The notes below the pieces were generated by a model. It was given only the letters and a program-made list of their open reading frames with translations, was not told where the DNA came from and did not search any database. DNA of 64,000 nt, from positions 1 through 64,000 of the forward strand of contig JAPSFT010000019.1 of the NCBI GenBank assembly GCA_035063765.1. Reading direction: 5' to 3'. Both the position numbers and the translations under genes were made by a program. Shown here one piece after another: positions 1 through 64,000 of this stretch; position 1 is the first letter of the stretch; each line of letters begins with the position of its first letter. Source of the DNA: Deltaproteobacteria bacterium (GTDB lineage Bacteria; Myxococcota_A; UBA9160; PR03).

Positions 1-76
1 TGGAGCCGACGACCGGATTCGAACCGGTGACCTGCTGATTACGAATCAGCTGCTCTACCAGCTGAGCTACGTCGGC
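1..76 (-). tRNA. tRNA-Thr (anticodon CGT)
   Basis: The minus strand folds into a full cloverleaf: acceptor GCCGACG pairs with CGTCGGC, D-arm GCTCAGCTGGTAGAGC, anticodon stem GCTGA/TCAGC around loop TTCGTAA, and T-arm ACCGG-TTCGAAT-CCGGT. The anticodon CGT reads ACG (threonine). The 3' CCA is encoded in the DNA. The gene lies at the very edge of the window and is complete. No neighbouring tRNA is visible. Confidence 0.96.
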
Positions 77-354
77 TGAGGTCGCCGCGGGGGCGGCGGG
101 GCGGGGAGGGCGGCAAGGTAGCCGGGTGCCCCAGGGGCCGCCATCGGCGGCGCGGGCTTCCGGGGGCACGTGCGGGGAGCGGAGCGGCGGGAGCCGGCGC
201 GGCGCCGGGCGCGACGCGGGGTGACGCGGGTGCGACGCGGGCGTGAGAGGCGGGCGTGGGCGCGATGCGGCCGGGCGGTGGGTGCGGGCGCGCCGGGAGC
301 ACGAGCCGGGCGTGCCGGTGGCCGGGCTCGGCGAGCCGTTACCTTCCCGGTCCC
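77..354. other. GC-rich intergenic stretch with no recognisable gene
   Basis: These 278 bases separate the tRNA from the aminotransferase. Open frames here are typical of very high GC and show no family resemblance. Three imperfect copies of a GACGCGG-containing motif lie at about 205-240. No clear promoter hexamers, terminator or Shine-Dalgarno sequence was seen. Confidence 0.5.
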
Positions 355-1290
355 ATGCCGCAGCCCGATCGACGGATTTGGATCGACGGCCGCCTCGTGC
401 CCTGGGGCGAGGCGAGCGTCCACGTGCTCTCCCACAGCCTCCAGCGCGGCTCGCTGGTCTTCGACTACACGAGCGTCCACGCGACGGCGCGCGGGGCGGC
501 GATCTTCCGGCTCGACGAGCACCTCGAGCGCTTCCTGCGCTCGGTCGCGATCGTGGGGCTGCCGCTCGCCTACGGGGTCGAGGAGCTGCGCGCGGCCTCG
601 CTCGCGGCGGCCCGCGCGAACCCGGGCGCCAACGCGTTCAAGATCTGCGCCTACCTGCCCTCGGTCGAGGTGGACGTGGTGCCGATGGACGAGCACGTGT
701 CGGTGGCGATCGCGGTCTACCACGGCGCCCGGGACATCGTGCTGCGCAAGGCCGCGCCGCGCCCGATGACGCCGACCCTCGCGCTGAAGATCGAGCGCGT
801 GCGCCGCCGGGTCGAGGCGCACCTGCCCACCCACGCGAAGGCCAGCGCCAACTACCTGGGCCCGATGATGGCCAAGTGGGCGGCGCGCCGGGAGGGCTAC
901 GACGAGGTGGTGCTGCTCGACGAGCACGGGCTCCTCGCCGAGGCGCCGACCGCGAACGTCTTCCTGGTGGACGGCGCGGGCGCCCTGCGCACGCCGACCC
1001 TCGACGCGGTGCTGGCCGGTGTGACCCGGATGAGTGTCATCGAGCTCGCGAAGCACGAGGGCCTGGCCGTGCACGAGGAGTCGCTGGCTCCCGAGGTGCT
1101 CTACGAGGCGCCCGAGGTGTTCCTGGCCTCGTCGTCGGTGGGCGTCTGGCCGGTGGCGTCGGTGGACGGCCGGCCGGTGCCGGGCGGCGCGCCGGGCCCC
1201 GTGTCGAAGCGCCTCCAGGCGCGGCTCGAGCGCATCTTCGCCGGCCTCGATCCCGCCTTCGAGCACTGGCTGACACCGGTCGGCGACTGA
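355..1290 (+). CDS. PLP-dependent class IV aminotransferase (branched-chain type)
   Basis: The 311-residue protein matches the length and layout of bacterial IlvE-type transaminases, cytoplasmic enzymes that interconvert branched-chain amino acids and their 2-keto acids. Residues 9-60 carry the N-terminal class IV segment (SHSLQRGSLVF and FRLDEHLERF). The likely PLP lysine is K162 in AKASANYLGPMMAKW, followed by the GYDEVVLLDEHG and EAPTANVFLV strands typical of the fold. The usual FEGIR motif is replaced by FDYTS, so substrate preference could differ (D-amino acid or aromatic transaminase). I chose the ATG at 355 because the longer frame upstream is Gly/Arg-rich filler. The stop shares one base with trpS. 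Confidence 0.85.
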   Translation: MPQPDRRIWIDGRLVPWGEASVHVLSHSLQRGSLVFDYTSVHATARGAAIFRLDEHLERFLRSVAIVGLPLAYGVEELRAASLAAARANPGANAFKICAYLPSVEVDVVPMDEHVSVAIAVYHGARDIVLRKAAPRPMTPTLALKIERVRRRVEAHLPTHAKASANYLGPMMAKWAARREGYDEVVLLDEHGLLAEAPTANVFLVDGAGALRTPTLDAVLAGVTRMSVIELAKHEGLAVHEESLAPEVLYEAPEVFLASSSVGVWPVASVDGRPVPGGAPGPVSKRLQARLERIFAGLDPAFEHWLTPVGD

Positions 1291-2264
1291 TGCGCATCCT
1301 CTCCGGCATCCAGCCCTCGGGCGAGCCGCACCTCGGCAACTACTTCGGCGCCATGCGCCAGCACGTGGCGCTCCAGGGCCGCGGCGAGGCGATCTACTTC
1401 CTCGCCGACTACCACTCGATGACCTCGATCCGCGACGCGGACGAGCGGCGCCGCTACACCCGCGAGCTGACCCTCGACTACCTCGCGATCGGCCTCGACC
1501 CGGCGCGCGCGATCCTCTACCGCCAGTCGGACCTGCCCGAGGTCACCGAGCTGGCCTGGATCCTCACGACGGTGACGCCGATGGGCCTGCTCGAGCGCGC
1601 CCACTCCTACAAGGACAAGATCGCGGCGGGCCTCACCGTGAACCACGGCCTCTTCGCCTACCCGGTCCTGATGGCGGCCGACATCCTGATCTACAACCCC
1701 GACCTCGTCCCGGTCGGACAGGACCAGAAGCAGCACCTCGAGATGACCCGCGACATCGCGGGCGCCTTCAACCACGCCTACGGGCGCGAGGTCTTCAAGC
1801 TTCCGGAGCCGCACATCCTCGAGGAGGTGGCGGTGGTGCCGGGCGTCGACGGGCGCAAGATGAGCAAATCCTACGGCAACACGATCCGGATGTTCGCGCC
1901 CGAGAAGGAGCTGAAGAAGGCGGTGATGGCGATCGTCACCGACTCGACGCCGGTCGAGGCGCCGAAGGACACCGCCACGGCGCTCTTCCAGCTCTGGTCG
2001 CTCTTCGCGGGCGCGCCCGAGCGCGACGAGCTCTTCGCGCGCGCGAAGGCCGGGGGCCTCGGCTACGGCGAGGTCAAGAAGGACCTGCTCGCGCGCCTGC
2101 TCGCGCACTTCGCCCCCTACCGCGAGCGGCGCGCCGCGTGGGCCGCGAAGCCCGGCGCCGTCGAGGAGGTCCTCGCCGACGGTGCCCGCCGCGCCCGCGC
2201 GCTCGCGCGGCCCGTGCTCGACGCCGCCCGCGACGCCGCCGGCCTCGGCCCGCCGCCGCGCTGA
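1290..2264 (+). CDS. trpS: Tryptophanyl-tRNA synthetase
   Basis: This class Ic synthetase charges tRNA-Trp in the cytoplasm. The 324-residue protein has the expected bacterial length (about 330). The N-terminus MRILSGIQPSGEPHLGN contains the HIGH-like PHLGN element. Residues around GQDQKQHLEMTRDI form the tryptophan pocket, and GRKMSKSYGN is the KMSKS loop. Its ATG overlaps the aminotransferase stop as TGATG, so the two are probably translated as a pair, which is an unusual partner for trpS. The C-terminal helices (EVKKDLLARLLAHFAPYRERR) are intact. Confidence 0.97.
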   Translation: MRILSGIQPSGEPHLGNYFGAMRQHVALQGRGEAIYFLADYHSMTSIRDADERRRYTRELTLDYLAIGLDPARAILYRQSDLPEVTELAWILTTVTPMGLLERAHSYKDKIAAGLTVNHGLFAYPVLMAADILIYNPDLVPVGQDQKQHLEMTRDIAGAFNHAYGREVFKLPEPHILEEVAVVPGVDGRKMSKSYGNTIRMFAPEKELKKAVMAIVTDSTPVEAPKDTATALFQLWSLFAGAPERDELFARAKAGGLGYGEVKKDLLARLLAHFAPYRERRAAWAAKPGAVEEVLADGARRARALARPVLDAARDAAGLGPPPR

Positions 2265-2290
2265 GCGCAGGCGGGGGGATCGGAGCGCGC

Positions 2291-2318
2291 GGCTCGCGGG
2301 GGCGTGGTCCCCCGAGCC
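2291..2318. terminator. Possible bidirectional terminator hairpin between trpS and tetR
   Basis: GGCTC and GGGGG (2291-2302, two-base bulge) can pair with CCCCCGAGCC (2309-2318) around a six-base loop. The hairpin sits between convergent genes. There is no T-run, so it would be an atypical terminator. Confidence 0.35.
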
Positions 2319-2321
2319 CGC

Positions 2322-3038
2322 TCACCCCTCGCCCGCGCGGCTCCCGCCGCCCCGCCCCGTGCCGGCCCGGCGCGCGAAGGCCTGGAGGGCGCCGCGCCCC
2401 TCACCGGTGACGCGCAGATAGCCTCCGGTGACGAACTCGGCGACGACGTTCGCGGCCTCGGCGGCGGGCCAGGCGGGCTCGTCGGCCGCGCGGAAGGCGG
2501 CGGCCTCCATGAGCGCGAGCAGCACGACCGCGAGGAGCCGGGCGCCCTCGCCGGCCTCGATCCCGAGCGCCCGCGCGCGCGCATGGTGGAGCTCGGTGAG
2601 GCGATCCTCGATGCGGCGGCGGGCGCGGTCGGCCGGCGCGTTGGCGCGGCGGCCGAAGCGGCCCGCGGTGCGGAACAGGGCCACCAGCGCCGGATCGGAG
2701 CGGACCCGGTCCATGAACCACGCGACGTCCTCGTGGACGAGATCGACGAGCGTGCGCTCGGGCGCCGCGGAGCCGGCACCGAAGCGCTGGTCGATCGCGC
2801 TCACGAGCTCCGCCGCGAGCTCGTCGGCCACGGCCGCGAGGAGGGCCGCCTTGTCGCCGACGGTCTCGTAGACGACCGGCCGCGCCACCCGCGCGCGCAC
2901 GGCGATGTCGGCCACGGTCGCGGCGTCGTAGCCCACCTCGGCGAACCCCGCGCGCGCCGCGTCGAGGATGCGGCGGCGCTGGACCTCCGAGGGCTCGGCC
3001 CGCGGGCGGCCGCGCGGTCGTGATCCCAACGGCCTCAT
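2322..3038 (-). CDS. TetR family transcriptional regulator
   Basis: A 238-residue one-component repressor. The N-terminal DNA-binding domain (about residues 15-60) has the family pattern RRRILDAARAGFAEVGYDA, then TVADIAVRARVARPVVYE and VGDKAALLAAV. The rest is an alpha-helical ligand-binding domain that I cannot assign to a ligand. The gene is divergent from the secreted lipase 122 bases away, the usual layout when a TetR protein controls its neighbour. The start at 3038 (MRPLGSRPRGRPR) is preferred. An in-frame ATG at 3116 would run through the intergenic palindrome and add an unconserved tail. Confidence 0.88.
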   Translation of the reverse strand: MRPLGSRPRGRPRAEPSEVQRRRILDAARAGFAEVGYDAATVADIAVRARVARPVVYETVGDKAALLAAVADELAAELVSAIDQRFGAGSAAPERTLVDLVHEDVAWFMDRVRSDPALVALFRTAGRFGRRANAPADRARRRIEDRLTELHHARARALGIEAGEGARLLAVVLLALMEAAAFRAADEPAWPAAEAANVVAEFVTGGYLRVTGEGRGALQAFARRAGTGRGGGSRAGEG

Positions 3039-3089
3039 CCGCCCATGCTCACCCAGCCGTGCCCCGGGCGCCCCCCGGCGAGATTCTTC

Positions 3090-3119
3090 TTGACACCTGT
3101 CGGAAAATTCCTGCAAGGT
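3090..3119. promoter_or_regulatory. Candidate TetR operator / lipase promoter region
   Basis: The divergent spacer holds a TTGACA hexamer at 3090-3095 on the plus strand. An imperfect dyad follows (ACCTGTCGGAAA at 3095-3106 against TTCCTGCAAGGT at 3108-3119, 8 of 12 positions symmetric). No good -10 lies 17 bases from TTGACA. The dyad is the best operator candidate for the adjacent TetR protein; this is inference from position. Confidence 0.35.
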
Positions 3120-3160
3120 GGCCCGAAAGCAGCTCCCCGGAGCCTGCGCGGAGAGACCTC

Positions 3161-4360
3161 ATGCGCCTGCGCGTCCACCTCCCCCTCGCGATCCTGCTCT
3201 TCTGCGCCTGCCCGCAGTCGGGGAACAACTCGTTCTACACCCCGCCCGCTCCCCTTCCGGCGGGACAGCCCGGCGACGTGATCCGCAGCCGCGCCAGCGT
3301 CTATACCCTCGATCCGGTCGCGGGCACCCCCGTCCCCGGCGTCTGGTCCCGGCAGGTGCTCTACCTCTCCGAATCGGCGCTCGGCGAGGCGAACGCGGTC
3401 TCGGGCACCGTCCTCGTGCCGACGGCGCCCTGGTCCGGCCCGGGCCAGCGGCCGCTCATCAGCTACGCGGTCGGCACGCGCGGCGTCGGGGATGCCTGCG
3501 CGCCGTCGAAGACGCTCTCGACCGGCACGGACTACGAGGGGCTCTTCATCCAGGCCCTCCTCGACCGCGGCTGGGCGGTGGCGATCAGCGACTACGAGGG
3601 GCTCGGCACGCCGGGCATGCACACCTACGTGGTCGGGCAGTCCGAGGGCCGCGCGGTGCTCGACATGGCGCGCGCCGCGCAGCGCCTCGCGGGCTCGGGG
3701 CTCGGCGCCTCGACCCCCGTCGCGCTGATGGGCTACTCGCAGGGCGGAGGCGCGGCCGGCTGGGCGGGCGAGCTGGCGCCGGGCTACGCGCCCGAGCTGA
3801 ACCTGAAGGCCGTCGTGGCCGGCGGCGTCCCGGGCGATCTCCTCGCCACCGCCGAGTTCGTCGACGGCGGCCCCTTCGTCGCGCTCGAGCTGCTCGCGGC
3901 GCTCGGCCTCGACGCCGCCTACCCCGAGCTCGACCTCGAGGACTATCTCGACGCGGACGGCGAGGCGCTCGTGGCGGAGGCCAGCAACACCTGCCTGGCA
4001 TCCTTCGACGGCGTCGGCGACCTCTTCTCCACCCTCTTTGCGAGCCGCAGCGACTTCACCCACACGGATCCCCTCGCGGCGCCCGCCTGGCAGGCGCGGC
4101 TCGACGAGAACCGCCTCGGCTCGAGCGCGCCGGCCGTGCCCGTCTTCCAGTTCCACGCCGTGCTCGACGAGATGGTTCCCTTCGGCCAGGCCGCCGACCT
4201 GCGGCGGGACTGGTGCGACCAGGGCGCCAACGTGACGTGGACGCCGCTCGTGGTCGCCGAGCACGTGCTCGGGATGGTCGAGGGCCAGCCGCTCGCTCTC
4301 GCCTTCCTCGCGAGCCGCTTCGCCGGCCTTCCGGCCCTCGGCAACTGCTGGCTGCCGTGA
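3161..4360 (+). CDS. Secreted lipoprotein lipase / alpha-beta hydrolase (LIP-like)
   Basis: The 399-residue protein starts with a signal peptide ending in a lipobox-like LLFCAC (Cys17 as the lipid anchor), so it is probably an outer-membrane or periplasmic lipoprotein. The body resembles the secretory lipase family (fungal and actinobacterial LIP, acting on triacylglycerols or steryl esters). It has VAISDYEGLGTPG, the nucleophile elbow GYSQGGG, a late acid region (FHAVLDEMVPF) and a late His (VVAEHVLG). The ATG at 3161 has GGAGAGA upstream and gives a clean signal peptide; a longer frame from 3020 has none. It is divergent from tetR, which may repress it in response to a lipid-like ligand. 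Confidence 0.82.
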   Translation: MRLRVHLPLAILLFCACPQSGNNSFYTPPAPLPAGQPGDVIRSRASVYTLDPVAGTPVPGVWSRQVLYLSESALGEANAVSGTVLVPTAPWSGPGQRPLISYAVGTRGVGDACAPSKTLSTGTDYEGLFIQALLDRGWAVAISDYEGLGTPGMHTYVVGQSEGRAVLDMARAAQRLAGSGLGASTPVALMGYSQGGGAAGWAGELAPGYAPELNLKAVVAGGVPGDLLATAEFVDGGPFVALELLAALGLDAAYPELDLEDYLDADGEALVAEASNTCLASFDGVGDLFSTLFASRSDFTHTDPLAAPAWQARLDENRLGSSAPAVPVFQFHAVLDEMVPFGQAADLRRDWCDQGANVTWTPLVVAEHVLGMVEGQPLALAFLASRFAGLPALGNCWLP

Positions 4361-4432
4361 ACGGGCCTCCAGGGTCGCCCGACTCGCGCGTGCCCTCGTA
4401 CCCGGGCTTCGCCCGGCATATGATCGCGGCCC

Positions 4433-4960
4433 ATGTTCGACGAGCTCCGCGTGCTGCTCGCCCCGTACTACGGCTGGATCAAGGCGCTCCACGTGTTCGC
4501 GGCGATGATCTGGGCCGGCAGCACGGCCGTCGCCTGGGCCTACTACCTGAAGCCCGCCTTCCGGCGCGTGCAACGCCACCCCGGCGACGCGGCCGCGCGC
4601 GCCGAGCGCGACCGGTTGATGGAGCGCTTCGACCGCGGCGTCGTGCTCGAGCACGTCGCCTTCCCCGTGCTCGTGGTGACGGCGATCGCGCTGCTCTGGC
4701 TCGGGGGCATCGACCTCGGCCGCCCGAGCTGGGCCACGGCGAAGCTGGCGCTCGGCGTGCTCGTCTTCGTGCCGATGGAGGCCGTCGACATCTACCTCTC
4801 GCACCTCGGCGGCAACAAGGCCGCGATCCGCGCCACCGGCGACCGCGCGCGCTACGAGCGCTTCATGGACCTGCACTGGCTCTTCTTCCGGATCACCGAG
4901 CCGATCATCCTGTTCGTGGTCCCGCTCGTGGTCTTCCTCGCGGTGGCGAAGCCCTTCTAG
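4433..4960 (+). CDS. Small integral membrane protein, CopD/HemJ-like
   Basis: A 175-residue protein with about four membrane spans (near residues 15-37, 77-97, 103-123 and 150-172). The first span reads IKALHVFAAMIWAGS, with the conserved His-x-x-x-x-x-Trp pattern seen in CopD, DUF2269 and HemJ-like haem or copper membrane proteins. A charged loop (RRVQRHPGDAAARAERDR) follows. The function is not known; haem binding through the buried histidines is a guess from family. It stands alone between the lipase and the di-iron protein. CCGGGC-TTC-GCCCGG at 4402-4416 just upstream can form a short hairpin. Confidence 0.6.
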   Translation: MFDELRVLLAPYYGWIKALHVFAAMIWAGSTAVAWAYYLKPAFRRVQRHPGDAAARAERDRLMERFDRGVVLEHVAFPVLVVTAIALLWLGGIDLGRPSWATAKLALGVLVFVPMEAVDIYLSHLGGNKAAIRATGDRARYERFMDLHWLFFRITEPIILFVVPLVVFLAVAKPF

Positions 4961-5063
4961 GCGCTGGGGCCCGCGGCCGCCGCCGATCGCGCCGGGGCGG
5001 GCCGCGCGGCTATGCTCCCCGGGCGCCCCGCGACCGGCCGGACTCCGGCAGGGAGGATCGGAG

Positions 5064-5966
5064 ATGACGGACTTTCTCTCGGGCTACTCGATCCAGCGCT
5101 GGCTCGAATCGTGCCCGCAGGGCTACCTGCAGGGCACCGAGTACGGACACGCACCCGGCGAGAAGGAGCCGGAGCTCGTGCTCGAGGACGAATGGCTCCG
5201 CGAGCGGGCGATCTCGCTGACCGTGCAGCTCGTGGCGGGCGAGCGCTGCGCGCTCGCCGCCTCGTCGGGGCTCGTCAACTGCGCGCCTGACCACGCCAGC
5301 AAGACCTTCCTGGCCACCCAGACCCTCGACGAGGCGCGCCACGTCGAGATCTTCTCCCAGCGGCTCTTCGACCTCGGCGTGAAGAAGGGCGAGCTCGACG
5401 ACGTGGTGCGGCGCGAGGCCAACCCGAACCTCGTCAGGTTCGCCGAGACGCTCCTCGAGAAGGTGGACAAGCGGGACTTCGTCGCGGGCGTGGTCGGCCA
5501 GAACATCGTGCTCGAGGGCATGGCCTTCACGGTCTTCGAGATGCTCCACGCCGGCATGCAGCTCGGCAATCCGAAGTTCGCGCGCACCCTCAGCGGCACG
5601 ATCGCCGACGAGCGGCGCCACGTGGGCTTCGGCGAGAACCGCATCGGGTCGCTGATCCGCGAGCACCCCGAGAAGAAGAGCGAGGTCGAGAAGCTCCAGA
5701 AGGAGATGACCTACTACATGCTCGCGACCTTCGCCGACCGCTTCCGCGACGGAAGCCTCGCGGCCGAGCGCGATCGCGTGCGCGCGAAGCTGGGAACCGT
5801 GGGGATCGACGCGAGCCAGCTCCCGACCCCGGAGTGGCACGGGGTGAACCTGGCCGACGCGTCGCCGCAGGACCTCGAGAACCTGCTCGCGGACTCGGTG
5901 CTGAAGGAGTTCAAGCTGCGCCTGGGGCGCGTCGGGATCGAGTACCAGACGCCGGTCCGCCCGTAG
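5064..5966 (+). CDS. Ferritin-like di-iron protein, ribonucleotide-reductase R2-like
   Basis: The 300-residue, mostly helical protein shows the two-pair ligand pattern of ferritin-like di-iron carboxylate proteins: Glu in VAGERCAL, Glu-x-x-His in LDEARHVEIF, Glu in IVLEGMAF, and Glu-x-x-His in ADERRHVGFGE. The spacing resembles R2, R2-lox and related oxygenases rather than ferritin or bacterioferritin. Family knowledge suggests O2 activation at a di-iron centre in the cytoplasm; the substrate cannot be read from sequence. It has its own gap upstream (GGGAGGATCGGAG before the ATG) and ends convergently to the PEP-CTERM gene. It could be an N-oxygenase, a fatty-acid-type oxidase or an R2-lox-like protein. 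Confidence 0.75.
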   Translation: MTDFLSGYSIQRWLESCPQGYLQGTEYGHAPGEKEPELVLEDEWLRERAISLTVQLVAGERCALAASSGLVNCAPDHASKTFLATQTLDEARHVEIFSQRLFDLGVKKGELDDVVRREANPNLVRFAETLLEKVDKRDFVAGVVGQNIVLEGMAFTVFEMLHAGMQLGNPKFARTLSGTIADERRHVGFGENRIGSLIREHPEKKSEVEKLQKEMTYYMLATFADRFRDGSLAAERDRVRAKLGTVGIDASQLPTPEWHGVNLADASPQDLENLLADSVLKEFKLRLGRVGIEYQTPVRP

Positions 5967-6218
5967 CGAGGGCGCGGGCCCGCCCGCGCTTCCTCCTGCG
6001 AGCGGCGCCGCGTGCCGGCGACCGCCCGGGAGCGCCGCCGCCCACCCGGCGCGCGCTACCAGCCCTCGTCGGGATCCCGGACGTCACCGCGCAGCAAGGC
6101 CACGTCCGCTTCGTCCCGCAGCGCGGAGACGACCCGGACGCGGGCTCCCACGCTCTCGCGCGCCCGGTCCAGCCTGCGCGTGCCTGGGGCCGACGGGAGC
6201 GGGTCGATGAGATGGGTT
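5967..6218. other. Convergent intergenic stretch with no supported gene
   Basis: About 250 bases lie between two converging genes. A minus-strand frame of about 50 codons ends with a TAG at 6058-6056, but it has no convincing start, signal or family match. It may be chance or a gene remnant. No T-tailed hairpin was seen. Confidence 0.35.
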
Positions 6219-6944
6219 CTAGACCCGGCGGCGCCTCGTCGAGAGCCCGAGGAGGCCGAGGCCGATCAGGGCGGCGGTTCCGGCCTCGGGGACGATCTCG
6301 AAGCGGCTCGTGATGCCGGCCGAGTCACCGGGGCTGAGGTCGAAGGTGAGGGTGATGCCGATGCTCGTGGCCGTGCCCGCCGGCACGAAGAGCGAGGCCA
6401 CTCCCGTGGCGCTCGTCGCCGTGCATCCCGGGAAGGCGACCGGGCAATCCGCGGTGGTGAGGGGCAGCCCCGGCGGATCCAGGCTCAGCACCGTGACGCC
6501 GTTCACGGTGCCCTGGTAGATCGGCGTCGCGCCGTTCTTCGCGAACGAGAGGACGCCGTTGCCGTTGCTGTCGGTGGTCGTGACCCCGACCGACGAGCTG
6601 ATCACCTGGTCGTAGGCATAGGCCGGGATCGGCAGCAGGACCGTCGCGACGAAGGTCTGCGTGAAGGCGGTGGTGTTCGTCACCACGATGTTGTTGGTGA
6701 CGAAGGGGTCTTCCTTGAGCTGCGCGCTCCAGCTGTCGAGGCTGACCCCCTCGATGCTGACCGGGCCGCTGAGGGTCCAGGTCCGGACGTCTCCGGTGTC
6801 GACGCCGGTTCCCAGGCTGTTGACCTGGACCCCCGCGTCCCCCCCGACCACGTCGAAGGTGATGGCCGGCGCGAAGGTCAGGGCCCCCGCGACGGCGGGC
6901 GTCAGGAGGGCGGCGGTGGCGGCGGTGAGCACGTGGCGGAGCAT
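6219..6944 (-). CDS. PEP-CTERM surface protein
   Basis: The 241-residue exported protein has a signal peptide at residues 1-21 (MLRHVLTAATAALLTPAVAG). A beta-rich Thr/Ser/Val/Asn body without enzyme motifs follows. The C-terminus reads EIVPEAGTAALIGLGLLG then STRRRRV: a VPE(P/A) motif, a hydrophobic span and a basic tail. That is the PEP-CTERM sorting signal, normally cut by an exosortase and tied to extracellular polysaccharide. The ATG at 6944 is preferred because the longer frame would start inside a sigma-54 promoter candidate (6985-7000). No exosortase gene is in the window, so processing enzymes must lie elsewhere. Confidence 0.87.
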   Translation of the reverse strand: MLRHVLTAATAALLTPAVAGALTFAPAITFDVVGGDAGVQVNSLGTGVDTGDVRTWTLSGPVSIEGVSLDSWSAQLKEDPFVTNNIVVTNTTAFTQTFVATVLLPIPAYAYDQVISSSVGVTTTDSNGNGVLSFAKNGATPIYQGTVNGVTVLSLDPPGLPLTTADCPVAFPGCTATSATGVASLFVPAGTATSIGITLTFDLSPGDSAGITSRFEIVPEAGTAALIGLGLLGLSTRRRRV

Positions 6945-6984
6945 GGCTTCCCCTTCGGCCAGTGGAGTCCTGTCCGCCTTCGTG

Positions 6985-7000
6985 AGCAAGCTTCATGCCG
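6985..7000 (-). promoter_or_regulatory. Sigma-54 (RpoN) promoter candidate for the PEP-CTERM gene
   Basis: The minus strand reads CGGCATGAAGCTTGCT. The RpoN consensus is TGGCACG-N4-TTGCW. The -24 GG, the -12 GC, the exact ten-base gap and the full TTGCT all fit, with two mismatches in the -24 block. Transcription would start near 6974, about 30 bases before the ATG, leaving room for the GAAGGGGAAG ribosome site. A sigma-54 activator is encoded at 34586-36010. Confidence 0.6.
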
Positions 7001-7134
7001 ATCAACGAAAGGAAAAAACCGGAATGGATCCAAGGGATCGGTCCGGGGCCGGGCCGAAAATGGGAAGGGACGTTCATCGGCGAAGGAAAACCATTTCCCT
7101 TCGGGCGCGCTCGCCGCGGGTGCGCGGGGGCGTC

Positions 7135-7384
7135 CTGATCGACTTCGCTCGCCTGCGGCTCGCTGCGCGGCGGCGTAGGCCAAGGGCCTACGCCCCCAGC
7201 CTGATCGACTTCGCTCGCCTGCGGCTCGCTGCGCGGCGGCGTAGGCCAAAGGCCTACGCCCCCAGCCTGATCGACTTCGCTCGCCTGCGGCTCGCTGCGC
7301 GGCGGCGTAGGCCAAAGGCCTACGCCCCAGCCTGATCGACTTCGCTCGCCTGCGGCTCGCTGCGCGGCGGCGTAGGCCAAAGGC

Positions 7385-7391
<7 letters not shown>
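7135..7391. repeat. Four tandem 66-bp hairpin repeats overlapping the end of clpB
   Basis: Units start with CTGATCGACTTCGCTCGCC at 7135, 7201, 7267 and 7332 (periods 66, 66, 65). Each ends in a perfect 10-bp hairpin GGCGTAGGCC-AAA-GGCCTACGCC (loop AAG in the first copy): 7172-7194, 7238-7260, 7304-7326 and 7369-7391. In the last copy the stem grows to 13 bp (7366-7378 with 7382-7394), and its right arm contains the last codons and TAG stop of clpB. Copies are almost identical. This fits a REP-like palindromic array or a terminator cluster below clpB. It is not a CRISPR array, because unit and spacer do not alternate. The rest of 6945-7134 is the PEP-CTERM promoter region. Confidence 0.9.
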
Positions 7392-9964
<2,573 letters not shown>

Positions 9965-10023
9965 AGGCCGCCAACGCTAAGCACGAGCCCAGCCCCGACA
10001 ACCCCGCACCCGCGGGGCCGAGC

Positions 10024-10048
10024 CGCGCGAGGGCAGGGCCCTCGCGCG
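10024..10048 (-). terminator. Hairpin after the Do-protease pair
   Basis: CGCGCGAGGGC (10024-10034) pairs perfectly with GCCCTCGCGCG (10038-10048) around a three-base loop, just past the stop of the Do protease. An 11-bp GC stem this close to a stop is terminator-like, but there is no T-run. It also lies upstream of clpB on the same strand and could limit read-through. Confidence 0.45.
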
Positions 10049-10051
10049 CTC

Positions 10052-11602
<1,551 letters not shown>

Positions 11603-11635
11603 GGATCCTTCTGGATGCGGGATCGGCCGGTCCGG

Positions 11636-13000
11636 TCAGGACAGCGGCACGGTCACATGGTATCGGCCGCCTCCACGCTGGACCACGACGAGCGCGCGCG
11701 TACGACCCTGGAGGTCCAGGACCGTGCGCTGGAACGCCTCGCCGTCCTCGAGCGGACGGCCGTTGATGGCGACCACCAGGTCGCCGGGCTGGAAGCCGAT
11801 GCGCGCGGCGCCGCTCTGGGGGCGCACGCGCTTCACCTGGAAGCCGCCCTTCGGCGCCGGCGCGAGCGCGAGCCCGAGCAGGCGCTCGGCCAGCGCGGTC
11901 GCCGTGGAGTCGGAGACCCGCTCGGCGCTCGCGACGATCTCGCGCTTCGCGCCGTCGCGGCGGATCTCGAGCACGAGCTCCTCGCCCGGGGTGGCGCGCT
12001 CGACGATCCCGTAGACGTCGCGCGCCGTCGGGACGGGGTGGCCGGCGGCCTTCAGGATCAGGTCCCCGCGCCGGAGCCCGGCGCGCGCCGCGGGCGATCC
12101 CTCGGCCACGCCCGACACCAGGGCGCCCTTCGTGCCGCGCGGGAGCTCGAGCACCTCGTGGAGCCGCGGATCCAGGTCCTGGAGCTCCACCCCGAGCCAG
12201 ACGGGCGCCACCTCGCCGTGGCGCAGCAGCTCGTCCACCACCCGGCGCGCCGTGTCGATCGGGATCGCGAAGCCGATCCCCTCGGCGCCCTGGTAGATCG
12301 CCGTGTTGATCCCGATCAGGCTGCCCTCGGCGTTGAGCAGCGGGCCGCCCGAGTTGCCGGGGTTGATCGAGGCGTCGGTCTGGAGGAAGCCGTAGAAGGC
12401 GCGGTCCTCGGAGGCGCGCAGCGAGCGGTCGAGGGCCGAGATCACCCCGGTCGTCACCGTCTGCGAGAGGCCGAAGGGGTTGCCGATCGCGATCACGGGC
12501 TCGCCCACCAGCAGATCGGCCGAGCTCCCGGGAGCCACCCAGGGGAGCTTCTCGTCGGTCTCGACCGCCAGCACCGCCAGGTCGTTGTTCGGGTCGGCGC
12601 CGATCAGGGTCGCGTCGAGCTCGCGGCCGTCCTGGAGGCTCACCTTGATGCGGGAGGCGCGCCCCACCACGTGCTCGTTGGTCAGCACGTGCCCCTCGGC
12701 GTCGATCAGCACGCCCGAGCCGAGGCTCTGGGCGGTGCGCGGCTGGCCCGGGTCGAAGAAGTCGCGGAAGAAGCGCTCGAAGAGGGGGTCGCCGCGGAAG
12801 TTCTCGAAGGGGCTGCGGCGCTGGACGTCGGTCTCGGTGAGCACGCTCACGACCGCGGGCCCCACCTTCTGCGCCGCCTCCACGGCGGCGGTGCGACGCA
12901 GGAACGGGTCGCCGGCGCGGGCCGGGAGCGGCACGAGGCCGATCGCCAGCGCGAGCGCGGCGGCGGAGGCCGGCGCGGAGAGGCTGCGGGAGAGCGTCAT
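11636..13000 (-). CDS. Do/DegP-type periplasmic serine protease (second copy)
   Basis: The 454-residue paralogue has a cleavable signal peptide (about residues 1-29, ending PLPARA). Its triad is His110 (TNEHVV), Asp140 (NNDLAVL) and Ser217 (NPGNSGGP), and two PDZ domains follow (SPAARAGLRRGDLI and GAARIGFQPGDLV). It lacks the long acidic and Lys-rich linker of its neighbour, so the two are not a recent duplication. It is first in the pair and divergent from galK. Different substrates or localisation of the two are likely but unproven. Confidence 0.94.
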   Translation of the reverse strand: MTLSRSLSAPASAAALALAIGLVPLPARAGDPFLRRTAAVEAAQKVGPAVVSVLTETDVQRRSPFENFRGDPLFERFFRDFFDPGQPRTAQSLGSGVLIDAEGHVLTNEHVVGRASRIKVSLQDGRELDATLIGADPNNDLAVLAVETDEKLPWVAPGSSADLLVGEPVIAIGNPFGLSQTVTTGVISALDRSLRASEDRAFYGFLQTDASINPGNSGGPLLNAEGSLIGINTAIYQGAEGIGFAIPIDTARRVVDELLRHGEVAPVWLGVELQDLDPRLHEVLELPRGTKGALVSGVAEGSPAARAGLRRGDLILKAAGHPVPTARDVYGIVERATPGEELVLEIRRDGAKREIVASAERVSDSTATALAERLLGLALAPAPKGGFQVKRVRPQSGAARIGFQPGDLVVAINGRPLEDGEAFQRTVLDLQGRTRALVVVQRGGGRYHVTVPLS

Positions 13001-13108
13001 GTCGGTGGCCTGCTGACGGCGCGGGTGCCCGGGCTATTCGATCGATCCCCTGCGGAAGGAGCAGCGTAGACCCCGGTCTCCGCGCAGGCAATCCGGTAGG
13101 TTGCGCGC

Positions 13109-14287
13109 GTGAGCGAGGCCCTCGTGCGCGACGCTGCCGGCGCCCTGCGCCGGATCTTCGGGCGCGCTCCGGCCTGGGCGGTCCTCGCGCCCGGCCGGGT
13201 CAACCTGATCGGCGAGCACACCGACTACAACGCCGGCCTGGTGTTGCCCTGCGCGATCGACCGGGGCGTCGCCGCGGTGGCCGCCCCGCGCGACGACGGC
13301 CGCCTGCGCGTCCACAGCGCGGCGCTCGCCGCGAGCGGCGAGATCGACCCGGCGCAGCCGCTGCCGGAGGGCTGGCTGCGCTACGTCGCCGCCGTGGCCG
13401 CTGCCTTCCGCGAGGCCGGGCTCCCGGTCCCGGGGCTCGACGTCGCCCTCGCGAGCGATCTGCCGCGCGAGTCCGGGCTCTCGAGCTCCGCGGCGCTCGA
13501 GGTGGCGCTCGCGACGCTCCTCGACGCGGCGGCCGGCCTCGGGCTCGACGCCGCCACGCGCGCGCAGCTCGCCTGGCGCGCCGAGACCGGCTTCGCCGGC
13601 GTCCCGTGCGGGCGCATGGACCAGATGGCGAGCGCCCTCGGCCGCCGCGACCACGCGCTGCGCATCGACTGCCGCGACCTCACGACGCGCCTCGTGCCGC
13701 TGCCCGGCGCGCGCGTCCGGCTGCTCGTCGCCGACTCCGGGGTGCGCCGGCGGCTCGCCGCGGGCGGCTACGCGCGCCGGCGCGAGGAGTGCGAGCGGGC
13801 GCTCGCGCAGGCGCGCGAGCGGGGCCTCGCGGCGGCGGGCGCGCGCACCTGGCGCGACGTCCCCGCCGAGCGCCTGCCGGCGCTCGCCTCGCGACTCGAC
13901 CCCGTGTACGCGCGCCGCGCCCGTCACGTGCTCGGCGAGAACGCCCGGGTCGAGGCCTTCTGCGCGGCGCTCGCGGCCTCCGACCTCGCCCGGGCCGGCG
14001 CGCTGCTCCGCGAGGGCCACGCGAGCCTGCGCGACGACTTCGAGGTGAGCGTCCCCGAGCTCGACGCCCTCTGCGAGATCGCCGATGCGGCCCCGGGCTG
14101 CTTCGGCTCGCGCCTCACCGGGGCCGGCTTCGGGGGCTGCACGCTCCATCTCGTGGACCCAGCCCGGGCCGGGGCGGTGGCCGAGGCGCTGCGCGCGGGC
14201 TTCGCGGCGCGCTTCGGGCGCGCGCCGGCGCTCCTCGTCGCGACGCCCGCGGACGGGGCCGCGCCGAGGCCCGTGCCCGGGCCCTGA
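13109..14287 (+). CDS. galK: Galactokinase
   Basis: This GHMP-family kinase phosphorylates galactose to galactose-1-phosphate with ATP in the Leloir pathway. The 392-residue length is typical. Motifs seen are the galactokinase signature GRVNLIGEHTDYN (about residues 30-42), the GHMP ATP loop ESGLSSSAALEVA and the C-terminal GHMP motif GSRLTGAGFGGC. It starts with GTG at 13109 and is divergent from the protease pair. No other galactose gene is near, so it may feed sugar-nucleotide supply rather than a gal operon. Confidence 0.95.
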   Translation: MSEALVRDAAGALRRIFGRAPAWAVLAPGRVNLIGEHTDYNAGLVLPCAIDRGVAAVAAPRDDGRLRVHSAALAASGEIDPAQPLPEGWLRYVAAVAAAFREAGLPVPGLDVALASDLPRESGLSSSAALEVALATLLDAAAGLGLDAATRAQLAWRAETGFAGVPCGRMDQMASALGRRDHALRIDCRDLTTRLVPLPGARVRLLVADSGVRRRLAAGGYARRREECERALAQARERGLAAAGARTWRDVPAERLPALASRLDPVYARRARHVLGENARVEAFCAALAASDLARAGALLREGHASLRDDFEVSVPELDALCEIADAAPGCFGSRLTGAGFGGCTLHLVDPARAGAVAEALRAGFAARFGRAPALLVATPADGAAPRPVPGP

Positions 14288-14328
14288 CGGGTCCGGTCGC
14301 GGGCGGGTCCGCTCGGCGGGGCCCGGGG

Positions 14329-15897
14329 TCAGGGCGTGTGCGAGGCCTCGCCGGGCTCGGCGGGCAGCGCGTCGTCGCGCGCCGGGGCGCCCGGGCGGAC
14401 GAGCAGGAAGAGGGTCTCGTCGCCCCGCTCCACCGTCACCAGGAAACGAGGTGCGGCAGCCACTTGTCCGATCGCCTCGCGAAACTCCGCGAGGTTCGTG
14501 ACGGGCCGCTCCTCGATCCGCTGCACGACGTCGCCGACGTCGAGCCCGGCCTCCGCCGCGGGCGAGCCGCTCGCGACGAACGAGACGTAGGCGCCCGTGC
14601 GCGAGGCGAGCCGCTGCTCGCGGAAGGTCGCCTCGGTGATCTCCTGGACGTGGAAGCCGACCTCCGTCTCCACCTCCTCGGGCTCGACCTTCGGCTGGGC
14701 GGCGAGGGTCGCGTGCAGGCGCAGGGGCTGGCGGTCGCGCAGCACCTCGAGCTCGACCGGCGCCCCCGGCGCCACGCCCGCCACGAGCCGCTGGAAGCCG
14801 CCGAGGTCCTCCTCCTTCTCGGCCGCCACGTCCTGGCCGGCGAAGCGGATCAGGATGTCGCCCGTGCGCAGCCCCGCATCCGCCGCCGGCGAGCCCCCGG
14901 CGACGCTGTTCACGATCACGCCCGTCGCGTCCGGGATCCCGAAGTAGGAGGCGAGCTCGCGGTCGAGCGGCTGGAGGCTGACCCCGAGGTAGCCGCGCTC
15001 GACGCCGCCCGCCTCGAGCTCGCGCATCACCTCGAGCGCGGTGTCGATCGGGATCGTGAAGCCGATCCCGCGCCCCTGGCCGCGCGAGTTGATCCCGACC
15101 ACGCGCCCGTCGAGGTCCACGAGCGGGCCGCCCGAGGAGCCGCGGTCGATCATCGCGTCGGTCTGGATGAAGTCGTTGATGAGGTCCGGGATCCCGAGGT
15201 TGCGGCCCTTGGCCGAGACGATCCCGAGCGACACCGTGCCGTCGAGCCCGTAGGGGTTGCCGACGGCCAGCACCCACTGGCCCACCTGGACGTCGGCGGC
15301 GCTGCCGAAGCGCGCGGGCACGAGCTCCGGGCGCGGCTCGACGCGCAGCACCGCGACGTCCGTCTGCTTGTCGAGCCCGACGACGCGCGCGGGCAGCTTG
15401 CCCGGCAGGCCCGGCACCACCACCTGCACCTTCTCGGCCTTCTCGAGCACATGGTGGTTCGTGAGGATGTGGCCCTCGGCGCTCGCGATGACACCCGAGC
15501 CGGTCACCTCGGAGCGGCGGTCGTTCATCTTGACGATCGCCTCGACGTGCACCACCGAGGGGGTCACGCGCCGCGAGATCTCGATGATCCGCTCCTGGAG
15601 CCGGGCCATCAGCTCGGCAGCCGGCGGCTCGGCGCTCGACCCGGCGCCGGACTCGACGCCCGAGCCGGCGCCCGGCCCGGGGCTCGCGATGGCGGCGCCG
15701 CTCCAGGGCGCCGGCGCGGGCGCCGGGGCGATCGCCGCCGCGTCGGGCGTGGCTCGAGCGCGCTCCCGCCCGGCGCCGTCGCAGCCCGCGGCCGCAGCGC
15801 CCGCGACCGCGGCCAGGAGCGAGAGCGCGAGGGCGCGCGCGCAGGGGCGCCTCCGCGCCGCGGGCCCGGGCCGCTGCTCCTCGCCCAGGCGCCTCAC
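14329..15897 (-). CDS. HtrA-family serine protease, predicted lipoprotein (third copy)
   Basis: The chosen start is GTG at 15897, which overlaps the thiE stop as GTGA and gives 522 residues. A signal peptide ends in AAAAGC (lipid Cys39), so this copy should be membrane anchored. A Pro/Ala/Ser linker precedes the protease domain: His149 (TNHHVLE), Asp180 (KQTDVAVL) and Ser255 (DRGSSGGP, where GNSGG is usual). Two PDZ domains follow (ADAGLRTGDILIRFAG and AEAGLDVGDVVQRIEE). Its place as the last gene of a thiamine operon is odd. A frame reading further upstream runs through thiE and is not real. Confidence 0.9.
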   Translation of the reverse strand: MRRLGEEQRPGPAARRRPCARALALSLLAAVAGAAAAGCDGAGRERARATPDAAAIAPAPAPAPWSGAAIASPGPGAGSGVESGAGSSAEPPAAELMARLQERIIEISRRVTPSVVHVEAIVKMNDRRSEVTGSGVIASAEGHILTNHHVLEKAEKVQVVVPGLPGKLPARVVGLDKQTDVAVLRVEPRPELVPARFGSAADVQVGQWVLAVGNPYGLDGTVSLGIVSAKGRNLGIPDLINDFIQTDAMIDRGSSGGPLVDLDGRVVGINSRGQGRGIGFTIPIDTALEVMRELEAGGVERGYLGVSLQPLDRELASYFGIPDATGVIVNSVAGGSPAADAGLRTGDILIRFAGQDVAAEKEEDLGGFQRLVAGVAPGAPVELEVLRDRQPLRLHATLAAQPKVEPEEVETEVGFHVQEITEATFREQRLASRTGAYVSFVASGSPAAEAGLDVGDVVQRIEERPVTNLAEFREAIGQVAAAPRFLVTVERGDETLFLLVRPGAPARDDALPAEPGEASHTP

Positions 15898-16514
15898 GCG
15901 TGCGCCTCCGCCGCGGCGGCGTCGAGCGCCGCGCGCAGGGCGGCGGCGGCGGCGCGCGGGTCGGGGGCGCCGAGCACGGCGCCCGTCACCGCCACGCCGG
16001 CCGCCCCGGCGTGCACGGCAGCCCGGGCGCGCGCGGCGTCGATCCCGCCCTGCGCGAGCACCGGGAGCCCGCTCGCGCGGGCGGCGCCGAGCGCCGCGAG
16101 CCCGAGCGCCGGGCGCTCGGGCGGCTTCGAGAAGGGCGCGAAGATCGGCGCCAGGTGCGCGTAGTCGGCGCCCTCGGCCGCGGCCCCGGCCAGCTCGCCC
16201 GGCGCGTGGGCCGACACCCCGACGAGTCGGCCCGCGCCGAGCAGCGCGCGCGCCGGCCCGGGCGCCATCGCGTCGAACCCGAGGTGCACGCCGTCCGCCT
16301 CCGTCGCGAGCGCCACGTCGACGCGCCGGTTCACGAGGATCTTCACCGCCCGCGCGCCGGCGCCGGCAGCGGCGCGCGCGGCCACCGTCACCTCGTCGGC
16401 CCAGGCGAGGAGCGCGCCGGCCGGGAGCGCGCGCTCGCGGAGCTGCACCCAGTCGGCGCCGCCGGCCACCGCGGCGGCGATCGCCGCCGCGGGCACCTCG
16501 GCCCCGGCCACCAC
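15894..16514 (-). CDS. thiE: Thiamine-phosphate synthase
   Basis: A 206-residue TIM-barrel enzyme that joins the pyrimidine (HMP-PP) and thiazole phosphate parts of thiamine. Motifs: GGADWVQLRER, GVHLGFDAMAP, YAHLAPIFAPFSKPP (the usual GPIFPTxTK region, altered) and LAQGGIDAARA. The GTG at 16514 is given as start. However, the preceding codons read RPILCVV, which looks like the first barrel strand, so the true start may lie upstream, possibly a rare CTG at 16556 overlapping the thiG stop. The order thiS-thiG-thiE with overlaps supports one operon. Confidence 0.88.
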   Translation of the reverse strand: MVAGAEVPAAAIAAAVAGGADWVQLRERALPAGALLAWADEVTVAARAAAGAGARAVKILVNRRVDVALATEADGVHLGFDAMAPGPARALLGAGRLVGVSAHAPGELAGAAAEGADYAHLAPIFAPFSKPPERPALGLAALGAARASGLPVLAQGGIDAARARAAVHAGAAGVAVTGAVLGAPDPRAAAAALRAALDAAAAEAHA

Positions 16515-16552
16515 GCACAGGATCGGCCGGGTCGCCGCGCGCGCGCCGCCGC

Positions 16553-17329
16553 TCAGAAACGCGCGAGCCCGTCGAGCGGGCTCGAGGCGTTGGCGTACAG
16601 GCGCCGCGGGATGCGCCCGGCGTCGTAGGCGAGCCGCCCCGCCTCGACCGCGAGCTTCATCGCGCGCGCCATCTTGACGGGGTCCTTCGCGCCGGCGATC
16701 GCGCTGTTCATCAGCACCGCGGTGCAGCCGAGCTCGAGCGCCACCGCCGCGTCGCTCGCGGTGCCGACGCCCGCGTCCACCACGACCGGCAGCTCCACGG
16801 TCTCGAGGATGATCCGCAGGTTGGCCGGGTTGCGGATCCCGAGCCCCGAGCCGATCGGGGCCGCGAGCGGCATCACCGCGACGCAGCCCGCCGCGGCGAG
16901 GCGCTGGCAGGCGACCGGGTCGTCGCTCACGTAGGGGAGCACCTCGAAGCCGTCGCGCACGAGGAGCTTCGCGGCCTCGATCGTCGCCGCCACGTCGGGG
17001 AAGAGGGTGCGCTCGTCGCCGATCACCTCGAGCTTCACGAGCCCGTGCCCGAGGAGCTCGCGGCCGAGCTGGGCGGTCGTGACGGCGTCCTCGACCGTGT
17101 AGCAGCCCGCGGTGTTGGGCAGGATCGTCACGCCCTCGGGCACGAAGTCGAGGAAGCGCGGCCCGCCGGCCTGGCTCGCGAGGTCCACGCGGCGCAGCGC
17201 CACGGTCATCAGGTCGGCGCCCGCGGCGGCCGTCGCGTCGCGCATCTGCTCGAGCGAGGCGTACTTGCCGCTGCCCGTGATGAGCCGGGAGCGGAAGGTC
17301 TTCGAGCCCAGGGTGTAGCCGTCGGTCAT
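16553..17329 (-). CDS. thiG: Thiazole synthase
   Basis: The 258-residue enzyme builds the thiazole ring from deoxyxylulose phosphate, dehydroglycine and ThiS thiocarboxylate. The Schiff-base lysine is in [17 protein letters not shown]. Phosphate-binding loops [10 protein letters not shown] and [16 protein letters not shown] are intact, as is TGSGKY near the N-terminus. The ATG at 17329 overlaps the stop of thiS as ATGA, so partner proteins are co-translated. No TPP riboswitch was recognised upstream of the operon. Confidence 0.97.
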
Positions 17330-17580
17330 CGTGAGCCTCCGCCCACGGCCTCGAGGACCTCGACGCGATCGCCGGCCGCGAGGCAGCGGGTGTCGTATGC
17401 GGAGCGGGGCACCACCTCGCGGTTCACCGCCACCGCCACGCGCCGGCCCTCGAGGCCGAGCAGGCCGAGGAGGACCCGCACGCTCGCGCCGGCGGGCACG
17501 GCCCGGGGCTCGCCGTTCACGGTGAGCGACAGGCCGGCCGATCCAGCTCGAGGCGTGGGTTCCGACGGGGGGCGGGACAC
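17326..17580 (-). CDS. thiS: Sulfur carrier protein ThiS with a two-residue C-terminal extension
   Basis: Ubiquitin-like beta-grasp carrier of about 84 residues ([14 protein letters not shown], then [15 protein letters not shown] and [13 protein letters not shown]). ThiS normally ends exactly at Gly-Gly, the site of thiocarboxylation. Here the frame reads GGGSR before the stop, so two residues must be removed or the protein works differently. The GTG at 17580 is chosen; a TTG at 17649 would add an unconserved tail, and the core domain itself starts near LSLTVNG. It directly overlaps thiG. Confidence 0.8.
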
Positions 17581-17703
17581 GGTGGGGTGGGGCTCGCTCG
17601 CGGTGGCACGGTCGCCGGCGAGGCTAGTGGAGCGCGCCCGTGCGGGCAAACCCGCGTTCGTGATTTTCCCCGGATTTCCCGTGGGTTATACAGGGCCTCC
17701 AGG

Positions 17704-18822
17704 ATGCGCTCCGCCCGCACCCGTGCCGTCGTAGACCTGGCCGCGCTGGCGGGCAACTACGCGCGCCTGCGCGTGCGGGCCGGCGGCCGCGCGTTCGTCG
17801 CGGTCGTGAAGGCCGATGCCTACGGCCACGGGGCGCCGGCCGTCGTGCGGCGGCTCGCGCGCGAGGGCTGCGAGGCCTTCGCCGTGGCGCAGGTCGAGGA
17901 GGCGGCGGCCCTGCGCCGCGCCGGGATCGACGCGCCGCTGCTCGTCCTCGGCGGGGTGGGCGGCCCCGCCGAGGCGCGCGCCGCGCTGGCGCTCGGCCTG
18001 GTCGTCGTGGTGCACGGGCCCGAGCCGGCGGCGTGGCTCGAGGCCGCGGCGCGCGCGCTCGGGACGCGCGCGCGCGTCCACGTCGAGATCGACACTGGGA
18101 TGCGTCGGCTCGGGGTGCCGGCCGCGGAGGCTCCCGCGCTCCTCGCGCGGGTCGCCGCGAGCCCCGTGCTCGCGCTCGAAGGCGTCTCCACCCACTTCGC
18201 GTGCGCCGACGAGCCGGACCTCGGGCCCACCCGCGCGCAGCTCGCGGCCTTCCGCGCGGCGCTCGCCGCGGCGCGCGCGCAGGGCGTCGCCCCGGGCCGC
18301 GTGCACGCCGCCAACTCGGCGGGCCTGCTCGCGGCGGGCCAGGCCGGCGACGAGCTCCTCGAGGGCGACGCCGTGCGCCCGGGGCTCGCCCTCTACGGCG
18401 TGGCGCCCGCCCCGCATCTCGCCGACCCCGCCCTGGTCCCCGTGATGACCCTGCGCACGGAGGTCGCGGCGGTGCGCGCGGTCGCGGCCGGCGACGGGGT
18501 CGGCTACGGCCACCGCTGGCGCGCGCCCCACTCCGGCTGGGTCGCCACCCTGCCGATCGGATACGCGGACGGGGTGCCCTGGTCCGGGGCGCGCCGCGGC
18601 GAGGTCACGATCGGCGGGATCCCGCGGCCGCTCGCCGGACGGGTCTCGATGGACTGCGTGACGGTGTGGATGGGGGCCGAGCCGGTGCGGGTCGGGGAGG
18701 AGGCGATCGTGTTCGGGGCGGGCGGGGCGCGGGTCGAGGAGTGGGCCGAGGCGGCGGGCACGATTCCCTACGAGCTGCTGGTCCGGGTGGGCGCGCGCGT
18801 GCCGCGGGTCGTCACCGGGTGA
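17704..18822 (+). CDS. alr: Alanine racemase
   Basis: The 372-residue PLP enzyme converts L- to D-alanine for peptidoglycan. The PLP lysine is Lys36 in VVKADAYGHG, and the second catalytic base is Tyr268 in GVGYGHRW. The IDTGMRRLG strand and the LAGRVSMD motif are present. It is divergent from thiS. The short spacer (17640-17703) is relatively AT-rich with TTATAC near 17686, which may hold promoters for both sides. The stop overlaps the next gene as GTGA. Confidence 0.96.
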   Translation: MRSARTRAVVDLAALAGNYARLRVRAGGRAFVAVVKADAYGHGAPAVVRRLAREGCEAFAVAQVEEAAALRRAGIDAPLLVLGGVGGPAEARAALALGLVVVVHGPEPAAWLEAAARALGTRARVHVEIDTGMRRLGVPAAEAPALLARVAASPVLALEGVSTHFACADEPDLGPTRAQLAAFRAALAAARAQGVAPGRVHAANSAGLLAAGQAGDELLEGDAVRPGLALYGVAPAPHLADPALVPVMTLRTEVAAVRAVAAGDGVGYGHRWRAPHSGWVATLPIGYADGVPWSGARRGEVTIGGIPRPLAGRVSMDCVTVWMGAEPVRVGEEAIVFGAGGARVEEWAEAAGTIPYELLVRVGARVPRVVTG

Positions 18823-19445
18823 TCGGCGGGGTCGCCGCGGGCGCGCTCCGCCAGACCCGGCGCGTGCTCCTCGAGGCGGGCCCGGCGGTGATCGGCGCCG
18901 CGGTGCTGGCGTCCTTCGCGGCGCTCGCCGGCGCGCGCTCGCCGGAGGCCGCGGCCGCCGCGCCCTGGCCGCGCGCGGGCGCGCCGCTCGTGGCCGCGCT
19001 CGTGGCCTGCGGGCCGCTCGCCGCCGCCCGCGCCGCCGAGCTGGCGCGCTGGCGCCTCGACGGTCAGGTGGACGCGCTGCGCGCCATGGGCGCCAGCGCC
19101 TGGCGCCACCTGGTCGCGCCGCGGCTCCTGGCCGGCGCCCTCGTGCTGCCGCTCCTCGTCCTCCTCGCCGACGCCGCCGGCCTCGCGATCGCCTATCTCG
19201 ACTGGCTGCCGCGCGCGCTGCGCTGGGTGTCACCGGAGGGGGTCGCGACGGCGGACCTCGTGCACGGCCTCCTGCGCGGAGCGCTCTTCGGGCTCGCGCT
19301 GGCCGGGGTCGCGTGCGTGGCCGGGCTCGCCCCGGCGCGGCCCGCGCCGCGCGCCGCGCGCCGCGCGGCGGCGCGCGCGGGGGCGGGCGGGGTGGTGGCG
19401 GTGCTCGGCCTCCACGTCGCGCTCGGGGGCGCCCTCGCGTGGTGA
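18819..19445 (+). CDS. MlaE/YrbE-like ABC permease, short form
   Basis: The 208-residue hydrophobic protein has the hallmark MlaE segment VDALRAMGASAWRHLVAPRL followed by a long span (LLAGALVLPLLVLLADAAGL). MlaE permeases move phospholipids between inner and outer membranes with MlaF, MlaD, MlaB and MlaC. E. coli MlaE is about 260 residues; here the N-terminal part is reduced and very Ala-rich. The GTG start at 18819 overlaps the alr stop. The next gene is an ABC ATPase, so they form a pair. No MlaD (MCE) or MlaC partner is beside them. Confidence 0.75.
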   Translation: MIGGVAAGALRQTRRVLLEAGPAVIGAAVLASFAALAGARSPEAAAAAPWPRAGAPLVAALVACGPLAAARAAELARWRLDGQVDALRAMGASAWRHLVAPRLLAGALVLPLLVLLADAAGLAIAYLDWLPRALRWVSPEGVATADLVHGLLRGALFGLALAGVACVAGLAPARPAPRAARRAAARAGAGGVVAVLGLHVALGGALAW

Positions 19446-19470
19446 GCGCGCCGGCCGGCGGCGGTCCGCC

Positions 19471-20259
19471 GTGACGAGCGCGGCGCCCGCGCTCGCGCCC
19501 GCGCCCGGCGGCGCGCCCTTCGTCCTCGAGGGCCTGTCGGCGCGGGCGGGCGATCGCGAGCTCCTGCGCGGGCTCGCCTTCGCGGCGCCGCGCGGCGCGA
19601 TCGCAGTGCTGCTCGGCGCGGCCGGCGCCGGCAAGTCCACCGCGCTGCGCCTCGCGCTCGGCCTCGCGCGCCCGGCCGCGGGCCGCGCGCTCGTGCTCGG
19701 GCGCGCGCTCGCCGACACGCCGCGCGCCGAGCGCCCGGCGCTGCTCCAGCGGATCGGTGTCGTCTGGACGGGTGGGGCGCTCTTTCCGGACCGCGACGTC
19801 GCCGGCAACGTCGGCTTCGTCCTGCGCGAGCTCCAGGGCCGCCCGCGCGAGGAGGTGGCGCGCGCGGTGCGCGAGGCGCTCCTCCTCGTCGGGCTCAAGC
19901 ACGTCGAGCACCAAGCGGTGGACGCGCTCGGCGACGGCGTGCGCCGGCGCGTGGCGCTCGCGCGGGCCGTGGCGCACCGGCCCGAGCTCCTGCTCCTCGA
20001 CGAGCCGGCAAGCGGCCTCGACCCGATCGCGGCCGACGCCGTGCGCACCCTCGTCGCCCAGCTCCGCGACCGGCTCGCCCTCACCGTCGTGGTCGCCGCG
20101 CGCGACCCCGCCTGGGCGCTCCCGATCGCCGACCACGCGGCGCTCCTGCACGCGGGCCGGATCGTGGCCGAGGGCCCGCCCGCGGCGCTGCGCGCCGCGT
20201 CCGATCCCGCCGCGCAGCAGCTCCTCGCCGGCCGCGCGCACGGCCCGATCGAGCCCTGA
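19471..20259 (+). CDS. ABC transporter ATPase, MlaF-like
   Basis: The 262-residue cytoplasmic ATPase has Walker A GAAGAGKST, a Q-loop region (QRIGVVWTGGALFPD) and Walker B ELLLLDEPASGLDP. The signature loop reads LGDGVRRRVALARAV in place of the canonical LSGGQ or the LSGGM of MlaF, so ATP-dimer contacts may be altered. The start is GTG at 19471, 25 bases after the permease. The pair probably forms a lipid or retrograde transport unit; the cargo is unknown. Confidence 0.82.
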   Translation: MTSAAPALAPAPGGAPFVLEGLSARAGDRELLRGLAFAAPRGAIAVLLGAAGAGKSTALRLALGLARPAAGRALVLGRALADTPRAERPALLQRIGVVWTGGALFPDRDVAGNVGFVLRELQGRPREEVARAVREALLLVGLKHVEHQAVDALGDGVRRRVALARAVAHRPELLLLDEPASGLDPIAADAVRTLVAQLRDRLALTVVVAARDPAWALPIADHAALLHAGRIVAEGPPAALRAASDPAAQQLLAGRAHGPIEP

Positions 20260-20407
20260 CGGGCTCGCGGCGACGGCGGCCCCCGCGCCGCGCCGGTCCG
20301 CGCGCCCCGCGCGACGGGCGGAAGAGCCGGGGCCACCCTGGCGGTCCGGCGCGCGCCCGGGTACATCCCTCGCATCCCCGCCCGTCTGGCCGCACGAGGA
20401 GGCTCGG

Positions 20408-22000
20408 ATGTCCCCCCGAACGGGAGCGCAGGGCGCCGTCCGGCGCGCGCTGCTCTCCGTCTCCGACAAGACGGGGCTCGTGGAGCTGGCCCGCGGCCTC
20501 GCGCGCCTCGGCGTCGAGCTCGTCGCCTCGGGCGGCACCGCGGGCGCGCTGCGCGAGGCCGGCCTCGCCGTCGTCGAGGTGGCCGCCCTCACCGGCTCGC
20601 CCGAGATGCTCGGCGGCCGCGTGAAGACGCTCCACCCGCGCATCCACGGCGGGATCCTGGCGCGCCGCGAGCACCCGGGCGACCGCGCCGACATGGCGGC
20701 CCAGGCGCTCGGCGCGATCGACCTCGTGGTCGTGAACCTCTACCCCTTCGAGCGCACCGTGTCGCAGCCCGGTGTCGCCCTCGAGGACGCCGTCGAGCAG
20801 ATCGACATCGGCGGGCCCTCGATGATCCGCTCGGCGGCGAAGAACCACGCCTGGGTCGGGGTCGTGACGGACCCGGCCGACTACCCGGCGCTCCTCGCCG
20901 AGCTCGAGGCGGGGGGCGGCGTGCTCGGCGAGGCCACCCGCCGCCGGCTCGCGGCGAAGGCCTTCGCGCGCACCGCCGCCTACGACGCCGCGATCGAGGC
21001 CTACCTGGCGCGCGCCTACGCGGCGGAGCTCGGCGCCGCGGCCGGGGAGGAGCCCTTTCCGCCGCGCCTGCGCATCGACCTGCCGCGCGCGGCCACCCTG
21101 CGCTACGGCGAGAACCCGCACCAGGCCGCCGCCCTCTACGGGAGCTTCCTCGCCTGCGTCGAGGTCCTGCACGGCAAGGAGCTCTCCTACAACAACGTGG
21201 TGGACGTGCAGGCCGCCCTGGCGCTGGCCGGCGAGTTCGACCCGGCCGAGGGCCCCGCGGTCGCGATCCTCAAGCACAATACACCGTGCGGGGTCGGCAC
21301 CGGCACGACCCCGCTCGCGGCCTGGCAGGCCGCCTACGCCACCGACCCGGACTCGCCCTTCGGCGGCATCGTCGTGTGCAACCGCCCCTTCGACCTCGCG
21401 CTGGCGCAGGCGGTGGACGAGATCTTCACCGAGGTGCTGGTGGCGCCCGCCTTCGCGGACGACGCGCTCGCCTTCCTGCGCAGGAAGAAGAACCGCCGCC
21501 TGCTGCGCTTCCTGCCCGAGCGCATCGACCGCGCCGCGCCGGACTGGAAGCGCGTCTACGGCGGGCTCCTCCTCCAGCAGCCCGACGTCTCGCACGAGGA
21601 CCTCGCGGCCGCGCAGGTGGCGACGCGCCGCAAGCCGAGCGACGAGGAGCTGCGCGCGCTCGGCTTCGCCTGGCGCGTCGTGAAGCACGTGAAGAGCAAC
21701 GCCGTGGTCTTCGCGCGCGCGGACCGCACCGTCGCGATCGGGGGCGGCCAGACCTCGCGGGTGGACGCCGTCTGCGTGGCCCGCGAGAAGGCCGCCCGGG
21801 TCGGCAACGACCTCGCGGGCAGCGTCCTCGCGAGCGACGCCTTCTTCCCCTTCCCCGACGGCCTCGAGGCCGCCGTCGCCGCCGGCGCCACGGCCTGCGT
21901 CCAGCCCGGCGGCTCCACCCGCGACCCCGAGGTGGTCGCCGCCGCCGACCGCCTCGGCATCGCCATGATCCTGACCGGTGTCCGGCACTTCCGGCACTAG
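20408..22000 (+). CDS. purH: Bifunctional AICAR transformylase / IMP cyclohydrolase
   Basis: The 530-residue enzyme performs the last two steps of IMP synthesis. The N-terminal cyclohydrolase has LLSVSDKTGLVELARGL and GGRVKTLHPRIHGGIL. The C-terminal transformylase has LRYGENPHQAA, ILKHNTPCGVGTG and VKHVKSNAVVFAR. AGGAGG five bases before the ATG decides the start. Some 148 GC-rich bases without clear promoter hexamers lie upstream. Confidence 0.98.
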   Translation: MSPRTGAQGAVRRALLSVSDKTGLVELARGLARLGVELVASGGTAGALREAGLAVVEVAALTGSPEMLGGRVKTLHPRIHGGILARREHPGDRADMAAQALGAIDLVVVNLYPFERTVSQPGVALEDAVEQIDIGGPSMIRSAAKNHAWVGVVTDPADYPALLAELEAGGGVLGEATRRRLAAKAFARTAAYDAAIEAYLARAYAAELGAAAGEEPFPPRLRIDLPRAATLRYGENPHQAAALYGSFLACVEVLHGKELSYNNVVDVQAALALAGEFDPAEGPAVAILKHNTPCGVGTGTTPLAAWQAAYATDPDSPFGGIVVCNRPFDLALAQAVDEIFTEVLVAPAFADDALAFLRRKKNRRLLRFLPERIDRAAPDWKRVYGGLLLQQPDVSHEDLAAAQVATRRKPSDEELRALGFAWRVVKHVKSNAVVFARADRTVAIGGGQTSRVDAVCVAREKAARVGNDLAGSVLASDAFFPFPDGLEAAVAAGATACVQPGGSTRDPEVVAAADRLGIAMILTGVRHFRH

Positions 22001-22015
22001 CGGCGCGGAGGGGCC

Positions 22016-23296
22016 GTGAGGGTCCTGGTGCTCGGCGCGGGCGGCCGCGAGCACGCGCTCGCGTGGAAGCTGCGGCGCAGCCCGAGCGTCGCGCGCGTCC
22101 TCGCCGCGCCCGGGAGCGACGGCATGGCGCGCGAGGCCGACTGCTTCGGGTCCGTCGCCGCGGCCGACGCCGCCGCCGTCACGGCCCTCGCGCGGCGCGA
22201 GGGCGTGGACCTCGTCGTCGTCGGCCCCGAGGACCCGCTCGCCGCGGGCATCGCCGACCACCTGCGCGGGGAGGGGATCGCGACCTTCGGGCCCTCGGCC
22301 GCCGCGGCGCGCCTCGAGTCGAGCAAGGCCTTCGCGAAGGAGTTCATGCGCCGCCACGGGATCCCGACCGCGGGCCACGCGGTCTTCGACGAGCTCGCGG
22401 CCGCGCGCGCCCACGTGCGGGCGCTCGGCGCGCCCTGCGTCGTGAAGGCCGACGGCCTCGCGGCCGGCAAGGGCGTCACGGTCTGCGACGGGCCGGAGGA
22501 CGCCGAGCGCGCGCTCGTCGAGGCGATGGGCGAGCGCCGCTTCGGCGCGGCCGGCGCCCGCGTGGTCGTCGAGGAGCGGCTCTTCGGCGAGGAGGCCTCC
22601 TACTACGCGCTCTCCGACGGCACGAACGTGGTGCCGCTCGCCGCCGCGCAGGACCACAAGCGCGCCCTCGACGGCGACCGCGGCGAGAACACCGGCGGCA
22701 TGGGCGCCTACTCGCCCGCACCCGTCTTCGACGAAGCGGTCGAGAAGCGCGTGCTCGAGGAGGTGGTGCACCCGGTGGTGCGCGGCATGGCGGCCGAGGG
22801 CCATCCCTTCCAGGGCGTGCTCTTCGTCGGGCTCATGATCGGTCCCGACAGGCTCCCGCGCGCGATCGAGTTCAACGTGCGCTTCGGGGACCCCGAGACC
22901 CAGGCGCTCCTCCTGCGGCTCGACGCGGACCTGGCCGCGCTGCTCGACGGCGCGGCGCGCGGGCGCCTCGAGCGCGCGGCGGCCCCCGCCTGGCGCGACG
23001 CCGCGGTCTGCGTCGTCGTGGCCTCGGGCGGCTACCCGCGCGCGTACCCGACCGGCCTGCCGATCACGGGCCTCGAGGAGGCGGAGCGCGACCCCGACGT
23101 CGTGGTCTTCCACGCCGGAACGCGCCGCGGGCCCGGCGGCGGCTTCGTGACGGCGGGCGGCCGCGTGCTCGGGGTCACGGCGCGCGGGGCGAGCGTCGCC
23201 GAGGCGCAGCGCCGCGCCTACGCCGCCTGCGACCGGATCCGCTTCGAGGGCATGCACCTGCGCCGCGACATCGCCGCGCGCGCGCTCGCGCGGTGA
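22016..23296 (+). CDS. purD: Phosphoribosylamine-glycine ligase
   Basis: The 426-residue ATP-grasp enzyme makes GAR in purine synthesis. It starts MRVLVLGAGGREHALAWKL (GTG codon). ATP-grasp motifs are CVVKADGLAAGKGV and QDHKRALDGDRGENTGGMG, with the metal site IEFNVRFGDPETQ. It follows purH by 15 bases, a common pairing, and its stop overlaps the next start as GTGA. Confidence 0.98.
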   Translation: MRVLVLGAGGREHALAWKLRRSPSVARVLAAPGSDGMAREADCFGSVAAADAAAVTALARREGVDLVVVGPEDPLAAGIADHLRGEGIATFGPSAAAARLESSKAFAKEFMRRHGIPTAGHAVFDELAAARAHVRALGAPCVVKADGLAAGKGVTVCDGPEDAERALVEAMGERRFGAAGARVVVEERLFGEEASYYALSDGTNVVPLAAAQDHKRALDGDRGENTGGMGAYSPAPVFDEAVEKRVLEEVVHPVVRGMAAEGHPFQGVLFVGLMIGPDRLPRAIEFNVRFGDPETQALLLRLDADLAALLDGAARGRLERAAAPAWRDAAVCVVVASGGYPRAYPTGLPITGLEEAERDPDVVVFHAGTRRGPGGGFVTAGGRVLGVTARGASVAEAQRRAYAACDRIRFEGMHLRRDIAARALAR

Positions 23297-24135
23297 GCGC
23301 AGCCGCCGTGGCCAAGGCCCGCCCCGCCGCGCCCGGGGCACCTGCAACCGCCGCTCCGGGGACGCCCGCCTCCGCGCTCGAGGCCGCGCCGGAGGCGCTC
23401 GCCGCCCCCGCGCCGGAGGCGCCTTCGGCCGCCGCGCCCGGGGCGCTCGCGGCCGCCCTCGCCCGGCTGCGCGCCGGCGGGCTCGTGGCGTTCCCGACCG
23501 AGACGGTCTGGGGCCTCGGCGCCGACGCCGGCTCGGCCGCGGCGATGGAGCGGCTGCGGCGCTGGAAGGGCCGCGACGCGGGCCAGCCGGTGGCGGTGCT
23601 CGTGCCCGACCGTGCGGCGCTCGCGGCGCTCGGGATCGCGCTGCCCGCCGCGGCGGAGCGGCTCGCGGCGGCGTTCTGGCCGGGCCCCCTGACGCTCGTC
23701 GTGCCCGCGCCGCGCTCCCGCTTCGCCCCGGGCGTCGCGCGCGCCGACGGCGCCGTGGGCCTGCGCTGCTCGCCGCACCCGGCGGCGGCCGCGCTCGCCG
23801 CGGCGTGGCTGGGCGCCGGGGCCGGCCCGCTCACCGCGACCAGCCTGAACCGCCACGGTGCGCCGCCCGCCCGCACCCGCGCCGAGGCCGCCGCCCTGTG
23901 CGCCGGATCCGACGCGATCCTGTGTCTCGACGCCGGCCCCGATGCCGGCGCCGCCGCGCACGATCCCGCCGGCGCAGCACCGGGCCGCGTGGCCGACGGC
24001 GCGCGCGATCCCGGCGCCGCCGCGCCGAGCAGCGTCGTGGACTGCAGCGGGCCGCGCCCGCGCCTGCTGCGCGCCGGCGCGATCGGCGCGGCCGAGCTAT
24101 CCCGCGTCCTCGAGCAGGAGATCCCCGCCCCGTGA
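23293..24135 (+). CDS. Sua5/YciO/YrdC family threonylcarbamoyl-AMP synthase
   Basis: The 280-residue protein carries the YrdC fold that makes threonylcarbamoyl-AMP for the t6A modification of ANN-reading tRNAs. Core motifs begin near residue 55 (GGLVAFPTETVWGLGADA); then WPGPLTLVVPAP, VGLRCSPHPAA and PLTATSLNRHG. The first 50 residues are an Ala/Pro-rich leader of unknown use. A Gly/Ala-rich insert lies before the final SSVVDCSG strand. GTG start, overlapping the purD stop. Confidence 0.85.
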   Translation: MSAAAVAKARPAAPGAPATAAPGTPASALEAAPEALAAPAPEAPSAAAPGALAAALARLRAGGLVAFPTETVWGLGADAGSAAAMERLRRWKGRDAGQPVAVLVPDRAALAALGIALPAAAERLAAAFWPGPLTLVVPAPRSRFAPGVARADGAVGLRCSPHPAAAALAAAWLGAGAGPLTATSLNRHGAPPARTRAEAAALCAGSDAILCLDAGPDAGAAAHDPAGAAPGRVADGARDPGAAAPSSVVDCSGPRPRLLRAGAIGAAELSRVLEQEIPAP

Positions 24136-25394
24136 CCGACGTGCGTCCCTTCCGCGCGCTCCGCTACGACCCGGCCCGCGTCGCCCTCGACCGCGTCGTC
24201 GCGCCGCCCTACGACGTCGTGAACGCCGAGGAGCGCGCCTTCTACTGGGAGCGCGATCCGCACGGCGCGATCCGCCTCGAGCTCACGCGCGATCCCGGCG
24301 CCGAGTCCGCGACGGACTACCGCGAGGTCGCCGGCGCGATCGCGGCGTGGCGGCGCGAGGGCGTCCTGCGCCTCGACGCGAAGCCGGCCCTCTACGCGCT
24401 GCGCCAGCGCTTCACGGGCCCGCAGGGCGAGCCGCGCGAGCGCGAGGGCTTCTTCGCCGCGCTGCGCCTCGAGCCCTACGAGCGGCGCATCGTGCGCCCC
24501 CACGAGCGCACCCTCGCGGGCCCGAAGGCCGATCGCCTGAAGCTCCTGCGCGCGACGCGCGCCAACCTCTCGCCGATCTTCCTCCTCTACGAGGACCCCG
24601 AGCGGGTCCTGAGCGGGCTCCTGACGGCCCAGCTCGACACCGGGGCGGCGGCCGTCGCCCACGATCCCGCCGGCGTCGAGCACCGCCTCGTCGCGATCGA
24701 GGACGCGGCCGCGATCGCGCGCGTGCAGGCCTTCCTGGCCGGGCGCGCGGTCGTGATCGCCGACGGCCACCATCGCTACGAGACGGCGCTCGCCTACCAG
24801 GCGGAGCAGGGCGGCTCGGGGCCCGCCGACTTCGTGCTCGCCTACTTCGCCGACGCCTACGCGCCCGGGAGCCTCCTGCTCCCGATCCACCGCGTGGTGC
24901 GCGAGGCGCCCGCCCCGGACGGCGCGGCCTGGCGCGCGCGCCTGCCCGGCTGGGAGGAGGAGCAGGTGCCCTGCGCGGACGCGGCCGGGATCCCGGCGCT
25001 CCTCGCGGAGCGGCTCGCGCCGCTCGCCGCCGGGCATCAGGCCTTCGCTGCCGACGACGGCTCGGGCGTCGTGCGGATCTTCTCGCGCCCGCGGCGGGAC
25101 GAGGCCGAGATCGGCACGCGCGTCCTCCACGAGGAGGTGCTGGCCGGCGTCTTCGGCCTCGACGAGGCCGCCGTGCGCGACGGCGCCGTGGCCTTCCCGA
25201 AGCAGCCCCTCGACGCCGCCCGCGAGGTGCGCGCCGGGCGCGGCACGGTGGCGCTCTACCTGAACGCCCTGCGCCCGGCCGACGTGTTCCGCGTGACGGC
25301 CGCCGGCGAGGTGCTGCCCCAGAAGTCCACCTACTTCCACCCGAAGCTCCCCACCGGCCTGTGCTTCCGCCTGCTCGACGAGGGCCCGCCGTGA
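24132..25394 (+). CDS. DUF1015 family protein
   Basis: The 420-residue protein starts with the DUF1015 signature: VRPFRALRYDP, VVAPPYDVV and ERDPHGAIRLEL. Later family motifs are IADGHHRYETAL and FPKQPLDAAREV. The biochemical role is unknown; the family has often been noted near amino-acid or Ser/Thr metabolism genes. GTG start overlapping the upstream stop, and its own stop overlaps the DUF721 gene, so it is part of the purH-purD-tsaC run. Confidence 0.88.
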   Translation: MTDVRPFRALRYDPARVALDRVVAPPYDVVNAEERAFYWERDPHGAIRLELTRDPGAESATDYREVAGAIAAWRREGVLRLDAKPALYALRQRFTGPQGEPREREGFFAALRLEPYERRIVRPHERTLAGPKADRLKLLRATRANLSPIFLLYEDPERVLSGLLTAQLDTGAAAVAHDPAGVEHRLVAIEDAAAIARVQAFLAGRAVVIADGHHRYETALAYQAEQGGSGPADFVLAYFADAYAPGSLLLPIHRVVREAPAPDGAAWRARLPGWEEEQVPCADAAGIPALLAERLAPLAAGHQAFAADDGSGVVRIFSRPRRDEAEIGTRVLHEEVLAGVFGLDEAAVRDGAVAFPKQPLDAAREVRAGRGTVALYLNALRPADVFRVTAAGEVLPQKSTYFHPKLPTGLCFRLLDEGPP

Positions 25395-25696
25395 GGCGCC
25401 GCGGGCGGCGCGAGCCGCGCCGGGTGGGCGACGTCGTCGGCACGGTGCTCGAGGACCTCGGCCTCGAGGGCGCCTCGGCGGTCCTGCGCATCGCCGAGCG
25501 CTGGGAGGCCGTGGTGGGGCCCGAGGTGGCTCGCCACTGCCAGCCCGAGCGGCTCCAGGGGACGGTCCTCGAGGCCACCGTCGACACGAGCGTCTGGTGC
25601 CAGCAGCTCCAGCTCCACCGGCCGGCCATCCTGGCGGCGCTGCGCCGCGAGCTCGGCCCCGCGGCGCCCACCGACCTGCGCCTGCGCGTCGGCTAG
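25391..25696 (+). CDS. DUF721 (DciA-like) protein
   Basis: A 101-residue basic protein. VGDVVGTVLEDLGLEG, then RIAERWEAVVGPEVARHCQPERL and TSVWCQQLQ, match the DUF721 core. DciA, the best-known member, loads the replicative helicase in bacteria lacking DnaC. Helicase loading is therefore a reasonable inference, but some DUF721 proteins are unstudied. GTG start with GTGA overlap. Confidence 0.75.
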   Translation: MRRRGRREPRRVGDVVGTVLEDLGLEGASAVLRIAERWEAVVGPEVARHCQPERLQGTVLEATVDTSVWCQQLQLHRPAILAALRRELGPAAPTDLRLRVG

Positions 25697-25731
25697 ATTC
25701 CCCGCGTCCCGCGCCCGTACGGAGAGCCCCC

Positions 25732-25947
25732 ATGACGCACGACCACGTCGAGGGCGGTGCCGGCGAGGCGTCCGATGAGCGGGCCCCCGCCGGGCAGCAC
25801 TGCGACTTCTGTGGCTCCACCGTGGCGGTGGTCCGCCGCGTCGCCCTCGACCACGACTACGACCGGCTCCAGACCCCCCACCGGGAGCTCTACGCCTGCG
25901 ATCCCTGCTCGCAGCGCAAGGAGCGCCGGAGGCTCGGGCTCGGGTAG
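25732..25947 (+). CDS. Small zinc-ribbon-like protein
   Basis: A 71-residue hypothetical protein with two Cys pairs, CDFCGS and CDPC, 31 residues apart, suggesting one structural zinc site. The C-terminal tail is basic (SQRKERRRLGLG). The N-terminal 20 residues look disordered. GGAGAGCCCCC precedes the ATG. No family name is assigned. It sits between DUF721 and the ribosomal operon. Confidence 0.6.
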   Translation: MTHDHVEGGAGEASDERAPAGQHCDFCGSTVAVVRRVALDHDYDRLQTPHRELYACDPCSQRKERRRLGLG

Positions 25948-25948
25948 C

Positions 25949-25977
25949 TTGCCTCCGTTTCGGCGCTCGCCTAACTT
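25949..25977 (+). promoter_or_regulatory. Candidate promoter of the rpsP operon
   Basis: TTGCCT (25949-25954) and TAACTT (25972-25977) are 17 bases apart, a fair sigma-70 match for such GC-rich DNA, about 75 bases before rpsP. Confidence 0.35.
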
Positions 25978-26003
25978 GCGCGACCGCTTCCACCCCCGGG
26001 GCA

Positions 26004-26019
26004 GCCGCCCTCGGGCGGC
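26004..26019 (+). promoter_or_regulatory. Hairpin in the rpsP leader
   Basis: GCCGCC (26004-26009) and GGCGGC (26014-26019) close a CTCG tetraloop in the 5' leader of the ribosomal operon. It may take part in leader regulation, but nothing specific identifies a binding protein. Confidence 0.3.
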
Positions 26020-26052
26020 AGCTCTCCTCGTGACCTCCAGGAGCCCGAGCAG

Positions 26053-26319
26053 ATGGTGAAGATCCGGCTCTCGCGTGCCGGCGCGAAGAAGCGCCCCTTC
26101 TATCGCATCGTCGCGATCGACGAGCGCAGGCGGCGCGACGGGCGCCCGCTCGAGTTCCTCGGCACCTACGACCCGATCGCGCGGCCGAAGGCGATCGACC
26201 TCGACGCCGCGAAGGTCGAGGCGTGGGTGCGCAAGGGCGCGCAGGTGAGCGACACCGTGGCGGCGCTGCTGCGCGAGCAGCGCCGGCGCCCGGCGCCGGC
26301 CGCGGCGCCGGCGAGCTAG
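26053..26319 (+). CDS. rpsP: 30S ribosomal protein bS16
   Basis: An 88-residue protein starting MVKIRLSRAGAKKRPFYRIV, then GTYDP and VEAWVRKGAQVSDTVAALL, all conserved in bS16, which helps assemble the 30S subunit. A short Pro/Ala tail ends the protein. AGGAG lies nine bases before the ATG. It leads the rpsP-khpA-rimM-trmD-rplS operon. Confidence 0.97.
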   Translation: MVKIRLSRAGAKKRPFYRIVAIDERRRRDGRPLEFLGTYDPIARPKAIDLDAAKVEAWVRKGAQVSDTVAALLREQRRRPAPAAAPAS

Positions 26320-26328
26320 GGGCCGGCC

Positions 26329-26562
26329 GTGGCGGAGCGGGGCAGCGCAGCGGAGCTCGTCGAGTACGTCGCGAAGGCGATCGTCTCCGATGCGGGGGCG
26401 GTGAAGGTGCACGAGCCCGAGCCGGACCTGCTCGAGCTCGAGACGGCGCCCGACGACCGCGGGCGCGTGATCGGGCGCCAGGGACGGGTCGCGAAGGCGA
26501 TGCGCGTGGTGCTGGCGGCGTCGGCGGCCGGCGCGGACTGCCGGCTCGAGATCGTCGACTAG
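26329..26562 (+). CDS. khpA: KH-domain RNA-binding protein KhpA
   Basis: The 77-residue single KH domain has the nucleic-acid-binding GRVIGRQGRVAKAMRVVL (GxxG loop). Its position between rpsP and rimM is the standard one for KhpA (YlqC), which with KhpB binds many RNAs. GTG start nine bases after rpsP. Confidence 0.93.
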   Translation: MAERGSAAELVEYVAKAIVSDAGAVKVHEPEPDLLELETAPDDRGRVIGRQGRVAKAMRVVLAASAAGADCRLEIVD

Positions 26563-26577
26563 CCGCGCGCGGCACCT

Positions 26578-27132
26578 GTGGAGCGGGCCGCCGGGAGCGG
26601 GTTCGTCGAGCTGGGAGAGGTGATCGGAGCGCACGGGACGGCGGGCGAGCTGCGGGTCGCGGTGCTGGGCGACGGACCCACCAACCTGACGAACCTACGC
26701 TCCCTGGTGTTGATCGGGCCGGACCGGGCTCCGGTGCCGGGCGAGAGGGAGGCCGAGCGGGAGGTCGAGAGCGCGCGGGCGGGCCGCCCCGGCGAGGTGC
26801 GGCTGCGGCTGCGCGGGGTCGGGAGCCGCGAGGCGGCCCAGGCCCTGGCGGGGCTGCGGGTCGCAGCCCGGCCCGAGCAGCTCGAGCCCCTGCGGGAGGG
26901 AGAGCACTACTGGTTCCAGCTCGTCGGCTGCGCGGTGGAGGCGCACGACGGGCGCGCGCTCGGCACGGTCCGGGCGCTCTGGGAGACGGGGGCGGCCGAC
27001 GTCCTCGTGGTCGAGGACGAGAGCGGGCGGGAGATCCTGCTGCCGGCGGCGGCGGACCTGCTGCGGGAGGTGGACGTCGAGCGGGGGCGGATCGTGATCG
27101 AGGTGCCGGAGGGCTTGCTGGACCCCCTCTGA
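26578..27132 (+). CDS. rimM: 16S rRNA processing protein RimM
   Basis: The 184-residue protein shows the RimM N-terminal barrel (VELGEVIGAHGTAGELRV) and the PRC-like C-terminal barrel (ADVLVVEDESGREILLPA). It helps mature the 30S head by binding uS19. GTG start, 15 bases after khpA. Confidence 0.95.
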   Translation: MERAAGSGFVELGEVIGAHGTAGELRVAVLGDGPTNLTNLRSLVLIGPDRAPVPGEREAEREVESARAGRPGEVRLRLRGVGSREAAQALAGLRVAARPEQLEPLREGEHYWFQLVGCAVEAHDGRALGTVRALWETGAADVLVVEDESGREILLPAAADLLREVDVERGRIVIEVPEGLLDPL

Positions 27133-27151
27133 GCGTGGGAAGGCCGGGACC

Positions 27152-27871
27152 GTGCGCATCGACGTGGTGACGATCTTCCCGGGTCTCTTCGAGCCCTTCC
27201 GCTCGACCTCGCTGCTCGGCGCCGCCTGCGAACGAGGGCTCGTGGACCTGCGGGTCCACGACCTGCGCGATTGGACCGGGGACCGACACCGCACGGTGGA
27301 CGATGCACCCTACGGCGGCGGGCCCGGGATGGTGATGAAGCCGGAGCCCCTGGTCGAGGCGATCGAGGCCCTGGCAGGACCGAAAGGAGACACGAGAAGC
27401 GCCCGCGTCCTCCTGCTCTCGCCCCAGGGCCGGCCCTTCGGCCAGGCCCGGGCCGAGGCGCTCGCGCACGAGCTCCACCTGGTGCTGGTGTGCGGGCGCT
27501 ACGAGGGGGTGGACCAGCGGGTGATCGAGCTCGCGGTGGACGAGGAGGTCTCGATCGGCGACTACGTGCTGGCGGGCGGCGAGCTCCCGGCGCTGGTCGT
27601 CGTCGAGGCGGTGACGCGGCTGCTGCCCGGAGTCATGGGGAACCCCGACTCGGCCGGGAGCGAGTCCTTCCAGGCCTCCGGCGAGGGGCGGCTGCTCGAA
27701 GGGCCGCACTACACGCGGCCGCAGGAATACCGGGGCCTCGAGGTCCCGGCCGTGCTTCGATCGGGCGATCACGCGGCGATCGCCCGCTGGCGCGCCGAGC
27801 GCGCGCGAGAGACGACGAGAAGGCGACGGCCCGAGCTGCTCGGGAACGGGCGCGGAGAGGATCAGCGATGA
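27152..27871 (+). CDS. trmD: tRNA (guanine37-N1)-methyltransferase
   Basis: The 239-residue SPOUT enzyme methylates G37 of tRNA, preventing frameshifts. Motifs: [41 protein letters not shown] and the knot [19 protein letters not shown] start. Its stop overlaps the rplS start (ATGA). Confidence 0.98.
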
Positions 27872-28335
27872 ATCGACTCGACGGCGTCGAAGGCCCCTCG
27901 CTTCGCAAGGACCACCCCCCGTTCCGGCCCGGCGACACGCTGCGCGTCCACGTGCGCGTGAAGGAGGGCGAGAAGGAGCGCATCCAGATGTTCGAAGGGG
28001 TGTGCATCCGCCGGCGCGGCAACGGCATCTCCGAGACCTTCACCGTGCGCAAGGTCTCCTACGGCGTCGGCGTCGAGCGCATCTTCCCGGTCCACGCCCC
28101 CGTCGTCGAGAAGGTGGAGATCAAGAGCCGCGGCCACGTGCGCCGCGCGCGGCTCTACTTCCTGCGCGACCTGCAGGGCAAGAAGGCCCGCCTGCGCTCG
28201 AAGATCCGCGACCTCTCGGCCCTGGTGGCCCCCGAGGTCACCGAGGCGGGCACCGCCGCCGAGGCCGCCGACGCCGAGGCTGCCGCCGCCGCCGAGACCG
28301 CGGCCGAGGCGCCCCCCGCCGAGCCCGGCGAGTAG
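27868..28335 (+). CDS. rplS: 50S ribosomal protein bL19 with a long acidic tail
   Basis: Residues 1-117 are ordinary bL19 ([49 protein letters not shown]), a protein at the 30S-50S interface. After [16 protein letters not shown] an Ala/Glu/Pro-rich tail of about 35 residues follows, making 155 in all, where about 115-120 is usual. The tail is low-complexity and probably flexible. Last gene of the operon. Confidence 0.96.
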
Positions 28336-28341
28336 CGCCGG

Positions 28342-28357
28342 CGCGCGGATCCGCGCG
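28342..28357. terminator. Perfect 16-bp GC palindrome after rplS
   Basis: CGCGCGGATCCGCGCG is a perfect palindrome 6 bases after the rplS stop. It can fold as a short hairpin at the end of the operon, but there is no T-run. Confidence 0.3.
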
Positions 28358-28406
28358 GCGAGCCCCGAGGACCCTGCGCCACGAGCCCCGGGCGCGCCGG
28401 CCCGTC

Positions 28407-28435
28407 TCGACCACCGATCGAATGCTCAATATAAT
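28407..28435 (+). promoter_or_regulatory. Strong AT-rich promoter of the hipBA-like pair
   Basis: A consensus TATAAT at 28430-28435 has TCGACC at 28407-28412, 17 bases upstream. The surrounding 28420-28477 is far more AT-rich than anything nearby. GATATC at 28448-28453 and GCTCA/TGAGC flanking arms (28424-28428, 28466-28470) may belong to an antitoxin operator. Confidence 0.6.
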
Positions 28436-28477
28436 AGTCAGTAAGTCCGATATCGCCTGTTCTAGTGAGCTTTCGTC

Positions 28478-28816
28478 ATGGCCAAGGAACGCCTCGCCTC
28501 CCGTCTTCCGATTCCGGTCCGCCGGGTGCTTCGCACGCTGGGACGGGACATCAAGGACGCCCGGCTCCGGCGCCGGATCCCCACCACGCTGATGGCCGCA
28601 CGCGCCTCGATCAGCCGGGTGACGCTCGCCAAGGTGGAGAAGGGCGACCCGGGCGTTGCGCTCGGCAACTACGCCCTGGTGCTCTTCGTGCTGGGCCTGG
28701 CCGACCGTCTCGCCGAGCTCGCGGATCCACGCGCCGACGTCGTCGGGCTCGAGCTCGAGGAAGAACGCCTGCCCAAGCGCATCCGCTTGCCGCGCAAGCC
28801 GCTCCCGCCCGGCTGA
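28478..28816 (+). CDS. HTH antitoxin, HipB-like
   Basis: A 112-residue Xre-like DNA-binding protein. The helix-turn-helix spans about residues 22-60 (LGRDIKDARLRRRIPTTLMA, then SISRVTLAKVEKGDPGVALG). The C-terminal tail is rich in Arg, Lys and Pro. It lies 11 bases before a HipA-type kinase, the classic antitoxin-toxin order, so it should bind and neutralise HipA and repress its own promoter. Confidence 0.82.
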   Translation: MAKERLASRLPIPVRRVLRTLGRDIKDARLRRRIPTTLMAARASISRVTLAKVEKGDPGVALGNYALVLFVLGLADRLAELADPRADVVGLELEEERLPKRIRLPRKPLPPG

Positions 28817-28827
28817 GCGGGAGCGCC

Positions 28828-30087
28828 ATGGAGACCGGAGTCCTCGTCTACGTCGATCTCGAAGGCACGCCCTGCTTTGCGGGACGCCTGTGGGCGCGAA
28901 CCCGCAAGCGCCGGGAGAGCGCGAGCTTCGAGTACGACCGCAGCTGGCTCGAGCGCCCGGAGCGCTTCTCTCTGGAGCCGGCGCTCACGCTCGGCCCCGG
29001 GCCCTTCCATGCCCGCCCGGAGAAGCCCCTCTTCGGTGCGATCGGCGACTCCGCTCCCGACCGCTGGGGGCGCGCGCTGATGCGCCGCGCCGAGCGCCGC
29101 CGCGCCGAGCGCGCAGGCGAGGCGCCGCGCACATTGCGCGAGATCGACTATCTGCTGAGGGTCGACGACCAGGTGCGCCAGGGAGCGCTGCGCTTCGCCG
29201 CCGATGCGAAGGGGCCCTTCCTCGCCGCCCGGGATGCCACCCCGATCCCGCCGCTGATCGACCTTCCGCGACTGCTCGCGGCTGCCGATCACGTGGCCGC
29301 GGAATCCGACAGCGATGAGGACCTGCGGCTGCTGATGGCGCCCGGCTCGTCGCTCGGCGGCACGCGGCCCAAGGCTTCCGTGATCGATCGTGACGGCCAT
29401 CTCGCGATCGCGAAGTTCCCGAACGAGAACGATCCGTATGACACCGTCCGGTGGGAGGCGGTCGCTCTCGCGTTGGCCGAGGCTGCCGGCATCCCGGTGC
29501 CCGGATGGCGCGTCGAGAGGGTGGGCGACAGGTTCGTTCTCCTGCTTCGCCGCTTCGACCGGGCAGGGGTCGGGCGGATTCCCTTCCTCTCGGCCCTGAG
29601 CATGCTCGATGCCGTCGATCTCGAGACCCGCAGCTACCTCGAGTTCGTCGACGCCTTGCGCAGGTACGGCGCTGCACCGAAGGAGGACATGCACCAGCTC
29701 TGGCGCCGCCTCGTCTTCACGATCCTGATCTCGAATACCGACGATCACCTGCGCAATCACGGGTTCCTCCATGCCGGCCTCACGGGCTGGCGCCTGGCCC
29801 CCGCCTACGACCTCAATCCGGTCCCGGTCGACATCAAGCCGCGGATCCTCGCGACCGCGATCGACCTCGAGGACACGGCCGCCTCCCTCGATCTCGCCTT
29901 CGGCGTCATCGATTCCTTCGAGCTCGCCGCGGGGGAGGCTCGCGCGATCGCGGGCCAGGTCGGCCAGGCCGTCTCCCGCTGGCGCGCCGTCGCCAGGGAG
30001 CAGGGGCTCCCTGAAGCCGCGATCGACCGCATGGCGTCCGCCTTCGAGCATCCCGACCTCGCGGCGGCGCTGGCAGCGCGGCGATGA
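28828..30087 (+). CDS. HipA-like serine/threonine kinase toxin
   Basis: The 419-residue protein shows HipA landmarks: N-terminal subdomain 1 (FGAIGDSAPDRWGRAL), glycine loop SSLGGTRPKASV (174-185), IAKFPNENDPYDT, the catalytic motif SNTDDHLRNHGFL with Asp305, and AYDLNP for metal binding. E. coli HipA phosphorylates glutamyl-tRNA synthetase and causes persistence; the target here is unknown. The pair sits between rplS and yraN, where many bacteria have rnhB, and its promoter composition suggests later insertion. Confidence 0.9.
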   Translation: METGVLVYVDLEGTPCFAGRLWARTRKRRESASFEYDRSWLERPERFSLEPALTLGPGPFHARPEKPLFGAIGDSAPDRWGRALMRRAERRRAERAGEAPRTLREIDYLLRVDDQVRQGALRFAADAKGPFLAARDATPIPPLIDLPRLLAAADHVAAESDSDEDLRLLMAPGSSLGGTRPKASVIDRDGHLAIAKFPNENDPYDTVRWEAVALALAEAAGIPVPGWRVERVGDRFVLLLRRFDRAGVGRIPFLSALSMLDAVDLETRSYLEFVDALRRYGAAPKEDMHQLWRRLVFTILISNTDDHLRNHGFLHAGLTGWRLAPAYDLNPVPVDIKPRILATAIDLEDTAASLDLAFGVIDSFELAAGEARAIAGQVGQAVSRWRAVAREQGLPEAAIDRMASAFEHPDLAAALAARR

Positions 30088-30132
30088 CCCCGAGGGCCGC
30101 CGCGGCCTGCGCATAGGGCCAGGCCGGGGCGC

Positions 30133-30567
30133 TCAGGAATCCCCGGCGTCGAAGGCCCCCTCGAGGTGCTCGAGGCGCCAGGCGCCGTCCGGGCCCCGCT
30201 CGCAGGCGATCACGTCGAAGCGGGCGTGCAGCCCCGGCCGGCCGTGGGCGGCGAGCCAGGCGGCCGCCCCGCGCACGAGGCGGGCACGTTTGCGCCGGTC
30301 CACCGCCTCGGCGGGCGTGCCGGCGCCCCGGCTCGCGCGGGTCTTCACCTCGACGAAGGCGACCAGCGCCCCGCGTCCGGCGACGAGGTCGAGCTCGACG
30401 CCTCCGGCGCGCAGGTTGCGCGCGAGCACGCGCCAGCCGCGCGCCTCGAGCCAGGCGGCGGCGCGCGCCTCGCCCTCGATCCCGAGCGCGCGCCGGGCCG
30501 AGGGGTGCGGCGCGGGCGCGGGTCGCCCCGCCTCTCGTCGCCTGGAAGGCGGCCCCGGAGCTCGCAT
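30133..30567 (-). CDS. YraN/UPF0102 family nuclease-like protein
   Basis: The 144-residue protein has the UPF0102 pattern: GIEGEARAAAWLEARGWRVL, NLRAGGVELDLVA, LVAFVEVKTRAS and the final FDVIACE. The acidic Glu/Asp/Lys cluster is that of Holliday-junction-resolvase-like nucleases; function is unproven. The ATG at 30567 shares CATG with a possible upstream start of divergent rsmI. A long frame running further upstream is antisense to rsmI. Confidence 0.85.
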   Translation of the reverse strand: MRAPGPPSRRREAGRPAPAPHPSARRALGIEGEARAAAWLEARGWRVLARNLRAGGVELDLVAGRGALVAFVEVKTRASRGAGTPAEAVDRRKRARLVRGAAAWLAAHGRPGLHARFDVIACERGPDGAWRLEHLEGAFDAGDS

Positions 30568-30628
30568 GGAGCGGACCTCGGCGGGACCGGTGGGGGAGGG
30601 CCCGACGGTAGCCCATCCTGTGCGCGCG

Positions 30629-31522
30629 ATGGCCGGGACCCCGGGCGGCACCCTCCACCTCGTGGCGACCCCGATCGGGAACCTCGAGGACGTGACCCTG
30701 CGCGCGCTGCGGGTGCTGCGCGAGGCCGCGCTCGTCCTCGCCGAGGACACGCGGCGCACGCGCATCCTGCTCGACCGCCACGGCATCGCGGCCCGGCCCC
30801 GCTCGCTCCACGCGCACAACGAGGCGGCGCGCACGGCCGAGGTGCTGGCGGCGCTCGCCGCGGGCCGCGACGTGGCGCTCGTCTCGGACGCCGGAACACC
30901 CCTCGTCTCCGATCCCGGCGAGCGGCTGGTCGCGGCCGCGATCGCGGCGGGCCACCCGGTCGTACCGGTGCCGGGGCCCTCCGCGGTGCTGGCGGCGCTC
31001 GCCGGCTCGGGCCTCCCGCCCGTGCCCTTCGCCTTCCTCGGCTTCGCCCCGCGCCGCGCGGCCGAGCGCGCCGCGCGCTTCGCCCCCTTCCGCGGGCGGC
31101 CCGAGACGCTCGTCCTCTTCGAGTCCCCGCACCGGCTCGCCGCCACCCTGCGCGCCCTCGCCGAGGCCCTGGGCCCGCGCCCCGCCTGCGTCGCCCGCGA
31201 GCTCACGAAGCTCCACGAGGAGTGGGCCCGCGCCACGCTCCCGGCGCTCGCCGAGCGCTTCGCAGGCGGTACGCGCGGCGAGCTCACGATCGTGGTCGGC
31301 GGAGCGCCTCCGGGCGGGGTCGAGGGGCGCTCCGCGAGCGGCGGGGCCCACGGTGCCTCCCCGAACGAGCCGGACGGAGCACCTCGGCTCGGGCCGCGGA
31401 TCGCCGCCATGCGCCGGGCGGGCCTCGGAGCGCGCGAGATCGCCGGCGTGCTGGCAAAGGAGCTCGGCTGCACGCGGCGCGAGGCCTACGCGCTCGTGCA
31501 CCGGCACGGGGACGACGCGTAG
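30629..31522 (+). CDS. rsmI: 16S rRNA (cytidine1402-2'-O)-methyltransferase
   Basis: The 297-residue SAM enzyme carries the tetrapyrrole-methylase fold: LHLVATPIGNLEDVTLRALR, LAEDTRRTRILLDRH, VALVSDAGTPLVSDPG and VPVPGPSAVLAAL. It methylates C1402 in the ribosomal decoding centre. The ATG at 30629 is chosen; an in-frame ATG at 30566 would add 21 unconserved residues and overlap the yraN start. The linker (GGVEGRSASGGAHGA) before the C-terminal helix is longer than usual. Confidence 0.95.
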   Translation: MAGTPGGTLHLVATPIGNLEDVTLRALRVLREAALVLAEDTRRTRILLDRHGIAARPRSLHAHNEAARTAEVLAALAAGRDVALVSDAGTPLVSDPGERLVAAAIAAGHPVVPVPGPSAVLAALAGSGLPPVPFAFLGFAPRRAAERAARFAPFRGRPETLVLFESPHRLAATLRALAEALGPRPACVARELTKLHEEWARATLPALAERFAGGTRGELTIVVGGAPPGGVEGRSASGGAHGASPNEPDGAPRLGPRIAAMRRAGLGAREIAGVLAKELGCTRREAYALVHRHGDDA

Positions 31523-31559
31523 CCGCCCGAGACCGGCTTCCCCGAGCGCCGCAATCCCC

Positions 31560-33644
<2,085 letters not shown>

Positions 33645-33710
33645 TTAGCCCGCCCCAGGGGCGCGAACCACGGGGACGCGCTCTTCGCGAAGCGGAGGAG
33701 AGACACCGCC

Positions 33711-34585
33711 GTGTACGAGGGGGAGGGCGCCGAGCTGCGCCCGGAGGATCGGCGCCTGGCCGACCTCGAGAGCGAGGTGCTGCGCACGGGGCGTGCGCTC
33801 CACGAGGCCAACCGCGAGCTGGCCGCGCTGCGCGAGCGCCTGCGCGGGGAGGCCGCCGAGCGCGAGGAGCTGCTCACCGTGGTGAGCCACGAGCTGCGGA
33901 CGCCCTGCACCGTGATCCAGGGCTACAACCGCCTCCTCCTCTCGGGCCGCTTCGGGCCGCTCTCCGAGAAGCAGCGCCACTTCCTCGAGGAGAGCCAGAA
34001 GAGCTGCCAGCGCCTCAACACCTTCCTCGCCAATCTCCTCGAGACCGCGCGTGCGGGCCTCTCGGTGGGCCCGCTCGAGGTGGCCGAGGCGCCGCTCGGG
34101 CCGCTCGTCGAAGGGGTCGTGCGCCACCTCGCGCCGCTCCTCGACGAGCGCGGCCTGCGCGTGAGCCTCGCGCTCGACCCCGCCGCGCCGCGCGCGCGCT
34201 GCGACCCGCCGCGGGTCGAGCAGGTGCTCGTGAACCTGATCGGCAACGCGCTCGGCTTCGCGCCCGCCGGGAGCGCCATCGAGGTGACCTCGCGCGCGGT
34301 CGAGCAGGACGGGCGGCGCTTCGTCGAGATCGCCGTCCTCGACGCGGGCCCGGGCGTCGCGCCGCGCGACCGCGAGCGCATCTTCGAGCCCTACGTGCAG
34401 GCCGGCGACGGCCGCAAGGCGGGCGGTCTCGGCCTCGGCCTCGCGATCTGCCGGCGCATCGTCGAGGCGCACGGCGGGCGGATCGGCGTCGAGCCCCGGG
34501 CCGGCGGGGGGAGCCGCTTCGCCTTCACGCTGCCGGCGCCCGAGCCGCGCGCCGCCCGCGCGCTCGCCGAGGAGGCCGTCGCGCG

Positions 34586-34589
<4 letters not shown>
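33711..34589 (+). CDS. Cytoplasmic sensor histidine kinase
   Basis: The 292-residue kinase starts with a coiled coil (about residues 8-50, ADLESEVLRTGRALHEANRE). HisKA follows with the phospho-acceptor His60 in VVSHELRTP, then HATPase with N-box NLIGNALGFAPAG, DAGPGV and GLGLGLAICRRIVEAHGG. No membrane span or sensor domain is seen, so the signal is probably cytoplasmic or comes through a partner. The GTG at 33711 is chosen for its GGAGGAG ten bases upstream; an in-frame ATG at 33636 lacks one. The stop overlaps the response regulator as ATGA. Confidence 0.88.
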
Positions 34590-36010
<1,421 letters not shown>

Positions 36011-36017
36011 GGGCGCT

Positions 36018-36749
36018 TCAGCGCGTCCTTGCCGGTCCCCCTGCCTCGTCCGGCAGGAAGCGGCTGCGCTGGGCCTCGAAGGTCTCCTGGGCACGGGCGT
36101 AGTCGTCCTGCCGCCCGATGTCGAGCCAGTGGCCCGCGAACGGAAAGCTCATCACTCGCTCGCCCCTCCGCATCAGCTCGCGGAGCAGGTCGGGGACGTC
36201 GAAGGCGCCCTCGGGAAGCAGCGTCAGCACCCGGCGGGAGAGCGCGTAGACGCCCATCGAGACGGTGTAGGGCAGGATCGGCTTCTCACGGTACTCGACG
36301 ATCCTCCCGTCGGAGGCCGTCTCGATCACTCCGAGGTCGATCCTCACCTCGCGCGCGTAGGTGCCGATCGTGGCGGCGTTGCCCTGCTTCCGGTGCTCGC
36401 CAAGCAGCGCTCCGTAGTCGAGGTCGGTGAGCAGATCACCGTTCATCACCAGGAAGTCGTCTTCGAGATCCGGGATCAATCGCAGCGGGCCGGCCGTTCC
36501 GAGCGGGCCCTCCTCGAGCGAGTAGTCGATCGCCACGCCGAAGCGCGAGCCGTCGCCGAAGAACGCACGCAACAGCTCGGCCAGGTGGCCCACGGCCAGG
36601 GTGATGCGGTGGAATCCGTAGTGGCGGAGCTGGCGGACGACCACCTCCAGGATCGGGATGTCGCCGAGTGGCATCAGCGGCTTCGGAAAGGCAACCGTAT
36701 ACGGTGCGAGCCGCGTCCCGCGGCCGCCGGCCAGGATCACTGCCCTCAT
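36018..36749 (-). CDS. Sugar-1-phosphate nucleotidyltransferase
   Basis: The 243-residue enzyme has the nucleotidyltransferase signature MRAVILAGGRGTRLAPYT, the PKPLMPLGDIP substrate loop, and the metal motif MNGDLLTDLDY. It makes an NDP-sugar from a sugar phosphate; the sugar cannot be told. It is third in an ATGA-coupled run with a LegB-like dehydratase and an RMD-like reductase, which suggests that it serves a deoxy- or amino-sugar pathway. Confidence 0.9.
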   Translation of the reverse strand: MRAVILAGGRGTRLAPYTVAFPKPLMPLGDIPILEVVVRQLRHYGFHRITLAVGHLAELLRAFFGDGSRFGVAIDYSLEEGPLGTAGPLRLIPDLEDDFLVMNGDLLTDLDYGALLGEHRKQGNAATIGTYAREVRIDLGVIETASDGRIVEYREKPILPYTVSMGVYALSRRVLTLLPEGAFDVPDLLRELMRRGERVMSFPFAGHWLDIGRQDDYARAQETFEAQRSRFLPDEAGGPARTR

Positions 36750-37744
36750 ACCGTGTAGGCCTCGGGGCGGTACAGGTGCAGATGCTCACGCACGAAGGCG
36801 AGCGTCTCCTTGAGACCGTCATCGAGGCTCCAGCGCGGCTTCCAGCCGCACCGCTCGCTGGCCTTCCGGGCGTCGCAGACGAGCTCGAAGACCTCGGACT
36901 TCTCGGGCCGCAGGCGCTGGCTGTCGCTTCGGAGACGGACCCGGGGGCGCCCGGCGAGCTCCAGGATCCGCCGCGCCAGGTCGCCGATCGTGATGCCACG
37001 ACCGGAGCCGACGTTGGTCACGACGCCCAGGCAGGCGTCGGAAGACGCAACCGCCAGGAAGCCTTCGACGGTGTCGGCGACGTAGTTGAGGTCGCGCACC
37101 GGATCGAGGGAGCCGAGGGCGACCTCCTCGCGTCCTGCTAGCACCTGGGCGGCGATCGTCGGGATCACGGCCCGCGCCGACTGGCGCGGCCCGTAGGTGT
37201 TGAACGGGCGGATGATCGCCACCGGGAGGTCGAAGGAGCGAAAGTAGGACTCGGCGAGGTGGTCGGCGCCGATCTTCGAGGCGGAGTAGGGAGACTGGCC
37301 CTGCATCGGGTGCTTCTCGTCGATCGGCGTGTAGAGCGCCGTCCCGTAGGTCTCGCTCGTGGACGTGTGCACGAGGCGAGCGACGCCGTGCGCTCGCACG
37401 GCCTCGAGCACGTTCAGGGTGCCCGACACGTTGGTCGCCACGTACGAGGCCGGGGCGGCGTACGAGTAGGGGATCGCGATCAACGCGGCGAGATGGAAGA
37501 CGGTGTCCACGCCGCGAACCGCCTGGGCGACGCTCCAGGGATCGGTCACGTCTCCGAAGCGGAGATCGATGGCCTCGCGTACCTCACGCGGGGCGAGCGC
37601 CAGGAGTCCCGCGTCCGAGCGCGAGTTGTAGCGGGCCAGGGCGCGGACCTCGGCTCCCCGCCGGACCAGCTCCTCGGTCAGGTGCGAGCCGATGAACCCG
37701 CCCGCGCCGGTCACCAGGACCTTGCGGCCCGACCAGGATGTCAT
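36746..37744 (-). CDS. NAD-dependent sugar epimerase/dehydratase, LegB-like
   Basis: The 332-residue extended SDR has the Rossmann motif VLVTGAGGFIGSHL, the Ser-Thr-x-Glu element HTSTSETYG and the active-site YSASKIGAD. RYNSRSDAGLL after the second strand recalls the YNS segment of LegB, the UDP-sugar 4,6-dehydratase of legionaminic acid synthesis; other 4,6-dehydratases or epimerases are possible. ATGA overlaps link it to both neighbours. Confidence 0.85.
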   Translation of the reverse strand: MTSWSGRKVLVTGAGGFIGSHLTEELVRRGAEVRALARYNSRSDAGLLALAPREVREAIDLRFGDVTDPWSVAQAVRGVDTVFHLAALIAIPYSYAAPASYVATNVSGTLNVLEAVRAHGVARLVHTSTSETYGTALYTPIDEKHPMQGQSPYSASKIGADHLAESYFRSFDLPVAIIRPFNTYGPRQSARAVIPTIAAQVLAGREEVALGSLDPVRDLNYVADTVEGFLAVASSDACLGVVTNVGSGRGITIGDLARRILELAGRPRVRLRSDSQRLRPEKSEVFELVCDARKASERCGWKPRWSLDDGLKETLAFVREHLHLYRPEAYTV

Positions 37745-38676
37745 CGTGCGCTCCCTCCATGCCGGAAGCGCTCGCGCCACTCGTTCAGGAGGTCCGCCAG
37801 GCTTTGCTCCAGCGGGATCTCGGGCTTCCAGCCGGTCTCCCTGAGGGCGCGCTCCGCCGAGCCTACCTGGCTCCGGATTCCGCCCCCTGCGGTCGGATCG
37901 CTCCGGACCTCGATCTCCTGGTCGGTCATCCGGAGCAGGGACTCGAGGACTTCGGAGACCCGCGTGCCGCGGCCCGAGCACAGGTTGTAGGCGCGGCCCG
38001 GCACGCCCCGCTCGGCGAGAGCGAGGTAGCCGCTCGCGATGTCGCGAACGTCGCAGAAGTCGCGCACGGTCGTGAGATCTCCCACCCGGACTGCGCTCTC
38101 GGACCCGGCCTCGACGGCTGCCACACCGCGAGCGAGGGCCGAGCATACCAAAGCATCGGGTTCACCCGGGCCGACGTGATTGAAGGCGCGGCCAGCGACG
38201 ACCTCCAGTCCCGCGCGGCCGCTGAAGGAGAGTGCGAGCGCCTCCGCCGCCACCTTGCTCCACCCGTAGACCCCGGCCGGATGGAAGGGCGCGTCCTCGG
38301 TGACGACCGCCCAGTGCTCTGGCAGCCGGCCGTACTGAGCGCTGCTGCCGGCGACGACCACCCGCGCACAGCCCGGATGCGCGGCCAGCACCTCGAGAAG
38401 CCGCAGCGTGCCGACGGCGTTCGCCTCGAGGATCGCCTCGGGTGGGCCTCCGGATGCCGTCAGCCCGGCCAGGTGGAAGACGAAGTCCGGTGCTGCCTCC
38501 CGCAGCGCGGTGAGCAGTGCCTCGCGGTCGCCGAGATCGGCCGGGAACATGCGCACGCAATGCGGCGCGCTGCCCGGCCGGCGGTCCAGTCCGTAGACGC
38601 TGGCCCCGCGCTCGACGAGACGGCTCGTCAGATGCCTGCCGACGAAGCCGAGACAGCCGGTCACCAGCGCTCGCAT
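37741..38676 (-). CDS. NAD(P)-dependent sugar reductase, RMD-like
   Basis: The 311-residue SDR starts MRALVTGCLGFVGRHLTSRL and has FHLAGLTASGG, AGSSAQYGRLP and the catalytic YGWSKVAAEAL. The AFNHVGPG and RDFCDVRDIASGYL segments match GDP-6-deoxy-mannose reductases, which make GDP-D-rhamnose. No GDP-mannose 4,6-dehydratase is beside it, so the substrate may come from the neighbouring dehydratase or from elsewhere. First gene of the minus-strand sugar-nucleotide operon. Confidence 0.83.
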   Translation of the reverse strand: MRALVTGCLGFVGRHLTSRLVERGASVYGLDRRPGSAPHCVRMFPADLGDREALLTALREAAPDFVFHLAGLTASGGPPEAILEANAVGTLRLLEVLAAHPGCARVVVAGSSAQYGRLPEHWAVVTEDAPFHPAGVYGWSKVAAEALALSFSGRAGLEVVAGRAFNHVGPGEPDALVCSALARGVAAVEAGSESAVRVGDLTTVRDFCDVRDIASGYLALAERGVPGRAYNLCSGRGTRVSEVLESLLRMTDQEIEVRSDPTAGGGIRSQVGSAERALRETGWKPEIPLEQSLADLLNEWRERFRHGGSAR

Positions 38677-38721
38677 GGGGCTCCCGTTCTCCTGCTCCGG
38701 CTGAGGGGCCGGTCGGGCCGC

Positions 38722-38739
38722 CGGATGCTATGGCATCCG
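38722..38739. promoter_or_regulatory. Inverted repeat in a divergent spacer
   Basis: CGGATGC-TATG-GCATCCG is a perfect 7-bp dyad with a four-base centre, midway between the divergent reductase and glycosyltransferase genes. A role as operator is inferred from position only. Confidence 0.4.
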
Positions 38740-38761
38740 CGCCCAACTGGGGATCCAGGCC

Positions 38762-39697
38762 GTGGAGATCTTGCCGAGAGCTGCAAGCGGTGCACCGTCG
38801 CGAATCGTCGTCGTCGGAACCCTCAATCATCTGGATTCCGCTGCGGCCCTGTGTCGCGCTGCCGGCATGGAGGCCTGGACGGTGCCGATCGACACCTATC
38901 CTGGCGCTGCACGATGGTTGCTCTCGCGGGATTTCTGGCGGGCAGACGCGGTCTTCCAATGTGGGACGGGCGGCGTCAAGTATATCCTTGCAGCCCGGCT
39001 CTTCGGCAAGCCGCTGATCCGCCACTGGATCGGCACCGATGCCTGGACCTTCCTGGCCGACCGGAGTCCATTGCGCCGCCTGCGCTGTTGGCTGGCACGG
39101 CGCGGGCCAGCGCTCCACCTCTTCGTCACCGACGAGATGGCGCGTGGTCTCGCGGAAGTGGGTATCGAAGGAACGGTCGTGCGTTACGTGACCCGGGCGA
39201 TGCATGCCGCGAGCGAGCCGCTGCCCAAGGAGTTCTCGGTGCTCACCTACTGGCTGCCCGGACGGCGGAGCTTCTATGGCGGCGACGTCGTGCTCGCCCT
39301 TGCGCGTGAGCTGCCCGAAGTCCGCTTCCGGGTCCTCGGCGTCACCGATCCGGAGGACGCCGAGCCTCCGCCGAACGTCGAGCTGCTCGGCTTCGTGGAC
39401 GACATCGAGGCCGTGGTGCGAAGGGCGTCGGTGCTGATCCGGATGCCGCAAACGGATGGTGCACCGAACCTGCCGATCGAGATGCTGGCTCGCGGGCGCT
39501 ACGTGATCTACAACAAGCCGCTCCCGGGCTGTCACCTCGCGCGGGATCTCGACGAGGCGCGCCGCGCACTGGCCGAGATCCGTACCCTGCGGGCTGCGAA
39601 CGATACGGGCGCGCGCTTCGTTCGCGAGGAGTGCACCCTCGAGCACCAGGCCGCCACGCTCGCGAAGGCGATCGATCGCTGGTGTAGCGCGCGCTAG
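38762..39697 (+). CDS. Putative glycosyltransferase (GT-B-like)
   Basis: The 311-residue protein shows GT-B features without a named family: IRHWIGTDAW, a middle strand FVTDEMARGL, and late FRVLGVTDP, VELLGFVDDIEAVV and DGAPNLPIEMLARGRYV, which resembles the donor-binding region of GT4 enzymes. It would add one sugar to a lipid-linked glycan in the cytoplasm. GTG start. It points away from the sugar-nucleotide operon and converges with the ACT-domain gene. Confidence 0.7.
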   Translation: MEILPRAASGAPSRIVVVGTLNHLDSAAALCRAAGMEAWTVPIDTYPGAARWLLSRDFWRADAVFQCGTGGVKYILAARLFGKPLIRHWIGTDAWTFLADRSPLRRLRCWLARRGPALHLFVTDEMARGLAEVGIEGTVVRYVTRAMHAASEPLPKEFSVLTYWLPGRRSFYGGDVVLALARELPEVRFRVLGVTDPEDAEPPPNVELLGFVDDIEAVVRRASVLIRMPQTDGAPNLPIEMLARGRYVIYNKPLPGCHLARDLDEARRALAEIRTLRAANDTGARFVREECTLEHQAATLAKAIDRWCSAR

Positions 39698-39708
39698 AGC
39701 GGATCAGA

Positions 39709-40245
39709 TCAGAGCGGGGCGAGCTCGACGTCGAGCACCAAGCGGTCGGCCACGCGCTCGAGCGCCTCGCGCAGCGCCGCCGGATCGAGCGGCTCCGGCA
39801 TCTCCACCGTCGCGACCATCTCGTAGTGGGGCTGCCCTCCGAAGCCGGGGCGGCTGCGGGTCGTGAGCTCGCCGATGTTGACGCCGTGCTCGGCGAGCAC
39901 GCGGCCGATCGCGGCGACGATGCCCGCGCGGTCCTGGCCGGAGGCGGTGACGCGCGCGGCGACGAAGCCCGGGGCCGGGACGGGGCTGCGCGGCTCGCCC
40001 TCGAGCGCGCGGAGCAGGATCGTGAGGCCGTGGTCGCGCTCGAGGCGCTTCGCGCCCTGGGCCAGCCGGTCCGCACAGCCCGCGGCGGCGGACGAGGCCA
40101 GCAGGATCACCGCGAAGTCGGTCCCGAGGATCGTCATCCGCGAGTCCTCGAGGTTCGCGTCGCAGTCGTAGACGAGCTGCGCGAGCTCGGCGACGAGCCC
40201 CGGGCGGTCCTGGCCGATGGCGGAGAGCACGAACCAGCGCCTCAT
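39709..40245 (-). CDS. Double ACT-domain regulator, GcvR-like
   Basis: A 178-residue protein with two ACT domains: residues 1-80 (FVLSAIGQDRPGLVAELAQ) and 92-175 (ARVTASGQDRAGIVAAIGRV). This is the plan of GcvR, an amino-acid-sensing repressor partner of the glycine cleavage system, and of similar orphan proteins. It overlaps the heparinase stop as ATGA, so it is co-translated with a polysaccharide enzyme, an unusual pairing. A longer frame to 40356 is antisense or filler. Confidence 0.82.
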   Translation of the reverse strand: MRRWFVLSAIGQDRPGLVAELAQLVYDCDANLEDSRMTILGTDFAVILLASSAAAGCADRLAQGAKRLERDHGLTILLRALEGEPRSPVPAPGFVAARVTASGQDRAGIVAAIGRVLAEHGVNIGELTTRSRPGFGGQPHYEMVATVEMPEPLDPAALREALERVADRLVLDVELAPL

Positions 40246-42062
40246 GCGCCGGACCCTAGCACGGCGATCTCGACCGAGGCGGCGACCGGTGCCCAGCGTA
40301 CGCTCAGGCGGGCGGCGCCGTCGGTGATCTCGGCAACCGCTGCGTCGCCGTCCCACGCGAGCGACGAGCGCGCCGGCGCCCCCGGCCCGAAGCGCAGCCA
40401 GAAGCCGCCGAGCCAGGGGAGCGGGGCCTCCTCCTCGACGAGCGCGATGGCGCCCTCCCGGGTCTCGCCGAAGCGCTCGTGGACCGGGCCGTGGCTCCAG
40501 CGGAGGTGCCCGGCCAGCGGATGGATGCGGAGGGCGTCCCGTGGTGCCTCCGGGTGCAGGTGGAGGCGGCTCGCGACGGCGTGCGTGCCGCCGCCGAGGA
40601 GCGCGTCGAGCACCAGCACCGCGTCCTCAGCGACCGCCAGCAGCCGATGGTGCACGGGCGCGCCCGGGAGCCAGCGCCAGCCGTCGTGGGAGGCGTGGAG
40701 CCACGCAACTCCCGCCGCCTCGCCCCGCCCGTGGCAGCGGGCCCGGCCGCGCCGGCCCGTCCGGAAGCTCGACCACGCCTCGAGGAGCTCCTTGCCGTCG
40801 AGCTGCACGGTGTTGTGAGCGGCCGTCGAGCGCAGGCTCGTGCGGGCCGGGCCCGCGGCGTACATCCCGGTGCCCGTGTCGGTCACGAGCCGCCGGGTCC
40901 CGTGCGAGAGATCGAAGGACAGCAGGTCCGCGTGGGCGTGGCCGAGCTGGTGGTCCGGGCCGTGCGGGCCAGCCCGCACCACCAGGCGCACGGGCCCGCG
41001 CTCGAGCCGCACGAGCCCGCTCGAGCGTTCGGGCTCGTGCGGCGCCACGAGCGGCCCCGCCGCGGCGCGCGCCTGCTCGAGCAGCACGCCCGGCTCCACC
41101 TCGCCCCGCCAGGCGTCGCCGAGGAGAGGGATGTCGCCGTCTCCGAGGAGCACGCTCTCGAGGAACCCGCCCGCGCGGCGGACCGCGTCCGTGAGCCAGC
41201 CGGGCGCACGCTCGCCGAGCAGGAGCGCGAGATCGATCAGGTCGGCGAGGCACACCGCGTGGTACATCGCCGAGCCCTCGTAGTGGGCCCCGTCCGGCAG
41301 GATCTGCTCGCGCACCTCGCGCTCGACGAGCGCCAGGCCGTCGGGCGCGCAGCCGGCGATCTCGTGGGCGAAGGCGAGGGCGACGCAGTCCCGGAACAGG
41401 TGGTTCGCCTGGAGGTCGAGCGCCAGGTTGTCGCGCAGGAAGAGCGCGTGGCGCACGATCTCGCGGCCGAGCCAGTCGGCGTCGGGACCACCGGCGCGCA
41501 GGCCGAGCACGGAGCCCGCAGCGGCAAGGTGCATGAGACGGGTGGCGACGACGCGCTCGTTCCAGGTGACGAGCGCGTAGCCGGGGCGACCGATGGGCTC
41601 GGCCGCCTGCCAGTCGGCGAGCAGCGCAAGCAGCGCCGTCCGGTAGTCCGCCCCGGGATCGTGCCGCGACGCTACCGCGAGGTCGAACGCCCAGCCGGCC
41701 TCGTGCAGGTGCGTCTTCCAGAGGAGGGCCTGCTCGAGATCCGGGTGGTCCCAGGCGACGGGCTGACCGAGGTCACGGGTCTCGCCTAGCAGCGTGAAGC
41801 GCCCGGCGGCCACCTCCAGGGCTCGTTTTCCGGCATGCTCCGGGCCCCGGCGCTCCGTCCGCCGTCGTGCCAGGGACGCCAGGCCACGATGGTCCCAGCG
41901 CACCGCGAAGGCCGCTGCCCGCACGCCGTAGCGTCGATCGATGCGCTCCGCCTGTCGCGAGACGAGTCGGCGACGGATCATGAGCCGGAGGCGGTGCGTG
42001 ATCTGGGCAGCCCTCAGCGGGCGGACGGTCCGCCACCAGCGGGCCGCATGGGCGAGCTGCAT
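40242..42062 (-). CDS. Heparinase II/III family protein
   Basis: The 606-residue protein has the alpha-helical toroid N-terminal half (LQANHLFRDCVALAFAHEIA, LPDGAHYEGSAMYH) and the heparinase II/III beta domain (HQLGHAHADLLSFDLSHGT, TDTGTGMYAAG, RSTAAHNTVQ). Such proteins cleave acidic polysaccharides, and in exopolysaccharide loci they may trim or remodel the product. No clear signal peptide was seen; MQLAHAARWWRTVRPLR starts the protein. The start at 42062 is chosen since sequence further upstream is antisense to manA. Confidence 0.88.
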   Translation of the reverse strand: MQLAHAARWWRTVRPLRAAQITHRLRLMIRRRLVSRQAERIDRRYGVRAAAFAVRWDHRGLASLARRRTERRGPEHAGKRALEVAAGRFTLLGETRDLGQPVAWDHPDLEQALLWKTHLHEAGWAFDLAVASRHDPGADYRTALLALLADWQAAEPIGRPGYALVTWNERVVATRLMHLAAAGSVLGLRAGGPDADWLGREIVRHALFLRDNLALDLQANHLFRDCVALAFAHEIAGCAPDGLALVEREVREQILPDGAHYEGSAMYHAVCLADLIDLALLLGERAPGWLTDAVRRAGGFLESVLLGDGDIPLLGDAWRGEVEPGVLLEQARAAAGPLVAPHEPERSSGLVRLERGPVRLVVRAGPHGPDHQLGHAHADLLSFDLSHGTRRLVTDTGTGMYAAGPARTSLRSTAAHNTVQLDGKELLEAWSSFRTGRRGRARCHGRGEAAGVAWLHASHDGWRWLPGAPVHHRLLAVAEDAVLVLDALLGGGTHAVASRLHLHPEAPRDALRIHPLAGHLRWSHGPVHERFGETREGAIALVEEEAPLPWLGGFWLRFGPGAPARSSLAWDGDAAVAEITDGAARLSVRWAPVAASVEIAVLGSGA

Positions 42063-42085
42063 GGTTCGCCTCACGAGCGAGCGCC

Positions 42086-42095
42086 CACTATAGTG
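42086..42095. promoter_or_regulatory. CACTATAGTG palindrome in the heparinase/manA spacer
   Basis: A perfect 10-bp palindrome containing TATAGT lies between divergent starts (42062 and 42150). It could act as a -10 in both directions or as an operator half. No good -35 was found. Confidence 0.3.
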
Positions 42096-42149
42096 CGACG
42101 CTCCTCGCGAGCCATCACGGCGAAGGGCGGAGCGGAAGCCTGGGATCCG

Positions 42150-43346
42150 ATGCCGAAGCGAGCGCGTGCCCATCGGCTGCGGGGAGTGGTCCAACGCTAC
42201 GCGTGGGGATCGCGGCACGTGCTCGCGGACCTGCTCGGGAGAGCGGCTCCGAGCGACGAGCCGGAGGCGGAGCTCTGGCTCGGCGCCCATCCGGCGGGCC
42301 CTGCGCTCGTCGAGATCGACGCTGGCAACTGGCTTCCCCTCGATGCGGTCCTCGCGCGCTGGCCCGACCCGTGGCTCGGACCGGAGCTGATCGCGGCGCA
42401 CGGGCCCCGGCTTCCCTTCCTGCTCAAGGTGCTCGCGGTAGGGGAGCCCCTCTCGCTGCAGGTCCATCCCGATGCGGAGCGCGCGGCAGCCGTCTTCGCT
42501 GCGGATGGGGAGCGCGAGGCGACCCAGCGCCGCTACCGCGATCCCTACGCGAAGCCGGAGCTGATCTGTGCCCTCACGCGCTTCGAGGCGCTCTGCGGGT
42601 TCCGCCCCGTGGCGGAGAGCCGGGCGTGGCTGACCGGAGCCGGCCTTGCCGGCGACTGGCCGCCCGGGCCGGACGGCCTGCGGGCGTTCCTCGCGACGTG
42701 GCTGCGCGCGACGGCCCGCCAGCGGGAGCCGCGCCTCGCAAGCCTCCTTGCCCACGCCGTCGCACGGGAGCGGAGCGATCCCATTGCCCGGCGTGTCCTC
42801 GCCCTCGCCGGGCGATGGCCCGGGGACGCCGGCCTGATCGCTCCGGTCCTGATGAACGCGGTCGATCTCGAGCCCGGCGAAGGGCTGTTCCTGCCGCCCG
42901 GTGAGCTGCACTGCTACCTCGCGGGCGCTGCGGTCGAGATCATGGGGGCGTCGGACAACGTGGCCCGGGCGGGCCTGACGAGCAAGCCGATCGACGCCGA
43001 GGAGGTTCTGCGGGTCGCGCGCTGCGAGGCCGCACCGGTCCCCCGGGTGGGGCCGGCAGAGAGGGCGGCCGGACACACTGCGTTCGTGACGCCCACCCGT
43101 GAGTTCGAGCTATCGCGCCTCGAGCCGGATGTCGGTGGAGGGGTGGCGGTGCGGATGCGCGGGCCGGAGATCCTGCTCTGCGTGTCGGGCCGGGTGGAGG
43201 CCGCTGCTCCGGGTGGCGCCGTGGCCCTCGGGCGCGGGGAAAGCTGCGTGGTACCGGCGGCAGCGAGCACGTACCGGCTCTCGGGCCGCGGCGTGGTCTT
43301 CCGCGCGGCCCTGCCTGCCGAGGATCCCACCTGCCTGCCGGGTTGA
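42150..43346 (+). CDS. manA: Mannose-6-phosphate isomerase, class I
   Basis: The 398-residue zinc enzyme interconverts fructose-6-P and mannose-6-P and so feeds GDP-mannose. Zinc-ligand segments are SLQVHPDAE, YAKPELICALTRFEALCGFRP and PPGELHCYL. The start RLRGVVQRYAWGS is typical. It leads a plus-strand run toward the YdcF-like, flippase and glycosyltransferase genes. Confidence 0.94.
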   Translation: MPKRARAHRLRGVVQRYAWGSRHVLADLLGRAAPSDEPEAELWLGAHPAGPALVEIDAGNWLPLDAVLARWPDPWLGPELIAAHGPRLPFLLKVLAVGEPLSLQVHPDAERAAAVFAADGEREATQRRYRDPYAKPELICALTRFEALCGFRPVAESRAWLTGAGLAGDWPPGPDGLRAFLATWLRATARQREPRLASLLAHAVARERSDPIARRVLALAGRWPGDAGLIAPVLMNAVDLEPGEGLFLPPGELHCYLAGAAVEIMGASDNVARAGLTSKPIDAEEVLRVARCEAAPVPRVGPAERAAGHTAFVTPTREFELSRLEPDVGGGVAVRMRGPEILLCVSGRVEAAAPGGAVALGRGESCVVPAAASTYRLSGRGVVFRAALPAEDPTCLPG

Positions 43347-43407
43347 CTAAGGTTCGGCGCTCGCCGCGCCGCTGGTCCCCCCGGATCACGGCGCCGTTGG
43401 AGGTCGA

Positions 43408-44193
43408 TTGGAAGGCCCGTCGCTCGCGCTCCTCCTCACCAAGCTGGCGACCTGGTTGGTCTACCCGTTCTCGCTCGCCGGACTCGCGCTGCTCGCGGTG
43501 CTGTGCAGTCACGGCGTGCGCCCGAGCGCGCGGGTGCTCGTGGCCCTGGCGCTCGCGCTTCTCTGGGGCGGAGGCTGCCGGCTCACCTCGGAGACGCTCG
43601 CGCGCTCGCTCGAGGGCTACTCGAATCCGCCCGCGCCCGATGCGAAGGCGGACGCGATCGTCGTCCTCGGTGGTGGGCTCCAGCCGCCGCTGGCCCCACG
43701 CCGTGCGGTCGAGGTGACGGACGCCGGGGATCGTGCCCTCGAGGCGGCGCGGCTCTGGCACGAGCAGCGCGCCCCGCGCGTGGTGACCGTCGGCGGGAGC
43801 TTCGACAGCGCTGCCACCCAGGCCGCCCTCGCGGCCGAGCTGCTACGGCTCCTCGGCGTCCCGGCAGGAGCGATCCTCGAGCAGCCCGGTCCGCTCACGA
43901 CGCGCGAGGAGGCGGCCTCGCTCCGCGAGCTCCTCGAGCCGATGGGTGTGCGCCGTATCCTGCTCGTCACGTCGGCGCTCCACATGCGCCGCGCTGCTGG
44001 CTGGTTCGAGGCGCAGGGCTTCGACGTGGTCCCGGCCCCCACCGACTTCATCGCGACCAGCGCCTCCCAGCGGCCGCTGGCCGTCGAGGCCCTGACGCTC
44101 CTGCCGCGGGTCGACAGCCTCTCGCTCACGACGCGCGCCCTGCACGAGTGGCTCGGGATCGCCGCGGCGCGCGTATCCGGAGGGCAGGGATGA
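43408..44193 (+). CDS. YdcF/ElyC-like DUF218 membrane protein
   Basis: The 261-residue protein has two N-terminal membrane spans (residues 8-32 and 40-56) and a DUF218 domain (DAIVVLGGGLQPP, RVVTVGGSFDSAATQ, LTTREEAASLRELL, ILLVTSALHMRRAAGWFE). ElyC and SanA-like members affect envelope polysaccharide synthesis. TTG start with GGAGG five bases upstream. Its stop overlaps the flippase start (ATGA), placing it in the export operon. Confidence 0.85.
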   Translation: MEGPSLALLLTKLATWLVYPFSLAGLALLAVLCSHGVRPSARVLVALALALLWGGGCRLTSETLARSLEGYSNPPAPDAKADAIVVLGGGLQPPLAPRRAVEVTDAGDRALEAARLWHEQRAPRVVTVGGSFDSAATQAALAAELLRLLGVPAGAILEQPGPLTTREEAASLRELLEPMGVRRILLVTSALHMRRAAGWFEAQGFDVVPAPTDFIATSASQRPLAVEALTLLPRVDSLSLTTRALHEWLGIAAARVSGGQG

Positions 44194-45692
44194 GCGAGCT
44201 CCGTAGGAACGTGCGGCGCGCGCTGCCCTGGTCCTTCACCGCGGCGGCCCTCCAGATCCTGCTTTCGCTGGTCTCGATGGTGCTGCTGGTCCGCTACCTG
44301 GATCCCAAGGAGTACGGGATCTGGGCGCTCTTCGGCGCGCTGCCGGTCACCGTGAACCTCGTCACCTCGTTCGGATGGGTGGAGTTCATCATCCGCTTCG
44401 TTCCGGGCCTGGACGATGCCGGAGAGGTGGGGCGGACCGTCTGGCCGATCGTGTTCCGCCAGATGATCCTGGCCGTCGCCGTCTCCGGCCTCCTGGTGCT
44501 CGGCTTCGATCTCTACCAGGCCCGCTTCGGTCTCGAGGGCTACTGGCTGCACCTGGTCGTGATCCAGGGGGCAGTCATCGCGAACCGGGGGACGCTCTAC
44601 CTGACCACCGCCATGAACGCGCGCTTCCTGCAGCGGGAGGTCGTGCTGCGGACCTTCCCGGCCCAGGTCCTCCAGCTCGCGGTCACGGCGCTCGGCATCT
44701 ACTGGCGCGAGGACTTCCTGTTCTTCGTGATCCTCGCCGCCTGTGTCGCGGCCGGGAACCTGGCAGCGGCCGCTTGGGTGTTCGGGCGGCAATACCCGGC
44801 GCCGGGGCTGCGGAAGCTCGCGGCCGGCGTCGACGAGGACCGCGAGCAGACCTCCTACCGGCGCCTCTCGTTCGTGAACGAGTGGGGCGTCAACTTCCTG
44901 AGCACCGACATCGCGCGCTTCATCGTCTCGTACTTCTCGGACAACGTGCAGGTCGCGATCTACGCCGTGGCCACCACGATCGTCTCGCGGCTCCAGTTCT
45001 TCCTGCCGATCCCGATGCTGAAGTCGGTGACCGGGGCGACCTTCTACACCCGCTACGAGCAGACGGGAGACCCCGTCGAGCTCCAGCGCATGTTCCGCTT
45101 CCTGTACGACACGAACAGCCTGGTGAGCCTGGGCCTGCTGGTGGCGTTCCTGACCGGCGGGCGCGAGCTGCTGGCCTTCGTCTTCCACACCACCTACGGC
45201 GATGCCTTCACGCCGGTGGTGATCCTGCTCGCCTTCCTGATCCTGCACTTCATGCCCCTCGGCATGGTGGTACGCGCCCTCAAGCGACCGGAGAGCCTCA
45301 TCTACTCGAAGGTCGCCGTGTTGCTCAACGTCGCGCTCGGCGTGCCGCTCGTGATCCACTACGGCGCCACCGGCATGGCGGTGGCGACCGCGGTGAGCGT
45401 GGCCTTCAAGAACATGGTCCTGCTCTTCTTCGTGCGCCGGCTGATCGCGTTTCGGATGCCGTGGCGGGCGCTCTCGCGAGGCGGCCTCGCGGCGGCGGCC
45501 GCGGTGCTGGTGGGCCGGGCGCTCGATCCGTGGCTTCCGCTGCTCGCCGAGATCGCACTGGCAGGCCTGGTGTACGTGGGGGCGATCCGCGTGCTGCGGC
45601 CGCTCGAGCCGGCGGATCAGGTGCTCCTCGGCGAGGTCGCCCCGGGTCCGATCGGGCGGCTGGTCCCGTGGATCCTGGGGCGACCCGCGTGA
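44190..45692 (+). CDS. Polysaccharide flippase, Wzx/MATE-like
   Basis: A 500-residue integral membrane protein with 12-14 predicted spans and the PST pattern: ALPWSFTAAALQILLSL, VRYLDPKEYGIWALFGA, NFLSTDIARFIVSYF and GMVVRALKRPESLIYSK. It moves lipid-linked repeat units from the inner to the outer face of the cytoplasmic membrane. Coupled to the YdcF-like gene by ATGA. Confidence 0.88.
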   Translation: MSELRRNVRRALPWSFTAAALQILLSLVSMVLLVRYLDPKEYGIWALFGALPVTVNLVTSFGWVEFIIRFVPGLDDAGEVGRTVWPIVFRQMILAVAVSGLLVLGFDLYQARFGLEGYWLHLVVIQGAVIANRGTLYLTTAMNARFLQREVVLRTFPAQVLQLAVTALGIYWREDFLFFVILAACVAAGNLAAAAWVFGRQYPAPGLRKLAAGVDEDREQTSYRRLSFVNEWGVNFLSTDIARFIVSYFSDNVQVAIYAVATTIVSRLQFFLPIPMLKSVTGATFYTRYEQTGDPVELQRMFRFLYDTNSLVSLGLLVAFLTGGRELLAFVFHTTYGDAFTPVVILLAFLILHFMPLGMVVRALKRPESLIYSKVAVLLNVALGVPLVIHYGATGMAVATAVSVAFKNMVLLFFVRRLIAFRMPWRALSRGGLAAAAAVLVGRALDPWLPLLAEIALAGLVYVGAIRVLRPLEPADQVLLGEVAPGPIGRLVPWILGRPA

Positions 45693-45726
45693 CGGGCAGG
45701 GAGACGGGTGGGCCGGCGGAGTGCCG

Positions 45727-46863
45727 ATGCGGGTCCTGATGTTCTGCAGTCAGTTCCGGCCCGTGATCGGGGGGGCGGAGCGGCAGGCCGAGCTGCTGGC
45801 CCGGACGCTCATCGGACAGGGCTGCCACGTGGAGGTGCTGACGGTCCAGCAGGATCCGGCGCATCCCCTGCTCGAGGACGCAGAAGGGCTGCGCATCCAT
45901 CGCTTCCCCATGACCGACCTCACGAAGCGCTTCCCCGGCGTCGGAGGGCTCGGCGTCCCGAACCTCCTGATCGAGCGTGTCCAGCTACACCGGGCGGTGA
46001 GAAGGCTCATCCAGGATTTCGACGTGTTCCACGCGCACATCGCGTCGCCGCTCGTGGGGTTCGCACAGGAGGTGGCGCGCGCCGAGGGCCGGCCCACGAT
46101 CTGCAAGATCGCGTGCGGAGGCCGGGGCTTCGACTTCCTGGCCCTCCGGCGCGGGTCGCTGCTCGGGCAGCGAATCGAGCGGAACCTGGTGGAGAAGGTC
46201 GATCGCTGGATCGCGATCTCCCGCGAAGTCCACGAGGATCTGTCGAAGTCCGGGGTGCCGGATCACCGCGTGGTCACGATCCCGAACGGGATCGACGTTG
46301 CGGCCGCAGCGACGCCACGGGCCCGGGCACCCGCACGGCGCTTCCTCTGTCTCGGCCGCCTGGTGAAGTTCGATTTCGAGAGCCTCCTCGGCGCCTTCCA
46401 GGATCTCCTCGCGGAGGCGCCGGACGCGGAGCTGCGCATCGCAGGCGGCGGGGACGTCGAGGGCCTGCGTGAGCGCCTGGCCCGGCTTCCCTCGGGTGCA
46501 CGAAGCATCTCCGCGGTCGGCTTCTCCCCTACCGCGGAGGAGTTCGCCTGGGCCGACGCCCTGATCCACCCCTCGCGAGCCGAGGGCATGTCGAACGTGC
46601 TCCTGGAGGCGCTTGCCGCAGGCCTCCCGTGCGCGGCGAGCGACATCGAGCCGAACCGGGAGGTCCTCGGGGAGGCCGAGGCGGGCCTGCTGTTTCCGCT
46701 GGGAAACCGGGCCGCGCTGCACGAGGTGATGCGCGCGCTCGCGAGCGACGGAGCCCTGAGCCGGCGATTGGTCGCTGCGGGTCACGCCCGGGTCCGCGCC
46801 GAGTACGAGATCGGCGTCGTTGCCGGGCGCTACCGCTCCCTCTACCGGGAGCTGGTCGCCTGA
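45727..46863 (+). CDS. GT4 glycosyltransferase
   Basis: The 378-residue GT-B enzyme starts MRVLMFCSQFRPVIGGAERQ, with the glycine-rich acceptor loop. Later it has VVTIPNGIDV, FLCLGRLVKFDFE and the EX7E donor motif SRAEGMSNVLLEALAAGLP. The ATG at 45727 is preferred for its GGAG five bases upstream; a GTG at 45721 is also possible. The last 22 bases overlap the 3' end of the opposite-strand beta-helix gene. Confidence 0.92.
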   Translation: MRVLMFCSQFRPVIGGAERQAELLARTLIGQGCHVEVLTVQQDPAHPLLEDAEGLRIHRFPMTDLTKRFPGVGGLGVPNLLIERVQLHRAVRRLIQDFDVFHAHIASPLVGFAQEVARAEGRPTICKIACGGRGFDFLALRRGSLLGQRIERNLVEKVDRWIAISREVHEDLSKSGVPDHRVVTIPNGIDVAAAATPRARAPARRFLCLGRLVKFDFESLLGAFQDLLAEAPDAELRIAGGGDVEGLRERLARLPSGARSISAVGFSPTAEEFAWADALIHPSRAEGMSNVLLEALAAGLPCAASDIEPNREVLGEAEAGLLFPLGNRAALHEVMRALASDGALSRRLVAAGHARVRAEYEIGVVAGRYRSLYRELVA

Positions 46864-49202
46864 CTCGCGGCCTTCCGGCGGCGAGGGCGCAACACGGCCG
46901 CCAGTCCCCAGAGCGCCACCAGCTCCGCACCGATCCCGCATGCGCTCGCAGCCTCCCGATCGAGATAGGGCCGGCCGGCGCACTCGGGATCGATCGGTGC
47001 GATGGCCGCCCCGTGGACCGAGGCGCCGCCGTCGAAGTCGATGCCGGGCTGGCCGTCGTTGTCGACGCCGTCCTGGCAGGCCGGGGCCTCGCCCGGGCTC
47101 GCGGGGCCGGCGCAGCCCAGGTCGCCCGGCGGGTCCGGGATGCCGTCCTCGTCGTCGTCCCCCGCGAAGTCGATGCCCCCGTCTCCGTCGTCGTCGATCC
47201 CGTTGTCGCAGGGAAGCAGGGAGGACCGCTCGGAATCGTCGTCGGGCCCTGCACAGCCGGGATCGCCCGGGAAGTCGAACCGGGAATCGACGTCGTTGTC
47301 GACGCCGTCGGCGCACGCGGCCGAGAGCTGGCAGCTTCCGTCGCATCCGTCGCCGGGCGTCACGTTGCCGTCGTCGCAGGCCTCGCCTGGCTCGAGGAAG
47401 CCGTTCCCACAGCCGGGTAGCGCGTACTGGACCCGCAGCAGGGGAGCGCTACCGGCTGATCCGTCGTAGGACACCGCGGTCCTCCGGCCCGCTCCTGCGA
47501 CCAGGAAGGCCAATGCGTTTCCGCCTTCCCACCCCGGTCGATCCACGATCTCCTGCACGAGCGCCGCGAGGTCGGGCGTGCGCTCGGCTTCGCCGGCGGC
47601 TCCCGCGACCGTCCAGGGCGGCGGCGTCCAATCGGCCCAGGCTGCCGAGCGAGGCCGCGCGGCGAGATTCCCCGGCACCGCCGCGAAGGGCAGGGCGTCG
47701 TCCGCCGCCTCGGCCTGGATCGAAAGGCCCGTGGCGCCTGCGTTCGTCTCGTCCGCCTGGAACTGGATCCAGGCGGCAAGGATCGGCGCGTACCTCGGCA
47801 TCGGGAGATCCCGGAAGCGGATCCCGACGGTCTGCACGTCCGGCCCATCCGTCACGAGCTCCAGGTCGCTGCTCGTGAGCGCCACGTACGTGGGGCCCTC
47901 CTCGGCGTCGTCGGCGGACGCCGCGACGCGCACGGTCGCTTCCAGCGGGCCGGCCGTACCGGGAGCCCACTCGAAGGCACCGAGGTCCGGGGCGCTCCCC
48001 GCGTACTCGTCCGGCGCGAGGTCGATCACGGTTTCGGCGCCGTGCTGGTAGTAGGCCAGGCCGGCGTCGATCGCGGGGCTGCCGTCCTGCAGCCGGTACT
48101 CGGCGTCGAGCCGGGGATCCGCGAGCAGGGTGCTGCCGGGATCCACCTGAGAGCTTGCGTAGTCCGTACCGTTGTCGTGGAACAGGCTCGCCACCAGAGC
48201 GGAGCCGCCCGCCACGTTCTTGGCCCCGAGCGTCGCGTTGCCGGCGAACAGGTTGTTCACGCCGACGGCGTCGGCGCCGCCGCTGAGGCCGTGGTCGTTG
48301 CCCACGAAGCTGTTGTTGAGGAGGCGGACCGGCTCGGGAATCGGGCAGCCCTGGAAGTCCTCGATGGTGTTGCCGTCGCACATCATCCCGATGCCCGCCA
48401 TCGCGTTGCCGGCGAAGACGTTGCGCTCGATCCGGAAGGAGCGCGGCGAGAGGCCCGGGTAGTCGATCAGCTGCAGCCCGTCCTCGCCGTTGCTCGTGAT
48501 CCGGTTGCCGAGCAGGACGTGGGTGATCGCCTGGCCGGCCGCGAAGCCGTTGGCGTGGAGGCGGATCTCGATGCCGTCGTCGCCGTTGCCGAGGATCTCG
48601 CTGTCCTCGACGTGGATCTGCGACTTGCCGTCGGAGTCGATGCCGTCGTCGCCGTTGCCCTCGATCCGGCAGCGCCGGACGATCGCGGTCGTGAGCGGCG
48701 CGCCGGCGCTGCTCCCGCCTTCCAGCGAGATCCCGTCCACCGTCTGGAGCACGCGCGAGTCCAGGAGCTCGAGGCGCGTGCCGGCGTGGAGCCGCACGGC
48801 GGCGAGCCCCTTCTGCAGCGTGACGCCGTGGAGGAGCACCTGCGCGCCCGAGAGCGCGGTCACCACGTCCGCGCCGACCGCCTCGAGCACGGTGGCCTCG
48901 ACGTCCGCCGGATCCCCGCTGGTCGCGAAGCGGGAGCGGATCGCGAGCGTCTTGCCCGAGATCGTGATCGCCTCGGGGTAGACGCCCGGGGCCAGGGCGA
49001 TCTCGTCGCCGCCGGCCGCGGCGTCGATGGCCGCCTGGACCGTCGGGTACTGCCCGGGAACCTCGAGCGTCGAGGCGTCACACGGAGCGAGGCGCAGGAG
49101 CACCGCGAGCAGCCCACCGGGCGCCAGCACGTGGAGCCATCCGGCCGGGAAGCGCCGAAGGAAGATGCGGCTCTCGCGCACGATGGGCGCAAGAGTAGTC
49201 AC
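46842..49202 (-). CDS. Large parallel beta-helix surface protein with Cys-rich repeat and CGxG-type C-terminus
   Basis: About 786 residues, exported (hydrophobic stretch near residues 20-40). Residues 45-390 form parallel beta-helix turns (YPTVQAAIDAAAGGDEIALA, GNGDDGIDSDG and GNGDDGIEIR). A beta-sandwich-like region follows. Then comes a Myxococcus-type Cys-rich repeat (CGNGFLEPGEACDDGN, TPGDGCDGSC) and three Asp-rich repeats of the CxDGVDNDxD kind that may bind calcium. The end ACGIGAELVALWGLAAVL plus RPRRRK looks like a C-terminal sorting signal distinct from PEP-CTERM. GTG start at 49202 is tentative. Confidence 0.82.
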   Translation of the reverse strand: MTTLAPIVRESRIFLRRFPAGWLHVLAPGGLLAVLLRLAPCDASTLEVPGQYPTVQAAIDAAAGGDEIALAPGVYPEAITISGKTLAIRSRFATSGDPADVEATVLEAVGADVVTALSGAQVLLHGVTLQKGLAAVRLHAGTRLELLDSRVLQTVDGISLEGGSSAGAPLTTAIVRRCRIEGNGDDGIDSDGKSQIHVEDSEILGNGDDGIEIRLHANGFAAGQAITHVLLGNRITSNGEDGLQLIDYPGLSPRSFRIERNVFAGNAMAGIGMMCDGNTIEDFQGCPIPEPVRLLNNSFVGNDHGLSGGADAVGVNNLFAGNATLGAKNVAGGSALVASLFHDNGTDYASSQVDPGSTLLADPRLDAEYRLQDGSPAIDAGLAYYQHGAETVIDLAPDEYAGSAPDLGAFEWAPGTAGPLEATVRVAASADDAEEGPTYVALTSSDLELVTDGPDVQTVGIRFRDLPMPRYAPILAAWIQFQADETNAGATGLSIQAEAADDALPFAAVPGNLAARPRSAAWADWTPPPWTVAGAAGEAERTPDLAALVQEIVDRPGWEGGNALAFLVAGAGRRTAVSYDGSAGSAPLLRVQYALPGCGNGFLEPGEACDDGNVTPGDGCDGSCQLSAACADGVDNDVDSRFDFPGDPGCAGPDDDSERSSLLPCDNGIDDDGDGGIDFAGDDDEDGIPDPPGDLGCAGPASPGEAPACQDGVDNDGQPGIDFDGGASVHGAAIAPIDPECAGRPYLDREAASACGIGAELVALWGLAAVLRPRRRKAASQATSSR

Positions 49203-49339
49203 GTGCGCGACCGTGCGGCAAGCCGCGCGAGGCTGGGCCGTGCGTGCCGCTCCGCCGCGCCGCATCCTCGAGACCCCTCGCCGCTCTCCAGGGGGTCGAG
49301 TAGCCTTCGCGACCCGCAGCCCTCGCTGAGGAACCTCCC

Positions 49340-50506
49340 GTGCCCGGCCCGCTTCGCGTGCTCATGGTGAGCCCCCAGTTCCGGCCCATGGTCGGTGGCT
49401 ACGAGCGTGCCGCAGAGCGGCTGTCGCAGGCGCTCGTGGCGCGAGGGCACCGGGTGACGGTGGTGGCGGAACGGCGGGACCCGGGCTGGCCCGCGCGCGA
49501 GGGGTGCGACGGGCTCACGGTGCGGCGGCTCCGGGTGGCGTTGCGTCCCGGGCTGCACCTGCTGAGCGGGGCGATTGCGCTCGCGAGCTTCCTGCTCGTC
49601 CACGGGCGGCGCTTCGACGTCTATCACGTCCATCAGTATGGAGGGGCCGCTGCCGTCGCCGTCGTCTTCGGCCGCCTCTTCGGGCGGCCGGTGGTGCTGA
49701 AGCTCACGGGTACGGAGGAGAACAGCATCCTCGTCGCCCTGCGGCGGGGTCGGCTCCCTTCACTCCTCGAGGGTCTGCACCGCCGCATCGACGCCTTCCT
49801 GGCCCCGAGCGAGCGTGTCGCGAAGGAGATCGAGCGGTTCGGAATCCCGGCGGAGCGTGTCCACCGCATCCCCAACGGCATCGACGTCGAGCGGCTCCGG
49901 CCCCTCCCGCCACCGGCGCGGCAGGCGCTCCGCCGGAGGCTCGGCCTCGAGGGCGTGACGGCGGTCCTCTACGTGGGGCGTCTCAGCCCGGAGAAGAACC
50001 CGCTCGGCCTGCTCGATGCCTGGCGCCGCCTCGGGCCGCCCAAAGGCGCGAGGCTGATCTTCGTCGGCGACGGTCCCGTCCGCGAGGAGCTTCTCCGCTG
50101 CGCCGCGCCCTGCGGTGATTCCGTCTCGATCGTCGGGGCGGTTCCCGATCCGCTCGAGTGGTACCAGGCTGCGGACCTCTTCGTGCTGCCGTCGATCCGG
50201 GAGGGCCTCTCCAACAGCCTCCTCGAGGCGATGGCGTGTGCGCTGCCCGTGGTGTCGGCGCCGGTGTCGGGCAGCGAGGACATCTTCGCCGCCGCCGAGG
50301 TTGGCGTGCTGGCCGGCGGCCCCGACGCGGCGCCGCTTGCGGAGGGGCTCCGACTGCTCCTGTCGGAGCCCCACCGGCGCGCCCGTTGCGCAGCCGAAGC
50401 GCGGCGGCTCGCCGTGGACCGGTTCTCGCTCGACCGGGTGGCGCAAGACGTCGAGTCGCTCTACGGGATCCTGACCGCTCGAACGTCGCGGGAGACGACC
50501 CGGTGA
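49340..50506 (+). CDS. GT4 glycosyltransferase
   Basis: A 388-residue GT-B enzyme: LRVLMVSPQFRPMVGGYERA, a PSERVAKEIERFGIP linker, HRIPNGIDVERL, VLYVGRLSPEKNPLGLLDAW and EX7E motif SIREGLSNSLLEAMACALP. Probably adds a sugar to the repeat unit. GTG start; its stop overlaps the next ATG (TGATG). First of three coupled genes. Confidence 0.92.
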   Translation: MPGPLRVLMVSPQFRPMVGGYERAAERLSQALVARGHRVTVVAERRDPGWPAREGCDGLTVRRLRVALRPGLHLLSGAIALASFLLVHGRRFDVYHVHQYGGAAAVAVVFGRLFGRPVVLKLTGTEENSILVALRRGRLPSLLEGLHRRIDAFLAPSERVAKEIERFGIPAERVHRIPNGIDVERLRPLPPPARQALRRRLGLEGVTAVLYVGRLSPEKNPLGLLDAWRRLGPPKGARLIFVGDGPVREELLRCAAPCGDSVSIVGAVPDPLEWYQAADLFVLPSIREGLSNSLLEAMACALPVVSAPVSGSEDIFAAAEVGVLAGGPDAAPLAEGLRLLLSEPHRRARCAAEARRLAVDRFSLDRVAQDVESLYGILTARTSRETTR

Positions 50507-51561
50507 TGGGCAGCAGATGCCAGACTCTCGTTCTTCTCCTCGTATCGGTGTCGTCGTGTCTGGTACTGATCGGGTTCGCCGAGTTCGGCCTGCGCGTGGT
50601 GGCGCCGATCCATCTGGCCGGCATCCAGAGCGCGTACCGCTACGACGAGGATCTGGGCTATCGGCTCGGCCCGGGTCTCCATCTCTACCGCCTCACCGAC
50701 CACCTCGAAGAGGTGCGCACCAATCGGCTGGGCACCGTGAACTTCCAGGAGAGCTTCGACGGCTACCCGGAGGTCGCGTTCGCGCTCGGAGATTCGTTCA
50801 CCCAGGGTACGGGCCTTCCAGCCGACGCGTCGTATCCCTTCCAGCTCGATCTGCTCTGGAACCGAGACGAGCTCGGCTTCTACGCGAAAAAACTTGCGAT
50901 CGTCAACCTCGGACTGGCGGCGTTCGGGGGGCAGCAATCGCTGGTCTCGCTCGAGCGGTTCGCCAAGGAGCTGGGGACGCCCGACTACGTCCTCTACCTC
51001 GGATCCGACAACGACTGGGACGACGACGTGCTGTTCGAGTCGGGTTACCGGCATCGCCACATCGTGTACGGGAGTCCGCGTTGGGGCGCTTCGGTACGCC
51101 CGCTGCTGTGGCTCGGGGAGCTGGAGCTGGTGAAGCGAGGCAAGCTCGCAATCGCCGAGCTTCGCAGGCTCCGCCTCGTCGCCGAGGCGGAGAGCCGGCA
51201 GGGCGCCGGCCAGCCGGGGACGCCGATCTCGGTGGCCGAGCGCGAGTGGCCTGTGATCGAGGAGATCCACCAGCGCACGCAGGAATGGGGTTCGACGCTG
51301 ATCCTCTCGTGGGCGAACGCTCCGGGGCCTTCCTACTCGTGGCTGCGCGAACGGGCAGCGCAGGCCGGGATCGCGTTCGCCGATTGGGAGCCGCGGGCTG
51401 CGTCCGTACAGGCGGCGATCCCCGAGCTGCCGTTCGCGAATCCTCATTCGGGTGGTCACTGGCGGCCGTGGGCGAACGCCGAGATCGCCCAGGCGTACGC
51501 AGCGGCGTTGCGGCGCGCTGGGGCCGTCGGGGGGGCGGCCGAGGCTGCACTCCCGCACTGA
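50506..51561 (+). CDS. Membrane-anchored SGNH-hydrolase-like protein
   Basis: The 351-residue protein has an N-terminal span (about residues 7-33). An SGNH-type domain follows: Ser in ALGDSFTQGTG (block I), GSDNDWDDD and a late NPHSGGHW that could provide the catalytic His. AlgX/AlgJ-like and DltD-like members O-acetylate or edit exported glycans; that role is inferred. It lies between two glycosyltransferases in one run. Confidence 0.7.
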   Translation: MGSRCQTLVLLLVSVSSCLVLIGFAEFGLRVVAPIHLAGIQSAYRYDEDLGYRLGPGLHLYRLTDHLEEVRTNRLGTVNFQESFDGYPEVAFALGDSFTQGTGLPADASYPFQLDLLWNRDELGFYAKKLAIVNLGLAAFGGQQSLVSLERFAKELGTPDYVLYLGSDNDWDDDVLFESGYRHRHIVYGSPRWGASVRPLLWLGELELVKRGKLAIAELRRLRLVAEAESRQGAGQPGTPISVAEREWPVIEEIHQRTQEWGSTLILSWANAPGPSYSWLRERAAQAGIAFADWEPRAASVQAAIPELPFANPHSGGHWRPWANAEIAQAYAAALRRAGAVGGAAEAALPH

Positions 51562-51562
51562 G

Positions 51563-52699
51563 ATGAACGGCCGGCGGATCCTGATCGACGGCTCGATGGC
51601 GCGCAGCGGAGGCGGCGCCACCTATGTGCGCAATCTCGTGCCGCGCCTGGCCGCGCTGCGTCCCGAGGATCGCTTCCGCCTGTGGCTCCGCGAGGAGCAC
51701 CTGGCCGCGGCGCTCCCGCCGCTCGCGAACCTCGAGGTGGAGGTGCTCCCCGAGGTCGCCTGGACGGGCCGGATGCGGTTCCTCGTGCTGCACGCGGCGG
51801 AGCGTGCTCGCAGGTGGGGTGCGGACCTCTACTTCTCGACGGCCGAGTACGCGCCGCCCCGTCCCCCCTGTCCCGCGATCGCGAGCTTCCGGAACCCGAA
51901 CGTCTTCTCCCGCCTCGACCTCGGCTGGCCCCTCCGGCAGCGCGCGCGGCTGTTCGTCCTGCGCCGGCTGGCCAGCCACTCGGCGCGGGTCTGCGCACGC
52001 ATCCTGTTCGTGAGCGCCGACTCGGCGGGCTGGATCGGCGACGAGGTCGGGCTCCCGCCCGAGCGGCGTGCCGTCGTGCCGCACGGCATCGACCTGGAGG
52101 CCTGGTCGCGAGCGAGTGTCGCGCCGCAGCGGCTGGCGGGCGGCCGGCCGTACCTGCTCTCGGTGAGCTCGGTCTATCGCTACAAGAACTACGTGCGGTT
52201 GATCGAGGCCTGGTCGCAGGTCGCCCGCCGGCGGCCGGATGCCCCCGACCTCGTGATCATCGGCGACGAGCCCGACCGCGCGCATCGCCGGGACATGGAG
52301 GCAGCGCGCGCTGCGACCGGCGCTCTTGCGCAGCGCACCCACCTGCTCGGCGAGGTGCCCTACGCCGAGATCCGGGGCTGGTATGCCGGAGCGTGCGGCT
52401 TCGTGTTCCCGTCCTTCCTGGAGACCTTCGGCCATCCGCTGATCGAGGCGATGGCGATGGAGCTGCCGATCGTCGCCGCCGAGATCGGCGTGTTCCGCGA
52501 GATCGCGGCCGATTGCGTTCTCGGGGCGGACCCGCACGACACCGGCGCCCTCGCGGCGGCGATGGAATCGCTCCTGGCGGACCCCTCCTTGGCCCGCGAC
52601 CTGGCCGCCCGAGGACGGCGGCGCGCGGGCGGCTTCTCGTGGGATCGTTCGGCACGGCTGCACGCGGACCTGCTCAGCGATGTCCTGGCGGCGCCGTGA
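51563..52699 (+). CDS. GT4 glycosyltransferase
   Basis: The 378-residue GT-B enzyme has RILIDGSMARSGGGATYVRNL, VPHGIDLEAWSR, YLLSVSSVYRYKNYVRLIEA and EX7E motif SFLETFGHPLIEAMAMELP, the pattern of WbpY/mannosyl- or rhamnosyl-type GT4 enzymes. It follows the SGNH gene by one base and converges with the sulfotransferase. Confidence 0.92.
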   Translation: MNGRRILIDGSMARSGGGATYVRNLVPRLAALRPEDRFRLWLREEHLAAALPPLANLEVEVLPEVAWTGRMRFLVLHAAERARRWGADLYFSTAEYAPPRPPCPAIASFRNPNVFSRLDLGWPLRQRARLFVLRRLASHSARVCARILFVSADSAGWIGDEVGLPPERRAVVPHGIDLEAWSRASVAPQRLAGGRPYLLSVSSVYRYKNYVRLIEAWSQVARRRPDAPDLVIIGDEPDRAHRRDMEAARAATGALAQRTHLLGEVPYAEIRGWYAGACGFVFPSFLETFGHPLIEAMAMELPIVAAEIGVFREIAADCVLGADPHDTGALAAAMESLLADPSLARDLAARGRRRAGGFSWDRSARLHADLLSDVLAAP

Positions 52700-52776
52700 G
52701 GTGAGCCTCTCCGCCGAGGATCCGGGCTCGCAGCGCCCCGACCCCGGAGAAACTCGCATCACGGCATCCAAGCGTG

Positions 52777-53709
52777 TCAGTGCAGGTAGCCGAGGCGCCT
52801 CATCATCGTCGTCGAGATCTGGACGATCCGCCGGGTATCCGCTTCCGAGAGGCCGTCCTTCCATCTCACGTCGAGCTCGATCGTCCCGTCGAAGGTCTTC
52901 TTCATCTTGTTCCCGATGAGATGCCCCTTCTCCCCGTCGACGGGTGTCCGGACCACCTCCGCGTCAGGGAGGCCGAGGAACGAGAACACCCTGGCCATCG
53001 TCTCGCGCGGTGCCTGCGCGAGATCCTCGTAGCGGACCTGGAGAACTCCCCTCCGCCTGGCAGCTATGTGGCCGACGGCCGCTATCAACCGGTGTTGTCG
53101 AACCCAGCCCCTCGCGGCGAATTCCGGGGTGGCGCGTTTTCGCTGCAGCATCGAGTAGGCGAACGCTCGCGGATCCCGGGTCAGGTGAAGGATCGAGATC
53201 GGCCGGCCCGTCAGCCCGTGTACGACCAGCGGGATCGGCCAGCTCTTCTGGCCGTCCACGAATACCCGCGCGCCTGCCCTGCGCAGGGTCACACGGCGGA
53301 AGCATTCGTAGGCGTCGAGATAGGAGGAGAGCGCCGTCAGGCTCCCCACGAGGCTCCGGCGGAGCGGCGGGACGGCGGCGAGCGAGGCCAGCGCGAGGTT
53401 GGCGACGAGGTTCGACCGCTCACCAGCGGCCAGGCGGGGGAGCGGCGGCAGGAATCGTGACTCCGCGGCGAAGCGATCGGCGCGGGCCGCATCGAGGGCT
53501 TCCCGCCAGAAGGCGCACTCGCTGATGAGCTTCTTGCAGAGGCAGAGCTGGTCGAAGGACCGTGTGGGGATCGTGTCGCCGAGGGCGAGCACCTCGGGGT
53601 GGTTGTTCAGCAGGAGCGAGAGGAGCGTGGCTCCGTGGTACGAAGGGCAGAGGATGTAGACGAGATCCGGGTGAGTGGCGGGGGTCGTCATGTGGCATTC
53701 ACGGGACAT
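52777..53709 (-). CDS. Sulfotransferase
   Basis: The 310-residue protein has the PAPS 5'-phosphate loop CPSYHGATLLSLLLNNHP and the 3'-phosphate segment ILHLTRDPRAFAYSML, then VRYEDLAQAPRETMARVFSFL. This is the family of carbohydrate and small-molecule sulfotransferases. It would sulfate the polysaccharide or a lipid. An alternative start at 53691 (MTTPATHPD) is equally possible. It is downstream of the pectate-lyase-like gene on the same strand. Confidence 0.85.
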   Translation of the reverse strand: MSRECHMTTPATHPDLVYILCPSYHGATLLSLLLNNHPEVLALGDTIPTRSFDQLCLCKKLISECAFWREALDAARADRFAAESRFLPPLPRLAAGERSNLVANLALASLAAVPPLRRSLVGSLTALSSYLDAYECFRRVTLRRAGARVFVDGQKSWPIPLVVHGLTGRPISILHLTRDPRAFAYSMLQRKRATPEFAARGWVRQHRLIAAVGHIAARRRGVLQVRYEDLAQAPRETMARVFSFLGLPDAEVVRTPVDGEKGHLIGNKMKKTFDGTIELDVRWKDGLSEADTRRIVQISTTMMRRLGYLH

Positions 53710-53794
53710 CCGCGGCCGCCGGGCGGAGCGAGGCAGAGGAGCATCGGACGATTATTCCCCGATCGATTCGAGCCTGCCAAGTGCGGTGCCGGGC

Positions 53795-55264
53795 TCACGG
53801 CGGGCAGGGTCGGGTGAGGTCCGGAAGACGGGGAGGGGTGTGGGAGCGCTGGCCGGTGCCGGTCCGGACCTCCTCCACGATCCGCCGGTCGGCCGAGTCA
53901 CGGCACGGTCGCGTGGCGCCCACGTTGGCGAGGATGTTCGGGAGATCCGCGGCGGCCGTCGTGCTCGGGAAGCTGTGGGACTGGATGAGCCGCGCGTCGG
54001 CGCGGTGGTTCCCTTCGTATCCACCGCAGGGGGAGTTGATGGACTCCAAGGAGAAGAAGTCGCACTCGCGCGGGGCTCCCGGGCTGCGGCGGGGGCCACT
54101 GTTGCGATCGAGGAAGACGCGGATCGGACCGACGCTCGCCGGCCGCGTGGAGATCATGATCGGGACCTTGGGATCGGGCCAGCGCGGTCCGGGCTTCCAC
54201 AGGTTCCCGATCGCGTCGAGATGGATGGTCCAGTCCGGACTCTGGTTCCAGATCCGGGTGCCGTACGCGGCGTCGTAGACGACGTTCTGGATCAGCTCGT
54301 ACTCGGCGATGCCGGAGAGCCGTGCGCCCGGAGACTGGTGAGGACCCCTTCGCTGGCCCGTGGAGAGCTGTGGATTGCGGTTGTCGGACTTGGCGAACAC
54401 GTTGCGGAACCAGGTCACGTGGCTCACGTCGCCGTTGACGAGTGTCGCCATGTTGTGGCCCTGAGCCATCTCCGCGAAGAGCGAGTTCTGCACGGTGACC
54501 CTGCGGACGCGGCCGGTGCCGGCGTACGAGTACCCGTACATCGAGAGGCACTCGTCCGTCCCCCAGGTGCAGGAGATGTGATCGATCAGGATGTCCGAGC
54601 CGCCTCCGATCGCGAGGGCGTCGACCGCTTCCGAGGGATGGCTGCCGCGGAAGCGAAGGTGGCGGATCACCACGTTGTTGGCCTCGACGATCAGGGGGCT
54701 CCCCCAGATGGCGACCCCGCCGTTCGGGGCGTCGCTGCCGTCGATCGTGATGTTCGGGTGCCGGACCTTGAGCTGGTCGACGAGTTCGATGTTGCCGCTC
54801 ACCCGGAAGCGGACGATTCGATTGCCACCCGAGAGCGCCGCACGCAGCGAGCCGGGGATCGGCATCCCTCGGTCGCCGGAATCCCGGAGCGTGGTGACCG
54901 TTACGACCGGATGGCCGCGCCCTCCGGTAGCCGCGGCTCCGAAGCCGTAGGCGACGAACTCGGGCTCCGGCCCACCCGCTGGCGCCGCGGCAGGCGCGGC
55001 CGGAAGCTCAGGCGTTGCAGGAGCAGCTTCCGAGGCAGTCGCGGTAGGGATGCGCTCGGACGGCGGGCGCTGGCCCTGGGCTCTTCCGCTGGTCGTCGGC
55101 TGTCGCCACGCGTTGGTGGTTCCGACCTCCCGGCTCGCCTTCCCGCCCTTGCGGACGTCCGCGGCCCCGGCCGAGCCGGAGGCGGCGATCGCGAGCGCGG
55201 CCGCCAGGAGGAATGCAACTCCCGCGAACCTCGGCTCCTTGCGCCTGCGTTGCCGCTTGGTCAA
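53795..55264 (-). CDS. Secreted pectate-lyase-like beta-helix protein
   Basis: The 489-residue protein has a signal peptide (residues 10-35, FAGVAFLLAAALAIAASGSA), a Pro/Ala-rich linker (about 50-110), and a right-handed beta-helix with PL1-type landmarks: SLRAALSGGNRIVRFRVSG, NNVVIRHLRFR, ILIDHISCTWGTDE and VTWFRNVFAKSDNRNPQL. It probably cleaves acidic glycans outside the cell. TTG at 55264 is chosen for its GAGAGGAGG ribosome site and clean signal peptide. A GTG at 55339 would place a 12-bp hairpin inside the coding region. Confidence 0.82.
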   Translation of the reverse strand: MTKRQRRRKEPRFAGVAFLLAAALAIAASGSAGAADVRKGGKASREVGTTNAWRQPTTSGRAQGQRPPSERIPTATASEAAPATPELPAAPAAAPAGGPEPEFVAYGFGAAATGGRGHPVVTVTTLRDSGDRGMPIPGSLRAALSGGNRIVRFRVSGNIELVDQLKVRHPNITIDGSDAPNGGVAIWGSPLIVEANNVVIRHLRFRGSHPSEAVDALAIGGGSDILIDHISCTWGTDECLSMYGYSYAGTGRVRRVTVQNSLFAEMAQGHNMATLVNGDVSHVTWFRNVFAKSDNRNPQLSTGQRRGPHQSPGARLSGIAEYELIQNVVYDAAYGTRIWNQSPDWTIHLDAIGNLWKPGPRWPDPKVPIMISTRPASVGPIRVFLDRNSGPRRSPGAPRECDFFSLESINSPCGGYEGNHRADARLIQSHSFPSTTAAADLPNILANVGATRPCRDSADRRIVEEVRTGTGQRSHTPPRLPDLTRPCPP

Positions 55265-55289
55265 GCCCCCTCCTCTCCCGACGACTTCA

Positions 55290-55317
55290 CCACCCGCCCC
55301 GTCGGCGGGGCGGGTGG
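55290..55317 (-). promoter_or_regulatory. 12-bp perfect hairpin in the pectate-lyase leader
   Basis: CCACCCGCCCCG (55290-55301) pairs with CGGGGCGGGTGG (55306-55317) around a four-base loop. It lies about 26 bases before the TTG start, just outside the ribosome site. It could block initiation or act as an attenuator. There is no T-run to make it a simple terminator. Confidence 0.5.
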
Positions 55318-55404
55318 AAAGATTGAGGATCGTGGTCACCGGACGATGAACGATGGCTCGCTACGGTAGCCCCAACCTTCCCCGGCGGGGGTTCTGCCGA
55401 CCTG

Positions 55405-55410
55405 TATAAT
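55405..55410 (+). promoter_or_regulatory. Consensus -10 box for the kinase genes
   Basis: TATAAT stands out in GC-rich surroundings, 121 bases before the kinase-fusion ATG. No -35 match is found at 16-18 bases, so it may need an activator. A CCCCG-G-CGGGG dyad lies just upstream (55380-55390). Confidence 0.45.
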
Positions 55411-55530
55411 GGCCCGCCGTCTTCCCGCCGTTTCCTGGCGCCAGGAGCCCCCGATTCCATCCATGGCACGCGAGGAGAGCGAGACGCCCGACGGGATCCT
55501 GCATGGCCTCGGCGCCCCCGCGAGCGACCG

Positions 55531-56985
55531 ATGCACGCCATGATCATGGCTTCGCCCGTCGAGCGACTGGTCTCCTCGCTCTCGCGCGGAGACATCCCCT
55601 GGTGCCACTGGAAGAGCAACCGCCATCTGGATGCTGCGCTCCGCGGTCGCACCGACCTGGATCTGCTCTTTCCCGAGGACCGTCGCAAGGACGTGGAGAG
55701 CGCGCTGGCCGAAGCGGGCGCGCGCCGGTTCCAGCCGGTCTCCTTCCGCGACTATCCTGGGATCGAGGACTACCTCGCAGTCGATCCGAGCGGGCCGATC
55801 CTCGTGCACTTCCACGTGCACTTCCGGCTGCTGGTCGGTGAGAGGAACATCAAGGCCCATTCCCTGCCGTGGGAGGCCGAGGTGCTCGCGTCGCGCGTGC
55901 CCTCGGCGCCGGGCTCGCCGATCTTCGTCTCCTCTCCGGAGATGGAGCTGCTGCTGCTGATCGTCCGCATCTGCGTCAAGCAGCCTCGCGGAGCCCTGCG
56001 GCTGGACCCGGACGGGGGCGCTGCACTCGAGCTCGGCTGGCTGCGGGAACGCGTCGACGGGCCCGCGTTCTCGGCGCTCGCAGGACGCCTCCTCGGGGCC
56101 GACGCCGCAGCGGCGCTCCGGGCCGTGCTCGACGAGGGGGATCGCCGGATCGAGGGGGCCAGGCCGCAGGTCATCACCGCCTTGGCCCCGCATCGCCGCC
56201 TGTCGGCTGCCGCCGAAGCCCGCCTCCGGCGTGAACGTGGCTGGGCGCTCCGCCTGACGCGCCGAGCGCGGCGCGCGGGCCTTCCGGTGGCGGCGCGACG
56301 GATCCGGCCGAGACGTGGCTTTGCGGTGGCGCTTCTCGGCTGCGACGGCTCGGGGAAGTCCTCGCTCACGAAGGCCGCCGCTGACTTCTTTGCCCAGAAA
56401 CTCGACGTCGAGCGGATCTACTTCGGCCACGGCGCCGGCTCGCGATCCGCGCTGCTGCGACTCGCGCTGGCCGCACGCCGCCGCTTCGGCCGCTCCGCCT
56501 CCCTGCGGCGCCTCCTCGACGTCCCGGTGGCCGCCGCGATCGACCTCGACAAGGTGATCGGCTTCGTCCGCCTGTCGCTGGCGAGGCGGGCGGGGATGCT
56601 CGTGGTCTGCGACCGGTTCCCGCAGGCCGCGGTGGCCGGGACCTGCGATGGGCCGCGACTGCCCGTTCTAGCTGCCGGGAACGCCCTGGCCGGAACGCTG
56701 CTGCGGCCCTTCGTCCCGATCGAGCGGGCGATCTACCGGATCGGTGAACGGTGTGCTCCCGATCTCGTGCTCAAGATCCGCGTCTCGCCCGCGGTCGCCG
56801 CCGCGCGCAAGAGCGACGGCACCAGCCTCGAGACCATCACCCGCAAGGTGGGTGTGATCGACGAGCTGTCGTTCGGGGAGGGGGTGGTGGTCACCGAGAT
56901 CCAGAACGAGGGGATCCCGTTCGAGGAGGCAGCGCGCAGGGTCGTGGCGGCGATCTGGAACACGATGGGCGATGCGGCGGATTGA
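55531..56985 (+). CDS. Nucleotidyltransferase-like / thymidylate-kinase-like fusion protein
   Basis: A 484-residue two-part protein. Residues 1-230 resemble minimal nucleotidyltransferase folds (CHWKSNRHLDAALRGRTDLD with the D-x-D pair, then LVHFHVHFRLLVGERNIK). Residues 262-484 resemble dTMP kinases: P-loop LLGCDGSGKSSL (270-278), VVCDRFPQAA and a lid-like VAAARKSDG. Similar fused proteins occur in exopolysaccharide loci; their substrate is not known. Internal ATGs at 55540 and 55546 are possible starts. It overlaps the next kinase by 14 bases. Confidence 0.75.
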   Translation: MHAMIMASPVERLVSSLSRGDIPWCHWKSNRHLDAALRGRTDLDLLFPEDRRKDVESALAEAGARRFQPVSFRDYPGIEDYLAVDPSGPILVHFHVHFRLLVGERNIKAHSLPWEAEVLASRVPSAPGSPIFVSSPEMELLLLIVRICVKQPRGALRLDPDGGAALELGWLRERVDGPAFSALAGRLLGADAAAALRAVLDEGDRRIEGARPQVITALAPHRRLSAAAEARLRRERGWALRLTRRARRAGLPVAARRIRPRRGFAVALLGCDGSGKSSLTKAAADFFAQKLDVERIYFGHGAGSRSALLRLALAARRRFGRSASLRRLLDVPVAAAIDLDKVIGFVRLSLARRAGMLVVCDRFPQAAVAGTCDGPRLPVLAAGNALAGTLLRPFVPIERAIYRIGERCAPDLVLKIRVSPAVAAARKSDGTSLETITRKVGVIDELSFGEGVVVTEIQNEGIPFEEAARRVVAAIWNTMGDAAD

Positions 56986-57727
56986 GTTCACCGGCCTCCC
57001 GGGCAGCGGCAAGAGCAGCATCGTGAAGGAGGCGGAGCGGACCCTCTGCGTCGCCGGCTCGCCGTGCTTCGATCGGGACCGCGTCGCCGCCCTGTACCCC
57101 CCTGCTTCGAGCTCGACCTTCACTGCCGTGCAGTGGCTCCTTCCGCCCGCATGGCGCGAGCGCGTCGCTCGGCGTCTGTTCTGGGCACGGGTGGTCTCCG
57201 AGGCGCGCGGACGTGTGCCGGGCACGTTTCCAGCACTCCTTTCCGCGATCCAACGAGGAGCCGAGAGCGGCGGGGAGCCCGCCGAGTTCGTGGAGCGGTT
57301 CGTCGGCTACGCCACCGACGTCCTCGCGTGGCACCTGATCGCATCGGAACGACTCGCAGCGCGCGACGTCTTCCTGTGCGACGAAGGATTCGTGCAGCGG
57401 CTCGTCAGCCTCGTCTCACCCGGCGATGCGAAGTCGTGGCTGCCGCTGATCCCGCCCGTCGATCTCCTGTTCGTCGTCCGCGCCCGCCGCGCCACCTGCA
57501 TGGAGCGCATGCAACACCGCCCGAGACGGCTCCCCAATCGATTCGTCGGCCGATCGCCGGCGGAGATCGACACCGCGCTCTTCCGGATGGAAGGCACCGT
57601 CTCGGAGCTGGAGGTTGCACTGCGGGAAGCCGGGACGTCGGTCGTGCGGGTGGATACGGATGAGCTGGGTCTCGGAGCAGCGACGGCGCTGGTGGTCGCC
57701 GCGACCACCGAGTGGATGCGGACCTGA
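56972..57727 (+). CDS. Small P-loop kinase/NTPase
   Basis: The 251-residue protein starts MRRIEFTGLPGSGKSSIVKE, a Walker A typical of small-molecule kinases. A DEGFVQR segment and a basic lid (RRATCMERMQHRPRR) follow. It does not match APS kinase signatures, although a sulfotransferase is near. Overlap with the fused kinase suggests that they act together on one intermediate. Confidence 0.7.
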   Translation: MRRIEFTGLPGSGKSSIVKEAERTLCVAGSPCFDRDRVAALYPPASSSTFTAVQWLLPPAWRERVARRLFWARVVSEARGRVPGTFPALLSAIQRGAESGGEPAEFVERFVGYATDVLAWHLIASERLAARDVFLCDEGFVQRLVSLVSPGDAKSWLPLIPPVDLLFVVRARRATCMERMQHRPRRLPNRFVGRSPAEIDTALFRMEGTVSELEVALREAGTSVVRVDTDELGLGAATALVVAATTEWMRT

Positions 57728-57736
57728 GCGGGGCCC

Positions 57737-59722
57737 TCAGGGAAGGTCAGCGGCACTCGTTAGCGGCGAAGCGAGTCCCGCCCGCGTGATGGCCTCCAGG
57801 AAGGCCGGCTCGAGGAAGGGCCGCAGATAGGCCGCACCGCGCACGTTGAGATGCCCTCTGTCTCGATACAGCGGCAGTCCGGCGGTTTCGTAGCGGCAGG
57901 TGGCCGCGTCGCAGAGCCAGGCGCTCGGGTCGGTGAAGACGAGCGGCAGCCTCTCGGGAAGGGCTGCGAGGGCCTGCGCGAAGGTCTGGCGCCGCTTTTC
58001 GAAGCGCACGGTCGGGATCGGCGCCGGCTGGCCATCGCCGGCGCGGCGTGCCATGGCCATGCGCAGCGGCAGCTCCGACGGCGCACCAGGCGTCGGACCG
58101 ATCAGCCAGGCAACCCGATTCTCCGCCTCGAGGAAGCGGAGCGTCCTGCGCAGGGCATCCGGGAAGACGACCGGGTTGCCCTTCCTTCCCTCCGCGTCCT
58201 CGATCCGATACTTGCCGCCTTCCCAGGAGTAGCTCGGCCAGGAGGCGACCATCACCACGAGCCGGAGGCGGGCGTCGTCGAGCAGGAGCTGGCGGACCTG
58301 GTCGTTGTGTCCGGCACAGAGCGGGTTCGACGGGTTGCGGACGTCGAGGAGCGGCGCGCACGCGGATTGTCCGGCGAAGAGGCCGCGGAGGCCTTGCTCG
58401 CGCAGCAAGGCGTCGAAAGCGGGGAGCCAGGCCAGCGCATGACTGTCTCCCCAGATCAGGACGGAGGGAGGACCTGCCTCGTTGCCCGCGCCCACGACGC
58501 ACGACTCGCCGAGCACCGGGTCGGCGAGCCGGCCCATGCAAGCGAGGAACGGGATCTCGGGTGTGCGCTCCCGATCGAGTGCGACGATCTCCGGCCCGAA
58601 GCGGTCCCTCCATCCGCCGCCGAAGGCCAGGACGAGGGCGATCCCGGCCGTCGCGGCGGTGGCGATCGCGGCGTTCCGGAAGAGCGGCCGCGGCTCGCGC
58701 AAGAGCCGGCGTTTCCGGAAGGGCGTCTCCACGAAGCGGAGCGAGAGCGCCGACAACCCGACCGCGAGCGCGAGGATCGCCCACCGCCAGGCGCCGAGTG
58801 GCTGGAGCCCGTTCAGGTACTTCGCGTAGACGATGAGGGGCCAGTGCCAGAGATACAGCGAGTACGAGATCAGCCCGACGTAGACCATCGGCCGCCAGGA
58901 CAGCGCCCTGCCGACCAGCGTGTCGCCGGAGGTGCCCGCGTGGAGCAGGGCGGCAGAGCCCAGCACCGGAAGCGCCGCGATCCAACCGGGAAACTCCGGC
59001 CCGGGCTCGATCCACAGGATCGCGTACGCGAGCAGCCCCAAACCCGCCACCGAAAGCAGCTCCCGCAGCCAGCGCTGGCGCAGGATCGGAACGAGCCCGA
59101 GCGCGAGCACGGCACCGGCCATCAGCTCCCAGGCACGGAAGGGAGCCAGGAAGAAGACCGCCGAGGGGCGGCGTGACTGGGCGAAGATCGCGAGCGCGTA
59201 GGACACGAGGCCGACGGCGACCACGATCGCTCCCAGCCTCCGCCGCGCATAGCGATGGACGAGCAGCAGCAGGATCGGGAGGCCGATGTAGAACTGCTCC
59301 TCCACGGCGAGAGACCAGGTGTGGAGCAACGGATTCAGCTCCGCGTTGCCGTCGAAGTAGCCGCTGTGACGCCACAGGTCGATGTTCGAGCCGTAGAAGA
59401 CCGTCGCCGCCGTGGTGCGGCCGAGGGTGACGAGGTCGCTCGGGAGGAGCAGGAAGAGCCCCGCGAGCAGCGTTGCCGCGAGGACGAGGAAGAGCGCCGG
59501 GAAGAGCCGGCGGATCCGCCGCTGGTAGAAGTCCGAGTACCCGAAGCGGCCTTCCCCGACCTCGCGCTGGATGATCCCCGTGATCAGGAAGCCGGAGATC
59601 ACGAAGAAGATGTCCACGCCCACGAAGCCGCCGCGCAGCGGACCCAGGCCGAGGTGGTAGAGCACGACAGCGAGGACCGCGATCGCCCTCAGTCCGTCGA
59701 TGTCGGCGCGGTAGGAGATCAT
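57737..59722 (-). CDS. OafA/YrhL-type acyltransferase with SGNH domain
   Basis: The 661-residue protein starts YRADIDGLRAIAVLAVVLYH, the acyltransferase-3 signature, with about ten spans to residue 370. A periplasmic SGNH domain follows (LIWGDSHALAWLP near 425 and DRGHLNVRG near 630 for the Ser/Asp-His pair). Members O-acetylate surface glycans. ATGA overlap with the polymerase-like gene. Confidence 0.93.
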   Translation of the reverse strand: MISYRADIDGLRAIAVLAVVLYHLGLGPLRGGFVGVDIFFVISGFLITGIIQREVGEGRFGYSDFYQRRIRRLFPALFLVLAATLLAGLFLLLPSDLVTLGRTTAATVFYGSNIDLWRHSGYFDGNAELNPLLHTWSLAVEEQFYIGLPILLLLVHRYARRRLGAIVVAVGLVSYALAIFAQSRRPSAVFFLAPFRAWELMAGAVLALGLVPILRQRWLRELLSVAGLGLLAYAILWIEPGPEFPGWIAALPVLGSAALLHAGTSGDTLVGRALSWRPMVYVGLISYSLYLWHWPLIVYAKYLNGLQPLGAWRWAILALAVGLSALSLRFVETPFRKRRLLREPRPLFRNAAIATAATAGIALVLAFGGGWRDRFGPEIVALDRERTPEIPFLACMGRLADPVLGESCVVGAGNEAGPPSVLIWGDSHALAWLPAFDALLREQGLRGLFAGQSACAPLLDVRNPSNPLCAGHNDQVRQLLLDDARLRLVVMVASWPSYSWEGGKYRIEDAEGRKGNPVVFPDALRRTLRFLEAENRVAWLIGPTPGAPSELPLRMAMARRAGDGQPAPIPTVRFEKRRQTFAQALAALPERLPLVFTDPSAWLCDAATCRYETAGLPLYRDRGHLNVRGAAYLRPFLEPAFLEAITRAGLASPLTSAADLP

Positions 59723-61005
59723 CTCATCGGGATGGGAACGGCGAGTGCAGGTGCTGAGCCCGTCCGACTCCGGGTCGAAGCCCTGGAATCGAGCGGCAGG
59801 ATCAGGGCCCCTGTGAGGACGGCCGCGAAGGCGACGGAGTAGAAGGTGGTGCCGGCAACGTAGTGCGTGAAGATGCTTGCGTAGACCAGGAGAAGGGCGA
59901 GCAGGATCGCGTTCGCTCCCCGCTGCAGCCCAGCCGCGGCACTCCGAAGGAAGCCAGCGAGAAGCAGCACGATGTAGAAGGCCAGCCCGGGGAGCCCGTA
60001 ATCGATCGCGATGTAGAGATAGGTGTTGTGGGGAAGGCGTTCCATTCCGTCGACGTAGCCGACGCCGCGCCCCAGAGGCTCGTCCGCCAGCATCGCCAGA
60101 CCCCGCTCGGCGAGATCCTGGCGGAGCTCGGACGAGCCGTCCGATACGTCACCCGCCAGGATCGAATGAAGGCGCATCTCTGCCGCATCGCTCAACACCA
60201 CCCGCTGTGCGAGCCAGGCCACCGCCGCGATGCCGGTGATCACCAGGAAGGCGATGACGATCAGGCGCTGCGGGCCTCGCAGGCCGCCCTCCGCACGGGC
60301 CGGAAGGAAGGCGTGGAGAGCCCAGAGGGCGCCGGCGAAGAGGATTCCGCTCCGGCTGAAGGTGGTGAATACGGCCGCAGTCGCGAGCGAGACGAGCAGG
60401 AGTGATCGTGTGGTCTGACGCCGCAGGTCCACCGCACCGAGAACGCAGATCAGGATCGCCATGCTCGCGGCGTTGGGGTTCCCGTAGAGGCCCGCGGAGC
60501 GGCCCTCGGCAGTGCTGAACAGGTTGGGAACCAGCAGCTCGACGAAGCAGACCGGGATGGCCCAGGCCAGCACCAGGAGGCTTCCCGTGCGAAGGATTCG
60601 CCGCGCGTCGGGCATGCCGAGGATCACGGCCGATCCGGCTACGAGGGAGAAGTAGACCGTGCGCTGCTTGAGACTCTGGGCGGCTCCCATGCTGCCGGTA
60701 CGGCCGAAGGCATAGAGGAAGACGGGGATGATCACGGTGAGCATCCACATCCAGAACTGCACGTTCGTGATCAGACGGACCATCTGGGGCAGGCAGAAGA
60801 GCAGGAAGAAGGGAAGGAAGATGGCAACGAAGGGGTAGTAGAGGTTGACGCCACTGAAGTATTGGAGCACACCGGAGAGCACGAGCGAGAGCCAGACGAC
60901 GCCTCCGGCGAAGACGATCGGCGAGGAGCGCGTGACCTCCGTGTCTCCGGTGGAGTGGCGGGCGTGCTGCGCGAACTCGAAGGTCTCGGCGCTTGTCTCA
61001 GTCAA
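59719..61005 (-). CDS. O-antigen polymerase/ligase-like membrane protein (Wzy/WaaL family)
   Basis: About 428 residues with ten or more spans and the Wzy_C/O-antigen ligase pattern: a long periplasmic loop, GLYGNPNAASMAILICVL and GYVDGMERLPHNTYLYIAID. It would polymerise or attach the repeat units exported by the flippase. A TTG at 61005 (TTGACTGA, overlapping the upstream stop) is the tentative start; the first residues are not conserved. Confidence 0.82.
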   Translation of the reverse strand: MTETSAETFEFAQHARHSTGDTEVTRSSPIVFAGGVVWLSLVLSGVLQYFSGVNLYYPFVAIFLPFFLLFCLPQMVRLITNVQFWMWMLTVIIPVFLYAFGRTGSMGAAQSLKQRTVYFSLVAGSAVILGMPDARRILRTGSLLVLAWAIPVCFVELLVPNLFSTAEGRSAGLYGNPNAASMAILICVLGAVDLRRQTTRSLLLVSLATAAVFTTFSRSGILFAGALWALHAFLPARAEGGLRGPQRLIVIAFLVITGIAAVAWLAQRVVLSDAAEMRLHSILAGDVSDGSSELRQDLAERGLAMLADEPLGRGVGYVDGMERLPHNTYLYIAIDYGLPGLAFYIVLLLAGFLRSAAAGLQRGANAILLALLLVYASIFTHYVAGTTFYSVAFAAVLTGALILPLDSRASTRSRTGSAPALAVPIPMR

Positions 61006-63136
61006 GGGCCACCTCCTGCCCGCTGCGCGCCGACTCGAGGAACGCAAAGGTGGTCCGCGAGACCGCCGCGATCTCCTCGAAGGCGAACGGTGCCGGCCGC
61101 CCCTCGCGCGCGGCCTGGAGCACCTCGCGGAGCGCCGTGGCCTGTCCCTTGTCCTGGTTGAGCGTGCGGAAGGGCCGCCGGCGGCCGGCGAATCGGGTCG
61201 ATCGGAAGTTCTCGCAGGCGACGGTCCGCCCGTCGGCGGAGGCCTCGAAGCGCTCCTTCGGGAGCGCGCTGCTGGCGCTCGCCAGGTACTGGATCTGTGC
61301 GACCGATCCGTCGGCGAAGGTGACCTGCGCGGCGACGGAGTCGTCGCGCTCGGGATCGGCGCCGAGCGCTCGGGCGAAGACGCGTGCGGGGCGCGAGCCG
61401 GCCAGGAACGAGCACAGATCGACGAAGTGGCAGACCTCGCCCACGATCCGCCCGCCGCCCTGCTTGGGGTCGGTGATCCAGGTCCCCTCCGGCGTCGGCC
61501 CCGCCGCCACCACGTAGTGGATGGCGAGCGGCCCCTGGCGCTGCGCGAAGGCCTTGCGCATCTCGCGTGCGTGCGCGGAGAAGCGGCGGTTGTAGCCGAC
61601 CGTCAGGAAGCCGCCGGTCTCGCGGACCGCGCGCTCGAGCTCCGCCAGCTCCTCCGCGGCGAGGGCGGGCGGCTTCTCGAGCCAGACGGCCTTGCCGGCG
61701 CGCAGGGCGCGCGCCGCCAGGCTGGCGTGGCTGTCGTGACGGGTCGCGATGAAGACGATCTGGACGGCCGGGTCGCCGAGGGCTTCCTCGGGGTCGGTGC
61801 CGCAGGCGGGGAACCCGAACTTCTCGGCGGTGGCGCGCGCCGAGGGGCCCGTCGCGGCGATCAGCCACTGCGGGCGCGCCTCGGGGATCCCGGCGAGCGC
61901 CGGGAGCAGCACGCCCTTCGCGTAGTTGCCGGCGCCCAGGAACGCCACGCCGAGCGCGGACGGAGCCGAGGCCGGCGCCGCGGGCGCGAGGCGGAGGCCC
62001 TGCGCCACGGCCGGCTCCTCCGCGTAGCGGAACACGACGGCCAGCGCTGCACGCCGGCCCTGGGCGAGCTCCGCATACACGCCGGGAGCGTCGTCGAAGG
62101 GGACCTGCTCGGTCGCGAGTCGATCGGGGCGCACGGCACCGGCCGAGACGAGATCGAGGAACGCGCCGAGGTTGCGGTTCTCGGTCCAGCGCACGTAGGG
62201 GAGCGGGTAGTCGAGGCCGAGCTCCTCGTAGCGCCGGTCGTAGCGGCCGGGCCCGTAGGAGGTGCTCATCCGGAGCTCCAGCTCCTTCTCGTAGAAGGTC
62301 CGGCGGTCGAGCTCCATCGGCATGGCGCCCACCACCACCACCTTGCCCTTGTGCCGGCACAGGTCGGCGGCGAGCTGGATCGGTGCGGAGGTCTCGGCCG
62401 CCGCGGCCACCAGCGCGAGGTCGACGCCGTGGCCGCCGGTGGCCTGGTCGCGCCAGGCGTCGGAGACCTCGTCGGGACGCATCGCCCAGGTGGCGCCGCA
62501 GGCGAGCGCCTGCTCGACGCGCTGCGGGGAGAGGTCGAGCCCGAGCACGCGGCAGCCGTTGGCGCGCAGGAGCTGCACGGCGAGCTGGCCGATGAGTCCC
62601 AGGCCGACCACGGCCGCCACCTCGCCGAGGGTCGGCTGCCCCACGCGGATGCCCTGGAGCGCGATCGCGCCGAGCGTCGCGAAGGCGGCCTGCTCGAGCG
62701 CGACCCCGTCCGGCACGCGGACGGCGAGGTTCTCGGGCACCACGATCAGCTCCGCGTGGTTCGCGTAGCCGGCGCCGGCGCAGGCCACCCGGTCGCCGGG
62801 TGCGAAGCCGCCGACGCCCGGGCCGGCCGCGAGGACGACCCCTGCGCTCGAGTAGCCGAGCGGCTGCGGCGCCTCGAGCCGGGTCATCACGGCGCGATAG
62901 GTGGGCAGCGGCCCCTCCTGCTGGAGCTTGCGCACCACCTGCTTCACGAGGTCCGGGCGGCTGCGCGCCTTGGCGAGCAGCGACTTGCGCGCGAAGTCGA
63001 GCGCCAGCTTCTCGGTGCCGGGCGACACCACGGAGAAGTGGTTGCGGACCAGGATCTGGCCCTCGCGGACGGCCGGGGCCGGCACCTCGACGAGCTCGAG
63101 CTCACCGGTCCGGGCGCTCTGGAGGATCTGCTTCAA
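60998..63136 (-). CDS. Bi-domain oxidoreductase (MDR dehydrogenase plus Gfo/Idh/MocA)
   Basis: The 712-residue protein joins an MDR-type dehydrogenase (residues 1-365; NHFSVVSPGTEK, VVGLGLIGQLAVQLLRANG) to a Gfo/Idh/MocA domain (from about 387; VAFLGAGNYAKGVLLP, IATRHDSHASLAARAL, WLEKPPALAAEEL). This fusion is a regular member of exopolysaccharide loci near heparinase-like genes and probably oxidises a sugar intermediate. TTG start at 63136, overlapping the DUF362 stop as TTGA; LKQILQSARTGELELVEVP is the usual family start. Confidence 0.92.
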   Translation of the reverse strand: MKQILQSARTGELELVEVPAPAVREGQILVRNHFSVVSPGTEKLALDFARKSLLAKARSRPDLVKQVVRKLQQEGPLPTYRAVMTRLEAPQPLGYSSAGVVLAAGPGVGGFAPGDRVACAGAGYANHAELIVVPENLAVRVPDGVALEQAAFATLGAIALQGIRVGQPTLGEVAAVVGLGLIGQLAVQLLRANGCRVLGLDLSPQRVEQALACGATWAMRPDEVSDAWRDQATGGHGVDLALVAAAAETSAPIQLAADLCRHKGKVVVVGAMPMELDRRTFYEKELELRMSTSYGPGRYDRRYEELGLDYPLPYVRWTENRNLGAFLDLVSAGAVRPDRLATEQVPFDDAPGVYAELAQGRRAALAVVFRYAEEPAVAQGLRLAPAAPASAPSALGVAFLGAGNYAKGVLLPALAGIPEARPQWLIAATGPSARATAEKFGFPACGTDPEEALGDPAVQIVFIATRHDSHASLAARALRAGKAVWLEKPPALAAEELAELERAVRETGGFLTVGYNRRFSAHAREMRKAFAQRQGPLAIHYVVAAGPTPEGTWITDPKQGGGRIVGEVCHFVDLCSFLAGSRPARVFARALGADPERDDSVAAQVTFADGSVAQIQYLASASSALPKERFEASADGRTVACENFRSTRFAGRRRPFRTLNQDKGQATALREVLQAAREGRPAPFAFEEIAAVSRTTFAFLESARSGQEVALD

Positions 63137-64000
63137 GGCGCGCTCCGCTCCACGTGCCCGCTCCACCCCGGGTGCGGCACGAAGCTCGTCTCGGAGCGCA
63201 GGTCGTCGAGCCTGAGCCCGCGGGGCTCCGAGCTATCGGGGGTGATCTCGAAGACCTGGACCTCGCCGGGATCGCGCACGGCCGTGATCCGCGGTCCCGG
63301 ATCCTGGATCGCCTCCCAGATCTTGGGCAGCTTGCGCTCGTCGAAGCCCATCAGGCGGACGGCGACCAGGTCCGCCGCCACGGGGTCCGTGGCGGCGATG
63401 ACGGCGCCGAGCGGCACGTCCTGGGGGGCGAGAGGCCCACCGCCCTGGCCGGCGACGATCCCGTCGATGACGGTGAGCACCGTGCGGACGGGGGCGGGCG
63501 CGCCCAGGTGGAGGCCCTGCGCGTCGCTGTAGTAGAGGCAGCGGTTGAGGTCGCAGCACATGCGCCAGGTGGTGCGGTTACCGTACCAGTTGCCGCTGCG
63601 CACGAAGTCGTCGCCGCGCGTGGCGCTCTCGAGCCGCCGGGCGGCGCGGAACCAGGGCAGCGCCTGCCCGCGCTGGAGCAGGGGCCGCGCGAGCTCGATG
63701 GCGCGGCTGCGCGCGCGGTCGATCCAGCGTCCGCCCGGGTACTCGTCGCCGCCCTCGCCGGGGGCGCCCAGCGAATGGTGGGGCAGCCAGTTCTTGTCGC
63801 CGTTGATGCCGACCAGGTTCTTCAGCGCCAGGGTGACGCCCGTCTTCTTGTGCGTCTTGAGCTTCGGCAGGTTCACGATCAGGTCCGAGGAGAGCACCGT
63901 CTCGGAGAGGAGATAGGCGTTGCGGCCGCCCCGGTGGTGGTCGACCGTGACGCCCGGATCGTAGTCCGCGCCGCGGAAGCGGATGGGATCGAGGCCCGAG
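63133..64000 (-). CDS. DUF362 family protein, cut by the window edge
   Basis: At least 288 residues; the frame is open to position 64000. DUF362 core: LIVNLPKLKTHKKTGVTLAL followed by KNLVGINGDKNWLPHHS, and later VIDGIVAGQGGGPLAP and AATDPVAADLVAVRLMGFDE. Family members are linked to iron-sulfur proteins; here the visible part lacks a ferredoxin Cys cluster. First visible gene of the run through the oxidoreductase, polymerase and acyltransferase, all with four- to eight-base overlaps. The N-terminus is missing. Confidence 0.85.
   Translation of the reverse strand, partial: SGLDPIRFRGADYDPGVTVDHHRGGRNAYLLSETVLSSDLIVNLPKLKTHKKTGVTLALKNLVGINGDKNWLPHHSLGAPGEGGDEYPGGRWIDRARSRAIELARPLLQRGQALPWFRAARRLESATRGDDFVRSGNWYGNRTTWRMCCDLNRCLYYSDAQGLHLGAPAPVRTVLTVIDGIVAGQGGGPLAPQDVPLGAVIAATDPVAADLVAVRLMGFDERKLPKIWEAIQDPGPRITAVRDPGEVQVFEITPDSSEPRGLRLDDLRSETSFVPHPGWSGHVERSAP

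Follow-up and report, generated by a model that had tools for sequence, protein, structure and literature searches.

Exopolysaccharide and capsule loci are interpreted through their recognised enzymes, and a widespread gene pair that has been named neither by family models nor by the literature we found is a gap in that approach. Such a pair lies in the stretch of DNA analysed here (the window, 64,000 nucleotides of a deltaproteobacterial contig): NKF, a nucleotidyltransferase (NTase)–kinase fusion, and K2, a second P-loop kinase (Table 1). What do two adjoining kinase genes do among the genes of a surface glycan? Our tentative answer, with a probability of roughly 0.4, is that NKF and K2 make up a single conserved enzyme module that helps to assemble surface glycans, and that would phosphorylate a glycan or lipid-linked intermediate in the cytoplasm prior to its export.

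Table 1. Features of the gene pair and its locus in the window.
Feature	Positions	Strand	Basis
Surrounding surface-glycan locus	36018..63897		Pfam and gene calls; outer limits are a judgement
NKF (NTase–kinase fusion)	55531..56985	+	ORF, 484 aa
N-terminal NTP_transf_5-like domain, about residues 1-250	55531..56280	+	Sub-cut-off Pfam PF14907, hhalign, conservation, model
C-terminal thymidylate-kinase-fold domain, about residues 258-484	56302..56982	+	Foldseek, VIA-align, conservation
K2 (second P-loop kinase)	56972..57727	+	ORF, 251 aa
Coding overlap of NKF and K2, 14 bases	56972..56985	+	Read from the sequence

The K2 start codon (ATG, 56972) precedes the NKF stop codon (TGA, 56983-56985), and thus the two genes share 14 bases, as the first-pass annotation had described for the fusion gene and a second small kinase gene. 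Both ORFs were retained by a purpose-built codon-usage gene caller (scores of 124.7 for NKF and 42.9 for K2). Neither window protein has a family model above cut-off, and single-sequence searches of the PDB at E <= 1 gave matches at chance level only for both.

The N-terminal domain of NKF carries the motifs WKSN, D42-L-D44, and H93-x-H95-x-H97. The Pfam family NTP_transf_5 (PF14907) matched the window NKF weakly, at 25.5 bits and under its gathering cut-off of 31.2, and it matched 4/21 NKF homologues at E <= 0.001. When a profile of the 21 homologues was compared by hhalign with ten PF14907 proteins, a probability of 94.6% was obtained over 142 columns, against 1.6% for the K2 profile and no more than 0.5% for eight column shuffles as controls. 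D42 and D44 are identical in 21/21 rows. The profile similarity and this invariant pair uphold the earlier description of an N-terminal NTase-like domain with a DLD pair. H93 occupies the position of the third acidic residue, in the [DE]LH strand, opposite an aspartate of the PF14907 relative L110 in the hhalign alignment, and 20/21 homologues have histidine there. From the fold, we take the D/E of this strand to be the third catalytic acid; since it is a histidine in NKF, nucleotidyl transfer by this domain is doubtful. Thus, the DxD part of the expected NTase active site is invariant but its third acid is not retained. NKF resembles NTP_transf_5 in the aligned profile columns, the DxD pair, and a DLH-like strand, and differs from it in His93, in KS in place of KG, and in the fusion to a kinase. 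The fold searches used the whole of NKF (predicted structure, pLDDT 91.8), and because the kinase domain took up their matches, they say very little about the fold of the NTase part; a PDB search with the NTase-domain profile found nothing at E <= 5.

The C-terminal domain has a P-loop (G270-C-D-G-S-G-K276), D361-R-F-P364, D373-G-P, and R426. PF02223 matched 7/21 NKF homologues at E <= 0.001. Among the 50 Foldseek matches listed, 49 were thymidylate kinases and the remaining one was the nucleoside kinase AbmG. VIA-align also ranked dTMP kinases at the top (2plr, Z 17.1, 186 aligned, rmsd 3.1), with dCK present, and together these results agree with the fusion to a dTMP-kinase-like domain that had been proposed. 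The P-loop, DRFP, and arginine residues of the kinases are conserved in the homologue alignments, although the P-loop counts are circular because the rows were selected by the P-loop motif. The signature DR[FYWL]P was found in 29/29 NKF rows and in all 119 rows of single-domain relatives (YghR/S/T). True dTMP kinases (Tmk) carry a TMP-binding motif, DR[YFH]xxSxxAYQ, and FEG ahead of the P-loop. The TMP-site motif [DE]R[YFHS]xxSxxA[YF]Q was absent from all 29 NKF rows (0/29) and all single-domain rows (0/119) but present in the Tmk of this genome (1/1). NKF is thus like Tmk (PF02223/TIGR00041) in the fold of its kinase domain and in a P-loop of the form GxDGxGK, but DR[FY]P stands in place of the TMP-site motif and the family cut-offs are not reached (TIGR00041, 10.9 bits against 83.25). 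Moreover, the same genome encodes a true Tmk elsewhere (125.5 bits). By its motifs, therefore, NKF is probably not a dTMP kinase.

K2 carries G8-x-P-G-S-G-K14, D137-E-G139, and R179 and R183. With its predicted structure (pLDDT 84.3), Foldseek placed adenylate kinases at the top with thymidylate and shikimate kinases closely following, while VIA-align ranked the Staphylococcus aureus TMK first (Z 17.2, 177 aligned, rmsd 3.0), which makes K2 alike to Tmk in fold by this method, and adenylate kinases from Z 15.8. The models thus predict that K2 is a P-loop kinase of dTMP/adenylate-kinase-like fold, and the P-loop and fold matches agree with the second small kinase noted beside the fusion. The APS kinase family PF01583 scored 14.1 bits (gathering score 21.1) over residues 4-32 only, so K2 was rejected as an APS kinase, and TIGR00041 gave no match to K2 at E <= 1. 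The first-pass view that neither gene fits a dTMP or APS kinase role is therefore consistent with the motifs and family cut-offs. Most of the loci that the initial K2 profile recovered had also gone into building it, and leave-one-out profiles are the fair test; they recovered 25/25 held-out K2 rows at E <= 3.3e-14, indicating that K2 is a single family, and found the window K2 at E 1.5e-28. The K2 rows of L021, L023, and L024, which have out-of-family flanks, were trimmed or omitted in the profiles. A search of plasmid sequences with K2 found nothing.

A single-sequence search found NKF homologues in 11/282 genomes of the same phylum, its own included, and also in other phyla. K2 was present in 28/31 other NKF loci, with a gap of less than 100 nt in 23. 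In two of the 31 it lies 3-5 kb away with a weaker match (E 4e-19 and 7e-10), in two it is visible only as a contig-end fragment, and in three no K2 was found within the locus DNA examined. The pair occurs in bacteria of nine phyla and in one archaeal MAG, and because it recurs across phyla its association is more than chance. The fusion and K2 are thus kept together across phyla, mostly overlapping or closely spaced. Of 188 genomes of the phylum, 14 encode a K2-like protein, and 12 of these also have NKF. The other two (G072 and G145) carry a full-length, divergent K2-like protein (6.2e-18 and 3e-16) and no NKF; K2-like kinases can therefore occur without NKF, and an exceptionless linkage was ruled out. 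G060, a genome from the same genus as the window, lacks both genes, and the pair is therefore accessory. In the tree, the window NKF sits on a long branch (1.52).

The locus around the pair encodes enzymes for sugars (an NDP-sugar NTase, epimerases, a heparinase-like protein, PMI), assembly functions (a flippase, GT4 glycosyltransferases, a sulfotransferase, Wzy), and also an AT3-SGNH acyltransferase, a bi-domain oxidoreductase, and DUF362. GT4, sulfotransferase, Wzy_C, and flippase families were absent from the 25 families listed, of 61, for 29 window genes that lie beyond the glycan locus. Elsewhere, 96 near neighbours from 27 loci, pooled over loci and not counted per locus, included 24 GT4 glycosyltransferases, six sulfotransferases, four Wzy_C proteins, and four matches to each of two flippase models. 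The pair is commonly near genes for glycosyltransferases, flippases, Wzy, and sulfotransferases, and the glycan-locus setting first proposed for the window stands. As suggested at that stage, we looked for the pair in further exopolysaccharide loci and found it, for example, in Chelatococcus, where NKF directly follows a tyrosine-protein kinase gene. Of four genes scanned directly before NKF, one is of tyrosine-kinase type (L017), two encode FGE-sulfatase proteins (L042 and L093), and one encodes a flippase (L030); L017 also has a flippase and a Wzy/O-antigen-ligase protein, as in the window locus. In L051, RecG adjoins K2. Three kinds of fusion were identified: GT2::NTase::kinase (L045, PF00535 3.5e-25), kinase::K2 (L054), and K2 with an FkbM methyltransferase, the last limited to two related genomes (L023 by Pfam, PF05050 3.5e-26, and L024 by alignment).

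How might such a module work? dTMP kinases are dimers, and because one homologue joins the kinase to K2 in a single chain, the NKF kinase domain and K2 may act as a complex. Using ATP, the kinases would place a phosphate on a hydroxyl group, either of a building block in the cytoplasm or of a lipid-linked oligosaccharide, ahead of its flipping or polymerisation. The NTase-like domain might add a nucleotidyl group to this hydroxyl or to the phosphate; alternatively, given the histidine in place of the third carboxylate, it might serve to bind the acceptor. The outcome would be a glycan bearing a phosphate or phosphodiester, or an activated intermediate for one. If so, the pair may be a sign of surface glycans that carry phosphate and escape current predictions. 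A literature search, judged by titles and abstract openings and covering mostly non-subscription literature, found no publication on the NKF/K2 pair, and found none on PF14907/NTP_transf_5, on thymidylate kinase with capsule, or on dTMP kinase with exopolysaccharide and flippase.

The kinases might instead activate a soluble precursor, phosphorylating a free sugar, alditol, or small acid from which the NTase would make an NDP-linked donor, as a kinase and a cytidylyltransferase do for CDP-linked head groups. That the kinase and the NTase-like domain share one chain would suit this, but it is unlikely: the third acid of the NTase domain is absent, a classical PF00483 nucleotidyltransferase is already in the window locus, and the need for a second kinase is left unexplained. 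NTP_transf_5-type domains are also not known to act as NDP-sugar pyrophosphorylases. A precedent is the Caulobacter CPG2 pathway, which reportedly combines a ceramide kinase with CpgD, a phosphoglycerate cytidylyltransferase (PMC10331486, PMC11324152, PMC12275187). There too a kinase and a nucleotidyltransferase build a phosphorylated envelope molecule, but the ceramide phosphoglycerate enzyme CpgB is described as an LCB5/DAG-kinase domain protein (PMC10331486) and not as a P-loop kinase.

It is improbable that the pair modifies proteins such as a polymerase or chain-length regulator and thereby switches polymer production. Protein modification is known from minimal NTases of other families, and the tyrosine-protein kinase gene before NKF in Chelatococcus could hint at such a role, but the NKF kinase domain and K2 match nucleoside-monophosphate-kinase-type folds rather than those of protein kinases, and only L017 has a tyrosine-kinase type among the four preceding genes scanned. 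The odds are similarly slim for a chain terminator that phosphorylates the non-reducing end and stops the chain, as suggested by the K2::FkbM and GT2::NKF fusions. WbdD of O9a reportedly phosphorylates and then methylates the terminal mannose and works with an ABC transporter (PMC3482155), and a different kinase does the WbdD-type step in Klebsiella O7 (PMC11231755). K2::FkbM would follow the same kinase and methyltransferase logic in glycan assembly. However, WbdD has a eukaryotic protein-kinase fold in that account (PMC3482155), a comparison by fold and not by sequence; the window locus and L017 have a flippase and Wzy/O-antigen-ligase where WbdD has its transporter; and the methyltransferase fusion occurs in only the two related genomes. 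A dTMP kinase paralogue feeding dTTP to dTDP-sugars is highly improbable: the fold resembles dTMP kinases and RefSeq names E. coli yghS and yghT 'dTMP kinase', but the motif counts, the TIGR00041 score, and the separate Tmk given above speak against it. We give as little credence to a defence or toxin-antitoxin pair carried in a glycan island. The distribution is patchy and accessory, and a Nostoc K2 (L028) matches the PADLOC model VakA (2.8e-7) over 34 residues at the P-loop; on the other side, PADLOC returned 0 families at E <= 0.01 for the window NKF and K2, a search of viral contigs, sensitive to close relatives only, found no relative of the window NKF, and the neighbours are of glycan type.

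For a module that acts on glycan intermediates, the single-domain relatives provide an analogy on the lipid side. E. coli YghS and YghT, which are named in the sequence record, and YghR share the DR[FY]P kinase family with NKF but have neither an NTase domain nor K2. The neighbours of YghS and YghT are genes for sphingolipids, among them serine palmitoyltransferase, and other lipid genes. The same kinase family, labelled dTMP kinase, is thus found in an apparent sphingolipid locus of E. coli. Titles and abstract openings yielded no publication on the yghR/S/T proteins, and none was found on spt with yghQ. A 274-aa protein beside YghR/S/T was rejected as a detached NTase domain (hhalign, 0.4% with the NKF NTase profile and 0.1% with the PF14907 profile). 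The spt gene, the 274-aa protein, and the flippase homologue of the sphingolipid loci were found in 0/31 NKF loci at E <= 1e-20, so the analogy to lipids is indirect. The pair had been proposed to phosphorylate and activate an unusual sugar or lipid carrier; this role fits the genomic evidence and the sphingolipid-adjacent relatives, but the substrate is one that we infer. It is conceivable, though rather doubtful, that these proteins represent an undescribed class of heteromeric kinases of thymidylate-kinase fold on membrane-bound acceptors, with two branches. NKF and K2 would take lipid-linked glycans as acceptors during exopolysaccharide assembly, throughout bacteria and possibly in archaea, the acceptors of YghR/S/T would be the head groups of sphingolipids, E. 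coli included, and each branch would work directly ahead of a MOP-family flippase. Since E. coli, an easy experimental host, carries family members, the phosphorylation target is directly testable. Across the single-domain sister group, at least two kinase copies were found in 41/59 loci, a Polysacc_synt flippase homologue in 37/59, and spt in 13/59.

The genes of the nucleotidyltransferase (NTase)-kinase fusion (NKF) and the second P-loop kinase (K2) overlap by 14 bases, and both frames were judged coding by gene calling; the pair and its overlap were as the first-pass annotation had stated. By Pfam, the surrounding genes encode sugar enzymes (NDP-sugar nucleotidyltransferase, NAD-dependent epimerases, phosphomannose isomerase, a heparinase-like protein), assembly functions (flippase, GT4 glycosyltransferases, Wzy-type protein) and a sulfotransferase, an acyltransferase-SGNH protein, a bi-domain oxidoreductase and DUF362. 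This locus bears out the glycan setting proposed for the pair. GT4, sulfotransferase, Wzy_C and flippase families were absent from the 25 families shown (of 61, among which single-member families may be hidden) for the 29 window genes outside this locus.

Features of the window and of related loci
Feature	Position	Strand	Remark
NKF	55531-56985	+	ORF, 484 aa
K2	56972-57727	+	ORF, 251 aa
Surface-glycan locus around the pair	about 36018-63897		Pfam scans of genes
Sulfotransferase gene	52777-53709
Pectate-lyase-like gene	53795-55339
PF14907 matches, window's genome	G000:C3:4967-5680, C5:233675-234127		one well above cut-off (140.3 bits), one under (26.6 bits)
Divergent full-length K2-like proteins	L158:4938-5753, L159:8029-8838	- / -	two genomes of one genus without NKF
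APH-GT4 protein	L039:12243-14480		directly after K2
FGE-sulfatase domain proteins	L042:7800-9932, L093:8298-9935		directly before NKF
E. coli kinase locus	L109:1-9669		NZ_CP026085.1, record labelled DH5alpha
274-aa protein without Pfam match	L109:5081-5905	-

Three conserved domains, two of them with kept kinase residues, are tied together and commonly to glycan assembly. The AlphaFold model of NKF, made with 20 homologues from named contigs, had a mean pLDDT of 91.8 and a pTM of 0.90. Residues 32-147 matched Pfam NTP_transf_5 at 25.5 bits, under the 31.2 cut-off. When a profile of residues 1-250 (21 homologues) was aligned with ten PF14907 proteins of the same order, the match spanned 142 columns at a probability of 94.6%, compared with 1.6% for the K2 profile and no more than 0.5% for any of eight controls with shuffled columns. 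The DLD pair seen earlier in an NTase-like domain stood, since D42 and D44 are invariant in 21/21 homologues, but the third carboxylate did not: His93, present in 20 of 21 NKF rows, pairs with the D of the D-L-H strand in one PF14907 row (L110), and by eye this acid is D or E in all ten. The domain thus has two of the three expected carboxylates, and nucleotidyl transfer by it is doubtful. The window's genome holds two more PF14907 matches outside the glycan locus. Residues 258-484 matched dTMP kinases (Foldseek best E 7.9e-7, 49 of the 50 listed rows; VIA-align 2plr, Z 17.1, 186 aligned, rmsd 3.1, with dCK also listed), which confirms the fused dTMP-kinase-like domain.

The K2 model (pLDDT 84.3, pTM 0.80) is weak around residues 40-110. 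Foldseek returned adenylate, thymidylate and shikimate kinases, adenylate kinase being best (E 3.4e-6), and VIA-align placed S. aureus TMK on top (Z 17.2, 177 aligned, rmsd 3.0). In window numbering, E5, G8, G11, G13, K14, R179 and R183 are identical in 25/25 K2 rows and D137 is kept in 20. The P-loop is conserved; the APS-kinase match in Pfam is under cut-off and covers residues 4-32 only, so APS kinase was rejected, as had been suggested.

A profile scan with one genome per species gave 80 loci, the best 80 of 86 confirmed from at least 587 candidates, to which same-phylum and plasmid loci were added and from which the duplicates L018, L025 and L026 were dropped. The NTase domain occurs in 31 listed loci besides the window, fewer as independent cases because close relatives (L043/L045, L023/L024) are included. 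K2 accompanies it in 28 of the 31 (E < 1e-5), with less than 100 nt between profile matches in 23; the pair recurs in other exopolysaccharide loci, as on the Chelatococcus daeguensis plasmid pTAD1. In L021 and L022 just a contig-end fragment of K2 is present. The fusion is in two frames in L022 and L075, with K2 after the second piece. K2 lies 3.2 kb off in L030 (weaker match, 4e-19) and 5.2 kb off in L032 (7e-10). It was not found in the DNA examined around NKF at L038, L101 and L104; the genome of L101 (G062) has it on another contig. In L019, L040, L043 and L045 K2 is convergent to NKF, so the two genes stay together even where their relative orientation differs. Leave-one-out profiles, searched against the window proteins and 7799 open frames, recovered 25/25 K2 rows (E 4.7e-50 to 3.3e-14; window K2 1.5e-28), so K2 forms a single family rather than an assortment of P-loop genes. 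A Halobacteriales MAG contig (L035) carries NKF, with K2 divergent at a distance of about 1 kb and a beta-helix gene near, comparable to the window's pectate-lyase-like gene; transfer between domains or mis-binning is possible.

K2 profile matches (E <= 1e-8) occurred in 27 of 188 same-phylum genomes. Ten have near-full-length K2 (E <= 1.3e-21), and in G067 and G077 its second half starts a contig and its first half ends the NKF contig; all 12 have NKF. For two of these 12, G081 and G116, it took the NKF profile to detect NKF. G072 and G145, which belong to one genus, encode full-length divergent K2-like proteins (6.2e-18 and 3e-16) and gave no whole-genome NKF match at E <= 1e-8. NKF is thus present in 12 of the 14 genomes that encode a K2-like protein. 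The other 13, with short matches left out of the K2 count, lack NKF too. G205, the eleventh NKF genome of the single-sequence search, has no row in the phylum K2 scan; its K2 is in L019. Genome searches found neither protein in G060, from the window's genus.

Fusions and neighbours also connect the pair with glycan genes. L045 encodes GT2, NTase and kinase in a single frame (PF00535 3.5e-25), seemingly also the layout of L018/L040 and L019 by eye. K2 is joined to an FkbM methyltransferase in L023 (PF05050 3.5e-26) and, by alignment, L024. In L054 the kinase domain, which groups with NKF in the tree, and K2 form one 481-aa protein. Among 96 genes scanned in 27 loci (of 233 called neighbours of 28 loci), there were 24 GT4 glycosyltransferases, 6 sulfotransferases, 4 Wzy_C and 4 matches to each of two flippase models, a pooled count that does not make every NKF locus a glycan locus; in L051, RecG adjoins K2. 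On pTAD1 the genes run from a deacetylase through glycosyltransferase, O-antigen ligase, tyrosine kinase, NKF (annotated 'hypothetical protein') and K2 (annotated 'AAA family ATPase') to a flippase. An APH phosphotransferase domain fused to a GT4 glycosyltransferase in L039 adds a third phosphotransferase to that block. FGE-sulfatase (formylglycine-type) domain proteins precede NKF in two loci.

We propose that the NKF kinase and K2 would form a heteromer that may add phosphate to a sugar or a lipid-linked intermediate in the cytoplasm, with the NTase domain adding a nucleotidyl group or positioning the acceptor. One rival reading is a soluble precursor pathway; others are a chain terminator of the WbdD kind (PMC3482155 and PMC11231755) and a regulator. 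Another rival, dTTP supply, runs against the evidence on dTMP kinase: NKF has DR[FYWL]P, the signature common to NKF and its single-domain relatives, in 29/29 rows and the TMP-site motif in 0/29, and scores 10.9 bits against the true Tmk model (cut-off 83.25), which the genome's own Tmk on another contig passes at 125.5 bits. By motif and family cut-off the fusion is thus not a dTMP kinase, in line with the first-pass annotation. The last rival is a defence pair, but no PADLOC model matched the window proteins. No Pfam model was above gathering for the window pair, nor any NCBIfam model over cut-off for it or the proteins of L017 (pTAD1), L028 (Nostoc) and L030, and a literature search of partly available texts turned up no paper on the pair. 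Each fold is already known, while their combination and its role would be new.

The kinase domain occurs without a detected NTase domain in 59 listed loci, 41 of them with at least two kinase frames. A quick tree (85 rows, many forks unresolved, window row on a long branch) placed 54 of 55 single-domain rows together (SH-aLRT 80), L054 being the exception. In E. coli the group comprises yghS and yghT plus one further gene, which we take to be yghR; among 5426 complete genomes of the species, 4685 carry yghT-like DNA. In L109 yghS and yghT are annotated as dTMP kinase and the third as hypothetical, and they adjoin serine palmitoyltransferase (spt), an acyl carrier protein gene, two genes annotated as lptF and lptG, the 274-aa protein and a flippase of the Polysacc_synt family, presumably yghQ. 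This is likely a sphingolipid locus with kinases and flippase. In the locus DNA covered, at E <= 1e-20, homologues of serine palmitoyltransferase occur in 13, of the 274-aa protein in 37 and of the flippase in 37 of the 59 listed loci, none of the three in 13, and each in 0 of the 31 listed NKF loci. The sister branch is a lead, not proof, to the kind of acceptor. CpgB, the ceramide kinase of Caulobacter, belongs by its domain to the LCB5/DAG-kinase type (PMC10331486), unlike the P-loop kinases of the E. coli locus, so that using a P-loop kinase for sphingolipids would be a different solution.
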